From an uncultured Paracoccaceae bacterium (GTDB taxonomy: Bacteria; Pseudomonadota; Alphaproteobacteria; Rhodobacterales; Rhodobacteraceae), in assembly GCA_947493335.1 (NCBI GenBank), contig CANLQO010000001.1, positions 1,364,001-1,428,000 of the forward strand: DNA of 64,000 nucleotides, given 5' to 3'. The notes under the pieces were generated by a model. That model was given only the letters and a program-made list of their open reading frames with translations, searched no databases and was not told the DNA's origin. The position numbers and the translations under genes were made by a program. The number at the start of each line of letters is the position of its first letter. Position 1 is the stretch's first letter. This document shows, in pieces, positions 1 to 64,000 of the stretch.

Positions 1-124
1 CGCGCCTTTCCTACCTACTTTGGCCCTACATGACGCAAATCGCTTAATGACTGGTGTAAGCCACGGGTTGGAAGTATGTCGCATTTTCCTATATTTGCTG
101 ATCAATCCTCCTGAAGGTTCATCA

Positions 125-1264
125 ATGCCGCTCGATCCTGCCCTCAATTCGCTTGGTTTCGCCAAACCACCGTCAGAAACGCGAGTCGTCGTGGCAATGT
201 CAGGTGGCGTCGACAGCTCGGTCGTGGCGGCAATGCTGGCCGAGCAGGGCTATGACGTCGTGGGTGTGACCTTGCAGCTTTATGACCACGGTGCGGCGCT
301 GGCCAAGAAAGGTGCTTGTTGCGCTGGTCGCGACATCCATGACGCGCGGCGCGTGGCAGAAGAGATGGGGTTCCCCCACTACGTGCTGGACTACGAAAAC
401 ACCTTTAAAGAGGCGGTGATCGACGAATTCGCCGACAGTTATCTTGCTGGTGCCACACCGGTGCCCTGCATCCGATGCAACGAGAGGGTGAAGTTCAAGG
501 ACCTCCTGGAAACAGCCCGTGATCTTGACGCAGACTGCATGGCGACGGGACATTACATTCAGCGCATGATGGGTGATGCGGGTGCGGAACTGCACTGCGC
601 GGCCGACCCCACCAAGGACCAAAGCTATTTCCTGTTCTCGACCACACAGGAACAATTGGACTACCTGCGGTTTCCGTTGGGCCATCACCCATCCAAAGAA
701 GAAACCCGCAAGCTGGCCGCGAAATACGGGCTTAGCGTTGCCGACAAACCTGACAGTCAGGACATCTGCTTTGTGCCCAACGGCAACTACGCCGCGGTCA
801 TCGAAAAGTTGCGCCCCGGTGCCGCCGAACCGGGTGACATTGTGGACGTGGACGGCAACGTCTTGGGCAACCACCACGGGGTGATCCATTACACCATCGG
901 CCAGCGGCGGGGGCTTGGCATCGGCGGGCTGTCCGACCCGCTTTATGTGGTAAAGCTCGACGTCGATGCAAAGCAGGTCATTGTTGGCCCCAAATCCATG
1001 CTGGCCACCCGACGCGTGCCGCTGCGCGAGATCAACTGGATCGGGGATGGTGGCTTCTTGGCGGGCGGCGCACGGCAAATTGCCGTGAAGGTCCGCTCCA
1101 CCCGGCCACCGACCGATGCAATCTTGCGCCCGATCTCGGATACCGAGGCCGAGGTGGAGTTGCTGGTCGCCGAAGAAGGCGTAAGCCCCGGTCAGGCCTG
1201 TGTGTTCTATGACCCCGACAGCACCCGCGTTCTGGGTGGCGGCTGGATCTGGCGCGGCTACTAG
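125..1264 (+). CDS. mnmA: tRNA-specific 2-thiouridylase MnmA
   Basis: Uses ATP and sulfur delivered by the Tus/IscS relay to make 2-thiouridine at the wobble position of Glu, Gln and Lys tRNAs. The 379-residue protein has the PP-loop SGGVDSS at residues 26-32. It has the two expected catalytic cysteine contexts (TPVPCIRCN and SQDICFVP) and the C-terminal beta-barrel region. The frame opens further upstream, but ATG 125 is preferred: GAAGG lies 7 bases before it and the extra N-terminal residues do not resemble MnmA. Its TAG stop lies inside the palindrome CTAG that also supplies the stop of the convergent lyase gene. Cytoplasmic and housekeeping; identification is secure. Confidence 0.97.
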
Positions 1265-1836
1265 GGCGGATTGGTCCAGACCGGCGGCGTATCGAATTCA
1301 TCGCGCCACACGACGTAAGCCATGACAGGATTGGCGTGCGTCGTCAGAGCATGCGGACGATGGCCCGGATGAAACGATGCATCGCCCGGCTGCAGCGTCC
1401 GGCTCTCTTGTCCTTCCAAATGAAATTCGGCCTCGCCTGCCAAAACCACATAAATCTCATCCGCTGGGTGATGATGCCACGGGTAGTGCAGGCCCGGCGG
1501 CTGATAGACAACAAAGCTGCGAATCTGTGCGCTTAAAAATGGCGCGTCGCGGCCAATGACTTCGTAACAGCCGAAGCGCGCCATGAAGTCCGCGCCAATA
1601 GCCGTGTCTTTATAGGTTTCGCGCCACATCACATGCGGCGTGGCGGCCACAAGGGCATCGCGCAACGCGATATAGTCGTCAGTGTGCAGCGAGCGGTCTG
1701 CCTGCATCAGCTTTGCTGCTGGGACCATGTGAGGTTTCACGGGCCCAGACACGACATCCGTTGGCGCCGGGCAAAACGCTGCCAGTTCCGCATGGGTGCG
1801 GTGCAAATCCATGGCGGCATTCAAAAGCGCTTGCAT
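1261..1836 (-). CDS. dddQ: DMSP lyase, cupin type (DddQ-like)
   Basis: Cupin enzyme predicted to cleave dimethylsulfoniopropionate to dimethyl sulfide and acrylate. The 191-residue protein carries the DddQ metal/catalytic block: [10 protein letters not shown] at residues 120-129 (H123, E127, Y129 match the known His-x3-Glu-x-Tyr pattern). A second cupin motif, [12 protein letters not shown] (151-162), supplies the distal histidine. Length fits DddQ (about 200 residues) rather than the longer DddL or DddW. The frame is open to 1905, but ATG 1836 has a near-perfect AGGAGG at 7 bases; ATG 1869 (AGGGGG) is a second option. It is divergent from an aldehyde dehydrogenase gene 163 bases away. Fine assignment to DddQ versus a related Ddd cupin is by motif only. 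Confidence 0.82.
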
Positions 1837-1999
1837 CACGCCCCTCCTCTTTGCTGCAATCAGGGTCATGAATGCCCCCTGCCCGTGCTGGCCCGTCGCC
1901 GACACGTTCAGGTCGCATTGAGGTGATTGATGCCGCTTAATGACAGCGCGCAGCGGCCAGATCGGCTACTCATGGGGAAACGACAGCTTTGAGGGTCCG

Positions 2000-3445
2000 A
2001 TGAAAGATTATTGGCAGAATTACATTGATGGCGCATGGGTCGATGGTGGTGCGGGGCGTATCGACGTGATCAACCCCGGTACGGGGGCGACACTGACAAC
2101 GCATGCGCTTGCAGATGCCATTGACGTGGACCGCGCAGTCATGGTCGCGCGCCGGGTCCATCTGTCTGGTGCCCTGTCTGATCTGCGCCCGGTGGAACGG
2201 GGCCGCATGGTGCAGGCCATGGGGCGCTACCTGCTGGACCATATCGACGAAATCGCCCCGGTGCTGACCCTCGAACAGGGCAAACCGCTCTGGGAGGCCG
2301 AGATCGAGGTCAAGGGTGCGGCGCGCTACTTCGAATACTACGGCAATCAGGCCGAAACGGTCGAAGGCCGTTCGATCCCATTGGGTGCGGGGTATTTCGA
2401 CTTTACCACCCATGAACCCTTTGGCGTCTCGGCCCAGATCATCCCGTGGAACTATCCGCTTGAGATGACGGCCCGGTCATTGTCCGCCGCCTTGGCCACC
2501 GGCAACACGGTGGTGATCAAAACGCCCGAGATGACGCCGCTGACCAACGCCTGGTTTGCCCATGCGGCAGAGGCAGTGGGCCTCCCCAAGGGGGCGGTTA
2601 ATATTCTGTGTGGTTTGGGCCATGAAGCCGGTGCGGCCCTGTCATCGCACCTGCATGTGAACCAGATCGTCTTTACCGGCTCTGTTGCGACCGGCATCGC
2701 GATCTCTACCGCCGCAGCGGCCAATGTGGTGCCCTGCGTGTTGGAACTGGGCGGTAAGTCAGCGGCCATCGTACACGATGACGCCGATCTTGACGCGTTT
2801 GAGAACGACGTGCGCTGGGGCATCTATTTCAATGCCGGGCAGGTCTGTTCGGCCATGTCCCGCGTGATTGTGCACGAAAGCCGCCATGATGAACTGGTAG
2901 AGCGCGTGGCAGGCGTGGCCAAATCGCTCTCTGTCGGGCCCGGAATTGAGCGTACGGAATTTGGCGCCAACATGGGTGCTATGGTGTCCGAGGGGCAGCG
3001 CGACCGCGCGGCGGGCATGATCTTAGATGCGCAGGCGGCAGGCGCGACCGTGGTGACGGGCGGACGCAAGATGAACATCCCCGGAGCCTTTCTGGAACCC
3101 ACCGTGCTGGCCGATGTGACACCCGAGATGACAATCGCCAATGAAGAGGTCTTTGGCCCGGTCCTGTCGGTCCTGAAATTCAAGGAAGACGCGCAGGCGC
3201 TCCAGATCGCCAACGGCACGCCTTATGGGCTGGTCGGCGGCGTCTTTACCCGCGACATCGACCGCGCCACCCGTGCCGCACGCGAAATCCGCGCCGGTCA
3301 GGTCTTCGTCAACGAATGGTTTGCAGGCGGGGTTGAGACGCCCTTTGGCGGTTACGGCAAATCCGGCTATGGCCGCGAAAAGGGCCGTGAAGCGCTGTGG
3401 AACTATGTGCAGACGAAAAACGTAGCGATCAAGTTACGGGGGTAA
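2000..3445 (+). CDS. NAD(P)-dependent aldehyde dehydrogenase
   Basis: Class-I-type aldehyde dehydrogenase of 481 residues, closest in style to betaine-aldehyde or 4-aminobutyraldehyde dehydrogenases. Visible motifs are IIPWNYPLEM (cofactor cleft), FTGSVATG, the catalytic Glu in LELGGKS and the catalytic Cys in FNAGQVCSAMSR. Start ATG 2000 follows GAGGG at 5 bases; an upstream ATG at 1940 would add 20 unlike residues. It is divergent from the DMSP lyase, so the enzymes could be co-regulated, but the sequence gives no proof of a shared substrate. It is not the CoA-acylating malonate-semialdehyde type. The substrate is unassigned. Confidence 0.9.
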   Translation: MKDYWQNYIDGAWVDGGAGRIDVINPGTGATLTTHALADAIDVDRAVMVARRVHLSGALSDLRPVERGRMVQAMGRYLLDHIDEIAPVLTLEQGKPLWEAEIEVKGAARYFEYYGNQAETVEGRSIPLGAGYFDFTTHEPFGVSAQIIPWNYPLEMTARSLSAALATGNTVVIKTPEMTPLTNAWFAHAAEAVGLPKGAVNILCGLGHEAGAALSSHLHVNQIVFTGSVATGIAISTAAAANVVPCVLELGGKSAAIVHDDADLDAFENDVRWGIYFNAGQVCSAMSRVIVHESRHDELVERVAGVAKSLSVGPGIERTEFGANMGAMVSEGQRDRAAGMILDAQAAGATVVTGGRKMNIPGAFLEPTVLADVTPEMTIANEEVFGPVLSVLKFKEDAQALQIANGTPYGLVGGVFTRDIDRATRAAREIRAGQVFVNEWFAGGVETPFGGYGKSGYGREKGREALWNYVQTKNVAIKLRG

Positions 3446-3648
3446 GTGGCAGAATTCGGGACGTCGCGACGGATTGCTGACCGATCCGGGGCGGGTTTGG
3501 GTGGCTGGATTGGACGGTTGGCGGGACTTTCTTGCCGTTCGCCGCGACTGCGCCAATGACCGCTTCTGGAAAGGGTGGAAAAACAGTAAGTGTAGGAAAC
3601 AACGTAGATGCCGCTTCCGTTCAGCGGCAAAAATTGTTGAGGTTAGTC

Positions 3649-4044
3649 ATGATTTTGGAGGTTGAAAAACAAGCACCACTATTGGTGGATAGTTTTTCGA
3701 AAGTTGAAAGAGCCCTTCGTAAATTGAAGAGTTACGGGCCAATTTCATTCGCGTCTCTCGCCGCCAAAGACGGCAGCTACGTTCAGGTCGCTGGCGGGCG
3801 AGTAACTTGTATTGTTGAGCACCGACCTTCAAATTCAAAGACTCTATCTAGAGCATACTTAGCCGAAAAACGGGCACCTTTTGACGGCATCCAAACACTG
3901 ATTTGTGGAGCAGGACACATTCAAATGATGCCTGATGAAATCCTGTTTATTGATGATGTCATAGCGGTATTTGAAGCGTTTTATCTCGGTGAGGAATTCC
4001 CGAGAAATGTTCTCTGGCGCGAGGCATTGGTTCTGAAGCAGTAG
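3649..4044 (+). CDS. Small hypothetical protein, immunity-protein-like (Imm1-type?)
   Basis: A 131-residue soluble protein starting MILEVEKQAP; GAGG lies 6 bases before ATG 3649. The middle reads GSYVQVAGG followed by a beta-rich stretch. The end has an acidic helix (DDVIAVFEAFYLGEEFP) and a terminal W-R-E. That order (L-x-G-x-Y-V-Q-V-AGG, then a C-terminal F-x-x-Y-L-x-G-x-x-F-P-x-x-V-x-W) reminds me of Imm1-like antitoxin/immunity proteins, but this is recall, not a search. Base composition is clearly more AT-rich than the genes on either side, suggesting transfer. No toxin gene is adjacent. Treat the function as unknown. Confidence 0.45.
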   Translation: MILEVEKQAPLLVDSFSKVERALRKLKSYGPISFASLAAKDGSYVQVAGGRVTCIVEHRPSNSKTLSRAYLAEKRAPFDGIQTLICGAGHIQMMPDEILFIDDVIAVFEAFYLGEEFPRNVLWREALVLKQ

Positions 4045-4315
4045 TTGCCGACAAGGCGTCCACCTACCTCTAAAAGCGCAGCAACTAGAAGACATTGGCA
4101 ATGCTTGCAGCTCCATACACTTTGGGCTCAGACCGAACATTGCTGCCCACCCATATTTCCCCGGCCCGGCGCTTGTTTCGGGCGGCGCGTTCAAGACTCG
4201 TCAGACCTCGTCTCGCACCAGACGTCGCACAAGCGTTGCACTCAATGCCACAGAAACCCGGCAAAAGTCCTTTGCCCTCTGGACCTTGCACATCCGTCAC
4301 ATTACCCACGCAGCC

Positions 4316-5179
4316 ATGATTTACGAAACCGCATCCGACTGGCGCAACGCCCCGCAAAAACGCGTGCTTTTGTTCGCGATGTCGGGGCTTGGCAAAACGC
4401 ATCTGTCCAACATGCTGCGCGCCACGGGTGACTGGTTTCACTATTCCATCGATTACCGCATCGGCACCCGCTACATGGGCGAGCATATTGCTGACAACGC
4501 CAAGCGTGAGGCGATGAAGGTGCCTTTCCTGCGCGACCTTCTGCGCTCTGACAGCATCTACATCGGCTCTAACATCTCGTTCAACGATCTGCGCCCGATG
4601 TCGTCTTATCTGGGCAAGCCCGGCGATCCCGACAAAGGTGGCCTGCCGTGGGATGAATATACGCGGCGTCAGGACCAGTTTCAGGCCGCCGAAGTGGCCG
4701 CCTTGATGGACACAAGCCACTTCATCGACCGCAGCCATGACCTTTACCAATACCCGCATTTTGTCTGCGACACAGGCGGGTCGATCTGTGAATGGGTCGA
4801 CGCAGATAACCCCAATGACCCGATCCTCACCGAACTGTCTTCCAAAACCCTGATGGTCTGGATTGAAGGCACCGACGCCCATACCGCTGAACTGGTCCGC
4901 CGCTTCGACAAGGAACCCAAGCCGATGTCTTATGACCCGGCGTTCCTCTTGGCGACATGGCAGGCCTATCTGGCAGAGTTCGGCGTCGCGCCGGACAAGG
5001 TTGACCCCGATGACTTTATCCGCTGGGCCTTTGCCAAGGCGCTGGCCCACCGCCAACCGCGCTATCGCGCAATGGCCGAGAAGTGGGGCCTGACTATTCC
5101 ACAGCAGGTTGTTGAGGGCGTGAATGATACGGAGGGCTTTGTCGGCATGATCGCTGACGCCCTTGAGATGCGCGGCTAA
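4316..5179 (+). CDS. Uncharacterised P-loop NTPase/kinase-like protein
   Basis: A 287-residue soluble protein with a Walker-A-like motif near the N-terminus (FAMSGLGKTHLS, about residues 20-31). No clear ABC, AAA or GTPase signature is visible. Conserved-looking segments are DWFHYSIDYRIG and FVCDTGGSICEWVD, the latter possibly a Walker-B-like region. It sits 36 bases upstream of metA on the same strand, so the two are probably co-transcribed. ATG 4316 is chosen; TTG 4286 in frame is possible, and neither has a good ribosome site. I do not recognise a specific function. A nucleotide-dependent kinase or chaperone role is inference from the P-loop alone. Confidence 0.75.
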   Translation: MIYETASDWRNAPQKRVLLFAMSGLGKTHLSNMLRATGDWFHYSIDYRIGTRYMGEHIADNAKREAMKVPFLRDLLRSDSIYIGSNISFNDLRPMSSYLGKPGDPDKGGLPWDEYTRRQDQFQAAEVAALMDTSHFIDRSHDLYQYPHFVCDTGGSICEWVDADNPNDPILTELSSKTLMVWIEGTDAHTAELVRRFDKEPKPMSYDPAFLLATWQAYLAEFGVAPDKVDPDDFIRWAFAKALAHRQPRYRAMAEKWGLTIPQQVVEGVNDTEGFVGMIADALEMRG

Positions 5180-5215
5180 GCCGCCTATCTCTTTTCCCCT
5201 ATCAGGACCAATCTC

Positions 5216-6130
5216 ATGCCGATCAAACTGCCCGCCGCCCTGCCCGCCTATGACGTGTTAAATCGCGAAGGCGTCATGGTGCTTGATGAAGACACCGCTG
5301 GCCGCCAGGACATCCGCCCCTTGCGGATCGCACTTCTGAACCTGATGCCCAAGAAGATCCAGACCGAGAACCAGTTCGCGCGTCTGATCGGGGCCACGCC
5401 CCTGCAGATCGAGCTTTCGCTGATCCGCATGTCCGAGCATCAGACCCGCAATACCGCCGCTGAACATATGGAAGAATTCTACCGCCCGTTCAGCGAGGTG
5501 AAGGGCGAGAAGTTCGATGGGTTGATCATCACAGGCGCGCCGATTGAACATCTGCCCTTTGAAGAGGTCAGCTATTGGGAAGAACTGCGCGACGTCTTTG
5601 ACTGGACCCAGACCCATGTGCATTCCACCTTCGGGGTGTGCTGGGGCGGCATGGCCATGATCAATTATTTCCATGGGGTCAAAAAGCACCTTCTGGATCA
5701 CAAGCTTTTTGGTTGCTTCCGGCACACCAATAACGCGCTTGCCTCACCCTACTTGCGTGGGTTTTCGGATGATTGCGTGATCCCGGTCAGCCGCTGGACC
5801 GAGATGCGGCAGGATGAAATCGACGCCGCTGGCTTGCAGACGCTGATCACGTCAGAGGATGCAGGCCCCTGTCTGGTCGAGGATCCGCAGCGTCGCGCGC
5901 TCTATATTTTCAATCATTTTGAATATGATAGCGGAACTTTGAAACAAGAATACGATCGTGACGTGTCTAATGGGACGCCAATAAACGTGCCGATGAACTA
6001 CTACCCCGATGATGACCCGACCCGGGTCCCGCAAAACCGGTGGAGAAGTCACGCGCACCTTCTATATGGCAACTGGATAAACGAGATATATCAGACGACA
6101 CCTTATGAGCTGGACAAAATTGGCACGTAG
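5216..6130 (+). CDS. metA: Homoserine O-acyltransferase MetA
   Basis: Acylates homoserine at the first committed step of methionine synthesis. The 304-residue length is typical. The protein has the class-I amidotransferase-like fold signature with the nucleophile in FGVCWGGMA and the His-x-Glu pair in FNHFEYD. It also has the family segments [11 protein letters not shown] and [16 protein letters not shown]. In alphaproteobacteria most MetA enzymes use acetyl-CoA (the residue next to the catalytic site decides between acetyl and succinyl donors), so the donor is left open. No SAM riboswitch is visible in the 36-base gap upstream. The 3' end overlaps the next gene by 26 bases. Confidence 0.95.
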
Positions 6131-7112
6131 TATTCTGACCCTCACCGCCCTGATGGCGGGCGTCGGTGCATTGGCAACCGGATATGCCACCTCGCGGCAG
6201 GTGAACGCGGCAGAGGCGGCATATCCCCCGATCGGCAACTTTGTCGATGTGACCGGCGGCCGGGTGCATTACGTGCAGGAAGGTTCGGGGCCCCACGTCA
6301 TTCTGTTGCATGGTGCCGGTGGCAATCTGCGCGAGTTCACGTTCGACCTGATGGACCGGCTGACCGACCGCTATACCGTCACCGCCTTTGATCGTCCGGG
6401 ACTTGGTTATACCGACCGCGTGCCCGGCGTGGACACTGGCCCCTTTGCGACCGAAGGCGATGCACCTTTGCCGCAGGCCGCAATGCTGCGCGAAGCGGCC
6501 GCACAGATTGGTATCGAGAACCCTGTGGTCGTGGGCCACAGCTTTGGTGGGATCGTGGCACTGGCCTGGGCCTTGCAGGGGCTGGATCAGGACAGCCCAC
6601 TGGACGCGTCCGCTGTCGTCTCTCTCGCCGGTGTCGCAATGCCGTGGCCCGGTGATCTGGGGTGGTACTACACCTACAATGGCTCAGCGCTGGGCGGCGC
6701 GTTTCTGACCCCGGTGCTGTCCGGCTTTGTGCCGCAAAGCATGGTCGATTCTGCGATTGCCGAAACCTTCACGCCGCAAGCCCCGCCAACCGGGTATGCC
6801 GCATACATCGGCGCGCCCCTGACGATCCGCACCGACAGTTTCCGCGCCAATGCGCGACAGGTGAACACCCTGCGGCCCCATGTGGTCGAAATGGCGAAGC
6901 GCTATCCTGAGCTTTCACTGCCTATCGAAATCCTGCATGGCAGCGCCGATACCATCGTTCCCGCAGATGTCCACAGTCGCGAGATCATCAAGCTCGTGCC
7001 CTCGGCCAAGCTGACCATGCTTGACGGTATGGGCCATATGCCCCACCAGAATGACCCAGAGGCCGCAGTCGCCGCGATTGATCGCGCCGCCAGCCGCGCT
7101 GGATTGCGCTAA
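6105..7112 (+). CDS. Alpha/beta hydrolase, probably membrane-anchored or exported
   Basis: A 335-residue alpha/beta-fold hydrolase. The N-terminus ([20 protein letters not shown]) is a hydrophobic anchor or signal segment. The oxyanion region LLHGAGGN, nucleophile elbow GHSFGG, acid in HGSADTIVP and base in GMGHMPH form a complete Ser-Asp-His triad. It starts inside the end of metA (26-base overlap), which implies translational coupling, although a direct methionine role is not obvious. MetX-type homoserine acyltransferases share the fold, but the sequence lacks their long conserved blocks and metA is already present. Likely an esterase or lipase of unknown substrate. Confidence 0.88.
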
Positions 7113-7157
7113 GGGTCCGGCATCCCCATAGTATAAGGGAACGCCAAGGAAACACGC

Positions 7158-8027
7158 ATGACCAAGCCATTTGACGGGGGCATCAGCCGCTACTACGCCG
7201 AGGCCGCACCGAAAGAAGTCCGCGCCCAGATAGAAAGTGCCAAAAAGGGCCGGATCCTGAACCCCGACTATCCCTATGACAAGCGCTGGGACCGGGAAGA
7301 TTATGAAACAGCGCTTGCCGCCCTTCAGATCGAACTGGTCAAACTGCAAGCCGCCGCACAAGAGGACGGACAGCGCATTGTCGTGGTCTTTGAAGGTCGT
7401 GATGCCGCTGGCAAGGGCGGCACCATCGCGCGGTTCCGCCAACACATGAATCCCCGGCACGCCCGCGTCGTCGCCCTGTCAAAACCGACCGAGGACGAAA
7501 GCACCCAGTGGTACTTTCAGCGCTACATCAAGCACATGCCCCACGCAGGCGAAATCGTGTTCTTTGACCGGTCGTGGTACAATCGCGGCGTGGTGGAACA
7601 TGTCTTTGGCTTCTGCACCCCGGAACAACGCGCCGCCTGGTTCGATCAGGTCGCGGATTTCGAAAAGCTCCTCGTCGATGAGGGTATCCAGCTTTTCAAA
7701 GTCTGGCTCAATGTCGGGCGTGCCACGCAACTCAAACGCTTTCTGGACCGCGAGGATGACCCGCTCAAGCAGTGGAAGCTCAGCTGGATTGACGTCAAAG
7801 GCCTCGAAAAGTGGGACGCCTATTCGCAAGCGATCGAGGAAACACTGACACGCACCAACACGGATCATGCGCCGTGGCTTGTTGTCCGCTCTGATGACAA
7901 ACGCAGGGCGCGGGTCAATACGATCCGCGCGGTTCTGAACGGGCTTGATTATGCGCGCAAAGATGCCGCCGCCATCGGCGCGGTCGATGGAAACGTCGCC
8001 GGAGGCATCGACATCTGGAATGTCTAA
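7158..8027 (+). CDS. ppk2: Polyphosphate kinase 2
   Basis: Transfers phosphate between polyphosphate and nucleoside diphosphates or monophosphates. The 289-residue protein shows the PPK2 Walker A ([12 protein letters not shown], about residues 78-89), Walker B ([12 protein letters not shown]) and the lid region with the RFLDREDDP segment. One-domain length around 290 residues fits class I, which mainly phosphorylates NDPs. It is 45 bases after the hydrolase gene and its stop overlaps the start of the TetR gene by 8 bases, so kinase and regulator are probably one transcript. Cytoplasmic. Confidence 0.95.
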
Positions 8028-8637
8028 GCGCGGCTATCATCACGGCAATCTGCGTCAGGCGCTTGTTGACGGCTGTCTGAAGCTGATCGAGGTCAAGGGC
8101 CCCACAGGTTTCACCCTGTCCGAGGCCGCGCGCGAGGCGGGTGTGACCCCCGCGGCAGTCTACCGCCACTTCGAAGGCCGCGAAGACCTGATCGCAGAGG
8201 CGGCCTTGCAGGGCTACGGCATCTTTGGCGAGTTGATGGAATACGCCTATGACAAGGGCCAACCCTCTGCCCTGTCCGCCTTTGAATCCACTGGCCGCGC
8301 CTATCTGGCCTTTGCCCGCAAGTATCCCGGCCACTACGTGGCGATGTTCGAAAGCGGCATCTCGATCAACCGCAACCCCGACCTCAACGCCGCAGCAACC
8401 AAGGCGCTGGGCGTGCTGGAAAAGGCCGCCGTCGAACTTAGCCAACACATTCCGGCCGAAAAACGCCCGCCGCCAGCGATGTTCTCGGCCCATATCTGGG
8501 CAATGAGCCACGGCGTGGTCGAGCTTTTTGCCCGCGGCTCTCCCGGCACCAAGAGCCCCTACCCGCCCGAGGACTTGCTTGAATCCGGGATCGGTGTTTA
8601 TTTGCGCGGGCTTGGGCTGATTGCCCCGGACGATTAA
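8020..8637 (+). CDS. TetR/AcrR-family transcriptional regulator
   Basis: A 205-residue repressor-type protein. The N-terminal helix-turn-helix is complete ([28 protein letters not shown]). The C-terminal ligand domain is of the WHG/TetR_C_33 kind ([17 protein letters not shown]). ATG 8020 overlaps the ppk2 stop; longer in-frame starts back to 7945 lie inside ppk2 and give unlike sequence. The PagL-like gene follows 18 bases later. Likely controls its own operon; the ligand is unknown. Confidence 0.92.
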
Positions 8638-8655
8638 GGCAATTGAGGCACCAGC

Positions 8656-9165
8656 ATGGACGGCACGCTCGCGGCGATTTTCTTTATCGCCAGTCTGACA
8701 GACATGACCGTGAACGATTGCCCCACCGGTTGCCTGACTGCGCAAGATGCCGATGCCCGCTTCATCCTGCAGGCCAGCGCGGTTGAGTTTGACCGTGAAA
8801 TCATCGGTGAAGAGATCGGGCTGGGTTATGCGCTTGGGCGCAGCTACGGCCCGTTTCAGCCCATGGTGATGGCGACCCTGACGGACAAGGACCGCGCATG
8901 GTTTGGCGCAGGCGCCCGCTGGGACAAGGCCATTGCGGGGCCGCTTTTTGCAGAGGCCACGTTCATGCCCGGCTATGACACCGGCGGCTCTGGCCCTGAC
9001 ATCGGCGGCAAGCTGCAGTTCCGGTCTTCGCTTGGCGTGGGCTATGCCTTCGACAATGGTGCCACCTTGGCGCTGACCTATGACCACCGGTCCAACGCCG
9101 AACGACGCGCGCTTAACCCGGGGCTTGAGACGATATCGCTGAAGTTCAGCTGGGTCATCGACTAG
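8656..9165 (+). CDS. PagL-like lipid A 3-O-deacylase / acyloxyacyl hydrolase family protein
   Basis: A 169-residue small beta-barrel candidate. The C-terminal part alternates polar and hydrophobic residues (LGVGYAFDNGATLALTYDH) and ends in an aromatic strand (LKFSWVID). The segment DHRSNAERRALNPGLE resembles the PagL catalytic His-x-Ser-Asn-Ala motif followed by NPGLE. PagL removes the 3-O acyl chain of lipid A in the outer membrane. The N-terminus is short and only weakly signal-peptide-like (LAAIFFIASL), so export is not certain. The end overlaps the convergent ABC ATPase gene by 4 bases. Confidence 0.7.
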   Translation: MDGTLAAIFFIASLTDMTVNDCPTGCLTAQDADARFILQASAVEFDREIIGEEIGLGYALGRSYGPFQPMVMATLTDKDRAWFGAGARWDKAIAGPLFAEATFMPGYDTGGSGPDIGGKLQFRSSLGVGYAFDNGATLALTYDHRSNAERRALNPGLETISLKFSWVID

Positions 9166-10241
9166 AACACCACCAGTGACCGTTCGTCCCAGGCAATCCG
9201 GGTCTTGGCCCCCACATCCAGCACAGGCCGCCCGATGAGGTTTTTCATCGCAATGGTCAGCGGTTTTTCAACCTCCGACACACGCACATCGTAATAGGTC
9301 ATATCACCGTAATAGACGACCTCATCCACCACCGCCTCTGCCTCATGTCGCGGGGCTTTGTCGCCCTCAAAGAGGATGGCAAGCGTCTCGGGCCGGATGC
9401 CGATGGCGACCTCTCCCGTGGTAACACCTTGGGGGAATTGCTCTGCCGGGATGGTGCATTTGCCCAGCCCCGGCACCAACACCTTGGCGCCCTCATCTGT
9501 GGCCGAGGCGGTGCCGTTGATAAAATTCATCTTGCCGATGAATTCAGCCACCCGCCGTGAATTGGGCCGCCGATACAGCGTCTCTGGGTCGGCTAGCTGC
9601 CCGATCTCTCCCTCGAACATCACCGCGATCCGGTCCGACATCACAAGCGCTTCTTCCTGATCGTGGGTGACCAGAATAAAGGTGATGCCCACCGCCCGTT
9701 GCAGCCGGATCAGTTCCACCTGCATATGTTCGCGCATCTTCTTGTCCAGCGCCGAGAGCGGTTCATCCAGCAACAGCACCTTGGGCTTCAGGATCAGGGC
9801 GCGCGCCAAAGCAACGCGCTGCCTTTGCCCGCCGGACAGCGCGTGGGCGGCGCGCGCGCCATAGCCCGCCAGCCCCACCATGGTCAGCGCCTCATCCACG
9901 GCCGTGGCTTTGTCCGCTTTGCTCATCCCCGATTTGCGCAGGCCAAATGCCACGTTTTCGGCCACGCTCAGATGCGGGAAAATGGCGTAGGACTGAAAGA
10001 CCATATTGGTGGGCCGCAGGTTCGGCGGTACGTCTGCCATATCCCGCCCCGCGATCATCACCGTGCCCGATGATACACCCTCAAACCCCGCGATTGTCCG
10101 CAAAAGCGTGGTCTTGCCACAGCCCGACGGCCCCAGAAGCGAAAAGAACTCTCCCTGATCTATGGTCAGGTTGATGTCGCGCAGCGCGTGATAGTCACCA
10201 TAGTACTTCTGCACACCGGTCAGTTTGATCAGCTCGCTCAC
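9162..10241 (-). CDS. ABC transporter ATP-binding protein, PotA/PotG type
   Basis: Energises a polyamine/putrescine-type importer. The 359-residue protein has Walker A GPSGCGKTT, signature LSGGQRQRVALARAL, Walker B VLLLDEPLSALD and switch His in LVTHDQEEAL. A C-terminal TOBE regulatory domain (IGIRPETLAI) is present. It overlaps the upstream permease gene by the ATGA arrangement. No binding-protein gene lies in this cluster, so the substrate (spermidine, putrescine or a related cation) cannot be read from the window. Confidence 0.93.
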   Translation of the reverse strand: MSELIKLTGVQKYYGDYHALRDINLTIDQGEFFSLLGPSGCGKTTLLRTIAGFEGVSSGTVMIAGRDMADVPPNLRPTNMVFQSYAIFPHLSVAENVAFGLRKSGMSKADKATAVDEALTMVGLAGYGARAAHALSGGQRQRVALARALILKPKVLLLDEPLSALDKKMREHMQVELIRLQRAVGITFILVTHDQEEALVMSDRIAVMFEGEIGQLADPETLYRRPNSRRVAEFIGKMNFINGTASATDEGAKVLVPGLGKCTIPAEQFPQGVTTGEVAIGIRPETLAILFEGDKAPRHEAEAVVDEVVYYGDMTYYDVRVSEVEKPLTIAMKNLIGRPVLDVGAKTRIAWDERSLVVF

Positions 10242-11038
10242 AAAAAGCCCCCTTTGTCCGTGCCACCTGCCCGCTTGATGCCGCGGCGGCGCAGAAGTTC
10301 TGCAATCGTCAACAGGATGATGGACAGTGCCACCAGCAACGTCCCCAGCGCCATCACCACCGGCAGGCTTGCCGGGAAACGCAACAGCCCCCAGATATAG
10401 ACCGGCATCGTCGGGTTCGTCCCGGTCAGAAAGAATGCGATGATGAATTCATCCAAGGAGATGGTGAAGGCAATCAGCATCGACGAAATGATCCCCGGCA
10501 TCACCAACGGCAACGTCACCAATCGAAAGGCGGACCAACGGCTTTCGCCCAGATCAAGCGCTGCTTCTTCCATCGAGGGGTCAAGGTTCTGGAACGCCCC
10601 ATTCAGGATCGCGATGCAAAACGGCGTGCAGATCAGCACATGGGCGGCAATGATGGTCCAGTTTGAAAGGTTGACCCCCAACACCTGCCGCAGGATCACT
10701 AACAATGACACCGCGACGATGATCTCTGGCAGGACAAGCGGCAGCATCACAAAGCCGATGATTCCACGCTTGCCGGGAAAATTTGCCATCGCCCCCGCGC
10801 GTGCGGCACACATCCCCAAAAGCGTCGAAAAGATTGCGGTCATCAGCGCGATGAACAACGAATTGCGCACCGCTGCGTGCAGCGCCTTGTTCTCTGTCAG
10901 CTCCGCAAACCAGTTCGTCGTGAACCCCGATAGCGGAAAGGCGATGATCGTGCCGTCATTGAAGGCAAAAAGCGGCAGTAGAATGATTGGCGCGTAAAGG
11001 AACAACAGATACGCAAGGGCATAAATCCGCAACTTCAT
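10238..11038 (-). CDS. ABC transporter permease, PotC/PotI type
   Basis: Inner-membrane permease of 266 residues with six predicted membrane segments and the EAA loop (EEAALDLGESRWSAFRLVTLP) that docks the ATPase. The N-terminus YALAYLLFLYAPIILLPLFAF is typical for PotC/PotI. Start and stop overlap its neighbours by 4 bases, giving a tight three-gene unit in the order PotB-like, PotC-like, PotA-like. Confidence 0.92.
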   Translation of the reverse strand: MKLRIYALAYLLFLYAPIILLPLFAFNDGTIIAFPLSGFTTNWFAELTENKALHAAVRNSLFIALMTAIFSTLLGMCAARAGAMANFPGKRGIIGFVMLPLVLPEIIVAVSLLVILRQVLGVNLSNWTIIAAHVLICTPFCIAILNGAFQNLDPSMEEAALDLGESRWSAFRLVTLPLVMPGIISSMLIAFTISLDEFIIAFFLTGTNPTMPVYIWGLLRFPASLPVVMALGTLLVALSIILLTIAELLRRRGIKRAGGTDKGGFL

Positions 11039-11904
11039 GACCGCCCCCGCAGCCAGCGCCGGTTCAGGAACACAAAGAGCAGCGAAATCGCGGTCACACT
11101 CAACATCGCGACAATCGCAATCGCCGCACCCAATGGCGCATTGTTCAACTGCAGGAACTGCACCTGAATCATATTGGCAATCAGCTTGCCCCCGGCCCCG
11201 CCCATCAGTTCAGGCGTCACATAATCGCCAATCGTCGGGATAAAGACGATCAGCACCGCCGCCACCAGACCGGGCATCGACAGCGGCAGCGTGACACGCA
11301 GGAATGTCATCAGCTTGCTTTCACCCAAATCCTGTGCCGCCTCCAGCAACGACCGGTCAATCTTTTCCAGCGCCACGAAGATCGGCAGAATTGCAAAGGG
11401 TGCAAAGGCATGGGCCAGCGTGATGATCACCGCGTTCACATTATAAAGGATGAATGTCAGCGGCTCTTCGATGATACCAAGGTTGATCAGTCCCGAATTG
11501 ATCACGCCATTGTACCCAAGGATCACCTTCCACAGAAAAACCCGGATCAGATAGCTGGTCCAGAACGGGATGGTGATAAGGAAAAGCCAGAGCGACTTGC
11601 GGCTTGGGTGGACTTTGAAGCTGACGAAATAGGCCACCGGATAGGCCAGCACAACCGTCACAAGCGTCACACAAAGCGACACATAAAGAGAGCGTTGCAA
11701 AAGACTGAAATAAATCGGTTTTTCAACAATTTCGCGGTAATTATTCAGGGTGAATGTGGTGTCCACATCCATGAAATCCTGGGTCCAGAAACTGAACAGG
11801 ACAATCGCAAGCAAGGGCACTGCAAGCAGCATAATGGCATAGCTAAAAGGTGCCGCCACCAGCCCAATGCCGCGCTTTTGCTCTGCTGAAAGGCGTGCCG
11901 CCAT
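11035..11904 (-). CDS. ABC transporter permease, PotB/PotH type
   Basis: First gene of the three-gene polyamine-type importer. The 289 residues contain six membrane helices. The EAA loop (LEAAQDLGESKLMTFLRVTLP) and the family segment VAYFVSFKV followed by FWTSYLIRVFLWK are visible. The PotB/PotH assignment is by that pattern. Only 62 bases separate it from the sulfotransferase gene upstream on the same strand, so either the promoter is in that short gap or the genes are read through. Confidence 0.92.
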   Translation of the reverse strand: MAARLSAEQKRGIGLVAAPFSYAIMLLAVPLLAIVLFSFWTQDFMDVDTTFTLNNYREIVEKPIYFSLLQRSLYVSLCVTLVTVVLAYPVAYFVSFKVHPSRKSLWLFLITIPFWTSYLIRVFLWKVILGYNGVINSGLINLGIIEEPLTFILYNVNAVIITLAHAFAPFAILPIFVALEKIDRSLLEAAQDLGESKLMTFLRVTLPLSMPGLVAAVLIVFIPTIGDYVTPELMGGAGGKLIANMIQVQFLQLNNAPLGAAIAIVAMLSVTAISLLFVFLNRRWLRGRS

Positions 11905-11966
11905 TCCGTCTTACCCATCCCGTTTGAAGCAGCGTTCAACGTCCACGCAAAAAGTTCAATGGGAAA

Positions 11967-12725
11967 TCAGACCTCTGGCGCGGGATGCGCCTCAATCCAG
12001 TCTTCGCACATGGCATAGAACGCCATATCGCGGGCGTACCATTGCTCCAGATTCGCAATGGCCTTATCCGACAATGGCGGGATATCCCCATAGTCCGTGA
12101 TCCGCGCAGCTGACTTATCGGCGGGTTCCATGACCGTTGCAGGTAGATCAACTTTGGCGCTGAACGCTTTGAAATCACTGTCAAATGCCTCAAGCCGAAG
12201 GATATGCACCGGCGGGCGTATATCCAAAAATGCACCGCTTTGCAGGAACCAGTCCGACTGATGCTGGCCTGCATGACGCAGGCTTGCCATCGCCGCCCAG
12301 GCCTCTCGCCCCTGCGCCCCATCGCTGAATAATGCCTCGGCCAGATCGTTGGCATGTTCAAAAGCTGCAAACGCCCGCGCCTCATGCGCCGACCACGCGA
12401 CCAGCCGTACCGGCAACCCCTTGTTCTTGCGGTTGTAAAAGCCCGATTTGAACCGCGTCACCGGGTTGCGAATGGAAAAGAAGTACGCGGCCTCCGCAGG
12501 CAAGTGCCGCAATTGTACGTCATGCCCATGGGGCACGATCCGCACCTTCGGATGACTTGATCCAAGCGCCTTGGCCGTCAGCGACACCTGCGTCCCCGCG
12601 TTCTTGCCGATATGCAGAAAATGCACGACCCGCTGACCCGCCTTGGCGCGTGGATTGCGCACGCGCAACGGCTGAAAGCCCAACCTCTGGCCCAGCCGTC
12701 TGATGCCCTGCCCCACGGCCACCAC
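11967..12725 (-). CDS. Sulfotransferase-family protein
   Basis: A 252-residue protein with the PAPS-binding 5' loop (FLHIGKNAGTQ, about residues 36-46) and the 3' phosphate region (FFSIRNPVTRFKSGFYNR, about 82-99) of Golgi-type/sulfotransferase family 2 enzymes. It would move a sulfate from PAPS to a carbohydrate or other acceptor. Start is GTG 12725, 9 bases after the stop of the FkbM gene, so the two are one operon. Together they suggest decoration of a surface glycan or lipid, which is inference. Confidence 0.8.
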   Translation of the reverse strand: MVAVGQGIRRLGQRLGFQPLRVRNPRAKAGQRVVHFLHIGKNAGTQVSLTAKALGSSHPKVRIVPHGHDVQLRHLPAEAAYFFSIRNPVTRFKSGFYNRKNKGLPVRLVAWSAHEARAFAAFEHANDLAEALFSDGAQGREAWAAMASLRHAGQHQSDWFLQSGAFLDIRPPVHILRLEAFDSDFKAFSAKVDLPATVMEPADKSAARITDYGDIPPLSDKAIANLEQWYARDMAFYAMCEDWIEAHPAPEV

Positions 12726-12734
12726 CCGCGCCGC

Positions 12735-13541
12735 CTAAACCGTCGCCAGCTCTTTGACAGAGCGCGTTAGATCTGCGTTTTCCGTCGGGCACCAGATTTC
12801 CAACCCCGGGATCTGTGCAACCTGCGCATAGGACAATCCGGTCAGAAACGACGCGCAGGCCTTTTCGTTGTCTTCGATCGCGATCACCGGGCGACACTTT
12901 GAGATGGTCTCTGCCGCACCCTGCAACGCCTGCAATTCAAACCCTTCGACATCCAGCTGGATCAGCACCAGATCATCCGCGCCCAGCCGGTCGATATCCA
13001 TCACCACGCAGGGTTGGCCCTTGTCCCCCACGGTCGAGGCACCGCCCGCATGTCGCCCGTCGGTCTGCACCGTGTTGATCTTCATCGGCACCAGCGCGTC
13101 GCCAAGACCTGCGTTGAAGATCACCACGTTGGCCAGATCATTCTTTGCAATGCACATCTTGGCCAGCACATAGCTTTCCAGCACCGGTTCAAACGCATAG
13201 ACCCGCCCCTGCACCGCGTTGGAAAACGTCGGCAGCATATCCCCGAAAAATGTGCCCGCATGCACCATTGACCCGGCATGACGCGCGCAAAATGCGGTGA
13301 CAAATTTGTGGGTGTCAGGCTCGTAAAGCATCCCGTCCAGAACGCCCTTCACCGCCGGACGATGCAGCGCATATCCCGGTGCGAAATAGGTCGCTCCTTC
13401 CAGATTGGCCTCTGTGTAGGCGATCTGAAACGTGCCCGGCTTGACGAAATCCACATCCCGGGAATAGCCCGGCTTGACCTTGGGGATCCTGCGCAGCTCA
13501 AACCCGGTGGATTTGATCATACCCTTGATCAACTGCTTCAT
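12735..13541 (-). CDS. FkbM-family methyltransferase
   Basis: A 268-residue SAM-dependent methyltransferase. The FkbM pattern shows as VHAGTFFGDMLPTF (degenerate motif I), VYAFEPVLES (acid loop), and LVLIQLDVEGFELQALQGA followed by RPVIAIED. Such enzymes O-methylate sugars or lipids. It is co-directional with the sulfotransferase gene, which follows directly. The C-terminal 60 residues are less conserved. Substrate unknown. Confidence 0.88.
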   Translation of the reverse strand: MKQLIKGMIKSTGFELRRIPKVKPGYSRDVDFVKPGTFQIAYTEANLEGATYFAPGYALHRPAVKGVLDGMLYEPDTHKFVTAFCARHAGSMVHAGTFFGDMLPTFSNAVQGRVYAFEPVLESYVLAKMCIAKNDLANVVIFNAGLGDALVPMKINTVQTDGRHAGGASTVGDKGQPCVVMDIDRLGADDLVLIQLDVEGFELQALQGAAETISKCRPVIAIEDNEKACASFLTGLSYAQVAQIPGLEIWCPTENADLTRSVKELATV

Positions 13542-13597
13542 GCATGCCCCCTGCGGCCAAATCCTCGATCACCTTGCGCACGTAATGCACCATAAGA

Positions 13598-13621
13598 AAT
13601 GGCCGCACAATGGCGGCCATT
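13598..13621 (-). terminator. Rho-independent terminator after rpsI
   Basis: Perfect 9-base-pair hairpin AATGGCCGC / GCGGCCATT with a 6-base loop, 25 bases past the rpsI stop. On the minus strand it is followed by a T-rich run (TTTCTTATG). The U tract is imperfect, so efficiency may be moderate. Confidence 0.75.
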
Positions 13622-13645
13622 CCCAATCGCAATTTCGTCCAAACC

Positions 13646-14146
13646 TTAACGCTTGGAGAACTGGAAGCTCTTACGGGCCTTGGCCTTACCGTACTTCTTC
13701 CGCTCAACGACGCGGCTGTCGCGGGTCAGGAAGCCAGCGGCCTTCAGGGCCGCACGCAGGGTCGGATCATAAAGCTGAAGCGCCTTCGAGACACCGTGCT
13801 TGACCGCACCGGCCTGACCAGACAGGCCACCACCAGCAACCGTTGCCATCACGTCGAACTGATCGACAACACCGGCCACCTGAAACGGTTGGCGCAGGAT
13901 CATCTGCAGCACGGGGCGGGCAAAGTATGTGTCCATGTCCTTTCCGTTCACGGTGACCTTGCCGGAACCCGGCTTGATCCAGACGCGGGCAACCGCATCT
14001 TTCCGCTTACCGGTCGCATAAGACCGGCCCAGTTCGTCACGGACAGGCTCGCGGGTGATCACCGGCTCTGCGACAGGTGCGTCGACAGTTTCGATGCCTT
14101 CGGCGACAGCACCCAGCTCTTCGAGAGAGTTCACTTGATCAGCCAT
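13646..14146 (-). CDS. rpsI: 30S ribosomal protein S9
   Basis: Small-subunit protein whose C-terminal tail reaches the P-site tRNA. The 166 residues are longer than the usual 130 because of an acidic N-terminal extension of about 35 residues before the core ([19 protein letters not shown]). The core ends in the typical basic tail ([18 protein letters not shown]). It overlaps rplM by one base (TAATG), the usual L13-S9 operon. The N-terminal extension is a Rhodobacterales habit rather than a mis-start. Confidence 0.98.
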
Positions 14147-14607
14147 TATGCAGTCCTCGTGTTCTTTTTGTTCATGGCCTTGACGTCCAGAACTTCGGGC
14201 TTTTGCGCGTCCATGCCATGCTCTGCGCCTGCGAAGACACGCAGGTGAGTCATTTGCTGACGGCTCAGCTTGCCACCGGGCAGCATGCGCTGAACGGCTT
14301 TCATCACGACGCGCTCAGGATGCGCGCCTTCCAGGATTTCACCCTTGGTTTTGGATTTGATCCCACCGGGGTGGCCTGTGTGCCAATAGTACTTCTCATC
14401 ACGCTTGTTGCCCGTCATCTGGATCTTTTCAGCGTTGATGACGATCACATTGTCGCCCATATCCATGTGCGGCGTGAAAGATGGCTTGTGCTTGCCGCGC
14501 AAGCGCATGGCGATGATCGAGGCAAGACGACCCAGAACCACGCCTTCGGCGTCGATCAGGATCCATTTCTTGTCGATATCCGCCGGGGTAGCGGTAAAGG
14601 TTTTCAT
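14146..14607 (-). CDS. rplM: 50S ribosomal protein L13
   Basis: Early-assembly large-subunit protein, 153 residues. Family segments are [37 protein letters not shown] and YWHTGHPGG. It is first gene of the rplM-rpsI operon and has a sigma-70-like promoter about 55-80 bases upstream. Confidence 0.98.
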
Positions 14608-14661
14608 ATCTCACCTAAGCGGTTGGGGGATGCATTGCGCACCCAGCATTCGGATGGGTGG

Positions 14662-14689
14662 CTTATAAAGGTCCGCCAGAGCGGGTCAA
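14662..14689 (-). promoter_or_regulatory. Sigma-70-type promoter of rplM-rpsI
   Basis: On the minus strand: TTGACC at -35 (14689-14684), a 16-base spacer and TATAAG at -10 (14667-14662), placing the transcript start near 14655. The next 40 bases upstream are strongly AT-rich, as in an UP element, which fits a ribosomal-protein operon. Confidence 0.7.
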
Positions 14690-14729
14690 GGCGTCATTGC
14701 ACGAATTAATATCGTGTTTTCAAATACTT

Positions 14730-14750
14730 GTAAAATAGGTATTATTTTAC
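14730..14750. repeat. AT-rich perfect inverted repeat upstream of rplM
   Basis: GTAAAAT, 7-base spacer, ATTTTAC. It lies 12 bases downstream of the thioesterase stop and about 40 bases upstream of the rplM -35 box. It could be a protein-binding site, an UP-like element or a weak hairpin at the end of the thioesterase transcript. Confidence 0.5.
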
Positions 14751-14761
14751 CCCAAGTGATT

Positions 14762-15184
14762 TTACCGTTTTGGTGGGATCGCATAAGTCATGCTGGCCCG
14801 CGCCACCACATCCGCGTTGCCCTCGCTGCGGATCAGCACATCGCCTACCGCCAATGCCTTGCCCAACTTCAACAACCGCACCGTCGCAATCAGATCTTTT
14901 CCGGCCTCGGGTTTGCGCATGAAATCAATGCTGCAATTTGTGGTCACCGCCAGCGCCACCGGCCCGATCCGCGACAGCACCGCCAGGTAAACGCCAACAT
15001 CCGCAAGGCTGAACATCGCTGGTCCGGACACTGTCCCACCGGGACGCAAGTGGTGCTCGCCGACATTCAGACGCGCAATCACCCCGTCATCCGTCACCGC
15101 CTCTACGCCAAACTCACCATCAACTTGGGGAAAGGCTTCGGTCAAAAACGCTTCCAGCGCGGTCACATCCATCAAAGGTTCCAT
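14762..15184 (-). CDS. PaaI-family hotdog thioesterase
   Basis: A 140-residue single-hotdog acyl-CoA thioesterase. Typical segments are HHLRPGGTVSGPAMFSLADVGVYLAVLS (catalytic-helix region) and ALAVTTNCSIDFMRKPEAGKDLIATVRLL. Cytoplasmic, hydrolyses an acyl-CoA of unknown chain. It is divergent from an ECHDC3-type crotonase gene 52 bases away, suggesting a shared regulatory region and linked CoA chemistry. Confidence 0.88.
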   Translation of the reverse strand: MEPLMDVTALEAFLTEAFPQVDGEFGVEAVTDDGVIARLNVGEHHLRPGGTVSGPAMFSLADVGVYLAVLSRIGPVALAVTTNCSIDFMRKPEAGKDLIATVRLLKLGKALAVGDVLIRSEGNADVVARASMTYAIPPKR

Positions 15185-15236
15185 CGCATTGATCCCTGCC
15201 CTAGTCTTGCGCCGAAATGACCATGTGGAGTTTGAA

Positions 15237-16022
15237 ATGGCAATCCTGACGCGGACCGATGCCGGTCACATCACGACACTGACCATGACCGCACCGGAAC
15301 GTCTGAACGCGCTGTCGGATGCCATGCTCTCGGCTTTGAACGACGCCTTTGACCAGATTGCGGAAGACCCCGACATCCGGGTTGTCATCCTCGCAGGCAG
15401 CGGCAAGGCCTTCTGTGCGGGCCACGATCTCAAGGAAATGCAGGCCAAACGCGGCGCACCTGACAAGGGGGCCGCAGCAATCAAGGATCTCTTCGACCGC
15501 TGCGCCGCTTTGATGCTGCGGATCCAATCGCTGCCGCAACCGGTGATCGCACAGGTTCACGGCATCGCCACAGCCGCCGGTTGCCAATTGGTCGCCACCT
15601 GTGATCTGGCCGTTGCCAGCGACGACTGCCGCTTTGGCGTCAACGGCGTAAACATCGGCCTTTTCTGTTCAACACCGATGGTGGCGCTGACGCGCAACAT
15701 CAACCGGAAAGCCGCGTTTGAAATGCTGACCACAGGCCGTTTCGTGAGCGCGACAGAGGCGCAATCACTGGGCCTGATCAACCGCACCGCCCCGCCCGAA
15801 AACTTGGCCACCGCGACCCAAGATCTTGCCACCACAATCGCCGCCAAACTCTCTTCCGCGGTCCGCATCGGCAAAGGGGCCTTCTACACCCAAGCCGCAC
15901 TCGATACCGCTGCAGCCTATGCCTTTACCGGTGACGTCATGGTCGAAAACATGCTGCAACCCGACACCGATGAAGGCATCTCGGCCTTCCTCGAAAAACG
16001 TCCGCCAGACTGGCCCGACTAG
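15237..16022 (+). CDS. Enoyl-CoA hydratase/isomerase family protein, ECHDC3 type (first copy)
   Basis: A 261-residue crotonase-fold protein. The oxyanion-hole segments FCAGHDLKEM and GIATAAGCQLVATCDLAVA are intact. Both catalytic glutamates of true enoyl-CoA hydratases are missing: Q117 stands where GGGxE has Glu, and the PExxxG position reads NGVNIG. This matches the ECHDC3 branch, whose reaction is unknown. ATG 15237 is chosen; the frame extends to 15189 without a better site. A paralogue lies at 35359. Calling it a hydratase in the strict sense would be wrong. Confidence 0.9.
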   Translation: MAILTRTDAGHITTLTMTAPERLNALSDAMLSALNDAFDQIAEDPDIRVVILAGSGKAFCAGHDLKEMQAKRGAPDKGAAAIKDLFDRCAALMLRIQSLPQPVIAQVHGIATAAGCQLVATCDLAVASDDCRFGVNGVNIGLFCSTPMVALTRNINRKAAFEMLTTGRFVSATEAQSLGLINRTAPPENLATATQDLATTIAAKLSSAVRIGKGAFYTQAALDTAAAYAFTGDVMVENMLQPDTDEGISAFLEKRPPDWPD

Positions 16023-16055
16023 GCTTTCTTTGGAACTCAAATATGCCGGGGGCGT

Positions 16056-16077
16056 TTGAGGGGGCTGGCCCCCTCAA
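16056..16077. terminator. GC-rich hairpin between convergent genes
   Basis: TTGAGGGGGC and GCCCCCTCAA form a perfect 10-base-pair stem between the crotonase and the M32 peptidase genes. There is no U tract on either side. Likely a bidirectional transcription barrier or a member of a recurring intergenic hairpin family of this group of bacteria. Confidence 0.55.
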
Positions 16078-16113
16078 CCCAATCATGGTGCGCGGCGCAG
16101 CCGCTCCTTTTGG

Positions 16114-17583
16114 CTAAAGCCCGTAAATCTCTGTGAATTTTGCTTCTAGGTAGGACAAAAGCGGCCCCACGTCGGGTGCACGCCCTGCGGCACGTGTTAT
16201 GATGTCTTTGGGTTCGTAAAGGCCGCCATGGCGCTGCAGGTTCTCGCGCAACCACCCGGTTGCAGCCTTTGTATCGCCGCGCGCCAGATCAGCATCCAAT
16301 CCAGGCACCGCGTCTCGCAACGCGACGTGCAGACATCCCGCGTAAACATTGCCAAGCGAATAGGTTGGGAAATAGCCAAACAGCCCTTCTGACCAATGCA
16401 CATCCTGCAAAACACCATTGGACGGACGATCAACCGCATAGCCGAAGTCCGCCGCGAACCTGTCATTCCACGCGCCTTCCAGATCGTCTGGCAGCAGATC
16501 ACCCGCCATCAAAGCGCGTTCGAGATCAAAGCGCAGCATGACATGCAGGTTATACTGCACCTCATCGGCCTCGGTCCGGATAAAGCCATCAGTCACCCGG
16601 TTCACGCAGGCATAGAATGCGGCCTCATCAGCGATGCCAAAGTCGCCAAAGGTGTCGCGCATCTGCCCGTAAAGCCAGCCGGTAAAGGCCCGACTTCGGC
16701 CCAATTGATTTTCATAGATCCGGCTCTGGCTTTCGTGCACCCCCATCGAGACACCACGTCCCAGCGGCGTCAAAAGATAAGCGCGATCAATGCCTTGTTC
16801 ATATGCGGCGTGGCCGACTTCGTGGATCGTCGAATAAAAGCAGTTAAACGGATCGCGCGGACTGGTGCGCGTGGTGATCCGCACATCCAGCCCTGAACCG
16901 CTGGAAAAAGGATGCACCGCCTTGTCGATGCGACCCGTCGACATGTCATAGCCAAAGGCCTGTGCCAACTTTGTGGACAGCGCCAATTGTCCCGCCTCAT
17001 CAAACACTTGGTCGAGGCTGGGCGCTGCAGGCTTGTCCAGCACAGCAGCACGCAGCGCGACCAATCCGGGGCGGAGCGCGTCGAACATCGCGGCGATTTC
17101 GGCTTCTGTCGTACCGGGCTCATAATCCTGCAACAGCGCATCATATGGTCTTGCACCATCGGCGATGGCTGCGGCCTCTTCCTGACGCAGAGCAATCACC
17201 TCTTTCAGGATCGGCAGAAAGGCCGCGACATCTTCGGCTTCACGCGCATCAGCCCAGATACGATGGGCGCGGGATGTGGTACTGGCCAAGGCCACGGCAA
17301 GCCGTTCCGGCACCTTGGCATTCCGCGCGTAATCCCTTGAAATATGGCGCAGATTCGCCGCCTCAACCTCATCTGTCGGTTCAGCGGCTTCCAACCACGC
17401 GCCGATCCGCGGATCGGTCCGCCGCCCATGCAAGACAGAGGCCATCGCCCCATGCTCTTCGGCCCGCTGCGCAACCGCTCCGGCGGGCATCATGGTTTCC
17501 TGATCCCAGCCCAGTCGCCCGGCCACCTGCGACAGGGCCTGTGTGGTTTTGTCGAATGACATCAAGTCGTTATAGGCCGTCAT
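16114..17583 (-). CDS. Carboxypeptidase M32 (Taq-type metallopeptidase)
   Basis: Zinc carboxypeptidase of 489 residues that trims C-terminal residues from peptides in the cytoplasm. The metal motif is in STIHEVGHAAYEQG (HExxH). Other M32 blocks are DVRITTRTSPRDPFNCFYS, GVHESQSRIYENQLGRS and HVMLRFDLERALM. Start ATG 17583 overlaps the ctaA stop by ATGA; longer in-frame starts lie inside ctaA. Translational coupling to heme A synthesis has no obvious functional meaning. Confidence 0.95.
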   Translation of the reverse strand: MTAYNDLMSFDKTTQALSQVAGRLGWDQETMMPAGAVAQRAEEHGAMASVLHGRRTDPRIGAWLEAAEPTDEVEAANLRHISRDYARNAKVPERLAVALASTTSRAHRIWADAREAEDVAAFLPILKEVIALRQEEAAAIADGARPYDALLQDYEPGTTEAEIAAMFDALRPGLVALRAAVLDKPAAPSLDQVFDEAGQLALSTKLAQAFGYDMSTGRIDKAVHPFSSGSGLDVRITTRTSPRDPFNCFYSTIHEVGHAAYEQGIDRAYLLTPLGRGVSMGVHESQSRIYENQLGRSRAFTGWLYGQMRDTFGDFGIADEAAFYACVNRVTDGFIRTEADEVQYNLHVMLRFDLERALMAGDLLPDDLEGAWNDRFAADFGYAVDRPSNGVLQDVHWSEGLFGYFPTYSLGNVYAGCLHVALRDAVPGLDADLARGDTKAATGWLRENLQRHGGLYEPKDIITRAAGRAPDVGPLLSYLEAKFTEIYGL

Positions 17584-18725
17584 GCAGGTGTCCCCCGGAC
17601 AGATTGTGGATGTGGATAGCGGGTCAGGAACCGAGCGCGCAGCACCAGCACCCAAAGCACGACGGCACCGACCTGATGCACGATGGCGATCTGTACGGGT
17701 GCGGAGTAGATGACCGTCACGATGCCCAGAATGATTTGCAAAAACATCATTGCAAACAGGGCGTTAAATGCGAACTTGCTGCGCGCATTGGCGATGCTGC
17801 GCGCCTTCCACCAAACGAAGATTGCAAAGAGGAACAGCAGGTAGCCGACCATGCGATGGATGAACTGGACAAGGCCCGCGTCCTCAAAGAAGTTACGCCA
17901 GATCGGGGTCAGGTCAAAGGGCTGCGGTGGGAAGAATCCACCAGCCATCAGCGGCCAATCGGGGTAGGCCCGGCCAGCGTCGATGCCAGCCACAAGCGCG
18001 CCAATCACGATTTGCAGAAACGTGAGCGCCATTAACCATGTTCCGAGGGTCCAGAGGCCCGGATCACCCGAGCGACGGGCCTGCAAAAGATCAGCAGAGC
18101 GGCGTGAAAGCGCAAGGATGTACCAGGCGATGAATCCCAGGATCACGAAAGCCAGACCCAGATGAATGGCGAGCCGGTAAGACGCGACATCGAGCATCCC
18201 GGCCTGCAAGCCAGAGCTGACCATCCACCAGCCGATGGCGCCCTGTAGCCCCCCCAAGACACCGATAAAGACGAGCCGACCCGTCCACCCGCTGGGCACC
18301 TGCCGGCGGATCAAGAAGTAACCCAGCCCCAGCGCCCAAACGAGGCCGATCACCCTGCCCAATTGCCGGTGACCCCATTCCCACCAATAGATCACTTTAA
18401 ACTCTGACAGTTCCATCCCTTTGTTTTGCAACTGATATTCCGGGATGGCGCGATACTTTTCGAATTCGACGTCCCAGGCTTCGGCGGTCATCGGAGGCAA
18501 GGCACCAGAGACGGGCTGCCATTCGGTGATGGACAATCCGCTGTCGGTCAGACGGGTCAGCCCACCGACCGCAATCATGATTGCGACAAGCGCGAAAAGC
18601 ACCATCAGCCAGCCACGGATGGCACCACGTGCACCCTCGCCCCCTTTGTCGATACCACCGGGGGTGGCTGTTTGCTTTTGGGTGGTATTCACCTCTTCAA
18701 AGATGCTGCGGGGTTTGGTCGCCAT
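17580..18725 (-). CDS. ctaA: Heme A synthase CtaA
   Basis: Converts heme O to heme A for aa3-type cytochrome oxidases at the inner membrane. The 381 residues have eight hydrophobic segments. Conserved histidine regions include GGLTRLTDSGLSITEWQPVSG, WWEWGHRQLGRVIGL, LAIHLGLAF and QFIHRMVGY, the two halves of the four-helix heme-binding core. ATG 18725 follows AGGAGA at a proper distance. ctaB is not in this window. Confidence 0.95.
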   Translation of the reverse strand: MATKPRSIFEEVNTTQKQTATPGGIDKGGEGARGAIRGWLMVLFALVAIMIAVGGLTRLTDSGLSITEWQPVSGALPPMTAEAWDVEFEKYRAIPEYQLQNKGMELSEFKVIYWWEWGHRQLGRVIGLVWALGLGYFLIRRQVPSGWTGRLVFIGVLGGLQGAIGWWMVSSGLQAGMLDVASYRLAIHLGLAFVILGFIAWYILALSRRSADLLQARRSGDPGLWTLGTWLMALTFLQIVIGALVAGIDAGRAYPDWPLMAGGFFPPQPFDLTPIWRNFFEDAGLVQFIHRMVGYLLFLFAIFVWWKARSIANARSKFAFNALFAMMFLQIILGIVTVIYSAPVQIAIVHQVGAVVLWVLVLRARFLTRYPHPQSVRGTPA

Positions 18726-19004
18726 CGTCTTCTCCTGCGCTTGGGGGCAACCTAGGTGCGCCATCCGGCGGGGGCAAGCGCAGTGGTGCCGCAGCCTGCC
18801 CGAATCGCAGTGTTAACGGCAAAATTAACCAAGATGAACGCAGGCCGATCCAATGCACAATCAATGCACAACCCGTGCAGACGAAATCCAAATATCGCGG
18901 ATTTGGCCAAAGTTAACGCCGCGTGCTTAACCATGGCCGCCAAAATGTTTCGCGCGAAACATATTATGTCAATTTCGGACGTCCACCGGCCGTCCTGCCC
19001 CGCC
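18726..19004. other. Regulatory-looking intergenic region upstream of ctaA
   Basis: No gene seen. It holds four TTAA boxes (18813, 18825, 18913, 18927). Two are 8 bases apart and one is TTAACCAT, the CtrA half-site consensus. A direct repeat of CAATGCACAA occurs at 18851 and 18862 with an 11-base period. A parS-like palindrome lies at 18945-18962. Which of these control ctaA is not known. Confidence 0.5.
18945..18962. promoter_or_regulatory. parS-like perfect palindrome
   Basis: ATGTTTCGCGCGAAACAT is an 18-base perfect palindrome. Its core, TGTTTCGCGCGAAACA, differs from the canonical ParB site TGTTTCACGTGAAACA only by a symmetric change at the two central flanking positions. It is intergenic. 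It may be a ParB-binding site or a binding site of another dimeric regulator; the sequence alone cannot decide. Confidence 0.5.
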
Positions 19005-19037
19005 CAAAAACAAAAAGCCCGACGCTTAGCGCCGGGC
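19005..19037 (-). terminator. Strong Rho-independent terminator after the VPLPA-CTERM gene
   Basis: On the minus strand the stem GCCCGGCGC / GCGTCGGGC (one G-U pair, TAA loop) is followed directly by TTTTTGTTTTT. It starts 29 bases past the stop codon at 19067. Confidence 0.93.
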
Positions 19038-19066
19038 AATTTGCGATCGTCAGTTCAAGTCGTCTG

Positions 19067-19678
19067 TCAAGCGGCCTTGCGGCGGCTCATGTATCCGGCA
19101 AAACCCAACGCGCCCAACAAGAGCGGCAGGCTGGCCGGCACCGGAACCGGTGCCACGTCGGGGGCCTGAATGTAGCTCAGATTGTTGTTGGTCGCGATCG
19201 AATTGTTGACCAAAAAATCATTGGACTGGATGATGGTCTCTGTCGCGGTGGTGGATTTGAATGTCCAGCTAAGCGACCATTGATCAAAAACGTCTCCTGC
19301 GGTGTAGTCAAATTGTTGACCCCCGGCGTGTACGTTGGCCTGGACGGTGTTCGGGTTGTTGTCCTGAAAGACCTCTACACCGTTCAGGCTGCCGGTGAGG
19401 ACCATATCGGCAACGCGCTGACCACCTGACTGAACATAGTAGCTGGCGTCGAAAGACGAACGGTGTGTGGTGTCGACCAGCCATGCATATCCAGCCTGCG
19501 CATTGATGATGATATTCATCACATCACCGATCACCAAAGACGTCCCCGAAGGTGTATCGGACCCCGAAGCGAGCGAGAGACCTGTGCCGTCAAAATCATA
19601 AACGAAATCGTAGGTCGCGGCGGCAGCGGCGGTTGGCATCGCCAATACGGCGGCGAGTGCAATGGCTTTGGTCGTCAT
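19067..19678 (-). CDS. VPLPA-CTERM (PEP-CTERM-like) sorting-domain exported protein
   Basis: A 203-residue exported protein. The N-terminal signal peptide (KAIALAAVLAMPTAAAAA) is cleaved after the Ala run. The body is Asn/Thr/Gly-rich and beta-like. The C-terminus is a tripartite sorting signal: VPVPASLP, then the hydrophobic stretch LLLGALGFAGYM, then SRRK. This is the VPLPA-CTERM form known in Rhodobacterales, thought to be handled by an exosortase in exopolysaccharide-linked export. Monocistronic, with its own strong terminator and GAGGGA before ATG 19678. The exosortase is not in the window. Confidence 0.88.
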   Translation of the reverse strand: MTTKAIALAAVLAMPTAAAAATYDFVYDFDGTGLSLASGSDTPSGTSLVIGDVMNIIINAQAGYAWLVDTTHRSSFDASYYVQSGGQRVADMVLTGSLNGVEVFQDNNPNTVQANVHAGGQQFDYTAGDVFDQWSLSWTFKSTTATETIIQSNDFLVNNSIATNNNLSYIQAPDVAPVPVPASLPLLLGALGFAGYMSRRKAA

Positions 19679-19810
19679 CTTGTCCCTCGTGACTAAACTG
19701 GTTTCGGCTTTTGTGGAGAAGCCCTGCCGCTAGGGCAACATGAATCCGCCGCAATTGCGACGATTTTTCAAAGATTTGGTTAATTCCCACGCGATTGTGG
19801 AATGGGGTTG

Positions 19811-19839
19811 AACAATCCTGTGAAACAGGCCGGATTGTT
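19811..19839. repeat. Nested inverted repeat after trmJ
   Basis: Outer arms AACAATCC / GGATTGTT (8 bp) enclose CCTGT-GAA-ACAGG, sharing two C residues, so two alternative hairpins are possible. It lies 11 bases past the trmJ stop. No U tract follows on the minus strand, so it may be a weak or factor-dependent terminator. Confidence 0.5.
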
Positions 19840-19849
19840 GACGGATCGG

Positions 19850-20590
19850 CTAGCCCTTTTCCTTCCAGCGGACCATCTGCTTGATCACGCCATGCAGCAT
19901 CTGCACGTCGGCACGCGTCAGCGTCATGCGGGACCAGAGGTTGCGCAGGTTCATCTTCATGTTTGCGGCCTTGTGTTCGGGAAAGAAGAACCCGGCGCGG
20001 TCAAGCGTGGCCTCGTAGTTTTCGGCAAGTTTTTCGACCTCGACCTGTGTGGCCCAGTCGCCTTGCAACTGGGTGCGCATCGGCGGCGTCTCAACCGTGG
20101 CGCGGCGCCATTCGTAGCCGCAAAGCAGCACACATTGCGCGAGGTTGAGCGAGGGGAAGTCCGGGTTCACCGGGACCGAGATGATGGCATTGGCGCGCGC
20201 GATGTCGTCGTTTTCCATGCCAGCGCGTTCGGGGCCAAACATCACCGCGACCTTTTGACCCGCAGCGATGCGGTCACGGGCATCGGCCAAGGCGGCCTGT
20301 GGCGTGAAGACCGGCTTGGTCAATTCGCGGGGCCGCGCGGTGGTGGCATAGACATAGTCGCAATCGGCAACGGCTGCGGCGGTGTCGGGGTGCAACTGCG
20401 CCTCATCCAGAAGCCGCCCCGCGCCAGAGGCCATGGCGACCGCATTGGGATTGGGCCAGCCGTCACGGGGGGCGGCGATGCGCATCCGGTCGAGGCCGAA
20501 GTTCCACATCGCACGGGCCGCCGCGCCGATGTTTTCGCCCATCTGCGGGCGGATCAGGACAAAGGCGGGTTGCGGCGTGTCAGTAGGCAT
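19850..20590 (-). CDS. trmJ: tRNA (Cm32/Um32) 2'-O-methyltransferase TrmJ
   Basis: SPOUT-fold enzyme that methylates the ribose at position 32 of the tRNA anticodon loop. The 246 residues show the knot motifs: FVLIRPQMGENIGAAARAM near the N-terminus, FGPERAGMENDD, and NPDFPSLNLAQCVLLCGYEW. ATG 20590 (MPTDTPQ) is preferred to 20656, whose extra 22 residues are basic and unlike the family. It is divergent from the TfoX-N gene. Confidence 0.93.
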   Translation of the reverse strand: MPTDTPQPAFVLIRPQMGENIGAAARAMWNFGLDRMRIAAPRDGWPNPNAVAMASGAGRLLDEAQLHPDTAAAVADCDYVYATTARPRELTKPVFTPQAALADARDRIAAGQKVAVMFGPERAGMENDDIARANAIISVPVNPDFPSLNLAQCVLLCGYEWRRATVETPPMRTQLQGDWATQVEVEKLAENYEATLDRAGFFFPEHKAANMKMNLRNLWSRMTLTRADVQMLHGVIKQMVRWKEKG

Positions 20591-20655
20591 CAGGGATATC
20601 CGGTCAGTTTGGCGCGTGATACGCTGGCCCGAGCGACGACACAAGGAGAGCCGCA

Positions 20656-20985
20656 ATGGCCTATGATGAGGGGTTGGCAGAGATCCTGCGCAGCGATTTC
20701 GCCGAGGAACCGGGGATCACCGAACGCAAGATGTTCGGCGGGCTTTGTTTCATGAAAGACGGCAATATGGTTTGCGGCGTGCATCAGGGTGGCGGCATGG
20801 CCCGGGTCGGCAAGGCAGCGGAAGCCGAGGCGCTGAAGATCAAAGGTGTGGCACCGCTGTCGTTCACCGGGCGCAAGATGGGCGGCATGGTGGATGTGGC
20901 CGAAGACACCTTTGCCGATGATGCGCTCCGGCACCAGATCGTGGCGATGGCGCTTGCCTATGCCCGCAGTTTGCCTGCGAAGTAG
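20656..20985 (+). CDS. TfoX/Sxy N-terminal-domain protein
   Basis: A 109-residue stand-alone TfoX_N domain protein. The typical opening is ERKMFGGLCFMKDGNMVCGV and the end is QIVAMALAYARSLP. In gammaproteobacteria TfoX/Sxy activates competence with CRP, but single-domain forms are widespread and their role in alphaproteobacteria is unknown. Only 65 bases separate it from divergent trmJ. Confidence 0.88.
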   Translation: MAYDEGLAEILRSDFAEEPGITERKMFGGLCFMKDGNMVCGVHQGGGMARVGKAAEAEALKIKGVAPLSFTGRKMGGMVDVAEDTFADDALRHQIVAMALAYARSLPAK

Positions 20986-21042
20986 CCAAGCGGAAAAAAC
21001 CGGGCTAGAGGTGGGCAAAATTCTTAGAAGGCCCCTGCCCCG

Positions 21043-21666
21043 ATGTCTGATGCTGACCTGCCGCAGATCTATCTGATCTCTCCGCCCGAATTTGATCTGT
21101 CCGACTTTCCCGGCCGGTTGGCGGCCTGTCTGGACCGGGTTGAGGTGGCGTGCGTGCGGCTGGCACTTGGCACCCGGGATGAGGACCGGATTGGCCGCGC
21201 GGCAGATGCGCTGCGCGAGGTGACGCATGCGCGCGACGTGGCGCTGGTGATCGACAGCCATTTCAAGCTGGTGGAACGGTTCGGGCTGGATGGGGTGCAT
21301 CTGACCGACGGCGCGCGATCTGTGCGCGCGGTGCGCAAGGAGCTGGGAGAGGATGCCATTGTCGGCAGCCATTGCGGCAATTCGCGGCATGATGGCATGA
21401 CCGCTGGCGAGTTGAGCGCCGACTATGTGGCCTTTGGCCCGGTGGGCAGCACCGATCTGGGCGGCGTGCAGCAGGCCGAGCCGGAGTTGTTTGAATGGTG
21501 GTCGCAGATGATCGAGGTGCCCGTGGTGGCCGAAGGCGCGCTGAGCCCGGAGTTGATCAGGCTTTTGGCCGGAACCACGGATTTCTTTGGCATTGGCGAT
21601 GAGATCTGGGCGACGGATGACCCGGCTGCGAAGCTTTCAGAGTTCCGCACCCTGATGGGCGGTTAA
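21043..21666 (+). CDS. ThiE/TenI-like thiamine-phosphate-synthase family protein
   Basis: A 207-residue TIM-barrel protein. It follows ThiE strand by strand: IYLISPPEFDL, VEVACVRLAL, VALVIDSHFKLVERFGLDGVHLTDG, IVGSHCGNSRHDGM, ADYVAFGPVG, PVVAEGAL. The pyrophosphate-binding motif of true ThiE (G-S-S-T-H) is altered to GSHCGNSRHD and the glycine loop is degenerate. It may therefore be a TenI-like paralogue or an enzyme with another substrate. No other thi gene is near. Its 3' end overlaps the olsA 3' end by 30 bases on opposite strands. Confidence 0.8.
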   Translation: MSDADLPQIYLISPPEFDLSDFPGRLAACLDRVEVACVRLALGTRDEDRIGRAADALREVTHARDVALVIDSHFKLVERFGLDGVHLTDGARSVRAVRKELGEDAIVGSHCGNSRHDGMTAGELSADYVAFGPVGSTDLGGVQQAEPELFEWWSQMIEVPVVAEGALSPELIRLLAGTTDFFGIGDEIWATDDPAAKLSEFRTLMGG

Positions 21667-22470
21667 GCCGCCGCGCACAGCATCCTCCATCGCGCGGGCC
21701 AGTGCCTTACGGTTGGGAAAGTCGCGCACCTGAACCGGCGAATGATAGATGACGGTGACCTGCCCCTGACGCCGCGCGGCCAGTGTGGACACAAGGTGCG
21801 GGCCAAAATCCATGTTGCCCCACCAGCCATAAAACCGCGGGTCCTGCCCTTTGGGGGCAGCATAGACCACGGTGACGGGCTGAATGGACAGCGTATCCCG
21901 CAGGGCATCGTCAAAGAAGGCGGCAAAAAGCGTCGGCTTGAAGGACAGGACCTGACGGCCATCGGTCGATGTGCCTTCTGGGAAGAACAAAAGTTTGTGT
22001 CCCGCGGCCAGACGGTCGCGAAAAATGCCGATCTGGGCTGCGGCCTGGGTGCGGTCACGATGGATAAAGACGGTGCCCGTCGCACGGGCAAGCCAGCCGA
22101 TACCGGGCCAGCCCGCAACCTCGGCCTTGGAGACAAAGTAGATGCGCTTTGCCGCGTTCAGCGCGAAGATATCAAGCCAGCTGGAGTGATTGGCGACCAC
22201 GGCCCCCGGCCCCGCCATCGGCGCGCCCACGGATTTGTAGCGCAGGCCAAGGATGCAAAAGGCGTTGCGGCAGACAAACTGCGTGATGTGCGGCGTGACC
22301 GGGCGGCGCAGCCCAAAGAGAGGCCGTTCGATCAGACGCACCAGCAACAAGAGCAGAAGACAGCCAAAGACCAGCATCACCAGCGGCACCCCGCGCAGAA
22401 TGGCGCGCAGGACGCCGCCGGGCGTCAGCGCCAAATGGGTCATGTCGTTGTCGGAGTACCAAGTGCTCAT
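21637..22470 (-). CDS. olsA: Lyso-ornithine lipid O-acyltransferase OlsA (PlsC family)
   Basis: Second step of ornithine-lipid synthesis: it acylates lyso-ornithine lipid with acyl-ACP. The 277 residues have an N-terminal membrane segment (VPLVMLVFGCLLLLLLVRL), the acyltransferase HxxxxD motif in ANHSSWLDIF and the substrate motif FFPEGTSTDG. The PlsC family also makes phosphatidic acid, but the ATGA overlap with olsB directly upstream makes OlsA the better call. The start at 22470 follows from that overlap. Confidence 0.88.
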   Translation of the reverse strand: MSTWYSDNDMTHLALTPGGVLRAILRGVPLVMLVFGCLLLLLLVRLIERPLFGLRRPVTPHITQFVCRNAFCILGLRYKSVGAPMAGPGAVVANHSSWLDIFALNAAKRIYFVSKAEVAGWPGIGWLARATGTVFIHRDRTQAAAQIGIFRDRLAAGHKLLFFPEGTSTDGRQVLSFKPTLFAAFFDDALRDTLSIQPVTVVYAAPKGQDPRFYGWWGNMDFGPHLVSTLAARRQGQVTVIYHSPVQVRDFPNRKALARAMEDAVRGGLTAHQGAEL

Positions 22471-23234
22471 GCACGATCCCTTGCATAGAGCGCGCGCTGG
22501 CGGTCGGGCATGGTTGCCACATCCACGACCATGCAAACGTCAACGGTATTGAAGACGCGGTCGACAAAGGCCCCTTCACCCACGACACCGCCAAGGCGCA
22601 GGTAGGCCTTAATCAGGGCGGGCGTGTCGGCCACGGCGGCTTTGCGGTCAATCGCCTCTGGCGCGAGCTGATCCATCGGGTAAGCGTCCGGGCCGATGGC
22701 GCGCGGGCGCAGGTTGGCGGGCGCAAGATAGCTATGATGCAGATGTGCCAGCGGTGCCGCGATGGTATCGGTATCGGTGCCGTGAAAAGAGGCGACGCCA
22801 AAAAGCACATCCGTGCCGGTGTCGCGCACATGATCGGCCAGTCCGGTCCAGAGGTGATGCATGGCCACCCCGCCGCGATAGTCAGGGTGCAGACAGGACC
22901 GCCCAAGCTCTAAGAGCTTGCGACCCGAGTTGAGCAAGGGTGAGAGGTCATATTCAGCCGCCGCCGAAAAGCCGCCCGCCTTGTCTGCCTGGCTTTGGTT
23001 CATCAGGCGATAGACGCCAATGACCTGATCGCCCGGCGGACGTGAAAGATCGCGCAACAAAAGGTGATCGGCGTGGGCGTCAAAGGCGTCGACCTCTTGC
23101 CCGGCCGCGTGATCAACGCCAGCACCGCTGCCGCCAAGTTCCTGCACAAACACCTTGTAACGCAGGGCCTGCGCGGCGCTGACATCGGCGGGCGCGGTCG
23201 CAAACTGCAAGTCGAACTGAGAGTGATCTGACAT
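22467..23234 (-). CDS. olsB: L-ornithine N-alpha-acyltransferase OlsB
   Basis: First step of phosphorus-free ornithine-lipid synthesis: it joins a 3-hydroxyacyl group from ACP to ornithine. The 255 residues have the GNAT-type OlsB fold with ALRYKVFVQELGG, DQVIGVYRLM, KLLELGRSCLHPDYRGG and VLFGVASFHGTD. It forms an operon with olsA. In other bacteria this pair can be induced by phosphate starvation; no clear pho box was seen upstream. Confidence 0.92.
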   Translation of the reverse strand: MSDHSQFDLQFATAPADVSAAQALRYKVFVQELGGSGAGVDHAAGQEVDAFDAHADHLLLRDLSRPPGDQVIGVYRLMNQSQADKAGGFSAAAEYDLSPLLNSGRKLLELGRSCLHPDYRGGVAMHHLWTGLADHVRDTGTDVLFGVASFHGTDTDTIAAPLAHLHHSYLAPANLRPRAIGPDAYPMDQLAPEAIDRKAAVADTPALIKAYLRLGGVVGEGAFVDRVFNTVDVCMVVDVATMPDRQRALYARDRA

Positions 23235-23365
23235 CGTTTCCGGCGGCTCATGTGTTTTGAGACAGGGGCGGGATAGGGTCGCGTTTACCTTTTGGCAACC
23301 AAAACCGGGCCATCAAAGGCCGGGATATGTTGACGAGACGGAAAGCCTTGCTACCTTAGGTTGTA

Positions 23366-23548
23366 TCAACTATCGTGAAAGGGGATAAGCATGACACGTG
23401 ATCCGTCGATGACGACCTTGCCCGCTTCGCGGAAATTCACCGTAATCCGGCCGTCAATGTTGGATTGTACCTGCCCCACGCCCCATTCGGGGGCATCGGG
23501 ATGCGTTACCAGCATTCCGGGTTCCAAAATCGCGTTGAGATCTGACAT
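23366..23548 (-). CDS. DUF3553 small protein
   Basis: A 60-residue protein matching the DUF3553 pattern: LEPGMLVTHPDAPEWGVGQVQSN, then GRITVNFREAGKVVID, an SH3-like or PcrA/UvrD-tail-like beta barrel. ATG 23548 with GAAGGG at 7 bases is chosen over 23572. It is divergent from chpT with only 24 bases between start codons, so both must share promoter space. Function unknown; similar tails occur on DNA helicases, hinting at a nucleic-acid or RNA-polymerase contact. Confidence 0.82.
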   Translation of the reverse strand: MSDLNAILEPGMLVTHPDAPEWGVGQVQSNIDGRITVNFREAGKVVIDGSRVMLIPFHDS

Positions 23549-23572
23549 TCTCGCGCCCTTCGAAAGGTTCAT

Positions 23573-24166
23573 ATGATGCGCCCCGATCTTGCTGCTCTTG
23601 TCGGCTCTCGCATTTGCCATGACCTTATCAGTCCTATTGGCGCAATCAGCAATGGGGTGGAGCTGTTGTCGATGTCCGACAATGCCCCCAGTGCCGAAAT
23701 GCAGTTGATCAGCGACAGCGTTGACAATGCCAGCGCGCGCATCCGGTTCTTTCGCGTGGCCTTTGGCGCGGCGGCCCCTGACCAGATGGTCAGCCTGGGC
23801 GAAGTGACGACCGTGCTGGGTGCGATGTCGCGGGGCGGACGGTTCACCTATGCGTGGAAGGTCACTGAAGAGCCGCGCCGCCTTGACGTGCGGCTGGCAT
23901 TCTTGCTGTTTCAGTGCTTTGAAACCGCGTTGCCGATGGGGGGCGAGGTCTCTGTCAGCAGTGCCGGATCAACCTGGCAGTTCGACGCGACGGGTCGCAA
24001 GGTCAATGCCGACCCGGCGCTATGGGATCATCTTGGCCGTGCCAAAACAAGCGATGCCATCAGCCCTGCGCAGGTGCATTTCGCCCTGCTGCCGGATGCG
24101 CTGAAAGAGGCTGGTCGCAGCCTGACCGCCGATATTGGCGCGGACCGGATCACCGTGCGCATCTAG
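23573..24166 (+). CDS. chpT: Histidine phosphotransferase ChpT
   Basis: Passes phosphate from CckA to CtrA (and CpdR) in the alphaproteobacterial cell-cycle/motility phosphorelay. The 197-residue protein has the dimerisation/phosphohistidine helix with H16 in [22 protein letters not shown] degenerate ATPase-like second domain without kinase motifs follows, as expected for ChpT. GAAAGG precedes the tandem ATGs (23573, 23576). The stop overlaps the convergent proA stop by 4 bases. Confidence 0.93.
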
Positions 24167-25419
24167 GCGCGCGTTGTCCCGACACCTGTCACGAGATATT
24201 TGAAACTGGTCAATTGCACCGCCCCAACAGGGCCGCGCGCGTGCAGCTTGCCGGTGGCAATCCCGATCTCGGCCCCCATGCCAAACTCTCCGCCGTCTGC
24301 AAACTGGGTCGAGGCATTGCGCATCAGGATCGCGCTGTCGAGGTTGGTGAAAAAGGTGTCGGCGACGGCGTCATCCTCGGCCATGATCGCGTCGGTATGG
24401 TTTGAGCCATATTCGCGGATATGGGCGACGGCGGCGTCAACGCCATCGACGATCTTGGCGGCGATAATCATGTCGAGGAATTCGTGGCCAAAGTCATCCG
24501 GGCGGGCTTTGACGGTGCCGGGGATTTGCGCAAGGCCGTCGGCCCGGACTTCAACACCGGCATCAAGCAAATCGCGGACCAGCACATCACCATGGCTGTC
24601 CCAAAAGGCGCGGTCGATCAGCAGGCATTCGGCAGAGCCGCAGATGCCGGTGCGGCGGGTCTTGGCGTTCAGCACCACGGCTCGGGTTTTGGTCAGATCG
24701 GCGCTTGCGTCGACATAGATATGGCAAATGCCCTCAAGGTGGGCAAAGACCGGCACGCGGGCCTCGCGCTGGACCAGACCGACAAGGCCCTTACCGCCGC
24801 GCGGGACGATGACGTCAATGAAATCAGTGGCTTGCAGCATGGCCGTGACCGCCGCACGGTCGCGGGTCGGCACAAGCTGGATAGCGGCGGCAGGAAGCCC
24901 TGCCTTTTCAAGCCCTTGCACAAGGCAGCCATGGATCGCGGTCGAGGAGTGGAAGCTTTCTGATCCGCCGCGCAGGATGACGGCGTTGCCGGATTTCAGG
25001 CAGAGCGCACCGGCATCGGCGGTCACATTGGGGCGGCTTTCGTAGATCACGCCGATCACCCCAATGGGGGTGCGGACGCGTTTGATGTGAAGGCCGGTGG
25101 GTTGGGTCCATTCCTCGGTCACGGCGCCGATAGGATCGTCTTGCGCGGCCACATTGCGCAGCCCGTCGCAGATGCCATTGATCCGGTCTTCGTCCAGCAT
25201 CAGCCGGTCGAGCATCGCAGGTGACAGCCCCTTGTCGCGGCCAAAGTCCATGTCCTTGGCGTTGGCGGCAATGATCTGATCGCGCGCGGCCCAGACCGCA
25301 TCTGCCGCTGCATTCAGCGCCTCGGTCTTTTGCGCGGCTGTCGCAGTGGCCAGCACGGTGCTGGCGGATTTGGCAGCGGCACCAAGGCGGTCCATCAAAT
25401 CGGGGGTCATGTCGTTCAT
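24163..25419 (-). CDS. proA: Gamma-glutamyl phosphate reductase ProA
   Basis: Reduces gamma-glutamyl phosphate to glutamate semialdehyde with NADPH in proline synthesis. The 418 residues show the active cysteine in [38 protein letters not shown] and [21 protein letters not shown]. It overlaps proB by ATGA, so proB-proA is one operon. Confidence 0.97.
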
Positions 25420-26540
25420 TGTGCGGTCCTGTCCTGAAGCACCATGTCGTCACGGTGGATGAGTGCGGCGCGCCCGGTATAGCCGAGGATCGCCGCGATG
25501 TCAGCGGAGCGTTTGCCCGCGATCTGTGCGGTCTCTGCGCCGGTGTAGCGGGTCAGGCCCTGCCCGATGGTCACACCATCCGGGCCCTGAATGGCCACCG
25601 CCTCGCCCCGGTCAAAACCGCCGCTGGTGTCGCGGACACCGGCCGGCAACAGGCTGCGGCCTGATTGCAGGGCGGTGATGGCGCCCGCGTCGATGGTCAC
25701 GGTGCCGCGTGGCTTCATCGCCGCGATCCAGCGCTTGCGCGCGGCTTGCGGGGTCACTTGTGCGGTGAACCATGTGGCGGGCGCATCTTTTTCAAGTGCT
25801 GACAATGGGTTCAGGGGTGATCCTAATGTGATTGCCATGGTGCACCCCGCTTCGGTCGCGATACGGGCGGCCATCACCTTGGTCTTCATTCCGCCCTTGG
25901 ACAAGCCAGAGCCTGCATCCCCTGCCATGGCCATGATCGCGGGTGTGATTGTGTCCACGGTGGTCAGGCGGGTGGCGGACGCATCCTCGGTCGGGTTGGC
26001 GGTGTAAAGGCCATCGACGTCGGACAACAATACAAGTTGATCGGCCCCGACGGTCACGGCGACCTGTGCGGCAAGCCGGTCATTGTCGCCATAGCGGATT
26101 TCGTCCGTGGCGATGGTGTCGTTCTCGTTCACAATCGGCGTCACGCCGAGCGAAAGAAGCGTCTCAAGCGTGGCGCGGGAATTCAGATAGCGGCGGCGAT
26201 CCTCGGAATCTTCAAGCGTGACAAGGACTTGCGCGGTGACGATGCCGTGGGGTTCCAGCGCCTCTTCATAGGCGCGGGCCAGCCGGATTTGCCCGACAGC
26301 CGCAGCGGCCTGCGATTGTTCGAGTGCCAGATCATCGGTGCCAAGGTGCAGCACACCGCGCCCCAGTGCGATGGAACCCGAGGACACAAGGATCACATCG
26401 GTGCCGCGCGCGCGGAAGGCGGCCACGTCCGCGGCAAGACTGCGCAGCCAGTCGGCACGCAAATGGCCCGTCGCACGATCGACCAAAAGGGCCGACCCGA
26501 TCTTGACCACAAGGCGTTTGGCGTCGCTTAGGGCTGCCAC
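25416..26540 (-). CDS. proB: Glutamate 5-kinase ProB
   Basis: Phosphorylates glutamate, the feedback-controlled first step of proline synthesis. The 374 residues contain the amino-acid-kinase domain ([56 protein letters not shown]) and a C-terminal PUA domain (about residues 280-355). The start overlaps the 3' end of obgE by 13 bases, linking proBA transcription to obgE. Confidence 0.97.
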
Positions 26541-27574
26541 GGCGCGTCTTCCTCTTCGGCGGCGGCCTCCGTCTTGGCGCGGATGCGGGTGTCGTCGATG
26601 TGGCTGCGCAGGGCCCGCAGCACCTCGGTCACGCCTTCGGAGGTGGCCCCCGACATCAGCATCACCGGTCCGTCGACAACGGCCTGCATCTCTTCCAGCA
26701 GGAACGCGCGTTCCTCGGCATCGAGCGCGTCGATCTTGTTAAGCACGGTCACGCGCGGCTTGTCGGCAAGGTCGCCGCCATAAGCCTCAAGCTCTTCAAT
26801 GATCGTGGTGTAATCCTGCATCGGATCGCCCGAGGTGCCATCAACCAGATGCAAGAGCACCGCGCAGCGTTCCACATGGCCCAGAAAGGTATCACCAAGC
26901 CCCCGCCCCTCTGATGCGCCTTCGATCAGGCCGGGGATGTCGGCCACGACAAATTCGACGTTATCGACGCCCACAACACCAAGGTTCGGCACCAGCGTGG
27001 TAAAGGGATAGTCGGCGATCTTGGGCCGCGCGTTGGAGGTCGCGGCCAGAAAGGTGGATTTGCCCGCATTGGGCATGCCCAACAGGCCCACGTCGGCAAT
27101 CAGCTTGAGCCGCAGCCAGATCGTGCGTTCGACCCCTTCCTGCCCCGGATTGGCGCGGCGCGGGGCCTGATTGGTGGCGGATTTGAAGTGCAGGTTTCCC
27201 CAGCCGCCATTGCCGCCCTTGGCGAGCAAGACGCGCTGGCCGACCTCGGTGATGTCGGCGATCAGGGTTTCCTCATCCTCATCCAGAATTTCGGTGCCGA
27301 CAGGCACGCGCAGCACCACGTCATCGCCGGTTTTGCCGGTCATGGCGGAGCCCATGCCGTGTTGTCCCGCCTTGGCAAAGAAATGCTGCTGATAGCGGAA
27401 GTCGATTAGCGTGTTCAGGCTTTCGACACCTTCGGCCCAGACAGAGCCGCCATTGCCGCCGTCACCGCCATTGGGGCCGCCGTATTCGATAAATTTCTCG
27501 CGCCGGAACGAGATGCAGCCCGCACCCCCACCGCCGGAGCGGATGTAGACTTTGGCAAGGTCGAGGAATTTCAT
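26528..27574 (-). CDS. obgE: GTPase ObgE/CgtA
   Basis: Essential GTPase of large-subunit ribosome maturation and stress control. The 348 residues have the glycine-rich Obg fold ([32 protein letters not shown]), then the G domain with G1 [10 protein letters not shown]3 DIPGLIEG, G4 NKID and G5 SGATSEGV. It lies upstream of proBA and downstream of rplU-rpmA, the usual L21-L27-Obg neighbourhood, here interrupted by three acetyltransferase genes. Confidence 0.97.
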
Positions 27575-27605
27575 CGGAACGGGCTTTCGATTGGTTAGGT
27601 GCCGC

Positions 27606-28109
27606 TTAAGCTAGTTGCTTGCGCTTCTCAAGCGCATCCCACGCCGCACGGGTCAGGCGGCGGTGATAGACCAGCGTGGGCAGGCCACGGGCGCGGGAAT
27701 GGACGTAGCAGGTTTGCCAGTGGACAAAGCCAAGGCGTGCCAGCACCCGTTCAGAACCCGGATTGTCATGCCAGGTGGACCCGGTGAGGTGGTCGCGGTC
27801 GGTGGTGGCAAAGGCCTCTGCCACGGCCTTGCGTGCCGCCCGGCCCATCACACCCTGCCCGTGGAAGTCTGGATGCAACATATAGCCCAGATCGCCCCCG
27901 GTGACGCCGATGGAGCCGATCAGACGGTCATCGCGGCAGATCGCCCAGACAAAGCCGTCGCCCTCGTAAGGTTTGGACCGGTCACGGATTTGCACCGGGT
28001 CGGGTGGCCATTTCCAGCCGCCCAACTGGCGCACGACTTCCCACCGGGTTGCGATGTCAAAGAGGTCATCGAAGTCCGTCGGCCGGATGGCGCGATAGGT
28101 TTCAGCCAT
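27606..28109 (-). CDS. GNAT-family N-acetyltransferase (third of tandem triplet)
   Basis: A 167-residue RimJ/RimL-type acetyltransferase: opening [18 protein letters not shown], acetyl-CoA loop [15 protein letters not shown], and end [20 protein letters not shown] 28109 overlaps the upstream GNAT stop by 8 bases; the longer frame lies inside that gene. Together with the two upstream paralogues it likely modifies N-termini, amino acids or small molecules. Substrate unknown. Confidence 0.85.
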
Positions 28110-28638
28110 GGCGGGCCTGCCAGTCGGTGCGGCTGAGCGCCACGCGCTGGATGTCGACCGTTTCCCCCCGGGCCGTTTCCACACCGCTGTTGATATGCGT
28201 GTCCTGAAACCCAAGCTTGCGCAGCACCGCCGCAGAGGGGCCATTGCCAAGGATATAGCCCGAGGTCAGCGCGTCGTGGCCTTGGGCGAAATACCACTCA
28301 ATAGCGGCGGTGGCCGCTTCGGTCATGATGCCCTGCCCGTGGTGCGCGGGGTCCAGCCAATAGCCAAGTTCGGAGACAACGCTGATCGCGCCCAAAAGCC
28401 CCTCTCCCCCGTCGATCACCCAGACGATATGCTGGGTTTCGGGGATGAAGCTGTTCAGGAACCAGTCGAAATCATGCGGCTGATAAGGCCAAGGCACCAT
28501 TGTCAGCCATTTCGTGACGTCATAGTCATTCAGGACCCGCACAACCACGTCGCGGTCACTGGGCGCGTAGGGACGCAGCATGAAGCGCCGCGTCGTCAGA
28601 ATGGGCGTCAGAGGCCAGTTTTCAGCATGTAAGTCCAT
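28102..28638 (-). CDS. GNAT-family N-acetyltransferase (second of triplet)
   Basis: 178 residues: ILTTRRFMLRPYAPSDRD opening, then LGYWLDPAHHGQGIMTEAATAAI (acetyl-CoA loop) and NGPSAAVLRKLGFQDT. It is RimJ/RimL-like. It overlaps the first GNAT by 31 bases and the third by 8 bases, so the three are translated together. It differs enough from its neighbours to be an old duplication. Substrate unknown. Confidence 0.87.
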   Translation of the reverse strand: MDLHAENWPLTPILTTRRFMLRPYAPSDRDVVVRVLNDYDVTKWLTMVPWPYQPHDFDWFLNSFIPETQHIVWVIDGGEGLLGAISVVSELGYWLDPAHHGQGIMTEAATAAIEWYFAQGHDALTSGYILGNGPSAAVLRKLGFQDTHINSGVETARGETVDIQRVALSRTDWQARHG

Positions 28639-29150
28639 GTGGGCACCACCGCATTGCGCGCGACGCTGAAGGCCTCGGCATCGCCAAGGTAATCAAAGCC
28701 GCTGTTGGTCAGCACACGGGCTGAGCCGGGATTGTCCTGAAAGGCTTCGGCAAAATATTGCGCGGCCCGGTGCGGGTTGGCTTGCAGCAAGGTACGCACC
28801 GCCTCGGTCGCGAAGCCGACGTTCCAGAAAGCGGGCGCGACCCAGTAAAAGACCTCTGATTGGGCGCGATCCATCTTGCGCAGGGAAATCAGGCCCAGCA
28901 CCTCGGCATGGCCAGAGGCGGCACCGTCAAGGGCCCAGATATCCTCGACCCGGTCGGGGGATTGCGCACGCTTGATCATCGTCTCGATCATGCCCGGCGG
29001 CAGCGGGTGCGGGATGGAGGCGGTGGCGCGGGCGAGTTTTTCGTCCGAGGCATACATGGTGACAAGCCCGGTATCCGACAGGCGCAGCGGGCGCAGCACA
29101 AAGCGGTCGGCCACATAGCTGGGCTGATCTGTCACGGTTTCATGCATCAT
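28608..29150 (-). CDS. GNAT-family N-acetyltransferase (first of triplet)
   Basis: 180 residues: ADRFVLRPLRLSDTGLV opening, VFYWVAPAFWNVGFATEAVRTLL (acetyl-CoA loop) and DNPGSARVLTNSGFDYLG. It is RimJ/RimL-like and the first of three overlapping genes between rpmA and obgE. No transcription signal of its own is obvious; a hairpin and the rpmA terminator lie just upstream. Substrate unknown. Confidence 0.87.
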   Translation of the reverse strand: MMHETVTDQPSYVADRFVLRPLRLSDTGLVTMYASDEKLARATASIPHPLPPGMIETMIKRAQSPDRVEDIWALDGAASGHAEVLGLISLRKMDRAQSEVFYWVAPAFWNVGFATEAVRTLLQANPHRAAQYFAEAFQDNPGSARVLTNSGFDYLGDAEAFSVARNAVVPTWTYMLKTGL

Positions 29151-29183
29151 GTCTTTTCCTCCGTTGGCCTTCTGGCGCCTCCC

Positions 29184-29205
29184 CCCGTTCCTAGATGGGA
29201 ACGGG
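29184..29205. repeat. Perfect inverted repeat between rpmA terminator and GNAT gene
   Basis: CCCGTTCC, 6-base loop TAGATG, GGAACGGG. It sits 34 bases upstream of the first GNAT start and has no U tract on either strand. It may be an operator or a leader hairpin of the GNAT transcript. Confidence 0.45.
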
Positions 29206-29210
29206 TCACC

Positions 29211-29247
29211 AAAAAGATAAGGGGACCGGTTTGCACCGATCCCCCTT
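29211..29247 (-). terminator. Rho-independent terminator after rpmA
   Basis: On the minus strand, AAGGGGGATCGGT pairs with ACCGGTCCCCTT across a GCAA loop (one bulge, one mismatch). It is followed by ATCTTTTT. It starts 25 bases past the rpmA stop. Confidence 0.75.
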
Positions 29248-29271
29248 TGAATGTCTTATCAGGTTTTCGGT

Positions 29272-29541
29272 TTACTCAGCGGCCTCCGCCACTGGCAGGA
29301 CCGAAATAAAGGTGCGGCCTTTCAGGCCTTTGTGGAATTGGACGGAACCCTCGACGGTTGCAAAGATGGTGTGATCCTTGCCCATGCCCACGCCTGCGCC
29401 CGGCCACATCTTGGTGCCGCGCTGACGCATGATAATGTTGCCCGGAATGACAGCTTCGCCACCGAACTTTTTTACGCCAAGGCGACGACCTGCTGAGTCG
29501 CGCCCGTTACGGGATGAACCGCCTGCTTTTTTATGTGCCAT
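29272..29541 (-). CDS. rpmA: 50S ribosomal protein L27
   Basis: 89-residue large-subunit protein whose N-terminal tail reaches the peptidyl-transferase centre. [28 protein letters not shown] is the textbook N-terminus. It directly follows Met, so no cleavable Firmicutes-type extension is present. It lies 11 bases after rplU in one operon. Confidence 0.98.
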
Positions 29542-29552
29542 TTGGTCTCTCC

Positions 29553-30254
29553 TTAGCCTTTAGCGAGCTCAGCGGCTTGCTTGAGCCACTCATCACGGTC
29601 GATGCGGCCTTTGAAATTCAGTTTGTCGTCCATAGCAGCAACGTCCTCTGGCGTCCATGCTGCGATCTGGGCGAATGAGGTCACGCCAAGGTCGTGCAGC
29701 TTTTTGACGATGACGGGGCCGACGCCGGAAATCTGGGTCAGGTCGTCACCACCTTCGGCCTTTTTGGCCTTGGGTGCTGCTTTCTTGGGGGCGGCCTTTG
29801 GCTTTTCGGCCTTGGGGGCCTCTGCCTTGGGGGCCTCGGCTTTCTTGGCGGCCTTCTTGGGCGCGGCTTTGGTCGCAACGGCCACAGCAGCGGCAGACAC
29901 GGCCATGCCCTTGCCGGAAACGGCTGCTTTCACGCCTGATTTGTCAGCGCCTTTTTCAAGGATGTCGCCAATGCGCACCAGCGTCAGCTGCTGGCGGTGA
30001 CCCTTTTTGCGGGCCGAAGAGTGCTTACGACGGCGCTTGACGAAGTTGATCGTCTTTGGGCCTTTGATCTGGTCGATCACGGTGGCCTGCACGCCGGCAC
30101 CTGCCACGGTGGGAGTGCCCACGGTGTCGCCAACCATCAGAATGTCGTTGAATTGGATTTGCTCACCTGCTTCAGCAGCGAGCTTTTCGACACGCAGAAC
30201 GTCGCCAGAGGCCACTTTGTACTGCTTGCCGCCGGTTTTGAGAACCGCAAACAT
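29553..30254 (-). CDS. rplU: 50S ribosomal protein L21 with C-terminal helix-hairpin-helix extension
   Basis: Residues 1-103 are ordinary L21 ([14 protein letters not shown] opening, [18 protein letters not shown]). An Ala-rich stretch and then an Ala/Lys/Pro linker with repeated K-A-E-A-P units follow (about 104-168). A C-terminal domain (171-233) reads [20 protein letters not shown], then [17 protein letters not shown] and [11 protein letters not shown]. That tail is a helix-hairpin-helix domain of the kind found at the ends of other proteins such as NADH dehydrogenase subunit E. The total of 233 residues is more than twice the usual L21. ATG 30254 is the L21 start; the longer frame is leader sequence. 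Confidence 0.96.
29751..29882 (-). repeat. Low-complexity repeats encoding the Ala/Lys/Pro linker of L21
   Basis: Tandem GCC-TTG-GGG-GCC-TC units on the + strand encode the K-A-E-A-P repeats of the linker. Such a tract is prone to length change between strains. Confidence 0.7.
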
Positions 30255-30352
30255 ATCGTCTTCCTTTGTCTTTCGCGTCGATCCGAGGCCGCCCCGCTTG
30301 GGCTGTTTGGTGCCTGGCAACTGCGCGCCCGTAGGCGAATATCAGCATAAGC

Positions 30353-30373
30353 CCGGACAAGCGACTTGCCCGG
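30353..30373 (-). promoter_or_regulatory. 5'-terminal hairpin of the rplU-rpmA leader
   Basis: In the minus-strand RNA, CCGGGCAAG pairs with CUUGUCCGG across a UCG loop: 9 base pairs with one G-U. The same position is an A-C mismatch on the other strand, so the fold belongs to the rplU transcript. The predicted start point (about 30374) places it at the very 5' end. Confidence 0.6.
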
Positions 30374-30380
30374 ATGGCGG

Positions 30381-30409
30381 CTTATGTGACCGTATCGGTT
30401 TCAAGTCAA
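30381..30409 (-). promoter_or_regulatory. Sigma-70-type promoter of rplU-rpmA
   Basis: On the minus strand: TTGACT (30409-30404), 17-base spacer, CATAAG (30386-30381). It predicts a 5' leader of about 120 bases before rplU. Confidence 0.7.
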
Positions 30410-30431
30410 CCCCTTTGAGCAGGCCAAACTG

Positions 30432-30779
30432 ATGCGCGTGACCCTTTTTCTTCTGCCCCTTCTGGCGGGCTGCTCCGGCGAGGCCAATCATCTGGGCAAT
30501 CCGCTTTTGTGGCCGGTGACGGGGCTGTCCACCGCGGCCGAGAATGCCGCCTATAACGCGCGACGCGGACAGGTGGAAGTGATCGTCAAGACCAACTTTG
30601 ACCAGATCATCGCCGATATCGTCGCTGGCGGCGGCGATGTGTTGACGCAAGCGATGGACACGGCGCGCATTCCCGATGCCGACCGCCCTGCCCGCGTCTT
30701 GCAGATGCAGCGTGATCTTGCACTTTATCAGGGCAATCCCGGCGCGCTGGTCGTCGCCCTGATGGTCTATGGCGGCTAG
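30432..30779 (+). CDS. Small putative lipoprotein
   Basis: A 115-residue protein whose N-terminus (VTLFLLPLLAGCSGE) is a lipoprotein signal with lipobox LAGC and Cys about residue 14. Predicted to be lipid-anchored in the envelope; Gly/Glu after Cys does not signal inner-membrane retention. The mature part is helical and acidic, with no domain I recognise. It is divergent from rplU; the promoter must lie close to the rplU promoter. Confidence 0.72.
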   Translation: MRVTLFLLPLLAGCSGEANHLGNPLLWPVTGLSTAAENAAYNARRGQVEVIVKTNFDQIIADIVAGGGDVLTQAMDTARIPDADRPARVLQMQRDLALYQGNPGALVVALMVYGG

Positions 30780-30869
30780 GGTCTAGCCTACGGTCCAGAC
30801 GCTAACCCAAAACGCCGGGTTGATTGCACCGCGATCTGCCCCTACCCACACCGCAAAGCGGAGGATGTG

Positions 30870-31586
30870 ATGCAGGACGACGGATATTTCGACGCAGATG
30901 TCGCTGCGACCTATGACACGGTGCATGGACGCGAGGATGCCGCGGCACTCGGGCGGTTGCAGGCGCTGGCCGCCGGGGGTGCGGCACTGGAATTCGCCAT
31001 TGGGACGGGCCGCGTCGCCCTGCCCTTGCAGGAGGCAGGCACGCCTGTCGCGGGGATTGAGCTGTCGCAATCCATGGTGGATGAGTTGCGGCGCAAAGAG
31101 ACCAAAGCGCCCATCGACGTGGTTGTGGGCGACATGACCACGGCCAAGGTGCCCGGCGCGTTCAGTCTGGTGTTTTTGATTTATAACACCATCGACAATC
31201 TGACGACGCAGGACGCACAGATCGCCTGCTTTCAGAACGCGTTTGACCACCTGCAGCCCGGCGGGTGCTTTGTGGTGGAAACACTGGTACCGCCGCTGCA
31301 GCGCCTGCCCTTTGGGGAAACCCTTCTGGCCAATGCCCGCTCTGACGCCCATTGGGGCATGGATGAGTTTGATGTGGTCACGCAATCCTATGCCAGCCAC
31401 CATATGCACCGCGACGGTGCAGGATATCAGCCACTGTCGATCCCGTTTCGCTATGCCTGGCCTGCAGAGATGGATGTGATGGCCAAAATGGCCGGATTCC
31501 AGTGCGAGGCACGATGGGCGGATTGGGAGATGTCCGCCTTTACCGCCACAAGCCCCAGCCATGTTTCGGTCTGGCGCAAGCCGTAG
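30870..31586 (+). CDS. Class I SAM-dependent methyltransferase
   Basis: A 238-residue Rossmann methyltransferase. Motif I is LEFAIGTGRVALPLQ, the acidic residue is in VAGIELSQSMVDELR, and motif II/III are VVVGDMTT and FDHLQPGGCFVVET. ATG 30870 follows GGAGG at 5 bases; GTG 30867 in frame is also possible. Small-molecule type; substrate unknown. It stands alone on the + strand. Confidence 0.88.
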   Translation: MQDDGYFDADVAATYDTVHGREDAAALGRLQALAAGGAALEFAIGTGRVALPLQEAGTPVAGIELSQSMVDELRRKETKAPIDVVVGDMTTAKVPGAFSLVFLIYNTIDNLTTQDAQIACFQNAFDHLQPGGCFVVETLVPPLQRLPFGETLLANARSDAHWGMDEFDVVTQSYASHHMHRDGAGYQPLSIPFRYAWPAEMDVMAKMAGFQCEARWADWEMSAFTATSPSHVSVWRKP

Positions 31587-31944
31587 GGCCAATTTGAGAC
31601 GCTGATGTGCGGCAGCCGCGTGTGGCGCGTCGCGCGTTCTCGACACCCAGCCGAGAGATGTCTGAGCCCTGACAGAAGGCCGCGTCAGACATGATGGGCG
31701 TAAACGGCAAGCGGCTCGGACCCAAGGGGATCTGCATCGAGACTTTGGCCAAGGGCAGGTTTGCGGAATGAAGCCGCACATTCATGTCATATGGGAGGTG
31801 CCTGTTTTGCGGGCTCGTGGTTGAGGGGCCAACATCGCATCGGCTGGGAAAGACGCATTCGATCATTTTGGACCAGGCTGTCAAGTACGGTCATTCCTCA
31901 AGGACCAAAAGCCCAGAAAGCAGTGTCGAGTATCGTGGCGGTTA
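31587..31944. other. Gene-free region before iclR
   Basis: 358 bases in which I find no convincing gene, RNA or repeat. Short frames on both strands are broken and have no recognisable domain; it may hold decayed sequence. Confidence 0.5.
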
Positions 31945-32706
31945 TCAGCCAGATTTCTTGGCGTCCTGCACTGCATCCCACCCCAGATTTGCCGACATCT
32001 CTCGTGCCATCTGTGTGATTTGAGGACCAAGTTTTTCGCGGAACGCGGGCGTAAAGACCCGGACCGAGCCCGTCGCACCGATGGACAGCGTCGCACCCGG
32101 CCCGTTTGGCGCAAGGGGGGCCGCCACCGAGCACATGCCGCGTTCGATCTCTTCCACGCATTCAGCGAAGCCGCGCTTTCGGATGGTTTCGAACTCGGCT
32201 TCCAGATCCTGCACGCTTGTCAGTGTAAATTCGGTGTAGGCGCGCAGGCGACCCTCCATCTCGCTGGTCAGGAACAGGTCGGGCGAGAACGCCGCAACGG
32301 CCTTTGAGCAGGAACAGGCATGCAAGGGACGTTTGCCCAAACCGGGGTGAAGATATGAAACACCTGTTTCAGGGGTTTCGACGTGAATGATCTCAACCGA
32401 TTTGCCGCGCAGACGCGACAGAAAGAAAGCCGCCCCATATTCACCTGCCGCCCGTTTCAGGACCGGGCCGATGATTTCAAGCAAGGCGCGGTCGGATTGC
32501 TCGCTATGGGCGATCTGCTTGAGGCGAAGCCCGATTGAAAACGTGCCCCGGGCAACGGGCTCCAGCAATCCAACAGCGACAAGATCTTGCACAAGCCGGT
32601 ATGCGGTTGGCTTGGGCAGGTCGGAATGGGCGCAGATATCCGCGACCGTCGCTTCCTTCTTTTGGCCGACAATCTCTAAAATGAGGGTGAGGCGTTCGAG
32701 ATGCAT
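31945..32706 (-). CDS. IclR-family transcriptional regulator
   Basis: A 253-residue regulator with the N-terminal winged helix (ATVADICAHSDLPKPTAYRLVQDLVAVGLLEP, about residues 15-46). The C-terminal effector domain has ACSCSKAVAAF and GFAECVEEIERGMCSVAAPL. ATG 32706 has AAGG upstream; the frame runs on to 33009 but crosses the divergent gene. It is divergent from the methanethiol-oxidase operon, so it is the likely regulator of that set, with an aromatic or organic-acid-like effector as usual for IclR. Confidence 0.92.
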   Translation of the reverse strand: MHLERLTLILEIVGQKKEATVADICAHSDLPKPTAYRLVQDLVAVGLLEPVARGTFSIGLRLKQIAHSEQSDRALLEIIGPVLKRAAGEYGAAFFLSRLRGKSVEIIHVETPETGVSYLHPGLGKRPLHACSCSKAVAAFSPDLFLTSEMEGRLRAYTEFTLTSVQDLEAEFETIRKRGFAECVEEIERGMCSVAAPLAPNGPGATLSIGATGSVRVFTPAFREKLGPQITQMAREMSANLGWDAVQDAKKSG

Positions 32707-32719
32707 TTTCTTACCTTGC

Positions 32720-32744
32720 GAGATTTCAATTCTCATTATATGAG
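32720..32744. promoter_or_regulatory. Candidate operator between iclR and the SBP56 operon
   Basis: Two overlapping inverted repeats: GAGATTTCAATTCTC (6 of 7 arm positions pair around C) and CTCAT-TAT-ATGAG (perfect). They lie in the 68-base divergent gap. They are good candidates for the IclR protein's own binding site. Confidence 0.5.
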
Positions 32745-32774
32745 CATCATAAGGGGATCGCAAGGGAGGATAAG

Positions 32775-34127
32775 ATGTCAGAATGCTGTGGGCCGGGCTA
32801 TGCATCACCGGCAGAGGCGATCCGTGCGCCCCGTGAAAAGCTGCTTTATACAATTGCGATTTACACTGGCACCGGCATTCAAAGGCCCGACTATCTGGCC
32901 ACGGTGGATGTGGATCCGGACAGCCCAACCTATTCGCAGGTGATCCACCGGCTGGAGATGCCGGGCATTGGGGATGAATTGCACCATATGGGCTGGAACG
33001 CCTGTTCATCCTGTTTCGATGACGGGTCGATGAGCCGCAAATACCTGATCCTGCCTGGGGTGCGGTCTAACAAGTTGCATATTGTGGATACGGCCACGGA
33101 CCCGCGTGCGCCGCGCCTGCACAAGGTGATCGATGGGGCAGAGATCAAGGCAAAGGCCGATCTGTCGGGCCCCCACACCGTGCATTGTCTGGGGTCCGAG
33201 ATCATCATCTCCTTTTTGGGCAACGCCAAAGGCGAAGCGCCCGGCGGGTATCTGCATCTGAACAAGGATTTCGAGATTCAGGGCCGTTGGGAGAGCTCCA
33301 TGGGCGAGATCAAGTTCGGCTATGATTTCTGGTATCAGCCGCGTCACAATGTGATGGTCAGTTCGGAATGGGCGGCGCCCAATACCTTCATGCCGGGGTT
33401 CGATCTGGAAGAAGTGGGCCACCTGAAATACGGGCGCGAGCTGCACTTCTGGGACTTTGAAAAACGCGAACCGGTCGAAAGTTTTTACCTAGGCGAGGAC
33501 GGCTTGCTGCCCTTGGAGGTGAAGTTTCACCACAATCCTGACAGCACCCACGGGTTTTGCGGCGCAGCGCTGTCCACCAATGTGATCCACTGGTGGAAGG
33601 ATGATGCGGGCAAGTGGCAGTGGGAAAAGATCATCGACGTTGACAACGAGATGCACCCCGACTGGCCGATCCCGCTGCCCGGTGTGATGAGCGCGATCCT
33701 GATCTCGATGGATGACAAATACCTGTATCTCAACAACTGGCTGCACGGCGATATGCGGCAGTATGACATCAGCGATCCACACAACCCTGTGCTGACGGGG
33801 CAAGTGTTTATGGGCGGTTTGCTGGGCAAGGCGCCAAAGGTTAATGGGGTTGAGGTCGCAGGCGGCCCGCAGATGTTCCAGCTCTCGCTGGATGGCAAGC
33901 GGCTTTATGTCACCACATCGCTTTTCAGCACATGGGACAATCAGTTCTACCCAGAGATCCGCACCAAAGGGGGCGTGATGGTGATGATCGACTGTGATCC
34001 GGTGAACGGCGGGATGAAGATCAACGAAGACTTCATCGTGGACTTCGGCAAGGAGCCAAACGGCCCCTCTCGCTGTCACGAGGCGCGCTATCCTGGCGGC
34101 GATTGCACAAGTGATATCTGGCTATGA
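32775..34127 (+). CDS. Selenium-binding-protein-family methanethiol oxidase (SBP56/MtoX-like)
   Basis: A 450-residue beta-propeller enzyme of the SBP56 family. Bacterial and human members oxidise methanethiol to formaldehyde, H2S and H2O2. The family signature CSSC is at residues 77-80 (GWNACSSCFDD). Other blocks are GPHTVHCLG, NVMVSSEWAAPN, SAILISMDDKYLYLNNW and GPQMFQLSLDGKRLYVTTSLF. No signal peptide is present, so it would act in the cytoplasm, unlike the periplasmic Hyphomicrobium MtoX. GGGAGG lies 5 bases before ATG. It heads an operon with a DmdA-like demethylase, which supports a methanethiol role. Confidence 0.88.
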   Translation: MSECCGPGYASPAEAIRAPREKLLYTIAIYTGTGIQRPDYLATVDVDPDSPTYSQVIHRLEMPGIGDELHHMGWNACSSCFDDGSMSRKYLILPGVRSNKLHIVDTATDPRAPRLHKVIDGAEIKAKADLSGPHTVHCLGSEIIISFLGNAKGEAPGGYLHLNKDFEIQGRWESSMGEIKFGYDFWYQPRHNVMVSSEWAAPNTFMPGFDLEEVGHLKYGRELHFWDFEKREPVESFYLGEDGLLPLEVKFHHNPDSTHGFCGAALSTNVIHWWKDDAGKWQWEKIIDVDNEMHPDWPIPLPGVMSAILISMDDKYLYLNNWLHGDMRQYDISDPHNPVLTGQVFMGGLLGKAPKVNGVEVAGGPQMFQLSLDGKRLYVTTSLFSTWDNQFYPEIRTKGGVMVMIDCDPVNGGMKINEDFIVDFGKEPNGPSRCHEARYPGGDCTSDIWL

Positions 34128-34486
34128 CGACCCATACCGTTACCATCGCCAATCGCGACGGCGCGACCTATGCCGTCAATGGCCGCCGCCCGCTGTTGGA
34201 ACAGCTGCGCGACCAAGGCGTCGATCTGCCCTATGGCTGCGAATATGGCGGCTGCATCACCTGTGCGGCCAAGCTGATCGACGGTGAGGTGGATCAGCGG
34301 CGTCAGGTGGCGCTGAACAATCGACAGATTGAGAACGGCTATGTGATCCTTTGCGTGGCGCGGGCAACCACCGACATTACGCTGGAGATCGGGGTTGAGA
34401 GCCATGACAGGCTTTATCGGAACCCGTTTCTTGATCCGCTCAAACCCCATGAATTGAAGGCGGATATCGCCTCACCGAAAGTCTAA
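34124..34486 (+). CDS. [2Fe-2S] plant-type ferredoxin
   Basis: 120-residue electron carrier with ligands C39, C44, C47 and C77 (YGCEYGGCITCAAKL ... ILCVA), the CX4CX2CXnC plant-type spacing. The start overlaps the SBP56 gene by ATGA, so the two are co-translated. No reductase or oxygenase partner is encoded in the operon. It may serve the SBP56 enzyme or the demethylase, but neither is known to need one. This is an unexplained partner. Confidence 0.93.
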   Translation: MTTHTVTIANRDGATYAVNGRRPLLEQLRDQGVDLPYGCEYGGCITCAAKLIDGEVDQRRQVALNNRQIENGYVILCVARATTDITLEIGVESHDRLYRNPFLDPLKPHELKADIASPKV

Positions 34487-34490
34487 GCCC

Positions 34491-34955
34491 ATGCCCGAAG
34501 CAGACGTTGATCACATCTACGATTATGACCCGCAGTATCTGGCTGATATCCTGAAATCGGTGAATACCATCGCCATGGTGGGGGCAAGCGCGGACAAGAC
34601 CAAGTTCAGCTACGGCGTGCTGCGCCAGCTGAGCGAGATCGGGTATGACATTCTTCCGGTTAATCCGAACCCGAATGTGACAGAAATCCGCGGGCTCAAA
34701 GTCTATCGTTCGCTGGAAGAGATTGAGAAACCCGTCGACATGGTCGACGTCTTCCGCCCCAAGGAAGAGCTTTATGGCTTTGCCGAAAAGGCGATTGCCA
34801 TCGGCGCCAAGGTTTTGTGGGGCCAGATCGGCGTCTACGACGACGCTGCGGCCAAACTCGCTGAAGACGCGGGCCTTCAGGTGGTCATGAACCGTTGCCC
34901 GAAGATCGAACTCTTCCGACCCTTCTGGAAACCACGACTCGATCTGACGATCTGA
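34491..34955 (+). CDS. CoA-binding-domain protein (YccU-like)
   Basis: A 154-residue Rossmann-fold CoA_binding_2 protein: TIAMVGASADKTKFSYGVLRQL, ILPVNPNPNVTEIRGLKVY, VDMVDVFRPKEELYG and VLWGQIGVYDDAA. Such proteins resemble the CoA-binding half of succinyl-CoA synthetase but lack catalysis on their own. It starts 4 bases after the ferredoxin. It may bind a CoA thioester made by the operon's ligase. Confidence 0.9.
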   Translation: MPEADVDHIYDYDPQYLADILKSVNTIAMVGASADKTKFSYGVLRQLSEIGYDILPVNPNPNVTEIRGLKVYRSLEEIEKPVDMVDVFRPKEELYGFAEKAIAIGAKVLWGQIGVYDDAAAKLAEDAGLQVVMNRCPKIELFRPFWKPRLDLTI

Positions 34956-34972
34956 CCAGGAAAGAGAGCCCA

Positions 34973-35362
34973 ATGGCCCAGAACATCACCAAAAGCGCCA
35001 AGGACATCGTCAAGGCGGCCCTGACAAAGGTGCCCGCGATCAGCGTGGACGCGGCCCTGCCGCTGGTCGGCAGCGACACCCATGTCTTTGTGGACCTGCG
35101 CGACGGCACCGAACAGTCCAAGACGGGCATGATCCCCGGCGCGGTGGCCTCTTCCCGCGGCATGATGGAGTTCCACATCGACCCCGAAAGCCCGGCGCAC
35201 AAACCGGAATTCAATCAGGACAAGACTTACGTCTTTTATTGCGCGTCTGGCGGCCGGTCCGCTTTGGCGGCGCAGGTCGCCATGGATATGGGGCTGTCGC
35301 CTGTCTTGAATATGTCGGGTGGCGTGGCCGCGTGGAAAAAGGCCGGGGGGACATTGACGTGA
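34973..35362 (+). CDS. Rhodanese-like sulfurtransferase
   Basis: 129 residues, one rhodanese domain with the active Cys90 in loop CASGGRS. The substrate-site Asp-Arg pair is in VFVDLRDGTE. It could accept sulfane sulfur derived from H2S set free by methanethiol oxidation. ATG 34973 lies 17 bases after the CoA-binding gene, with GAGAG upstream. GTGA overlap with the following crotonase gene. Confidence 0.92.
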   Translation: MAQNITKSAKDIVKAALTKVPAISVDAALPLVGSDTHVFVDLRDGTEQSKTGMIPGAVASSRGMMEFHIDPESPAHKPEFNQDKTYVFYCASGGRSALAAQVAMDMGLSPVLNMSGGVAAWKKAGGTLT

Positions 35363-36177
35363 CGATCACAGAAACGAAAGGGGATCAGGAGCTTATCCTA
35401 CGTGCGGATGCTGGCGGCGTGGCCGTCGTCACGATGAACGCGCCCAAGTCGATCAACGCCTTGTCCGAGGCGATGTTGCAGGTGTTGTCAGAAACATTCG
35501 ACAGGATTGCGGAAGATCGGAGCGTCAAGGCGGTGATCCTGCGCAGTAGCGGGAACCACTTTTGTGCCGGTCACAACCTCAAGGAAATGACGACACGCCG
35601 CGCGGATGCCGACGGCGGGTTTCAGAATTTCCAGGACCTGTTTGCAACCTGTTCGGCGATGATGTTGCGCGTCGTGCGTCTGCCGCAGCCGGTGATCGCC
35701 GAGGTCAGGGGCATCGCCACGGCAGCGGGCTGTCAGCTTGTGGCGTCCTGCGATCTGGCCGTGGCGGCGGATGACGCGACCTTTGCCACGTCAGGTGTGA
35801 ATATCGGGCTGTTTTGTTCGACCCCGATGGTGGCACTTTCACGCAACGTGTCGCGCAAGCAAGCAATGGAAATGCTGCTGCTGGGGGAATTCCTGCCCGC
35901 CGCGCGTGTCGCTGAAATGGGGTTGATCAATCGCGTGGTGCCATTGGCACAGTTGGAAACCGCGACCATGGAGATGGCCCGGATCATCGCGGACAAATCC
36001 TCCTCCGCCGTCAAGATCGGCAAGCGGGCTTTTTATGAACAGGCCGAGATGCCGTTGGAAGAGGCCTATGCCTTTGCCGGGCGCACGATGGCCGAGAACA
36101 TGATGGCAAAGGACGCCGAGGCCGGGATCGGGGCCTTCACTCGCAAAGAACCGATGCCGGAATGGACCGGGGAATGA
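35359..36177 (+). CDS. Enoyl-CoA hydratase/isomerase family protein, ECHDC3 type (second copy)
   Basis: A 272-residue crotonase-fold protein starting at GTG 35359, overlapping the rhodanese stop (GTGA). The oxyanion-hole segments FCAGHNLKEM and GIATAAGCQLVASCDLAVA are present. As in the copy at 15237 both catalytic Glu positions are lost (Q126; SGVNIG instead of PExxxG). It is therefore not a normal hydratase and not a standard DmdD, which needs both Glu residues. Because it lies directly before an acyl-CoA ligase, it is expected to act on, or bind, the CoA thioester made there. Confidence 0.9.
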   Translation: MTITETKGDQELILRADAGGVAVVTMNAPKSINALSEAMLQVLSETFDRIAEDRSVKAVILRSSGNHFCAGHNLKEMTTRRADADGGFQNFQDLFATCSAMMLRVVRLPQPVIAEVRGIATAAGCQLVASCDLAVAADDATFATSGVNIGLFCSTPMVALSRNVSRKQAMEMLLLGEFLPAARVAEMGLINRVVPLAQLETATMEMARIIADKSSSAVKIGKRAFYEQAEMPLEEAYAFAGRTMAENMMAKDAEAGIGAFTRKEPMPEWTGE

Positions 36178-37784
36178 TGTACGCGGGCGCGGAACTTGCC
36201 CGCAACGCGGCAAATCACACGGCCCTGTCACCCGTTTCGATCCTGAAACGCGTCGAACGTGTGCATCCGGAATTGCCCGCGCAAATCCATGGCCGCATTC
36301 GGCGCAACTGGGGCGAGGTTGCAGAACGCTGCAAACGGCTGGCCTCTGCCATGGCCAAACGTGGTGTCCGCAAGGGTGACACAGTCGCGCTGATCGCGCC
36401 GAACATCCCCGAGGCGCTAGAATGCGCGCTGGCCGTGCCGATGCTGGGCGCGGTCCTGAACGCCAACAACACGCGGCTGGATGCAGGAACGATCGCCTAT
36501 ATCCTTGAGCACGGCGAAGCGAAGGTCCTTCTGGTCGATACGGAGTTCTCAGCGATCGCCGCCGAGGCCGTCGCGCAATCGGGTCGTGACCTGCTGATCG
36601 TCGATATCGAGGACAGCGAGGGCCCTTGTGGCGCGAAAATTGGCACCCTGACCTATGACGCTTTGCTGACCGAAGGCGATCCGGACTTCGCCTACGCGCT
36701 ACCGGATGACGAATGGGACGCGCTGGCGCTGAACTATACCTCTGGCACCACAGGGCGACCCAAGGGCGTTGTCTATTCCCATCGTGGTGCCTGGACCAAT
36801 GCGGTCAACAACGTCGTCACGTGGGAAATGCCGCATCATCCGGTCTATCTGTGGACGCTGCCGCTGTTTCACTGCAATGGCTGGTGCTTTCCCTGGACGA
36901 TCACCATGCTTGCGGGAACACATGTGTTCCTGCGCGCACCAAGGGCCGACGCGATCTATGACGCCTTTGCAGATCACGGTGTCACGCATCTGTGCGGTGC
37001 GCCGATCATCATGTCGATGATCTCGGGCGCTGCGGAAAAACGTGCCTTTCCGCAAAAGATCAAGATGATGACTGCCGCTGCCCCGCCTCCGGCAAGCGTC
37101 ATTGCCGGGATGGAGGCGATGGGGATTTCCATCACCCACGTCTATGGCCTGACTGAGGTTTACGGCCCCGCCGTTGTTTGCGCGGAAAAGCCGAGCTGGG
37201 CCGCCTTGCCACCGGAAGACCAAGCAACCCTGAAAGCACGCCAAGGCGTGGCCTACGAATTGCAGGAAGACGTGCTTGTCCTGAACCCCGACACCGGCAC
37301 ACCAGTGCCATGGGACGGCGAGACGCTGGGTGAGATCGTGTTCCGCGGCAACATCGTCATGAAAGGCTACCTCAAGGCCCCCGAAGAAACCGCCAAGGCC
37401 TTCAAGGACGGATGGTTCTGGTCGGGCGACATCGCGGTGCAGCATCCCGATGGCTACATCGAGATCCGCGACCGCTCCAAGGACATCATCATCTCTGGCG
37501 GGGAGAATATTTCCTCAATTGAGGTGGAAAAGGCGCTCTATTCGCACCCTGCCGTCGGCCTTTGTGCCGTCGTGGCCATGCCGGACGAAAAATGGGGCGA
37601 AGTGCCCTGCGCCTTTGTCGAACTTTCCGGCAACGCCACCGAGGACGAATTACTGGCCCATGCCAAGGCACGCCTTGCCGGTTACCAGCGTCCCAAAAAG
37701 ATCATCTTTGGTGAGCTTCCAAAGACCTCCACCGGAAAAATCCGCAAAAACGAACTCCGCGATCTGGTCCGCTCAAAAAGCTGA
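36174..37784 (+). CDS. AMP-forming acyl-CoA ligase (DmdB-like)
   Basis: Adenylate-forming CoA ligase of 536 residues. Motifs are YTSGTTGRPKG (P-loop), HVYGLTEVYGPAV, GWFWSGDIAV, RDRSKDIIISGGENISS and catalytic Lys in TSTGKIRKNEL. Length and style match medium-chain ligases that include DmdB, the methylmercaptopropionate-CoA ligase of DMSP demethylation. The adjacent DmdA-like gene supports that substrate, but other short carboxylic acids are possible. Start ATG 36174 overlaps the crotonase stop (ATGA). Confidence 0.92.
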   Translation: MMYAGAELARNAANHTALSPVSILKRVERVHPELPAQIHGRIRRNWGEVAERCKRLASAMAKRGVRKGDTVALIAPNIPEALECALAVPMLGAVLNANNTRLDAGTIAYILEHGEAKVLLVDTEFSAIAAEAVAQSGRDLLIVDIEDSEGPCGAKIGTLTYDALLTEGDPDFAYALPDDEWDALALNYTSGTTGRPKGVVYSHRGAWTNAVNNVVTWEMPHHPVYLWTLPLFHCNGWCFPWTITMLAGTHVFLRAPRADAIYDAFADHGVTHLCGAPIIMSMISGAAEKRAFPQKIKMMTAAAPPPASVIAGMEAMGISITHVYGLTEVYGPAVVCAEKPSWAALPPEDQATLKARQGVAYELQEDVLVLNPDTGTPVPWDGETLGEIVFRGNIVMKGYLKAPEETAKAFKDGWFWSGDIAVQHPDGYIEIRDRSKDIIISGGENISSIEVEKALYSHPAVGLCAVVAMPDEKWGEVPCAFVELSGNATEDELLAHAKARLAGYQRPKKIIFGELPKTSTGKIRKNELRDLVRSKS

Positions 37785-37811
37785 CCCCATCACTCAAACT
37801 GGATCCACGTC

Positions 37812-38966
37812 ATGTCCCAAAATCCGACCTTCGCCCAATTCAGCTTCGGCACACAGGTGCGAAAATCCCCTTATTCCGACGCCGCATTGCGGTGGGGGGC
37901 CAAGGGGTTCTCTGTCTACAACCACATGTACATCCCGCGCGATTTCGGCGACCCGGTGCAGAATTTCTGGAACCTGGTGAATGAGGCGATCCTTTGCGAC
38001 GTCTCCGTCGAACGGCAGGTGGAAATCAAAGGGCCGGATGCCGCGAAATTCACCCAGTTCCTGAGCTGCCGTGACTTGTCCACATGCCGGGTCGGGCAGT
38101 GCAAATATGTCCTGATCACCGACCAGCACGGCGGAATCATCAACGATCCGATCCTTTTGAAACTGGCCGAAGATCATTTCTGGCTGTCCATTGCCGACAG
38201 TGACGTGCTGCTATGGGCACGCGGCATCGCGGTGAACGCGGGCATGGATGTCGAGATTTCCGAACCCGACGTGTCGCCGTTGCAACTGCAAGGCCCCAAG
38301 TCCCGCGATGTTCTGCGCGAAGCCTTTGGTGATACGCCGACCGAGTTGAAATACTATCGCTTCATGGAGTTCGACTGGGACGGCGTGCCCTTGATCATCT
38401 CGCGCACCGGGTGGTCCAGCGAATTGGGTTACGAGATTTTCCTGCGCGATGGATCGCACGGCGACCGGCTTTGGGAACATCTGATGGCCGTCGGGATGCC
38501 CCTCGGCCTGAAACCGGGTCACACCTCAAGCATCCGCCGGATTGAGGCGGGCATGCTGTCGTATCACGCGGATATGACCCTTGCGAACAACCCCTATGAG
38601 TTGGGTATGGACCGGCTTGTCGATCTGGATATGAAGGCGGATTTTGTCAGCAAGGCAGCGCTGGCTGAAATCAAGGAAAAGGGCGTATCGCAAAAGCTTG
38701 TCGGCTTGGAAATTGATGGCGATCCGTTTATGGGGTCCAACGACTTCTTTTGGCCTGTCTTGAATGAAGGCAAGCAGGTCGGCACCGTCACGTCTGCGAT
38801 CTATTCTCCCAGACTCGAAAAGAACATCGCGCTTGCGATGATTGGTGTGGATCACGCAGAATTGGACACAGTGCTGCAGGTCGACAAACTGAGCGAAAAG
38901 CGCGCTTGCACTGTCGTGCCGATGCCATTCCACGACCCGAAGAAATCGCTTGCAGTGGCAAGTTGA
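37812..38966 (+). CDS. DmdA-like tetrahydrofolate-dependent demethylase (GcvT/AMT family)
   Basis: A 384-residue GcvT-fold methyltransferase. It shares the DmdA plan closely: VYNHMYIP near the N-terminus, DVSVERQVEIKGPDA, INDPILLKLAEDHFWLSIADSD, ISEPDVSPLQLQGPK, SRTGWSSELGYEIF and RRIEAGMLSYHADM. True DmdA moves a methyl from DMSP to THF, giving methylmercaptopropionate. The GWS motif is followed by SELGYE here instead of the KQGGFE I recall for DmdA, so this is a DmdA homologue whose substrate could be DMSP or a related sulfonium or methyl compound. Last gene of the operon, followed by a strong hairpin. Confidence 0.8.
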   Translation: MSQNPTFAQFSFGTQVRKSPYSDAALRWGAKGFSVYNHMYIPRDFGDPVQNFWNLVNEAILCDVSVERQVEIKGPDAAKFTQFLSCRDLSTCRVGQCKYVLITDQHGGIINDPILLKLAEDHFWLSIADSDVLLWARGIAVNAGMDVEISEPDVSPLQLQGPKSRDVLREAFGDTPTELKYYRFMEFDWDGVPLIISRTGWSSELGYEIFLRDGSHGDRLWEHLMAVGMPLGLKPGHTSSIRRIEAGMLSYHADMTLANNPYELGMDRLVDLDMKADFVSKAALAEIKEKGVSQKLVGLEIDGDPFMGSNDFFWPVLNEGKQVGTVTSAIYSPRLEKNIALAMIGVDHAELDTVLQVDKLSEKRACTVVPMPFHDPKKSLAVAS

Positions 38967-38972
38967 CCGGAC

Positions 38973-39002
38973 TGCTGCACAGGTCTGACCGCCTGTGCAG
39001 CA
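38973..39002 (+). terminator. Hairpin ending the SBP56-DmdA-like operon
   Basis: Perfect 11-base-pair stem TGCTGCACAGG / CCTGTGCAGCA with an 8-base loop, 6 bases past the stop codon. It is followed by AAGGTTTCTTG. The stem is strong but the U run is weak; being symmetric it could also stop ridA transcription from the other side. Confidence 0.75.
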
Positions 39003-39048
39003 AAGGTTTCTTGCCCGTGTTCAGCGCCGTTTTGCTGGTATCGGAATT

Positions 39049-39390
39049 TCACGCATAAGCGGCGTCGACGATGAATTCCACCTTCAACGCGGGGCGTGCC
39101 AGCTTTGCCTCACCACAGGCGCGGGCCGGCGCGTGACCAGCGGGAACCCATGCGTTCCAAACCTCGTTCAGGCCCTCAAAGTCCTGCATGTCGGCAAGCC
39201 AGATCGTAACCCGGAGCATGTTTTCGCGTGACGATCCGGCCTTGGCCAAAAGCGCGTCGATATTGTCGAGGCATGCCCGGACCTGGTCTTGAATCGTGTC
39301 GCCTTCCGCAACCTGGCCGGTCAGATAAGCGACACCATTGTGCTTCACAATTTTTGAAGAGCGTGCGCCGGTATCGAAGCGTTCAATCAT
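39049..39390 (-). CDS. RidA-family enamine/imine deaminase or related Rid protein
   Basis: 113 residues of the RidA fold. Visible are YLTGQVAEGDTIQDQVRACLDNIDALL, the SSRENMLRVTIWLADMQDF block and GHAPARACGEAKLARPALKVEFIVDA. The Arg and Glu of the active site are present (PARACGEAKLA, VEFIVDA), though the usual R-x-x-V-x-V context is modified, as in the Rid4-7 or Rid2 subgroups. It may clear reactive enamines made by the neighbouring catabolic pathway. ATG 39390 is chosen from family start. Divergent from lysR. Confidence 0.88.
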   Translation of the reverse strand: MIERFDTGARSSKIVKHNGVAYLTGQVAEGDTIQDQVRACLDNIDALLAKAGSSRENMLRVTIWLADMQDFEGLNEVWNAWVPAGHAPARACGEAKLARPALKVEFIVDAAYA

Positions 39391-39531
39391 GGGATTTCCT
39401 TGCGATTGTGTTTGTGCGGGACCCCGGTCGGGGCGTTGTGATTGCCATATGGTCACGCGCCACAAATTGAGGCAAACTGGAATTCATTGAATTTGATTCA
39501 GGGTACCTTAATTTTGGCGATCAAGATCGAC

Positions 39532-40404
39532 ATGCTCAGATGTTTCACGATGGTCGCCACCCATGGCAGCCTGTCTGAAGCCGCAGATGCCTTGGGACGC
39601 ACACCTTCTGCGGTCTCCATGATGCTGAAACAGTTTGAAGAACACGTCGGCTCTGCCCTATTCGAAACGGCCCGCAAATCGCGGCTGACCCCCATCGGAG
39701 AGCTTATTCTGAATGAGGCCCGCCGCGAGGTCGCGCATTTCGAAAATACAGTATCAGTGATCGAAGGTCTGGCCCGGTCGGAGTTGGGGTTTCTGAGATT
39801 GGCCGTGACGCCATCGGTGGCAACATCTGTGCTGCCCACGGTGATTTTCAGGTTCGCCGAGATGTATCCGAAGGTGCAGATCGACCTTCGCGACATGGAT
39901 TCGGCAACAATCGCGCGCGAACTTGATCGCGAACGGGCCGATATCGGGATTGGGTCGCTGCCCAAGATGGAGGGGATGCAGCGCACAGAGCTTTTCAGCG
40001 ATGCGTTTGGTTTGGTGTGCAGGAAGGATCATCCGCTTGCGGAAAACTGGGATCAATTGTCTTGGCGCACCATGGGTGAACATACAATCATCGCGAATGG
40101 CCTTTGCGAGCAGATCACCGATCCTGACTTTGCGCCAATCCTTGCGCGGTCGCGGCTGATGGTTCCGAACACGGCATCATTGCTCGGATTGGTGCGGCAA
40201 GGCGTGGGCATTACGGTGCTGCCGCGTCTGGCCGTTGCCGGATCGCTTGATGCACTGGCGTTTCTGCCACTGGTGGACGTAAAGGCCCGTCGAACGGTGC
40301 ATCTGATGTCGCGCCCCAATTCGCTGTTGATGCCTGCTGCGCGAGAATTCCTGAAATTGATCACTGCAATGAAACGCGACGGGAGCTTGGTACTGGCATC
40401 CTGA
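39532..40404 (+). CDS. LysR-family transcriptional regulator
   Basis: A 290-residue activator-type protein with N-terminal helix-turn-helix (GSLSEAADALGRTPSAVSMMLKQFEEHVGSALFE) and periplasmic-binding-protein-like effector domain ending LGLVRQGVGITVLPRLAV. ATG 39532 is given; an in-frame TTG at 39514 would give the common LAIKIDMLRCF opening and may be the real start. It lies between ridA (divergent) and the operon at 40509, which it most likely controls. Confidence 0.92.
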   Translation: MLRCFTMVATHGSLSEAADALGRTPSAVSMMLKQFEEHVGSALFETARKSRLTPIGELILNEARREVAHFENTVSVIEGLARSELGFLRLAVTPSVATSVLPTVIFRFAEMYPKVQIDLRDMDSATIARELDRERADIGIGSLPKMEGMQRTELFSDAFGLVCRKDHPLAENWDQLSWRTMGEHTIIANGLCEQITDPDFAPILARSRLMVPNTASLLGLVRQGVGITVLPRLAVAGSLDALAFLPLVDVKARRTVHLMSRPNSLLMPAAREFLKLITAMKRDGSLVLAS

Positions 40405-40421
40405 CTTCAGAAAATCTGAAG
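40405..40421. promoter_or_regulatory. Perfect inverted repeat upstream of the ALDH-BCCT operon
   Basis: CTTCAGA-AAA-TCTGAAG starts directly after the lysR stop codon and 88 bases before the aldehyde dehydrogenase start. It fits a LysR-type recognition site (T-N11-A within the repeat) but could also be a lysR terminator hairpin. Confidence 0.5.
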
Positions 40422-40508
40422 AAAAATTCAATACATTCCGAAAGCCTGAATCTTCCCAAGGGAGTATCCTTCACGCGCGCCTCGGGCGCTTGATCAAAGG
40501 GATACATC

Positions 40509-41960
40509 ATGCACGACACCAAACTGAACTATATCGCTGGCGAATGGGTGGCAGGTGCATCCGAGATCGAAAACCGCAACCCGTCTGATTTGAGTGATCT
40601 GATCGGGATGTTTGCGCAAGCCACGCCGGACCAGTTGGACGCAACGCTTGAGCAGGCTCAAAAGGCTCAAGCCGAGTGGGCCGCCTACGGGATCGAGCGC
40701 AAGTACAACGTGTTGATGGCGATTGGCACCGAAATGATGGACCGCGCCGAAGAGCTGGGGACATTGCTGTCGCGCGAAGAAGGCAAGCCCTTGGCGGAAG
40801 GCAAAGGCGAAGTCTACCGCGCTGGCCAGTTCTTCACCTATTACGCCGCTGAAACCCTGCGCCAGTTGGGCGACACGGCTGACAGCGTGCGGGACGGGAT
40901 CGAGATTGATGTGCGGCGCGAACCGGTGGGTGTTGTCGCGATCATTTCGCCGTGGAACTTCCCCACGGCCACCGCATCCTGGAAGATCGCGCCTGCGCTT
41001 TGTTACGGCAATGCCGTGGTCTGGAAACCGGCGAATGTGACCCCGGCCTCGGCGGTGGCACTGATTGAGATCATCGCGCGGCAGGACATTCCCAAAGGCC
41101 TTGTGTCGCTGGTGATGGGTGCAGGCAGCGCTGTTGGTCAGCGGCTGGTCGAAAGCCCGAAGGTCAATGCGATCAGCTTCACCGGGTCCGTGCCAGTGGG
41201 TAAAGGGATCGCGGCCAGTGCTATTCAAAACCTGACCCGGGTGCAGATGGAGATGGGATCCAAGAATGCCCTGGCCGTGATGGATGACGCAGACATTGAT
41301 CTGGCCGTCACGCTGGCCTTGGGCGGCGCGTTTGGCGGTTCGGGTCAGAAGTGCACGGCGTCTTCGCGGCTGGTTGTGCATCGGTCGGTCCATGACCAAT
41401 TCGTTGAAAAGCTGGTTGCAGGTGCAAAGGCGATGAAAGTTGGTCACGCGCTTGAGGCGGGCACGCAGTTGGGCCCTGTTGTGTCTGAACAGCAGCTGAA
41501 CGAAAACCTCGCCTACGTCGATCTTGCCGCGTCTGAAGGGGCAGAACTCCTGTGCGGTGGTCAGCGTCTGGAGATGGCCACCGAGGGATATTTCATGTCC
41601 CCCGGCGTGTTTGTTGGCACCCACAATGACATGCGCATCAACCGGGAAGAGATGTTCGCGCCGCTTGCCTGCGTCATCCCGGTGGCCAGCTATGATGAGG
41701 CGTTGCATGTGGTCAACGACACGAACTTTGGTCTGACCGCAGGTATCGTGACCACCAATCTTGCCCGCGCCACGCATTTCCGCCGCAACGCGCAATCGGG
41801 CTGTGTGATGGTGAACCTGCCCACAGCCGGCACGGATTACCACGTCCCGTTCGGCGGACGCGGTGACAGTTCGTACGGGCCGCGCGAGCAAGGGCGCACA
41901 GCGGCGGAATTCTACACAATCGTGAAAACCGCCTATATCTCGTCGGGCGTCCCCGCATGA
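40509..41960 (+). CDS. Aldehyde dehydrogenase, alpha-ketoglutarate-semialdehyde-dehydrogenase-like
   Basis: 483-residue aldehyde dehydrogenase. Motifs are ISPWNFPTATASWKIAPAL, catalytic Glu in MEMGSKNALAV, catalytic Cys in GGSGQKCTASSR, and the end PFGGRGDSSYGPREQG. The last block and the FPTATASWK segment are those of KGSADH-type enzymes, which oxidise 2,5-dioxopentanoate in sugar-acid and hydroxyproline catabolism. First gene of a tightly coupled operon (ATGA overlap with the next), so its aldehyde substrate is probably made by the unknown enzymes downstream. Confidence 0.9.
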   Translation: MHDTKLNYIAGEWVAGASEIENRNPSDLSDLIGMFAQATPDQLDATLEQAQKAQAEWAAYGIERKYNVLMAIGTEMMDRAEELGTLLSREEGKPLAEGKGEVYRAGQFFTYYAAETLRQLGDTADSVRDGIEIDVRREPVGVVAIISPWNFPTATASWKIAPALCYGNAVVWKPANVTPASAVALIEIIARQDIPKGLVSLVMGAGSAVGQRLVESPKVNAISFTGSVPVGKGIAASAIQNLTRVQMEMGSKNALAVMDDADIDLAVTLALGGAFGGSGQKCTASSRLVVHRSVHDQFVEKLVAGAKAMKVGHALEAGTQLGPVVSEQQLNENLAYVDLAASEGAELLCGGQRLEMATEGYFMSPGVFVGTHNDMRINREEMFAPLACVIPVASYDEALHVVNDTNFGLTAGIVTTNLARATHFRRNAQSGCVMVNLPTAGTDYHVPFGGRGDSSYGPREQGRTAAEFYTIVKTAYISSGVPA

Positions 41961-42940
41961 TGCTGATCGACAATCTGCAATACGCCAATTGGTCGGAAAA
42001 GATCTTTCGTCAGATGCGGGAGGGCGGCGTTGATGCGGTGCATGTGACGATTTCCTACCACGAGAACTTTCGCGAAACGGTGCTGAATTTCGAGCAGTGG
42101 AACCGCTGGTTCGAGCAATATCCCGATCTGATCATGAAAGGCCAATGGGCGTCCGACGTGGATCGCGCCCGGGCGGAAGGCAAAACCGCGATCTTCTTTG
42201 GCTTTCAGAACCCTAGCCCGATTGAGGATGACATCGGGCTCGTCGAGATCGTGCATACGCTTGGCGCGCGCTTCATGCAGCTAACGTACAACAACCAATC
42301 CTTGCTCGCGACGGGGTGCTATGAGGCCGAAGACACGGGCATCACGCGGATGGGCCGTCAGGTCATCAAGGAAATGAACCGCGTGGGGCTTGTGGTGGAC
42401 ATGAGCCATTCGGCAGATCGTTCGACCATCGAGGCGGCGGAACTTTCAGAGCGTCCAATCGCGATCACGCATGCCAATCCTTATGATTGGTCCCCTGCCC
42501 TGCGCAACAAGAAGGATGATGTCATCCGCGCGGTGACGGAAAACGGCGGGATGCTGGGCTTTTCGGTCTATCCGCACCACCTCAAAGACAAGTCCGCCTG
42601 CACCCTGAACAGCTTTTGCGAAATGATCGCCCGCACGGCGGAAAAATTCGGCGCACAGCACCTCGGGATCGGGACTGACCTGTGCCAAGACCAACCAGAC
42701 AGCATTGTCGAATGGATGCGCGTCGGTCGTTGGAGCAAAGAGATCGACTATGGCGAAGGCTCTGCCGCGGCACCCGGATTTCCGCCGATGCCAAGCTGGT
42801 TCAAGGACAATCGCGACTTTGGCAATATCGCAGCGGGCCTGCGCGCCACGGGTCTGAACGACAGCGAAATTGCAGGGATCATGGGCGACAACTGGCACAG
42901 GTTCTATGCAGAGAATTTCACGCCGCAGGCAGAACGCTGA
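41957..42940 (+). CDS. Atypical M19 (renal dipeptidase family) hydrolase
   Basis: A 327-residue TIM-barrel protein of the membrane-dipeptidase family: GARFMQLTYNNQSLLATG, VVDMSHSADRSTIEAA and PIAITHANPYDWS. H151 and H172 match the two histidines of metal site 2. The N-terminal HxD of metal site 1 is absent (LIDNLQY), and the bridging Glu is replaced (FGFQNPSPI, Q84). A di-zinc dipeptidase reaction is therefore doubtful; a one-metal amidase or lyase is more likely. No signal peptide. ATGA overlap upstream and TGATG overlap downstream. Confidence 0.82.
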   Translation: MMLIDNLQYANWSEKIFRQMREGGVDAVHVTISYHENFRETVLNFEQWNRWFEQYPDLIMKGQWASDVDRARAEGKTAIFFGFQNPSPIEDDIGLVEIVHTLGARFMQLTYNNQSLLATGCYEAEDTGITRMGRQVIKEMNRVGLVVDMSHSADRSTIEAAELSERPIAITHANPYDWSPALRNKKDDVIRAVTENGGMLGFSVYPHHLKDKSACTLNSFCEMIARTAEKFGAQHLGIGTDLCQDQPDSIVEWMRVGRWSKEIDYGEGSAAAPGFPPMPSWFKDNRDFGNIAAGLRATGLNDSEIAGIMGDNWHRFYAENFTPQAER

Positions 42941-44628
42941 TGGACCGCCGCGCCGATACTTCGCCCAGCATTCCGTTGCGCCCTCCCGCGCACATGATGC
43001 GACTTGCGCGGCTCGGTTCTTTCCATCAGTCGCGTCTGTCGTTCATGCGCATTCTGACGCGGCGGATGAAGCGGGAGGCATGGACTTTCACGCGACCCGT
43101 CTTTGACATTGATGCGAATGGCGTGGGCCATGCGGTCTATGCGGCGCACACGCCCGACCGCACCTATTCGCTTGTTGCCTTTGCCCATGACCTGCCTGCT
43201 GACAAACGCTCTGACAGGGTGATCGCAGAGGCCTGGGACAGTACGTTTGCCTTGTTTGACGGCGTGCCCACGGAGGCCGACATCGAGCGGCTGCGCGCCA
43301 ATGTGCCATACCAAGAGGCAGGCCGCGTTACGGAAAGCGAGCTGTCACTGTCGCGCGCCAATCGCTCTGTGCGGCTGTGGGAATACATGGTGTCCTGTCT
43401 GGCCGAGGGCCGCCAGCCCGAGCCAGCAGAGGTCACGAAGGTCGGCTATCTGATGCGCACGACCGCCGTCTATGGATCGGGCAAGTTCGGCGCTGCGGAC
43501 CGCGAGGCGATTGCCGCACGTCCAGAGTGCAACGCGCCCTTCCAGATCGAAATGCTGTCCGTCTACCTGACCCGTACTTATGTGCGCGATCTGATGCAGC
43601 ACATGGCCAATGCGCGGGGCGGTGCCAAAGCCGTAACTCTTAATCCCAAGATCGCGCGCGCGATGGGTATCGGCAATTCGACGGGGCTGGGGATGGCACC
43701 GTTTCTGGTGAACCATCCAGAGCTTTTCAACAACTGGATCGCCGCGCGCGAAGCGGCGATTGCACGGGTGCGTTCGCTTCCTTCTGCGCGTGCGTCCGAG
43801 GCACAGCTTTTCCGCGATCTTCTGGCGCGCGCGATTTTGTCGGCAAGCCAATGGCAATCGGATCATCCCGTGCAGGTCGAAAAACTGGCCGCGCTGCGAC
43901 CCGATCTGGATCACCTTGCCGCGCATGTGGCGCAGACGGATCTGCGCGGCAACATGCCTTGGAACCGCCTGTTTGACTGGGCAGAAGCCAACCTTGGTGT
44001 GGACGCGCAAGAATGCTTGGCGTCCTTGATGCTGGAGCCCTACGGCGGCCTTGTCGATGATCTGACGACGCAGATGGCGGACACCAACACCGAAGGCTTC
44101 CGCATTGATGGCACGATGACAATCGGGGCGGTGCAGCAGATTTTGACGCAGGTCTACGACTGGGCCTTGGACATTGATTGGAGCGCGAAGGACAACTGCG
44201 CGCGCGCCTGGTACGTGTCCGAGGAAAAGCTGGAGCCGCGACTGGGCGAGCGCTTTGACGAGCCGATTGCGAACTACGAACAACCCCTCGCGCCGGGTCG
44301 GGATGCCGCGGCGTTGAGCGTCGCACTGACTACATGGGACGCAAGCAAACCCGTAGCTGAATTCCTGCTCGCGCAGCCTGAGCACCGCCACACGGTCCGC
44401 CGCGCCCAGATCGCCGCGCGTGCACCTTATGCGGAAATACGCGACAATACGATTGGCGCGGACCTGATGCCGATCGACATGCTGCGCTGCAAACTGTCGT
44501 TCTTTGGCGCGTCGCATTTTGATCCCAGATCGGACCGCTGGGTGCGCATTTGCATGTTTGGAAATGCGCCCTATCCAGAAGAGCTCGCGACATCAGACGA
44601 CCATTGGCCATACCCGGTGCTGCCGTGA
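42940..44628 (+). CDS. Unknown 562-residue protein of the BCCT operon
   Basis: A large soluble protein without signal peptide or membrane segments. I do not recognise a family. Notable segments are RLGSFHQSRLSFMRILTRRM near the N-terminus, RTYVRDLMQHMANARGG, GIGNSTGLGMAPFLVNHPELFNNW and MLEPYGGLVDDLTTQMADTNTEGF. It is rich in Arg and Ala, mostly helical by appearance, and ends with a beta-like tail containing PIDMLRCKLSFFGASHFDPRSDRW. The start ATG 42940 overlaps the M19 stop (TGATG); the open frame further upstream is a shadow of the M19 gene. Tight coupling to M19 and DUF3726 genes implies one pathway or complex. Confidence 0.88.
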   Translation: MDRRADTSPSIPLRPPAHMMRLARLGSFHQSRLSFMRILTRRMKREAWTFTRPVFDIDANGVGHAVYAAHTPDRTYSLVAFAHDLPADKRSDRVIAEAWDSTFALFDGVPTEADIERLRANVPYQEAGRVTESELSLSRANRSVRLWEYMVSCLAEGRQPEPAEVTKVGYLMRTTAVYGSGKFGAADREAIAARPECNAPFQIEMLSVYLTRTYVRDLMQHMANARGGAKAVTLNPKIARAMGIGNSTGLGMAPFLVNHPELFNNWIAAREAAIARVRSLPSARASEAQLFRDLLARAILSASQWQSDHPVQVEKLAALRPDLDHLAAHVAQTDLRGNMPWNRLFDWAEANLGVDAQECLASLMLEPYGGLVDDLTTQMADTNTEGFRIDGTMTIGAVQQILTQVYDWALDIDWSAKDNCARAWYVSEEKLEPRLGERFDEPIANYEQPLAPGRDAAALSVALTTWDASKPVAEFLLAQPEHRHTVRRAQIAARAPYAEIRDNTIGADLMPIDMLRCKLSFFGASHFDPRSDRWVRICMFGNAPYPEELATSDDHWPYPVLP

Positions 44629-45260
44629 GTTATTCGCTGAACGAGATCGAAGCGATGGCGAAGAAAGCGGCGCGCGGCGCGGGCTATGCTTGGGGCCCGG
44701 CAGAGGAAGCGGGCAAAGCTGTGCGCTGGCTGGAATCTCACGCTTTGAGCGGTGCGGCGGCATTGGTGGGTCATTTGAACATCGGCGATATCGACGGACC
44801 GCCCACGTCATTGCAAGGCGATTGGAGCAGCGCGACGGGCGTCTTGTGTCCTTTGACCAGCGGTGCAGCGCTGAATGATTGCGCGGAGCAATTGGCGGAC
44901 GGACATATCCAGCGTCTTTTGGATGTCGATCATCCGCTTTTGATCCTGCCTTTCGCGGCCTGGGCTGCGCTGCACATCAAAGCGCCGATCAAAGTTGAGT
45001 GGGACGGGGTGCGCGCCACGACCGACGGATACCGTCTGCGCCATGACGCGCTTAACGGCGATCCAAACCACCGCCGCGCGGCCGTCGTCATTTGCAAAAT
45101 GGACAACGCGACGGACGATCTGCGCGCTCCGGCCTTGCGCGGCGCGATCAGCAAAGACGTATGGCAAGCCCTCCGTGTATTTGCCCATCGCACCTACGCA
45201 CCGGCCAGCGAAGCATCACGTCTGCTCGGAGCGGGCGCCGGGGTGTCGGACAATGACTAA
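44625..45260 (+). CDS. DUF3726-like protein
   Basis: A 211-residue protein beginning SYSLNEIEAMAKKAARGAGYAWGPAEEAGKAVRWL when the GTG start is read as Met (split here: helix 1 to about residue 20, helix 2 to 35). This matches DUF3726 as I remember it. The rest includes LLDVDHPLLILPFAAWAALH and VEWDGVRATTDGYRL. No signal peptide. GTG 44625 overlaps the previous stop (GTGA). It is always expected beside its partner if the two form an enzyme. Function unknown. Confidence 0.78.
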   Translation: MSYSLNEIEAMAKKAARGAGYAWGPAEEAGKAVRWLESHALSGAAALVGHLNIGDIDGPPTSLQGDWSSATGVLCPLTSGAALNDCAEQLADGHIQRLLDVDHPLLILPFAAWAALHIKAPIKVEWDGVRATTDGYRLRHDALNGDPNHRRAAVVICKMDNATDDLRAPALRGAISKDVWQALRVFAHRTYAPASEASRLLGAGAGVSDND

Positions 45261-45333
45261 GGATAAACAGGCAACCCCGCAGTGGCAGCGCCAACCGACT
45301 GCGGGACAATTTAGAATGGCGCAACAAACGTAA
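45253..45333 (+). CDS. Possible 26-residue leader or small protein before BCCT
   Basis: ATG 45253 opens a frame of 26 codons that overlaps the DUF3726 stop by 8 bases and ends 13 bases before the BCCT gene. The peptide (MTKDKQATPQWQRQPTAGQF...) is polar, with no membrane segment. A perfect 8-base-pair hairpin lies inside it. It may be a translated leader that couples BCCT synthesis to the upstream genes, or chance. Confidence 0.3.
   Translation: MTKDKQATPQWQRQPTAGQFRMAQQT
45276..45305 (+). promoter_or_regulatory. Intergenic hairpin before the BCCT gene
   Basis: CCCGCAGT and ACTGCGGG pair perfectly across a 14-base loop, between DUF3726 and BCCT genes. No U tract follows. It could stabilise the transporter message or lower its expression relative to the enzymes. 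Confidence 0.5.
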
Positions 45334-45346
45334 CAGGGGACGAATA

Positions 45347-47161
45347 ATGTCTATTAAACCACCATTCACCGAATTGGAGATCGAAAAGGCTCCATCCGGT
45401 TTTTACGAAGGCTACAGCCTTCCCATTGCGCTGATCAGCAAGGCGATCATGGTCGCGCTTGTTGTTTGGGCGCTTGTCTGGCCGGGCAATGCCAGCAGCG
45501 TCCTGTCATCCGTGAACAGCACATTGCTGAACGGGTTCAACAGCTTCTACATCATCTCGGTCGGCCTGTTTGCTTTCTTCCTGTTCGTCCTGGCCATTCT
45601 ACCGGCGACCGGCAGCAAGAAGCTCGGAACGGCCGAAACTGTCCCCGAATTCTCGAACTTCTCGTGGTTCTCGATGATGTTCGGCGCAGGTCTGGGGGTC
45701 GGGCTGATGGTCTTTGCCACGGCAGAACCGCTTGGCCTTTGGGGATCAAACCCCGTGGTCCTGTCCGGCGAGGTGGCCGCAAATTCAGAGGAAGCGGTGC
45801 AGTCAGCCTACCGCTACACCTTCCTTCACTACGGGTTCCACGCTTGGGCGATCTACGTGCTGACCGGTCTGTCACTGGCCTACTACGCCTATACGCGGGA
45901 AATGCCGCTGACGATCCGTTCCGCGCTGACGCCACTGTTGGGCAGGGCCGCCAATGGTCCACTTGGTCACCTGGTCGATGTGCTTGGCGTTGTCGCCACG
46001 ATCCTTGGCGTATCCGTCACAATCGGCTTTGGCGTCAGCCAGTTCGTCGATGGTGTCTATGCCGTGTCGGGCATGGAGTGGTTGATGAACGGCGACGCAG
46101 AAGCCCCCAAACCAAGCACCGTTGGCCTGATCTCGGCGCTGATGGTCATCATGGGTCTGTCGATCATCTCGGCCGTTTCGGGTGTTGGCCGGGGGATCAA
46201 ATATCTGTCGAACCTCAATCTGGTTCTGTCCGTGATCCTGTTGCTGACGTTCGTCGTGTTCGGCTCATTCTTCTTTGCAATGACAAAGTTCGGTGCAGGT
46301 CTGGTGGACTACATTTTGCACTTCGTTCAACTGTCATTCGGCGCCTACGGCCCGCAATCGGCTGACGCATTCGCAGCAGCCATCCCTGAGGCCGCACAGG
46401 CATTGCCGGCCGAGGATATCGCGGCGATCTACGGATCGGCCACATCGCCTTGGGGATCTTTGGGCGGGTTTAGCGAAGGGCTACCAGCATCTGCTGCGGC
46501 GCTTGATGCCGAGGCCATCTATGCCGCTGGTGAGCAAGGCCGTCAGTTTGGTTGGCAGGCCGGTTGGACCACGTTCTACTGGGCTTGGTGGATCGCGTTT
46601 TCGCCGTTTGTCGGTCTCTTCCTGGCGCGTATCTCCAAGGGTCGCACTGTGCGGGAGTTCATCCTTGGTTGCGTGATCGCCCCTGCGATCGTGTGCTTCT
46701 TGTGGATGACCATTCTGGGCGGCACTGCCATTGATCTGGAACTGAACGGCGACGCTGCCGGGTCCCTGATCGGTGCAACAAATACGGCCAAACTTTTCGC
46801 GACACTTGGGCAGATGATTTCGGGCGGGTTTCTGTCAGCCATCACCATCATGTGTGTGGTCCTGATCATGACCTTCCTTGTCACATCTGCTGACTCTGGC
46901 ATTCTGGTGATGAACACCATCATGTCTGGTGGTGAGCAGGAAACCGGCATCAAGCACCGGATCATCTGGGGTCTGATCCTGACCGCGGTCATCGGTGCCT
47001 TGATCATTGCGGGCAATAGTGGCGCAGAGGCCAATCCGTTTGGAGCGCTCCAGAATGCGATGATTATCGGGGCCCTGCCCTTCACAATTGTCATGGTGTT
47101 CATGATGATTTCGCTTGTGAAGGCGCTCTATCGCGACAACATCCGTGAAAAGAACGCTTAA
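45347..47161 (+). CDS. BCCT-family betaine/carnitine/choline-type transporter
   Basis: Secondary transporter of 604 residues with twelve membrane helices that imports a trimethylammonium or sulfonium zwitterion with Na+ or H+. The family signature is complete: TTFYWAWWIAFSPFVGLFLARISKGRTVREF. The substrate-binding Trp box of this family is within it; MFGAGLGVGLMVFATAEPL matches the unwound first helix. An insertion of about 80 residues lies in the middle (Ala-rich, AAAIPEAAQALPAED). It is the last gene of the operon, suggesting that the pathway substrate is betaine-like or DMSP-like. AGGGGAC precedes ATG. Confidence 0.93.
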   Translation: MSIKPPFTELEIEKAPSGFYEGYSLPIALISKAIMVALVVWALVWPGNASSVLSSVNSTLLNGFNSFYIISVGLFAFFLFVLAILPATGSKKLGTAETVPEFSNFSWFSMMFGAGLGVGLMVFATAEPLGLWGSNPVVLSGEVAANSEEAVQSAYRYTFLHYGFHAWAIYVLTGLSLAYYAYTREMPLTIRSALTPLLGRAANGPLGHLVDVLGVVATILGVSVTIGFGVSQFVDGVYAVSGMEWLMNGDAEAPKPSTVGLISALMVIMGLSIISAVSGVGRGIKYLSNLNLVLSVILLLTFVVFGSFFFAMTKFGAGLVDYILHFVQLSFGAYGPQSADAFAAAIPEAAQALPAEDIAAIYGSATSPWGSLGGFSEGLPASAAALDAEAIYAAGEQGRQFGWQAGWTTFYWAWWIAFSPFVGLFLARISKGRTVREFILGCVIAPAIVCFLWMTILGGTAIDLELNGDAAGSLIGATNTAKLFATLGQMISGGFLSAITIMCVVLIMTFLVTSADSGILVMNTIMSGGEQETGIKHRIIWGLILTAVIGALIIAGNSGAEANPFGALQNAMIIGALPFTIVMVFMMISLVKALYRDNIREKNA

Positions 47162-47169
47162 ATGAAAAT

Positions 47170-47202
47170 GCGATAGGCCGCGACATGTGCGCGGCCTATC
47201 GC
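47170..47202. terminator. Strong symmetric hairpin after BCCT
   Basis: GCGATAGGCCGCG / CGCGGCCTATCGC, a perfect 13-base-pair stem with loop ACATGTG, 8 bases past the BCCT stop. On the minus strand it is followed by ATTTTCATTT, so it works best as a terminator for leftward transcripts. On the + strand it has no U tract but should still block or protect the 3' end. Confidence 0.75.
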
Positions 47203-47528
47203 GCATTCAGGGACAACGACGTTACCGGAAGCGTCATCCTGGGCGAACTGCCCGAAATCTGATCCCAAAGAGCAGGTCGCTTCGCGGCCATGGCAAATTG
47301 ATTTTTGTTGGGTTGGTTTGGTTTCGCCACCCAAAGAATTCAGCACATGCAGCGATTGGCGACCATTCGGAGATCGGGGCCGGTATCGGGTGCAAGATCA
47401 CGAAGACATAGACTTCTTCAACACACTCACCACTGTCAGTGTGAAGGTCAGTTTTGCCAATCTCTGGACTTGGCTCAATCTTTTGAAGTGACGGTCAATC
47501 CCATCCAACGTTCACGACGTGCCGTAAC
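47203..47528. other. Gene-free region between BCCT and the peptide ABC operon
   Basis: 326 bases with no convincing gene, RNA or further repeat. It separates two convergent operons. Confidence 0.5.
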
Positions 47529-49232
47529 TCACGGGACGTGTTGCGCCCATTCGGCGGGCATCACGGGGGTGAGTGACAGCAGCTCGCGGGTGTAGGCGGC
47601 GCTGGGGCGTTCATAGACGTCTTCGGCGGCGCCAAGTTCCTGCACGCGGCCATTGCGCAGCACCAGCACCTCATCCGCCATCTGCCGGACGACCGCCAGA
47701 TTGTGGCTGATAAAGATGATGGTCAGCCCAAACGCGGCCTGCAGGTCCTTGAGCAGATTAAGAAGCTCGGCCTGAATAGAGACATCGAGGGCCGAAGTCG
47801 GTTCGTCGCAGATCAGCACCTTGGGGCGGGCCAGAAGCGCGCGGGCGACGGCGATCCGTTGCCTTTGACCGCCCGAAAACTGATGCGGGTATTTGTCGAT
47901 GGCATCGGGGGCCATGCCAACGAGATCAAGCATTTCCTTGGCCAGCGCCCGACGGTCAGCGGCATCTTTGACCAGCCCATAGAGCCACAGGGGTTCGGAC
48001 AGGATGGCACCGATCCGGTGGCGCGAATTCAGCGATGAAAACGGATCTTGAAACACCATCTGGATCAATTGCCGCGATGCATGGTGTCGCCCGCGTGCCT
48101 TGCCGCCCGGCAGGTCTGCGCCTGCTAGCGTCATCGTCCCGGCGGTGGGTTTCAGCAAACCGGTGAGCGTTTTGGCCAGTGTCGACTTGCCCGAGCCACT
48201 TTCACCCACGACACCCAGAACCGCGCCCGGCCGGACCTCAAAACTGATGTCATCTAGGGCCACAAATGGCGCAGGCTTATGCCAGAACGACGTGCGGGTT
48301 CCGGGAAAGGCAACTGTGATGCCATCCAGCGACAGCCCGATGGGGTTCTGCCGCACGCCTTCCAGCAGCCAGTCCTCGGCCTTGTTGGTGCGCGCAGCTG
48401 TGCCAAGCGCGGGGCTGGTTTCGTCTTCGGGGACGGGAAACCGGTCCAGCCTGCGATCAAGCGGCGGTACTGCGCCCATAAGCTGTTTGGTATAGGCGTG
48501 CTGCGGGCGGCCCAGAACCTCTGCTGTCGGGCCATTCTCGATCAGTTTGCCGCGACGCATGACGGTCACGCTATCGGCAATCTGGGCAATGACGCCAATG
48601 TCATGGGTGATCAGCATGAAGCCGACCTTGCGCACATCCGCAAGCCTGCGGATCAGGTCAAGCACTTGCGATTGCACCGCGACATCAAGCGCGGTTGTGG
48701 GTTCATCGGCAATGATCAGCTCGGGGTTGGTGCACAGCGCAAGGGCGATGACAACGCGTTGCCGCATCCCGCCGGAAAACTGATGTGGATAGGCCTGCAT
48801 CCGCGCCGCGGCGTCCCTGATCCCCATCTCTTCCAGCAGATCGACGGCGCGGGCCTGCGCGTCCGAGGTTGTAATATCTTCATGGGTCTGGATCGTCTCA
48901 ACCAGTTGATCCTCGATCGTCATGAGCGGGTTCAGGCTGGTCTGCGGGTCCTGAAAGATCATCGAAATCCGCTTGCCCCGCATGCGGTGCGCGGCAGTGC
49001 GGTCAAGCGTGCGCAGGTCCGTTTCGCCCAGATGCAGGCTGCCAGCGGCCACATATCCGGGGGGCTGCAGCAGCCCAATGACGGCGGCACCCACGGTGGA
49101 TTTGCCTGCCCCGCTTTCACCGACCAGACCATGAATTTCCCCCGGTGCGATCTGCATCGCCATGTCTTCCACCGCCGTCACATCGCCAAAGCGCGACGGG
49201 AATTTGACCGTGAGCCCCTGCACCCGCAGCAT
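47529..49232 (-). CDS. Fused peptide ABC transporter ATPase (DppD-DppF type)
   Basis: A 567-residue tandem ATPase for an oligopeptide/dipeptide-type importer. The first half has GESGAGKST, FSGGMRQRVVIALAL and IIADEPTTALD. The second half has GESGSGKST, FSGGQRQRIAVARAL and LICDEPTSALD. The two halves correspond to DppD and DppF fused in one chain, a common form in alphaproteobacteria. One-base overlap (start/stop) with the permease gene upstream. Last gene of a four-gene operon. Confidence 0.95.
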   Translation of the reverse strand: MLRVQGLTVKFPSRFGDVTAVEDMAMQIAPGEIHGLVGESGAGKSTVGAAVIGLLQPPGYVAAGSLHLGETDLRTLDRTAAHRMRGKRISMIFQDPQTSLNPLMTIEDQLVETIQTHEDITTSDAQARAVDLLEEMGIRDAAARMQAYPHQFSGGMRQRVVIALALCTNPELIIADEPTTALDVAVQSQVLDLIRRLADVRKVGFMLITHDIGVIAQIADSVTVMRRGKLIENGPTAEVLGRPQHAYTKQLMGAVPPLDRRLDRFPVPEDETSPALGTAARTNKAEDWLLEGVRQNPIGLSLDGITVAFPGTRTSFWHKPAPFVALDDISFEVRPGAVLGVVGESGSGKSTLAKTLTGLLKPTAGTMTLAGADLPGGKARGRHHASRQLIQMVFQDPFSSLNSRHRIGAILSEPLWLYGLVKDAADRRALAKEMLDLVGMAPDAIDKYPHQFSGGQRQRIAVARALLARPKVLICDEPTSALDVSIQAELLNLLKDLQAAFGLTIIFISHNLAVVRQMADEVLVLRNGRVQELGAAEDVYERPSAAYTRELLSLTPVMPAEWAQHVP

Positions 49233-50137
49233 CAGCGCAACCTCGGGTTAAAGACATCGCGCAGGAAATCACCCAACACGTTGATCGAGATCACCAGTGC
49301 CACCAGAAAGAGCGTCGGCACCCAAAGGATCCACCATTCGCCCGAAAAGAGGAACTGCATCCCGATCCGGATCAGGGTGCCAAGCGACGGGCTGTCTGCA
49401 GGCAGGCCGATCCCCAGGAAGGACAGCGTTGCTTCAAGCAGGATGGCAGAGGCCAGATCAACGGTCATGATGACCAGAAGCGGCCCGAGGATATTGGGCA
49501 GGATATGCACGAACATCACGCGCAGCGGATGCTGGCCCTGCATCACGGCGGCCTGCACGTATTCCTTGTTCATCTGCACAAAGGTCGAGGCACGCGCGGT
49601 GCGGGCAAAGTTCACCCAAAGCGACAGGGCGATGGCAAGCGTCAGCACCGTGACCCGCAGGCTTTGCTGCATGTCGGTGGGCAGCACACCGCGCGCGATC
49701 CCGTCAATCAGCAGCGCCGTCAGGATGGCGGGCAAGGCCAGCTGGATGTCAGCGATACGCATGACGATGGCATCAAAGCGCCCGCCGAAATACCCCGCAG
49801 CCAGCCCCAGCCCGACGCCCAGCACGGTGGCAATGGCCATGGCCGAGATACCGATGATCAGTGACAGCCGCGCCCCATAAAGGATGGAAGAGATCATATC
49901 CCGTCCCTGATCGTCGGTTCCAAGCGGGAACCGGCTTGTCCCGAATTCCTCCCACATCGGCGGCAACAGCCCGTCCATTAGCGAAAACGAGGCCAGATCA
50001 TAGGGATCAAGCGGCGCGATCCACGGGGCAAAGGCGGCCCCGATCAGGATCGTCAACGCCACAATCGCCGCGAGGATCACCGCCGGTGAGCGGGTGAAGA
50101 GCCACAGACCCTCGTAGCGTTTGATAAATTCCCGCAT
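49232..50137 (-). CDS. Peptide ABC transporter permease, DppC type
   Basis: A 301-residue inner-membrane permease with six segments. The N-terminal extension and the cue LGTDDQGRDMISSILYGARLSLIIG are DppC/OppC hallmarks. The ATPase-docking loop contains EYVQAAVMQGQHPLRVMFVHILPN. One-base overlaps with both neighbours give a tight operon. Confidence 0.95.
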   Translation of the reverse strand: MREFIKRYEGLWLFTRSPAVILAAIVALTILIGAAFAPWIAPLDPYDLASFSLMDGLLPPMWEEFGTSRFPLGTDDQGRDMISSILYGARLSLIIGISAMAIATVLGVGLGLAAGYFGGRFDAIVMRIADIQLALPAILTALLIDGIARGVLPTDMQQSLRVTVLTLAIALSLWVNFARTARASTFVQMNKEYVQAAVMQGQHPLRVMFVHILPNILGPLLVIMTVDLASAILLEATLSFLGIGLPADSPSLGTLIRIGMQFLFSGEWWILWVPTLFLVALVISINVLGDFLRDVFNPRLR

Positions 50138-51111
50138 CAGGACACGTCCTTGATCCGCAAGCGCGGGTCAATGGCCACGTAAAGCAGGTCCACGATCAGG
50201 TTCACCAGCACAAAGAAGAAGGCAATCACCACAAGGTAGACCCCCATCACAGGGATATCGACAAAGCGGATCGATTCCAGAAACAGCAGCCCCATGCCGG
50301 GCCATTGAAAGACGCTTTCGGTCACGATGGAAAAGGCGATGACGCCGCCAAACTGAAGCCCGATGATCGTGATCACCGGCACCATGGTATTGGCCAGCGC
50401 GTGCCGGAAATAGAGCCGCCCCATGGGTACCCCGCGCGCGGTGGCAAAGCGGATGTAGTCGGACCGCATGACCTCCATCATCTCGGCGCGCACAAGGCGC
50501 ATGGTAAGGGTCAATTGGTAGACGCCCAAGGTGATGGCAGGCAGGATCAGGGCGCGCCAGCCATCCACCGTCAGAAACGACGTCTCCCACCCGCCGATGG
50601 TGACGGTGCCGCCACGTCCGAAGGTCGGCAGCCAGCCAAGCTGCACCCCAAAGAAAAAGATCAGCATTATGCCGATGACAAAGGTCGGGATCGAAACACC
50701 GACAAGCGTGACCATCAGGATGGCCTGCGTGGCTGCCCCCCGAGGCCGGAGTGCGGTATAGACGCCTGCGGGTATCCCCACGACCAATGAAATCAGCAAT
50801 GCCACGACACCAAGTTCCAGCGTGGCGGGCATACGGCTCGAGATCATCTCGGCCACGGGTTGGCGCGTGCGGTAGGAAAACCCGAAATCGCCCTGCAGCA
50901 TGTCGCCGGTAAAGCGCATGAATTGCAGGGCGAAGGGATCGTTCAGGCCAAGCTCTTCGCGCAGACGCTCCTGATCGGCGACGGAGGTTTCCACCCCGGT
51001 CATCTGGGTGATCGGGTCACCGACAAACCGGAACAAAGAGAAGGCCAGAAAGGCAACGGCCAACATCACAAAAACAGACTGGATCAGCCGTTTCCCGATG
51101 AAATATGCCAT
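50137..51111 (-). CDS. Peptide ABC transporter permease, DppB type
   Basis: A 324-residue permease: the N-terminus YFIGKRLIQSVFVMLAVAFLAFSLFRFVGDP is typical of DppB. The docking loop is RSDYIRFATARGVPMGRLYFRHALAN. It lies 18 bases after the binding-protein gene. Confidence 0.95.
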   Translation of the reverse strand: MAYFIGKRLIQSVFVMLAVAFLAFSLFRFVGDPITQMTGVETSVADQERLREELGLNDPFALQFMRFTGDMLQGDFGFSYRTRQPVAEMISSRMPATLELGVVALLISLVVGIPAGVYTALRPRGAATQAILMVTLVGVSIPTFVIGIMLIFFFGVQLGWLPTFGRGGTVTIGGWETSFLTVDGWRALILPAITLGVYQLTLTMRLVRAEMMEVMRSDYIRFATARGVPMGRLYFRHALANTMVPVITIIGLQFGGVIAFSIVTESVFQWPGMGLLFLESIRFVDIPVMGVYLVVIAFFFVLVNLIVDLLYVAIDPRLRIKDVS

Positions 51112-51129
51112 TGCCTTACGTCTTCTTGC

Positions 51130-52707
51130 TTAGTTGACGGTCACCCAGCGCAGCATAAAGAAATTGTCTGCACGCTGCGTCAGGTCGACATTATCCTTCG
51201 CCGCCCAAATCAGGGGCTGGGTGTAAAGCGGGATATAAGCCACCTCATCCTGGGTGATCGCCACGACTTCATCGACATAGGATTGCCGCACCGCCGGGTC
51301 GATTTCCTGCTGGATCAGCGGCAGCAATTCATCAACGCGGGCGTTGGAATAATTGCCAAAGTTCCAGGACCCGAGCTTTTTCTCATCATCCTGCGAATGC
51401 ATCAGGAAGCGGATCGGATGCTCCATATCGAATGTGCCCGGTGACCAGCCCAGAAGATACATGTCAAAGTCATCTTCGCGCAGTTGCGGCCAGTAGTCGC
51501 GCACAGGTCCGGTCGACAATTCGGCATCAAGGCCGACGGCTGCGAACATGGACGCCGCAGCCCGGCACAGCGCTTCGTCGTTGATATAGCGATCATTGGG
51601 GCACTTGAGGCCAAAGCTGAAGCCATCGGGATAACCGGCTTCTGCCAGAAGCGCCTTGGCTTTGTCGGGATCATAGCCCGGACGGGTCGCATTGGCTTCG
51701 GAATAGCCCGAGATGCCTGCGGGCACCAATTGGCTGGCCCCTTCGATCTTGCCGCGGAACAGGACCCGGTCGATCGACGCAAGATCAATCGCATGGGCCG
51801 CAGCCAGACGGACACGCGGATCAGCAAACGGGTTGGCGTCGGTAACATCGCTGGAATACAGCAATGTGTCGTGCTCATGCCCGAACCCGAACATGATCAC
51901 GCGGGTTTCTTCCCCTTCCAGCACCTGAAAACCATCGCGGCTTTCGACCTGTTCCACATCCTGAAGCGGGATCGGCTGGATAAAGTCGATCTCACCCGAC
52001 AAAAGCGCCGCAAGCCCGGTGGCCGCGTTGCCGATGGGGGTGAATGTCGCCTCTGTCACGTTGTGTTCGGCTGTGTCCCACCATCCGGCGTGCGGCGTCA
52101 GCACAGTCTTGACGCCGGGATCGCGGCTGGCGACCACAAAGGGGCCGGTGCCGTTGACGTTCAGCGTGGCATGATTTTCTGCGTCACGTGCCGGCAAGGC
52201 TGCGTCGTTCGCCATTGCCCAATCCTTGTCGAGGATCATGAAATTCGCGATCGAGGACGGGAACAACGGATTGGGCGCAGAGGTCACGAAATCAATGGTG
52301 AAATCATCCACCACGCGCACCTCTGTCACGGGCGCGAACCATGATCTGACATCTGCGGCCTCATCCGAGGCGCGGGTGTAAGAGAACATTACATCTTCTG
52401 CAGTGAAATCGGCACCGTCCTGAAACTTGACGCCTTCACGCAGGGTGAACCGCCAGCCATTTTCACCGTCAAGCGGTTCCCATGACGTCGCAAGCGACGG
52501 TTCAATCGACATATCCTTGCCGCGTCTGACAAGGCCCTCGTAGACATTGTTGAGGAAAGACAGCACAGGGGCCGAATTGACCGCGTGCGGGTCCATTGTT
52601 TGCGGGTCAGTTGTTGATGCCCATTTGAAATCTTCGGCCTGCACGGCCAGGGCTGACATTGAAAATGCACTTCCCAAAAGTAGCGATTTGAATAGTTTAT
52701 GCGTCAT
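51130..52707 (-). CDS. Peptide ABC transporter substrate-binding protein (SBP_bac_5 family)
   Basis: A 525-residue periplasmic receptor. The signal peptide is LFKSLLLGSAFSMSALAVQA, cleaved before EDFKWA. The body has TDPQTMDPHAVNSAPVLSFLNNVYEGLVRR and RLAAAHAIDLASIDRVLFRG typical of DppA/OppA. The ligand may be a peptide, a glycoside, nickel or another compound handled by this family. First gene of the operon. Confidence 0.95.
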   Translation of the reverse strand: MTHKLFKSLLLGSAFSMSALAVQAEDFKWASTTDPQTMDPHAVNSAPVLSFLNNVYEGLVRRGKDMSIEPSLATSWEPLDGENGWRFTLREGVKFQDGADFTAEDVMFSYTRASDEAADVRSWFAPVTEVRVVDDFTIDFVTSAPNPLFPSSIANFMILDKDWAMANDAALPARDAENHATLNVNGTGPFVVASRDPGVKTVLTPHAGWWDTAEHNVTEATFTPIGNAATGLAALLSGEIDFIQPIPLQDVEQVESRDGFQVLEGEETRVIMFGFGHEHDTLLYSSDVTDANPFADPRVRLAAAHAIDLASIDRVLFRGKIEGASQLVPAGISGYSEANATRPGYDPDKAKALLAEAGYPDGFSFGLKCPNDRYINDEALCRAAASMFAAVGLDAELSTGPVRDYWPQLREDDFDMYLLGWSPGTFDMEHPIRFLMHSQDDEKKLGSWNFGNYSNARVDELLPLIQQEIDPAVRQSYVDEVVAITQDEVAYIPLYTQPLIWAAKDNVDLTQRADNFFMLRWVTVN

Positions 52708-52956
52708 TGGCGCCTCCCAGTCATTTGGTCAGCCTGCGCTTTCTCGACCCAAGGTCAAGGTCGGTGACGCCGAAAGCGACAAAAGTGATCTGGGCCTGCG
52801 GGCCGGTTCAGGCGCCGTGGCACCCAATGCTGGCATGTCGGGCAGCGGGCGCAGCCCGTGGTGCCTTTACGCTTGTCGCCTGTGCGGCGGGCGCCACCCC
52901 TGCCCGATATCATCCGGCCTCTTGCCCTTCGCCCGTCACTGGGCCACCTTCACGCC

Positions 52957-53436
52957 ATGCTGAACCCGATCACGCTTGCCCCGCTTGACGACGGCCACCG
53001 CGACGCCCTGCGCGCGGTTTCGGTCAAACCCTTTCAGGTGATCTTTTCCGGCCAGCCGGCCGACGCGCTTGATGCGCCAGAAGATCACATTGATATCCAT
53101 GTGATCCTGCATCAGGGCGATGTGATTGGCATGTTTCGGGTCGATCGGCACTATCACCACGGCCACACATTTGCGCCCGCCGACAGTATCGGCATCCGGG
53201 CCATGATCATTGATCAGGACCGGCAGGGTGCTGGTTTCGGTGCGGCGGCCTGCCGGTTGATGCCCGGGTATCTGCGCCCGCTTTATCCCTTGAAAACAGC
53301 GGCTTATCTGACGGTCAATACCCGTAACGCCGGGGGCTACAAGGCCTATATCAAGGGCGGATGGACCGACACCGGCACCCAGCACATGACCGGGCTGGCC
53401 GGACCACAGCACATTTTGCGCCTGCCCCTAATCTGA
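52957..53436 (+). CDS. GNAT-family N-acetyltransferase
   Basis: A 159-residue acetyltransferase: ITLAPLDDGHRDALRAV opening, VIGMFRVDRHYH, GIRAMIIDQDRQGAGFGAAACRLM (acetyl-CoA loop) and LTVNTRNAGGYKAYIKGGW. ATG 52957 is chosen because upstream codons are unlike the family. It is a lone gene with no operon partner. Substrate unknown. Confidence 0.82.
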   Translation: MLNPITLAPLDDGHRDALRAVSVKPFQVIFSGQPADALDAPEDHIDIHVILHQGDVIGMFRVDRHYHHGHTFAPADSIGIRAMIIDQDRQGAGFGAAACRLMPGYLRPLYPLKTAAYLTVNTRNAGGYKAYIKGGWTDTGTQHMTGLAGPQHILRLPLI

Positions 53437-53520
53437 TCCCGCCGGGGCGGGAAAACCCCCATACCGGGCACGCGCGCTTTGGCGCATACTGCGGGCATTT
53501 CAGCACATAGGAGATTTGCA

Positions 53521-54009
53521 ATGTCCGTTACACTCGATATCCAACAGCCCGCGCCCTTTGACCTTGTGGGGTCCAGCATCCTGATCGCGGGCAACGCCAC
53601 CGCGTTTGAAGGGTCGCTGTCCGTCTCTGTCACGGAAGGCCATGATGAATATAGCACCGTCGCCTCTGCCGGTTCGCTGGGGCTGCAGCAGTTTCAGACC
53701 AGCATCGACATCCCCGACAGCAATCTGTTTCAATTGGACCGGGTGTTTGTGACGCTGGCCGATGACGGGGCAACAGCGGATGGCCCGCGGGTTACGATCC
53801 CGGTGCTTTTTGGTCCGCGCATCATGCCCGGCTATCGCGGTTGGCAGCCCTATGAGGTTCAGTCAGGCGATACGCTGACCAGCATTGCCAATGCGCAATA
53901 TGGCGGGCCGGATTTCCAGCCGATCTTTCGCGCCAACGCGCATATTCTGACCAGTCCCGACCTGATCTTTCCCGGTCAGATCCTGCGCATCCCGCGCAAC
54001 GATATCTAG
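53521..54009 (+). CDS. LysM-domain protein with Gmad2-like immunoglobulin-type domain
   Basis: A 162-residue protein. Residues about 5-95 form an Ig-like beta sandwich resembling the bacterial Gmad2 domain (PFDLVGSSILIAGNATAFEGSLSVSVTEG). Residues about 115-160 are one LysM domain (YEVQSGDTLTSIANAQYGG, FRANAHILTSPDLIFPGQILRIP). LysM binds peptidoglycan, but there is no signal peptide, so export or an intracellular role is open. AGGAG precedes ATG 53521. Confidence 0.85.
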   Translation: MSVTLDIQQPAPFDLVGSSILIAGNATAFEGSLSVSVTEGHDEYSTVASAGSLGLQQFQTSIDIPDSNLFQLDRVFVTLADDGATADGPRVTIPVLFGPRIMPGYRGWQPYEVQSGDTLTSIANAQYGGPDFQPIFRANAHILTSPDLIFPGQILRIPRNDI

Positions 54010-54030
54010 GCGACGGCGGTGCGACGGCGT

Positions 54031-54312
54031 TTAGTCAAGCGTCGTCCATGGCCAGGGCTTTACCTCGCTCGCGCCGGTCTGGTAGCGGGCGGCCTTGGCC
54101 ATCCAGACGCCCAGCGTCGTGCCCATCTCTGCCAGTTGCTCGTTCGGTTGCCGCTTGTTGACCAGCATCACGATAAACTGCGCGATGGTCATCAGACCCA
54201 GCAAAGAGCTTGCAAAGCTCAACATCACCCAGACGATCACCATGTTGATCAACCGCATCCAGAGCGGTTCGAGATCATCGGTGTTCATCATATCGGGATC
54301 GTCATCCATCAT
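54031..54312 (-). CDS. DUF4389 membrane protein
   Basis: A protein of about 93 residues with two hydrophobic helices (LINMVIVWVMLSFASSLLGL and LMTIAQFIVMLV) after an acidic N-terminus. The DUF4389 core includes NKRQPNEQLAEMGTTLGVW. Three in-frame ATGs (54315, 54312, 54309) follow AGGGGG; spacing favours 54312 or 54309. It overlaps the Gfo/Idh stop. Inner-membrane, function unknown. Confidence 0.82.
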   Translation of the reverse strand: MMDDDPDMMNTDDLEPLWMRLINMVIVWVMLSFASSLLGLMTIAQFIVMLVNKRQPNEQLAEMGTTLGVWMAKAARYQTGASEVKPWPWTTLD

Positions 54313-55273
54313 CATTGCCCCCTGCCGCAAAGACCATATCCATCATCTGTTGTGTGCCGCGCGAAAATTCAAGCGGGCACGGATATTCTGCCTCTCCGCG
54401 CGCGGCGGCCTCAAAGTTTTCGACCTGCAGCACGTAGTGGTTCACGCCCGGCCAGCGTTCGTGCACGCGGGTGGTGCCTTCGGTTTCCAGCACCAGCTCG
54501 GCCTGTCCAAAGACATTGGCGTTGAACGGACAGGTCAGCGTCAGCAGCCCCTGATCGCCGTGAAAGGCGATGTATTGCCGCGTGAACATCCGCATTGAGA
54601 CCATGGCCGCATAGCTGAACCCCGGAAATTGTGCCGCGACCCGTGCGATCACATCAACGCCGTTTTCCAGCGTCAGGTCGGCATGCTGGATCACTTCGGG
54701 CTCTGCCCCCGTGACAAAACGCGCGCCCCCGAAGGTATAGACGCCGATGTCACGCAGGCCGCCGCCACCTTTGGATGGGTCCTGTCGGATGTTGTCTGTG
54801 TCGGCGGAATTATTGAAGGAAAACGCCGCATCGACATGGCAAAGCTTGCCGATCGCGCCGCTCTGCACCAGATCGCGCGCCCTTTGAAATTGCGGGTGGT
54901 GGGCAATCATGAAACCTTCGGCAGCCAGCTTGCCTGCCGTGTCACGGGCCGCTATCAGCGCGTCGAACTCGCCTGCCTTGAGCGTGATCGGCTTTTCACA
55001 CAGCACATGTTTGCCCGCCTCAAGCGCTTTGATCGTCCACGGCACATGCAGGTGGTTGGGCAGCGGGATATAGACCGCGTTAATGTCAGGTGACGCCAGC
55101 AGCGCATCGTAATCGGTGAAAACCTCAAGCCCCGGCGCGAAGGCCTGAAACGGCGCCGCCTTGACCGGGTCAGAGGTGGCAAGTGCTGCCAGTTCTGCCC
55201 CGCGTGCCGCGTGAATCGCCGGCCCCATGTGTTGGCGCGCAAATTTCGCAGCACCCAGAATGCCCCACCGCAT
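54302..55273 (-). CDS. Gfo/Idh/MocA-family oxidoreductase
   Basis: A 323-residue NAD(P)-binding oxidoreductase. The Rossmann start is RWGILGAAKFAR and the active-site motif is GKHVLCEKPITLKAGEF. The C-terminal domain carries VGV-like DIGVYTFGGARFV. Likely acts on a sugar, inositol or related polyol. It is followed by the DUF4389 gene (overlap), which may be co-transcribed. Confidence 0.9.
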   Translation of the reverse strand: MRWGILGAAKFARQHMGPAIHAARGAELAALATSDPVKAAPFQAFAPGLEVFTDYDALLASPDINAVYIPLPNHLHVPWTIKALEAGKHVLCEKPITLKAGEFDALIAARDTAGKLAAEGFMIAHHPQFQRARDLVQSGAIGKLCHVDAAFSFNNSADTDNIRQDPSKGGGGLRDIGVYTFGGARFVTGAEPEVIQHADLTLENGVDVIARVAAQFPGFSYAAMVSMRMFTRQYIAFHGDQGLLTLTCPFNANVFGQAELVLETEGTTRVHERWPGVNHYVLQVENFEAAARGEAEYPCPLEFSRGTQQMMDMVFAAGGNDDG

Positions 55274-55353
55274 GATCGTCTCCTATCAGAATGTTGGCGC
55301 TATCATTCCCTATCCGGGCGGGAACGTCACCCCATCATCTTGATGGAAATGGA

Positions 55354-56328
55354 TCAAGCTGCGCGGGCTTGTTGCAGCACCTCAACAGAGGCCTGCAAAG
55401 GCGCGATGTCCTCTGCCTCGGGCTCATCATCAAGTGCGGCCGCGGCAAAATCCGCCGGGGTCAGACCTGCCGCATTCTCGACCGTGATATCGGCACCAAG
55501 GGCCAACAGGGTATCGAGCATATCAGGCGACCAGACCGCCATATGGAGCGGCGTGCCACCGCGCAATGTCTCATCCTCAAGCGTATCGGACATCCGCGCG
55601 TCAAGGTTCGCACCGGCAGCCGCAAACGCCTTGACGACGCCTTGGTTGCCCCGGATCACAGCCGCGTGCAGCGGCAGTTGCCCGTCATCGTCAGGGGTGT
55701 CGAAAGAGGCGCCAAGATCGCGTAGCGCAATCGCAAGGGCCGCCGTCTCTTCAGCGGTCCAATGATCAAAATCGCCACTGGCCATGCCCGATAGCGCGCT
55801 GCCGCCCCATGGGGTCGGCATGGTAGCGTCGGCCCCGGCTTCAAGCAGCACCAGAAAGCTTGCCAGTTGCACGTCAGGTGTGATCATCGCCCGCATCAAC
55901 GGGGTCAGTGCGGGGTCGCCGTAGCTGCCATTCACATCCGCACCATCGAGAGCGGCTTTCAAGGCGTCCGGACCACCAAAGGTGATCGCATCAAAGATCG
56001 CCTGCGCCGGTGACACCGGTGCGCGTTCCGCCGTATTGCCCCCATGCTCGTCACGGGTCGCACGCACTTTTTTAGCAGTGGCAACAAGCGTTTGCAGGTC
56101 ACCCGCCTCGTCCGCTGCGAGGGCCTGCGCCGCCTGATTCTGCACCTCTTTGATCTTCGCCAATTGCTCTTTGGCCTCATCGGTCAGGTTGCCGTCTGGG
56201 AATTGTGCAAGAATGTGCGCCTCTGCCATCTCGGCGGCCACCATGGCCTGTTCCAAGCGCGGATCACCTTTGGATTTGCGGCGGGCAAACATCCCGCCGA
56301 TCTTGCTCAAAATACCTGTCAAAGCCAT
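55354..56328 (-). CDS. Ankyrin-repeat protein
   Basis: A 324-residue soluble protein. The first 90 residues are helical (EQAMVAAEMAEAHILAQF, AKEQLAKIKEVQNQAAQAL). Ankyrin-like repeats follow from about residue 110: DALKAALDGADVNGSYGDPALTPLMRAM, LPLHAAVIRGNQGVVKAFAAAGANLD and GTPLHMAVWSPDMLDTLLALGADI. AGGAGG lies 7 bases before ATG 56328, better than ATG 56346. Probably a protein-binding scaffold. Partner unknown. Confidence 0.88.
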   Translation of the reverse strand: MALTGILSKIGGMFARRKSKGDPRLEQAMVAAEMAEAHILAQFPDGNLTDEAKEQLAKIKEVQNQAAQALAADEAGDLQTLVATAKKVRATRDEHGGNTAERAPVSPAQAIFDAITFGGPDALKAALDGADVNGSYGDPALTPLMRAMITPDVQLASFLVLLEAGADATMPTPWGGSALSGMASGDFDHWTAEETAALAIALRDLGASFDTPDDDGQLPLHAAVIRGNQGVVKAFAAAGANLDARMSDTLEDETLRGGTPLHMAVWSPDMLDTLLALGADITVENAAGLTPADFAAAALDDEPEAEDIAPLQASVEVLQQARAA

Positions 56329-56362
56329 AACGTGGCCTCCTGTCAAAATGCGGTGGCCAACG

Positions 56363-56389
56363 AAAAAGGCACCGCCGTCAAGCGATGCC
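56363..56389 (-). terminator. Rho-independent terminator after rpoH
   Basis: On the minus strand GGCATCGC pairs with GCGGTGCC (one U-G pair) across TTGACG, followed by TTTTT. It starts 34 bases past the rpoH stop, upstream of the ankyrin gene. Confidence 0.93.
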
Positions 56390-56422
56390 TAAATCTTCTT
56401 ATTGTTGACAGTATGACGACAA

Positions 56423-57319
56423 TTAGGCGGGTTCGAGCATACCTTTTGCCCGCGCCAACTCCTTCATCCGCTTCTGAAGCTTCTCGAAAGCACGCACTTC
56501 GATCTGGCGGATACGCTCGCGGCTGACATCATACTGACCGCTGAGATCTTCGAGTGTGATCGTCTCTTCGGCCAGACGGCGCTGCACCAGAATGTCCTTT
56601 TCGCGGTCATTCAGCACATCCATCGCCTCGGCCAGCAACTCGCGCCGCGCGTCCATTTCGTCCTTTGCTTCATAGTCGCCGGCCTGATCGGCATCTTCGT
56701 CTTCCAGCCAATCCTGCCACTGCATGGTGCCTTCGCCCTCGGACCCGACGGTCGCATTCAGGCTGGCGTCACCACCCGACAGGCGGCGGTTCATGCTGAT
56801 GACTTCGTCCTCGGTCACGCCCAGATCGGTCGCGATCCGCTTGACGTTTTCAGGGCGCAGGTCGCCATCTTCCAGCGCGCCAATGCGCGACTTGGCTTTG
56901 CGCAGGTTGAAGAACAGCTTTTTCTGCGCGCTGGTTGTACCCAGTTTCACCATCGACCAGGACCGCAGCACGTATTCCTGAATGCTGGCACGGATCCACC
57001 ACATGGCATAGGTCGCAAGGCGGAACCCCTTTTCAGGGTCAAACTTCTTGACCGCCTGCATCAGGCCCACGTTCGCCTCTGAAATAACTTCGGCCTGCGG
57101 CAGACCATAGCCGCGATAGCCCATGGCGATTTTCGCCGCGAGACGCAGGTGTGACGTGACCATCTTGTGGGCCGCTTCGGTGTCTTCCTCTTCGACCCAA
57201 CGCTTGGCCAGCATGTATTCTTCTTCCGGTTCCAGCATCGGGAACTTGCGGATTTCCTGCATATACCGGTTCAACCCGCCTTCGGGGGTTGGGGCTGGTA
57301 GATTTGCATAATTGGCCAT
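56423..57319 (-). CDS. rpoH: Heat-shock sigma factor RpoH (sigma-32, RpoHI type)
   Basis: A 298-residue sigma factor that directs RNA polymerase to heat-shock promoters. It has the RpoH box (TSAQKKLFFNLRKAKSRIG) that separates sigma-32 from sigma-70. Region 2 reads SHLRLAAKIAMGYRGYGLP and EKGFRLATYAMWWIRASIQE. Region 4 ends VSRERIRQIEVRAFEKLQKRM. Rhodobacterales usually have two copies; this resembles RpoHI. The promoter at 57365-57393 is itself of sigma-32 type. A 5-base-pair hairpin (57339-57355) lies just before the GAGAGGG ribosome site. Confidence 0.96.
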   Translation of the reverse strand: MANYANLPAPTPEGGLNRYMQEIRKFPMLEPEEEYMLAKRWVEEEDTEAAHKMVTSHLRLAAKIAMGYRGYGLPQAEVISEANVGLMQAVKKFDPEKGFRLATYAMWWIRASIQEYVLRSWSMVKLGTTSAQKKLFFNLRKAKSRIGALEDGDLRPENVKRIATDLGVTEDEVISMNRRLSGGDASLNATVGSEGEGTMQWQDWLEDEDADQAGDYEAKDEMDARRELLAEAMDVLNDREKDILVQRRLAEETITLEDLSGQYDVSRERIRQIEVRAFEKLQKRMKELARAKGMLEPA

Positions 57320-57338
57320 AATTCTTATCCCTCTCGTC

Positions 57339-57355
57339 GCCCAATGTTTATGGGC
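57339..57355 (-). promoter_or_regulatory. Hairpin next to the rpoH ribosome-binding site
   Basis: GCCCA-TAAACAT-TGGGC on the minus strand, 2 bases before the GAGAGGG site. It is short, so only mild control of translation is likely. Confidence 0.4.
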
Positions 57356-57364
57356 TTAACATGG

Positions 57365-57393
57365 ATATGGGTTGTGTGTTGCTTTGGTTCAAG
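57365..57393 (-). promoter_or_regulatory. Sigma-32-type promoter upstream of rpoH
   Basis: On the minus strand CTTGAAC (57393-57387), 15-base spacer, CCCATAT (57371-57365). This matches the sigma-32 pattern CTTGAAA-N13 to 17-CCCCATNT with one or two differences. It predicts a start near 57358 and positive autoregulation of rpoH. Confidence 0.7.
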
Positions 57394-57450
57394 ACCATGT
57401 GGCTTGATTTCGTAAACAATAGATGAACCCACCGAGCGGTGATGTGTAGG

Positions 57451-57478
57451 CCCATTTACGTGCGCTCACGCACATGGG
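57451..57478. repeat. Inverted repeat between rluD and rpoH
   Basis: Outer arms CCCAT / ATGGG and inner GTGCG-CTCA-CGCAC. It starts 10 bases past the rluD stop. No U tract follows, so it is a weak terminator or a binding site upstream of the rpoH promoter. Confidence 0.45.
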
Positions 57479-57488
57479 AATGTGTGTT

Positions 57489-58517
57489 TCAGTGTGTGCT
57501 GTGCATTGCTGCGACTAAATCGCGCATATCGGCGGGCATTTCCGCTTCAAATTCAAGCCTTTGGCCCGATACCGGGTGCGTAAAGCCAAGTGTGGCTGCA
57601 TGCAGCGCTTGCCGGGAGAAGTTTGCAGCGGCTGTAACACCACGTGCGCCGATGGCCTTTTCGCTCAGCTTGCGGCGACCGCCATAGGTCGGATCCCCGA
57701 TCAGCGCGTGCCCCACATGGGCCATATGCACCCTGATCTGATGCGTGCGCCCGGTTTCCAGCCAGCATTCCACCAGTGCCGCCACCGGAGGAGAGCCGAA
57801 AGGATCGACGACGCGCGCCCGCGTCACCGCATGGCGTCCCTGATCAAAGGAAACCGCCTGCCGTTGCCTGTCGGTCTTGTGCCGCCCCAGAAAGGTCTGC
57901 ACTTTGAGGATATTGCCGGGCTCAAACGAGGTGCCCTTGATCCCGCGCAGGCGTGGATCGGCGTGGTCCGGCACCCCATAACAGACGGCCAGATAGCGTC
58001 TGTCGACGCTGTGATCAGCAAATTGCGTGGCCAGCCCATTGTGCGCGGCATCGGATTTCGCCGCGACCAGCAACCCGCTGGTATCCTTGTCGATCCGGTG
58101 CACAATGCCGGGGCGCTTCACGCCACCCACACCAGACAGATCATCGCCGCAGTGGTGCATCAGCGCGTTGACCAACGTACCACCGGGTGTGCCGGGTGCG
58201 GGATGGACCACCATGCCTGCGGGTTTGTTCACCACGATCAGGTCTGCATCCTCGAACACCACATCGAGCGGTATATTCTCGGCCTTGATGTGGTCCGGTG
58301 CCGCCGCCGGAGCCAGCGTGATCCCAACGTCGGCCCCCGCCGCGACTTTGTATTTGGCGTCCGTGACAACCGCGCCGTCGATTTTCACTGCGCCCTCAGC
58401 GATCAGCTTGACCAGTCGCGACCGGCTCAGGTCCGCATCCAGCGGCACGAAAGCCGCCAGCGCCTTGTCCAGACGTGGCGCGGGGTTGTCCCCGATCTGA
58501 AAGGTGATCACCGTCAT
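57489..58517 (-). CDS. rluD: RluA-family 23S rRNA pseudouridine synthase (RluD-like)
   Basis: A 342-residue protein with an N-terminal S4 domain (RLDKALAAFVPLDADLSRSRLVKLIAEGAVKIDG) and the pseudouridine synthase catalytic block RPGIVHRIDKDTSGLLVAAK, where D143 or so is the catalytic Asp. ETGRTHQIRVHMAHVGHALIGD is the second RluA signature. RluD versus RluC is not settled by sequence. It is followed by rpoH on the same strand, as in many Rhodobacterales. Confidence 0.92.
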   Translation of the reverse strand: MTVITFQIGDNPAPRLDKALAAFVPLDADLSRSRLVKLIAEGAVKIDGAVVTDAKYKVAAGADVGITLAPAAAPDHIKAENIPLDVVFEDADLIVVNKPAGMVVHPAPGTPGGTLVNALMHHCGDDLSGVGGVKRPGIVHRIDKDTSGLLVAAKSDAAHNGLATQFADHSVDRRYLAVCYGVPDHADPRLRGIKGTSFEPGNILKVQTFLGRHKTDRQRQAVSFDQGRHAVTRARVVDPFGSPPVAALVECWLETGRTHQIRVHMAHVGHALIGDPTYGGRRKLSEKAIGARGVTAAANFSRQALHAATLGFTHPVSGQRLEFEAEMPADMRDLVAAMHSTH

Positions 58518-58548
58518 GGGCGCGTCCTAGCGGCAAACGCCGCCGCTG

Positions 58549-59577
58549 TCACGGCTGCAAGACGGCCGCTTTCCATTCCGCCAGAAACCGCTGCCGCATC
58601 AGGGGATCGACAAAGACCAAAAGCCCCAGATCAAGCCGGATCGGACGCAGGTGCGGGCTGGCCGCCAGCGCCGCCTCATTAATCCGGGGCAGTCCCGTCT
58701 CTGCCTCGATCAATTGCTGTCCGTCCTCTGACAGCAGAAAATCCAGAAATGCCGCCCCCTGATCGGGTGCAGTGGCCGTGCGCGGGATCAATGCCGTGCG
58801 CAGCAGCACATGGGTGAAATCCTCGGCCTCGATCACCACGCCGGGACCGTCCTGCCCCAGCCGCGCGGCGGCATAGCTGCCCACAACATTATAAGCCACC
58901 ATCAGATCGCCAGAGCGGACCCCGTCAATCATCGCGCCGCTGGACCCGAACAGCGCAGGTTCCAGCCCACCCATCACCTCTGCCAGCCGCCAGATCGTGT
59001 CGGATTGCCGGGCATCCTGTGTGGCAAACAGATAGCCCGCGCCCGAGACATTGGGATCATAAGTCCCGATGCGCCCGCGGAACCGATCGGGGTGTTCGCG
59101 CATCAGCCGGATCAGATCTTCGCGTGTGCGGGGCATCGCCAATCCGACAAAGCCAGCGCGATTGGCGATCAACACGACCGGTTCCTGCGCAAAAGCAAAC
59201 AGCTGATCCGACCAGCGCGCCCAATCGGGCAAGGCAGCGGTCTCATCCGAGCGGTGGCTGCGGCCAAATCCGTCATTGGCCAGTTTCATCTGCAGGTCCA
59301 TCGCCGAGGAGACGACCAGATCGAACCTCGCCCCCTCTTCATAGATGGCGGCATAGACCTCTTGGCTGTTGGCCACGGTATAGCGCAGGGTGACATCCGG
59401 GTTGGCGGCCTGAAATGCCTCGATCAGCGGCGCAAAGGCCTCTGTATCCGTAGTCGACAGGATATGCAGTTCCGGCCCGCCCGGCGTGCCTTCGAAGACG
59501 GTGACCTCTTCAATCTCAAAGGCTGCGGCCCACCCGGCCCAGATCATCAGCCCAAGGACAAAACCCACGTGGCGCAT
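58549..59577 (-). CDS. Periplasmic iron/aminoethylphosphonate-type binding protein, orphan
   Basis: A 342-residue periplasmic solute receptor. The signal peptide is VGFVLGLMIWAGWAAAF. The fold is of the ferric/spermidine-like family: LHILSTTDTEAFAPLIEAFQ, DLVVSSAMDLQMKLANDG, GRIGTYDPNVSGAGYLFA, MVAYNVVGSYAAARL. No permease or ATPase is nearby. It overlaps the tctE stop by 31 bases, so it is made together with the sensor kinase and may hand ligand information to it. Confidence 0.88.
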   Translation of the reverse strand: MRHVGFVLGLMIWAGWAAAFEIEEVTVFEGTPGGPELHILSTTDTEAFAPLIEAFQAANPDVTLRYTVANSQEVYAAIYEEGARFDLVVSSAMDLQMKLANDGFGRSHRSDETAALPDWARWSDQLFAFAQEPVVLIANRAGFVGLAMPRTREDLIRLMREHPDRFRGRIGTYDPNVSGAGYLFATQDARQSDTIWRLAEVMGGLEPALFGSSGAMIDGVRSGDLMVAYNVVGSYAAARLGQDGPGVVIEAEDFTHVLLRTALIPRTATAPDQGAAFLDFLLSEDGQQLIEAETGLPRINEAALAASPHLRPIRLDLGLLVFVDPLMRQRFLAEWKAAVLQP

Positions 59578-60920
59578 ACGCCGCCTCCTTCTCTTTCTGC
59601 CAGACGCAGACTGCCGCCCTGTGCCTTGGCCACCTCTGCCACGATGGTCAGACCCAGGCCCGAGCCGATCACGTCGTCCACATTCTGCCCGCGCTGGAAC
59701 CGGCGGGTCAGCGCCATGGGGTCCATCCCTTGCAGGCCGCGCCCCCGATCCTTGACCGTGACCACGCCGTCAGAGGTCAGGGTGACCTCAACCTCACCGC
59801 CCGGCTGGGAATATTTGATCGCGTTGTCGATCAGATTGCGCAGCGCGCTTTCCAGCAAAAGCCGGTCAAAGGAAAGCGTCACCGGATCATCCGGCAGGCT
59901 GACGCGCACCTCAATATCGCGCATGTCCGCCAGCACCTCGTGAAATTGCGCCACGCCGCGAACGAGTTCGGCCAGGTCCACCGCGTCGGCGGCCTGTTGG
60001 TCGCCGCGATAGACAACCGTGGCGTGATCAAGCAACTGCCCGGCAGAGCGCGCGCTGTCATCCACCGCCCGGATCACCCCGCGCAGCGTCGCGCGGGTGG
60101 CATCATCATCCGATTGCCGCAGTGCGATCTCGGTCTGGGTGCGCAGGTTGGCCAGTGGCGTGCGGACGTGATGCGCGGCCTCTGTAATCAGCGTCTCTGT
60201 CCGGCTCAAAGAGCCGCGCAGCCGCGAGATAAAGCCATTAAGCGCGCCCATCAGCGGCGCAAGCTCGCTAGGGACATCGCGGCTGACCGGGCGCAGGTCA
60301 TGCGGACCGCGCCGCCCGACGGCCTCTGCCAGCCGGTTGAGCGGTTGCAGCACCGACCGCGCCGTCAGCACCGACAAGAACGCCGCCAAAGCAAAGAACC
60401 CCAGCGCCAGCCCCGCCGCGCGATAGGCCATCTGGTCATTGATCGCCTCGCGCGCGGCCAGCGTCTGCGCCACCAGCACCTGCACGGTTTTGCTACGCCC
60501 ATCCACCAGCACAGAGCGGTTCACCGCCGCCACGCGCACCGGCAGGTCCTGATAATCGCGGCTATAGAACGTCAGCCCCAGCCCCTGCGCATCCGTTGGG
60601 GCGGGCAAATCGGCATAGCCCGTGACGGTCTGATCCCCGATCAGGATACGATAGAACATGCGGTCCTGCCCTGCCGCCCCCAACATCGCAAAGGCCGCAT
60701 AGGGAATATCGACGCTGACCCCGTCCGCCCCGCCGCGCAATTCCTCGGCGATGGCCAGCGTCGCGGCCCCCAGCAGATTGTCATGGGCCTTTTCCACGGC
60801 CGCGTCAGCGACGGTGCGCACCAGAATGAACATCAGCGCGGCCAGCGTCGCGGCCACCGCCAAAAGCTGCAACACCAACCGGCGGCGAATCGAATCGCTG
60901 GGGCGCAGCAGGCCAATCAT
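59547..60920 (-). CDS. tctE: Sensor histidine kinase, TctE-like
   Basis: A 457-residue inner-membrane sensor. Two membrane helices (QLLAVAATLAALMFILVRTV and AAGLALGFFALAAFLSVL) enclose a periplasmic TctE-type domain of about 120 residues. The H-box is EAAHHVRTPLANL with H250. The N box (LRNLIDNAIKYS), G1 (VKDRGRGL) and G2 (GSGLGLTIV) are present. It overlaps tctD by ATGA and is read as part of tctD-tctE-binding protein. Probably senses tri- or dicarboxylates. Confidence 0.92.
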   Translation of the reverse strand: MIGLLRPSDSIRRRLVLQLLAVAATLAALMFILVRTVADAAVEKAHDNLLGAATLAIAEELRGGADGVSVDIPYAAFAMLGAAGQDRMFYRILIGDQTVTGYADLPAPTDAQGLGLTFYSRDYQDLPVRVAAVNRSVLVDGRSKTVQVLVAQTLAAREAINDQMAYRAAGLALGFFALAAFLSVLTARSVLQPLNRLAEAVGRRGPHDLRPVSRDVPSELAPLMGALNGFISRLRGSLSRTETLITEAAHHVRTPLANLRTQTEIALRQSDDDATRATLRGVIRAVDDSARSAGQLLDHATVVYRGDQQAADAVDLAELVRGVAQFHEVLADMRDIEVRVSLPDDPVTLSFDRLLLESALRNLIDNAIKYSQPGGEVEVTLTSDGVVTVKDRGRGLQGMDPMALTRRFQRGQNVDDVIGSGLGLTIVAEVAKAQGGSLRLAEREGGGVCATWVLSLG

Positions 60921-61582
60921 GCCTGTGTCAGCCTGTAACCCACGCCGCGCACCGTTTCGATGCGGGCTGCGGAACCTTCGAGTTTTTTGCGCAACCGACC
61001 CACGTAAACCTCGATCGCGTTGTCGGTGACGGCTTCGGCGGCGTTGAACAAACGGTCACAAAGTTGCGCCTTGGAAAAGATCCGTTCTGGCGCGGCGACA
61101 AGGATCTCGAACAGCCGCAATTCGCGGTTGCGCAGCTCGCGCGCGTCCCCTGCGATGGTGACGGTCGCGGCCAGCGGATCAAAGGCCAGATCGGCGTAGG
61201 TCTGCATAGTCTGGGCCACGCCCGCGCGACGCCGCAGAACTGCGCGAACGCGGGCCTCTAACTCTGCGAAATCAAAAGGCTTTGTGACATAGTCATCCGC
61301 ACCGGTGTCCAGCATTTCGACCCGGTCGGCGACGGCAGAACGGGCCGTCATCACGATCACCGGCGTATCGCGCCCCCGCCTGCGTTCGGCCGCCAGAAAG
61401 TCGCGACCGTCGCCGTCAGGCAGCATGATGTCCAACAGGATCAGATCATAGCTGGCAGAGGCGGTGTGATCCTCTGCCTCGGCCAGGGTGCTGGCCCAAT
61501 CCACGGCATGGCCATCCAGCGCCAGCCGGGTCTGCACGGATGCGCCCAGATCAGGATGATCCTCTACCAGCAGAAATCGCAA
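60917..61582 (-). CDS. tctD: Response regulator, TctD-like (OmpR family)
   Basis: A 221-residue regulator: receiver domain with phospho-acceptor D51 in LILLDIMLPDGDG and Lys in YVTKPF, then a winged-helix domain ending EVYVGRLRKKLEG. The start codon is TTG 61582 with GGGAGG 5 bases upstream; no ATG in frame begins the receiver. It is divergent from the tctCBA operon, which it should control. Confidence 0.92.
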   Translation of the reverse strand: MRFLLVEDHPDLGASVQTRLALDGHAVDWASTLAEAEDHTASASYDLILLDIMLPDGDGRDFLAAERRRGRDTPVIVMTARSAVADRVEMLDTGADDYVTKPFDFAELEARVRAVLRRRAGVAQTMQTYADLAFDPLAATVTIAGDARELRNRELRLFEILVAAPERIFSKAQLCDRLFNAAEAVTDNAIEVYVGRLRKKLEGSAARIETVRGVGYRLTQA

Positions 61583-61601
61583 AATCGCCTCCCGTCGAGA
61601 T

Positions 61602-61628
61602 TTCCTGTTCCATGACAGGTTCCTGTCA
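61602..61628. promoter_or_regulatory. Candidate TctD operator between tctD and tctC
   Basis: Perfect inverted repeat TGACAGG-TT-CCTGTCA (61613-61628). In addition TTCCTGT occurs as a direct repeat at 61602 and 61620. It lies 20 bases from the tctD start and 77 from tctC, suitable for control of both directions. Confidence 0.6.
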
Positions 61629-61704
61629 GGTTGCGGCGAAAGGGTTGGCGCAGCAAGGGGCGAACGAGGCCTCTCGCCAATGATGTTCTGGGAGGAACCA
61701 CACA

Positions 61705-62670
61705 ATGAAAAAGACGACACTGGGCGCCTTCGCCCTGACAGCGATGCTGTCTTTTGGCGGCACGACCGCCACAGCAGCAGAGTGCATCGCACCTGCCAAC
61801 CCCGGCGGCGGCTGGGACTTTACCTGCCGTCAGATCGGCAAGATCCTGTTTGATATCGGCGCGGTCGACAGCCCCGTGCAAGTGACCAACATGCCCGGCG
61901 CGGGCGGCGGTCTGGCCTATAACTCTGTCGTGGCAGAGCGCGGCGATGACCCTGACCTGATCGTGGCGGCCTCTTCGGCCACAACCACACGTCTGGCACA
62001 GAATGCTTATGCGGGCATGACGGCGGATCAGGTCCGCTTTGTTGGCGCCATCGGCGCTGATCCGGGCGTGATCGTGGTGGCTGCTGACAGCCCCTACCAG
62101 TCGCTGAATGATCTGGTCGACGCCATTCTGGCCGATCCGGGTTCGGTTGCGTTTGCAGGTGGTTCTGCAGTCGGTGGCTTTGACCACCTCAAGCCGCTGA
62201 TGATCCTCAAAGAGGCCGGCTTCACCGACATCACATCCGTGAAATACATCGGTGTGGACGGTGGTGCAGATGCGATCACCCAGACTGTCGGCGGCTTTAC
62301 CCAAGCCATGACCGGCGACATGTCCGAGGTCGTGTCTTTCCTGGCCAACGGCGACATCCGCGTGATTGCGGTGCTGACCGAAGAGCGCGTACCGGGCTTT
62401 GAAGACATCCCCACCGCGACCGAGCAGGGCTACCCTGTTGTGGCCGTGAACTGGCGTGGTCTTTACGTGCCCAAAGGCATCTCGGACGAGCGCTTTGAGG
62501 AATGGGCAGGCAAGCTGCAGATGGTTGCCGACTCAGATGAGTGGGCGCAGGCCATGGCAGACAACGGCCTTGCCCCCTTTACCAAAGTGGGCGGCGATTT
62601 CCAGTCCTATGTGGACGGCCTTGTGGCTGACATCGCATCCATGAGCGCCGAGCTGGGGGTAACCCAGTAA
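61705..62670 (+). CDS. tctC: Tripartite tricarboxylate transporter receptor TctC
   Basis: A 321-residue periplasmic binding protein. The signal peptide is MKKTTLGAFALTAMLSFGG and cleavage falls near ATAAECIAPANPG. Blocks PGGGWDFTCRQIGKILF, VTNMPGAGGGLAYNSVV, VGAIGADPGVIVVAADSPY and VKYIGVDGGADAITQ match the TTT receptor family (Bug). It captures a tri- or dicarboxylate for TctAB. GGGAGG precedes ATG 61705. Confidence 0.94.
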   Translation: MKKTTLGAFALTAMLSFGGTTATAAECIAPANPGGGWDFTCRQIGKILFDIGAVDSPVQVTNMPGAGGGLAYNSVVAERGDDPDLIVAASSATTTRLAQNAYAGMTADQVRFVGAIGADPGVIVVAADSPYQSLNDLVDAILADPGSVAFAGGSAVGGFDHLKPLMILKEAGFTDITSVKYIGVDGGADAITQTVGGFTQAMTGDMSEVVSFLANGDIRVIAVLTEERVPGFEDIPTATEQGYPVVAVNWRGLYVPKGISDERFEEWAGKLQMVADSDEWAQAMADNGLAPFTKVGGDFQSYVDGLVADIASMSAELGVTQ

Positions 62671-63158
62671 TGGCTGCAGACCGGATATTTGGTCTGGTCG
62701 CTCTGATCACGGCGGTCGCGTACCTCGCGGCCGCCACTCAGATCCAGACGAACATGTTCTCGGGCGAATTCCTGCCCAAACTGTTTCCCTACATGATCGG
62801 AACCGTTGCTGCGATCTGTGCGCTTTTCATGGTGTTCAAGCCCGACCCGGACCCCGAATGGCCTGTCAAAGGCACATGGGTGAACATGGCGCTCGCCGTG
62901 CTGGTGCTGGCCGTTTATGCGGTGATGCTGACACCCTTGGGCTTTATCCTGCCCACGATCTTTGCCGCAGGCATTCTGAGCTATCAGATTTCGCCGCGCC
63001 TTGTCCCTGCGGCCCTGTCCGGACTGGGGCTGTCGCTGGGCCTGTTCGTGCTGTTCAAATACGCGCTGGGTCTGGGCAATATTGTCGCCTACCGCGTACC
63101 GACCCCGGCCAAGCTCTGGGACGCAATTTCAATTCTCATTCCGTTTGTGGGGCACTGA
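62670..63158 (+). CDS. tctB: Tripartite tricarboxylate transporter small subunit TctB
   Basis: A 162-residue membrane protein with four helices (IFGLVALITAVAYLAAA, FPYMIGTVAAICALFMVF, MALAVLVLAVYAVML, LGFILPTIFAAGIL). Poorly conserved, recognised by context and pattern. One-base overlap with the tctC stop. Confidence 0.9.
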   Translation: MAADRIFGLVALITAVAYLAAATQIQTNMFSGEFLPKLFPYMIGTVAAICALFMVFKPDPDPEWPVKGTWVNMALAVLVLAVYAVMLTPLGFILPTIFAAGILSYQISPRLVPAALSGLGLSLGLFVLFKYALGLGNIVAYRVPTPAKLWDAISILIPFVGH

Positions 63159-63159
63159 C

Positions 63160-64000
63160 GTGGACATCCTTTCCAACCTCGCACTGGGCTTTGGCGTCGC
63201 CTTGTCGCCCTACACCCTGTTTCTGGCCGTCTGCGGCTGCTTTCTTGGCACGATCATCGGTGCGCTGCCCGGCCTTGGCCCGTCCAACGGCGTGGCGATC
63301 CTGATCCCGATCACCTTCACGCTGGGTCTTGATGCGACCTCGGCCCTCGTCCTGATGACATCAGTCTACTACGGCGCGATGTATGGCGGGCGGATTAGTT
63401 CGATCCTGTTGAACATCCCCGGCGACGAACCGGCGCTGATGACCACGCTGGACGGCTATCCGATGGCGAAACAGGGCCGTGCCGGTGACGCTTTGGTCCT
63501 ATCGGGCGTTGCATCATTCGTCGGCGCATTTCTGGCCACCATCGGGCTGATGCTACTGGCCCCGTCGCTGGCACGCGTGGCGTTTCTGTTTGGCCCGGCC
63601 GAATACTTTGCGCTTTACCTGCTGGCGTTCTGCACGCTGGGCGGCATGGCGTCGAACAATCAGGCCAAAGCAGCGCTGGCGGCCTGCATCGGGCTTGGCA
63701 TCGCCACCATTGGGGTCGACAGCTCCTCTGGGTTGCCGCGCCTGACGGGTGGCAATCTGCACCTGTTTGACGGCATCGACTTTCTGGTCGCGATCGTCGG
63801 CCTCTTCGCGATTGCCGAGATTTTCTTTTTCATCGAAAGCCACGGTGCAGGATCCTCCATCGGCGTGAAGCTTGACAAGGTCCGTGTGCCCTTGCGCGAT
63901 ATCTGGTCCACCAAATGGACCATGCTGCGCGCCTCTGGCGTGGGTTTCATCGCGGGCATCCTGCCCGGCGCTGGCGCATCACTGGGGTCGTTTCTGGCCT
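63160..64000 (+). CDS. tctA: Tripartite tricarboxylate transporter large subunit TctA (partial)
   Basis: GTG 63160 opens a frame still open at the window end (280 residues visible; the family has about 500). The TTT signature FLGTIIGALPGLGP and the second, internally repeated loop FIAGILPGAGASLGSFLA are present. The conserved stretch MYGGRISSILLNIPGDEPAL follows. It is the channel subunit with ten or more helices. The 3' end lies outside. Confidence 0.93.
   Translation, partial: MDILSNLALGFGVALSPYTLFLAVCGCFLGTIIGALPGLGPSNGVAILIPITFTLGLDATSALVLMTSVYYGAMYGGRISSILLNIPGDEPALMTTLDGYPMAKQGRAGDALVLSGVASFVGAFLATIGLMLLAPSLARVAFLFGPAEYFALYLLAFCTLGGMASNNQAKAALAACIGLGIATIGVDSSSGLPRLTGGNLHLFDGIDFLVAIVGLFAIAEIFFFIESHGAGSSIGVKLDKVRVPLRDIWSTKWTMLRASGVGFIAGILPGAGASLGSFLA

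Follow-up and report, generated by a model that had tools for sequence, protein, structure and literature searches.

A conserved operon with two proposed alternative ends, probably for the uptake and degradation of homarine

Which substrate is imported and degraded by an operon that joins an aldehyde dehydrogenase, an M19-family protein, a 562-residue protein and a DUF3726 protein to a betaine-type transporter is the question raised by the window, the whole stretch of 64,000 nucleotides that was analysed. On the forward strand, the aldehyde dehydrogenase gene (ALDH, 40509..41960; Pfam Aldedh, E 1e-151) overlaps the M19-family gene (41957..42940; Peptidase_M19, E 1e-73) by 4 bases (ATGA), and the latter overlaps the gene encoding the 562-aa protein, called U562 here and proposed as a ring-opening component (42940..44628; no Pfam family above cut-off), by 1 base (TGATG). 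U562 in turn overlaps at GTGA with the gene encoding the 211-aa DUF3726 protein (44625..45260; GTG start; DUF3726, E 2e-20), and the BCCT betaine-type transporter (45347..47161; BCCT, PF02028, E 3e-146) follows on the same strand after a gap of 86 bases. Upstream of ALDH and in the same direction lies a LysR-type regulator (39442..40404; HTH_1 and LysR_substrate), given as the longest open reading frame with an uncertain start, ATG 39532 at the latest. Divergent from it is a 113-aa RidA-family imine/enamine deaminase (39049..39390, reverse strand; Ribonuc_L-PSP, E 4e-23), counted from the ATG at 39390 in a reading frame that extends to 39465. The gene order, the start/stop overlaps and the LysR and RidA flanks described in the first-pass annotation are confirmed by these coordinates and Pfam matches, and the ALDH-M19-U562-DUF3726 operon with its BCCT, LysR and RidA genes is real.

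U562 was present in 18 of 61 genomes in a first sample of relatives, in two copies in the window's own genome, and matched in 178 of 394 genomes of the family (E<=0.001; 2 of the 178 marginal), that is, in 177 of the 393 sampled genera, some of which carry only the bare trio of M19, U562 and DUF3726. Gene context was compared in 123 loci, comprising the window, 19 wide stretches, 30 loci, 13 plasmid stretches and 60 picks taken, partly by identity, from among the family-sample matches listed; subtracting one partial locus (L066) and five duplicates leaves 117 distinct sequences, a non-random sample whose 30-locus subset is skewed toward the window's operon type. DUF3726 lies directly downstream of U562 in 110 of these 117 loci, and M19 lies within 3.5 kb of U562 on the same strand, likewise in 110. 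LysR adjoins ALDH in 73 loci, BCCT is inside the operon in 46, and a betaine-type ABC binding protein is found near the operon in 6. Four of the seven loci without a DUF3726 match are rhizobial, and in these four an unnamed protein occupies the same place. The gene set is far from chance: the co-occurrence of U562, DUF3726 and M19, proposed earlier as the point to check, holds, and the trio stays together rather than being scattered over unrelated contexts, with ALDH directly before M19 in 81 loci and missing there in 36.

Several forms of the operon were observed. The window's type has RidA reading away from LysR-ALDH-M19-U562-DUF3726, mostly followed by BCCT, and in the second type the operon continues into an oxidoreductase of the Ldh family. 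The operon is accompanied by a glycine-betaine-type ABC transporter in Aminobacter, Shinella and a record labelled Roseateles, the last of which also has purU and folD. The third form is the bare trio, represented also by the additional copy that the window's genome carries, and a distant rhizobial form consists of IclR, U562, an unnamed protein, M19 and a polyamine-type ABC transporter, followed by an aminotransferase in S. meliloti.

The genes that mark the first two forms were never found together. Within 9.5 kb, RidA was found at 27 of the 117 distinct loci, the Ldh-type imine reductase at 55, both at none and neither at 35 (21 of these 35 also lack ALDH directly before M19), while about 13 loci with both would be expected if the two were independent (Fisher p 2e-9, a value that disregards kinship and sampling). 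RidA adjoins LysR, DUF3726 or U562 in 26 of its 27 loci, and Ldh adjoins DUF3726 or U562 in 53 of 55, one of them (L099) on the other strand. On a quick tree, with long branches for the most distant sequences, the RidA label changes nine times, at least eight of these changes being forced by well-supported branches, and two operons with RidA (L128 and L109) fall within groups of Ldh operons. A kinship-aware test gave 8 independent pairs, of which about 4 differed in opposite ways, none in the same way and the rest not at all (sign test, median p 0.125); tree-aware support for the exclusion is weak. RidA had been taken as a mere flank of the operon; since no locus carries both genes, it looks like a part of the system.

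For the operon's Ldh, delta1-piperideine-2-carboxylate reductase is the nearest relative, at 184 bits, with the runner-up at 136, and DpkA presumably belongs to the same family. DpkA is called an imine reductase and was used in the reductive methylamination of pyruvate, according to the available text of PMC6237917. The window RidA, which has the Ribonuc_L-PSP fold, scores below the NCBIfam cut-offs for the named subfamilies, and carries an arginine aligned with the arginine of the solved relatives 3k12 and 9bk1; in the RidA family this residue binds the substrate carboxylate.

A link to N-methylglutamate dehydrogenase (Mgd) was found on the Ldh side. Genes of the mgd type lie beside the operon in 11 of the 117 distinct loci, all with Ldh and none with RidA, including those of Ruegeria sp. 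TM1040, P. inhibens 2.10 and A. crassostreae; among the RidA-type operons examined, the window copy included, none has mgd genes next to it. An mgd-type set is present in the window's genome, not beside the window operon but on contig C4, where a type-III glutamine synthetase of the gmaS type (model TIGR03105, which we take to be gmaS) lies at a distance of about 15 kb. In all 11 linked loci the C subunit is closer to this set than to two other sets of the same genome, clearly so in 10 and by a narrow margin in L073 (51, 50 and 42%), and the four subunits of TM1040 show 80/77/72/46% identity to the C4 set, against 68/48/55/27% and 48/-/45% to the two sets on contig C1. The A subunit lies outside the examined stretch in 3 of the 11 (L112, L131 and L133). 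An identity as sarcosine oxidase (Sox) was rejected, the C and A subunits being closer to the gmaS-contig set than to the two others, and so was L150 as a further linked locus, its sole candidate protein being 27% alike. An AraC-type gene stands between the operon and mgd in TM1040, P. inhibens 2.10 and A. crassostreae, and this mgd-side regulator, considered as a candidate TmaR, has GbdR as its best NCBIfam match (203 of 480 bits). In the part of the published account available, an AraC-type gene adjoins mgd in R. pomeroyi, as in TM1040. RidA and Ldh never occur together and all 11 mgd-linked operons have Ldh, so that one common imine is the simplest reading; this suggests that both enzymes act on it, Ldh by reduction and RidA by hydrolysis.

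The earlier proposal that the operon serves to import and degrade a betaine-like zwitterion is supported, and that zwitterion is probably homarine (N-methylpicolinate), the window's operon being a RidA variant of the route. Homarine would be imported by BCCT, and its ring would be opened between C5 and C6 by U562 and DUF3726 to give N-formyl-N-methyl-dehydroglutamate semialdehyde. ALDH would oxidise the C5 aldehyde, the M19-like enzyme may take the N-formyl group off as formate, and RidA would hydrolyse the N-methyl enamine or imine of 2-oxoglutarate to 2-oxoglutarate and methylamine. In the sister operons, the Ldh-type imine reductase would produce N-methylglutamate, which Mgd would demethylate to glutamate. 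The carbon count fits, homarine minus one carbon being N-methylglutamate.

A homarine operon named homABCDER, whose route ends in glutamate via N-methylglutamate, has reportedly been described by Ferrer-Gonzalez and colleagues in 2026. By that description, the five genes plus regulator, the betaine-type uptake and the mgd link in related genomes would fit the operons compared here; the window copy differs in having RidA in place of Ldh and in not lying beside mgd. Among the 394 family genomes, no near-identical match was found to R. pomeroyi megaplasmid DNA, and the DmdD protein of 4izb, which we take to be an R. pomeroyi protein, had a best match of 88%, with no near-identical match in two genera tried either. 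According to the available parts of the respective articles, R. pomeroyi takes up homarine (PMC12817926) and grows more poorly on it than on trigonelline (PMC8269262). A role of Mgd in homarine catabolism is stated, with citation of Ferrer-Gonzalez et al. (2026, Nat Microbiol 11:1531), in the available text of a 2026 paper, which also ties the enzyme to methylated amines. Given the mgd-linked relatives and this role of Mgd, the pathway has probably been described already, and the first-pass view that the gene set matches no pathway described so far is probably wrong.

The proposed route resembles the trigonelline (tgn) and pyridine (pyr) pathways, in which ring opening likewise gives an N-formyl enamine aldehyde that is handled by an ALDH and an amide hydrolase. 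In tgn and pyr the ring is opened by flavin oxygenases, whereas no cofactor domain was recognised in either U562 or DUF3726. Neither Pfam, NCBIfam nor the comparison of its model with the PDB recognised a flavin, iron or NAD(P) domain in U562, so the oxygenase step would proceed without a visible cofactor; nor did the window's operon reveal a reductase.

With neither an oxygenase cofactor domain nor a reductase visible in the operon, a hydrolytic opening of homarine, without O2, comes into consideration; it would lead to 2-(methylamino)muconate semialdehyde, with ALDH as an aminomuconate semialdehyde dehydrogenase and RidA as a 2-aminomuconate deaminase. Picolinate is the cyclisation product of 2-aminomuconate semialdehyde, 2-aminomuconate deaminase is a RidA-fold enzyme, and the aminomuconate route likewise pairs an ALDH with a RidA-fold protein. 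Among solved structures, the muconic semialdehyde dehydrogenase 4go3 ranks second in similarity to ALDH, narrowly ahead of the third, in a PDB comparison that did not discriminate among betaine, muconic and succinic semialdehyde enzymes. However, the best NCBIfam models of ALDH are 2,5-dioxovalerate and alpha-ketoglutaric semialdehyde dehydrogenase (484.5 and 483 bits; cut-offs 750 and 770), and the 484 bits for the former compare with 313 for 2-hydroxymuconic semialdehyde dehydrogenase. A hydrolytic opening would also yield a C6 chain, while the Mgd linkage points to a C5 N-methyl amino acid, and it would leave M19 without a role; we regard it as unlikely.

An N-methylated zwitterion other than homarine, such as proline betaine, N-methylproline, trigonelline or a relative, could also end in N-methylglutamate or a 2-oxoglutarate imine. 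The family may serve several substrates: in Shinella, ABC genes of the proline/glycine betaine kind and an NADH:flavin oxidoreductase are found close to the operon, and the rhizobial relatives have their polyamine-type ABC transporter and, in S. meliloti, the aminotransferase. Trigonelline, however, already has a route through the TgnA/TgnB oxygenase (available text of PMC8269262), and the available part of the 2026 paper, in linking Mgd to methylated amines and homarine, mentions none of the alternatives listed here, which makes a different substrate for the window's operon rather improbable. Sulfonium (DMSP-type) metabolism is very hard to credit: genes encoding DmdA-like, acyl-CoA synthetase, enoyl-CoA hydratase and SBP56 proteins do lie just upstream (window 32775-38966), and in P. 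inhibens DSM 17395 a window-like copy adjoins dmd-type genes, but DmdA-like genes are near only 7 of the 117 loci, so that a DmdA link to the operon was rejected, and the neighbours fall below the NCBIfam cut-offs (379.7 of 410 bits for the DmdA-like gene at 37812-38966, 289 of 822 for 3-(methylthio)propionyl-CoA ligase and 157.8 of 650 for methanethiol oxidase).

The M19-family protein of the window has the PF01244 fold, with a Pfam match that starts at profile position 30. In M19 dipeptidases, the HxD motif and the bridging Glu serve as ligands of the dizinc site. In an alignment of 54 rows (loci L021-L077 and the window, two contigs appearing twice), the HxD places, assigned by eye, hold other residues in all 54 (L7, and Y, F or C at 9), and the bridging Glu is replaced by Gln84, also in all 54 and also in the alignment to DPEP1, while H151, H172 and D241 are kept. 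Three of the five metal ligands are thus gone, which bears out the earlier description of this M19 as aberrant and, for the same reason, makes its suggested role as an amide-type hydrolase doubtful for a plain dizinc enzyme. From its residues, the protein is no ordinary dizinc dipeptidase, and the deformylase role is a guess. The nearest solved relative, 2i5g, is similar over the full length (E 4e-54) and shows the same loss of HxD and the same Glu-to-Gln change; it presumably comes from another pathway, the dimethylglycine operon of Pseudomonas. The BCCT protein has the trimethylamine transporter 8zw8 as its nearest solved relative, followed by BetP.

U562 and DUF3726 had been singled out as the unexplained core of the operon, and this stands. 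U562 has no Pfam match above cut-off (best E 0.09) and no NCBIfam match, PDB profile searches reached a best E of 0.35 for it and 0.64 for DUF3726, and its AF2 model (pLDDT 74.9, pTM 0.78; the other four models pLDDT 60.9-70.3) gave no fold match in the PDB at E<=0.001. The residues kept in at least 97% of the 117 sequences include 21 arginines and no cysteine, and several conserved segments fall in low-confidence regions of the model, which would fit a partner or cofactor site.

The DUF3726 model is confident (pLDDT 88), and its 22 best PDB rows are all Ldh_2 enzymes (TMq 0.43-0.59; best E 9e-4, only one row at E<=0.001), the family of delta1-piperideine-2-carboxylate reductase 1wtj, YiaK and type-2 malate dehydrogenase, whose fold the model resembles. 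Its N-terminal 52 residues align with the Ldh_2 profile (hhalign E 1e-4, probability 57%), while a global hhalign of DUF3726 against Ldh_2 found nothing (probability 0.1); an equation of RGxxSWG in DUF3726 with RGxxSHG in Ldh_2 was rejected, hhalign aligning RGxxSWG elsewhere. Ldh_2 enzymes have about 340 residues and an NAD domain, whereas DUF3726, with 211, aligns to them only with large gaps, has no NAD-binding domain and carries a conserved C-terminal tail (GAGAGxSDND-like). This tail is conserved yet unstructured in the model, suggesting that DUF3726 may reach into a partner with it.

A tentative extension of the homarine reading, which we would not count as probable, is that U562 and DUF3726 together represent a novel enzyme class, one that opens the ring of N-methylpyridinium carboxylates. 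In it DUF3726, an imine-reductase remnant with a 2-carboxylate-binding fold, would keep the substrate in place while its conserved tail extends into U562. The system might then have two interchangeable ends, Ldh with Mgd leading to glutamate and RidA leading to 2-oxoglutarate and methylamine, which would have been switched several times.

Marine plankton is rich in the betaine homarine according to the available text of PMC8269262, amounts from which were later corrected downward because of a contaminated standard (available part of PMC10134881). The gene set is widespread in marine bacteria and most likely serves homarine import and breakdown. In the literature searched, which did not include the homarine pathway article itself, neither the name homABCDER, a further paper on hom genes nor a description of the RidA/Ldh alternation was found, and DUF3726 was not found mentioned there. 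The pathway itself is probably in print, and the new observations, as far as that literature shows, are the exchange between RidA and Ldh, the resemblance of DUF3726 to Ldh and the loss of metal ligands in M19. If the reading is true, U562 and DUF3726 would be an enzyme pair with a chemistry not found described in the literature searched, and the presence of Ldh or of RidA could by itself tell whether the nitrogen of homarine is retained in glutamate or given off as methylamine. The window's genome also encodes a RidA 84% identical to the window RidA, 68 bases from the gmaS-type gene.

A second copy of the gene trio encoding the M19 enzyme, U562 (the 562-aa protein without a known family) and the DUF3726 protein was found in the same genome (locus L033, C1:288000-307000), and its U562 was 49% identical to that of the window. 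This copy was flanked by genes encoding Omp85 and tRNA pseudouridine synthase, neither an ALDH nor a transporter gene was found adjoining it, and a second trio copy of this kind was also present in four genomes of the same genus.

Distant U562 relatives (~31%) were observed on the rhizobial plasmids L072, L101 and L076, in a cluster encoding IclR, U562, an unnamed protein, M19 and a polyamine-type ABC transporter. The operon of L073 (NZ_CP084753.1), recorded as Roseateles (UNVERIFIED_ORG), resembled those of Shinella and Aminobacter, and the taxonomy of this record may be wrong. In two MAGs labelled Acidimicrobiales (L060 and L061), U562 was 59-61% identical to that of the window's alphaproteobacterium, indicating either transfer or a binning error.

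In the window, genes encoding an SBP56-family protein, enoyl-CoA hydratase, acyl-CoA synthetase and a DmdA-like protein (32775-38966) form a DMSP-demethylation-like set, of which the three scored genes did not reach the curated cut-offs of the DMSP-specific models. Immediately past the operon, the minus strand carries ABC transporter genes, among them one for a binding protein of family 5 (peptide-type) (47529-52707).

In addition, a paralogue with 84% identity to the window's RidA was observed on contig C4 of the same genome (L091:5054-5404), 68 bases from a glutamine synthetase gene classed as gmaS-type, TIGR03105 corresponding to gmaS.
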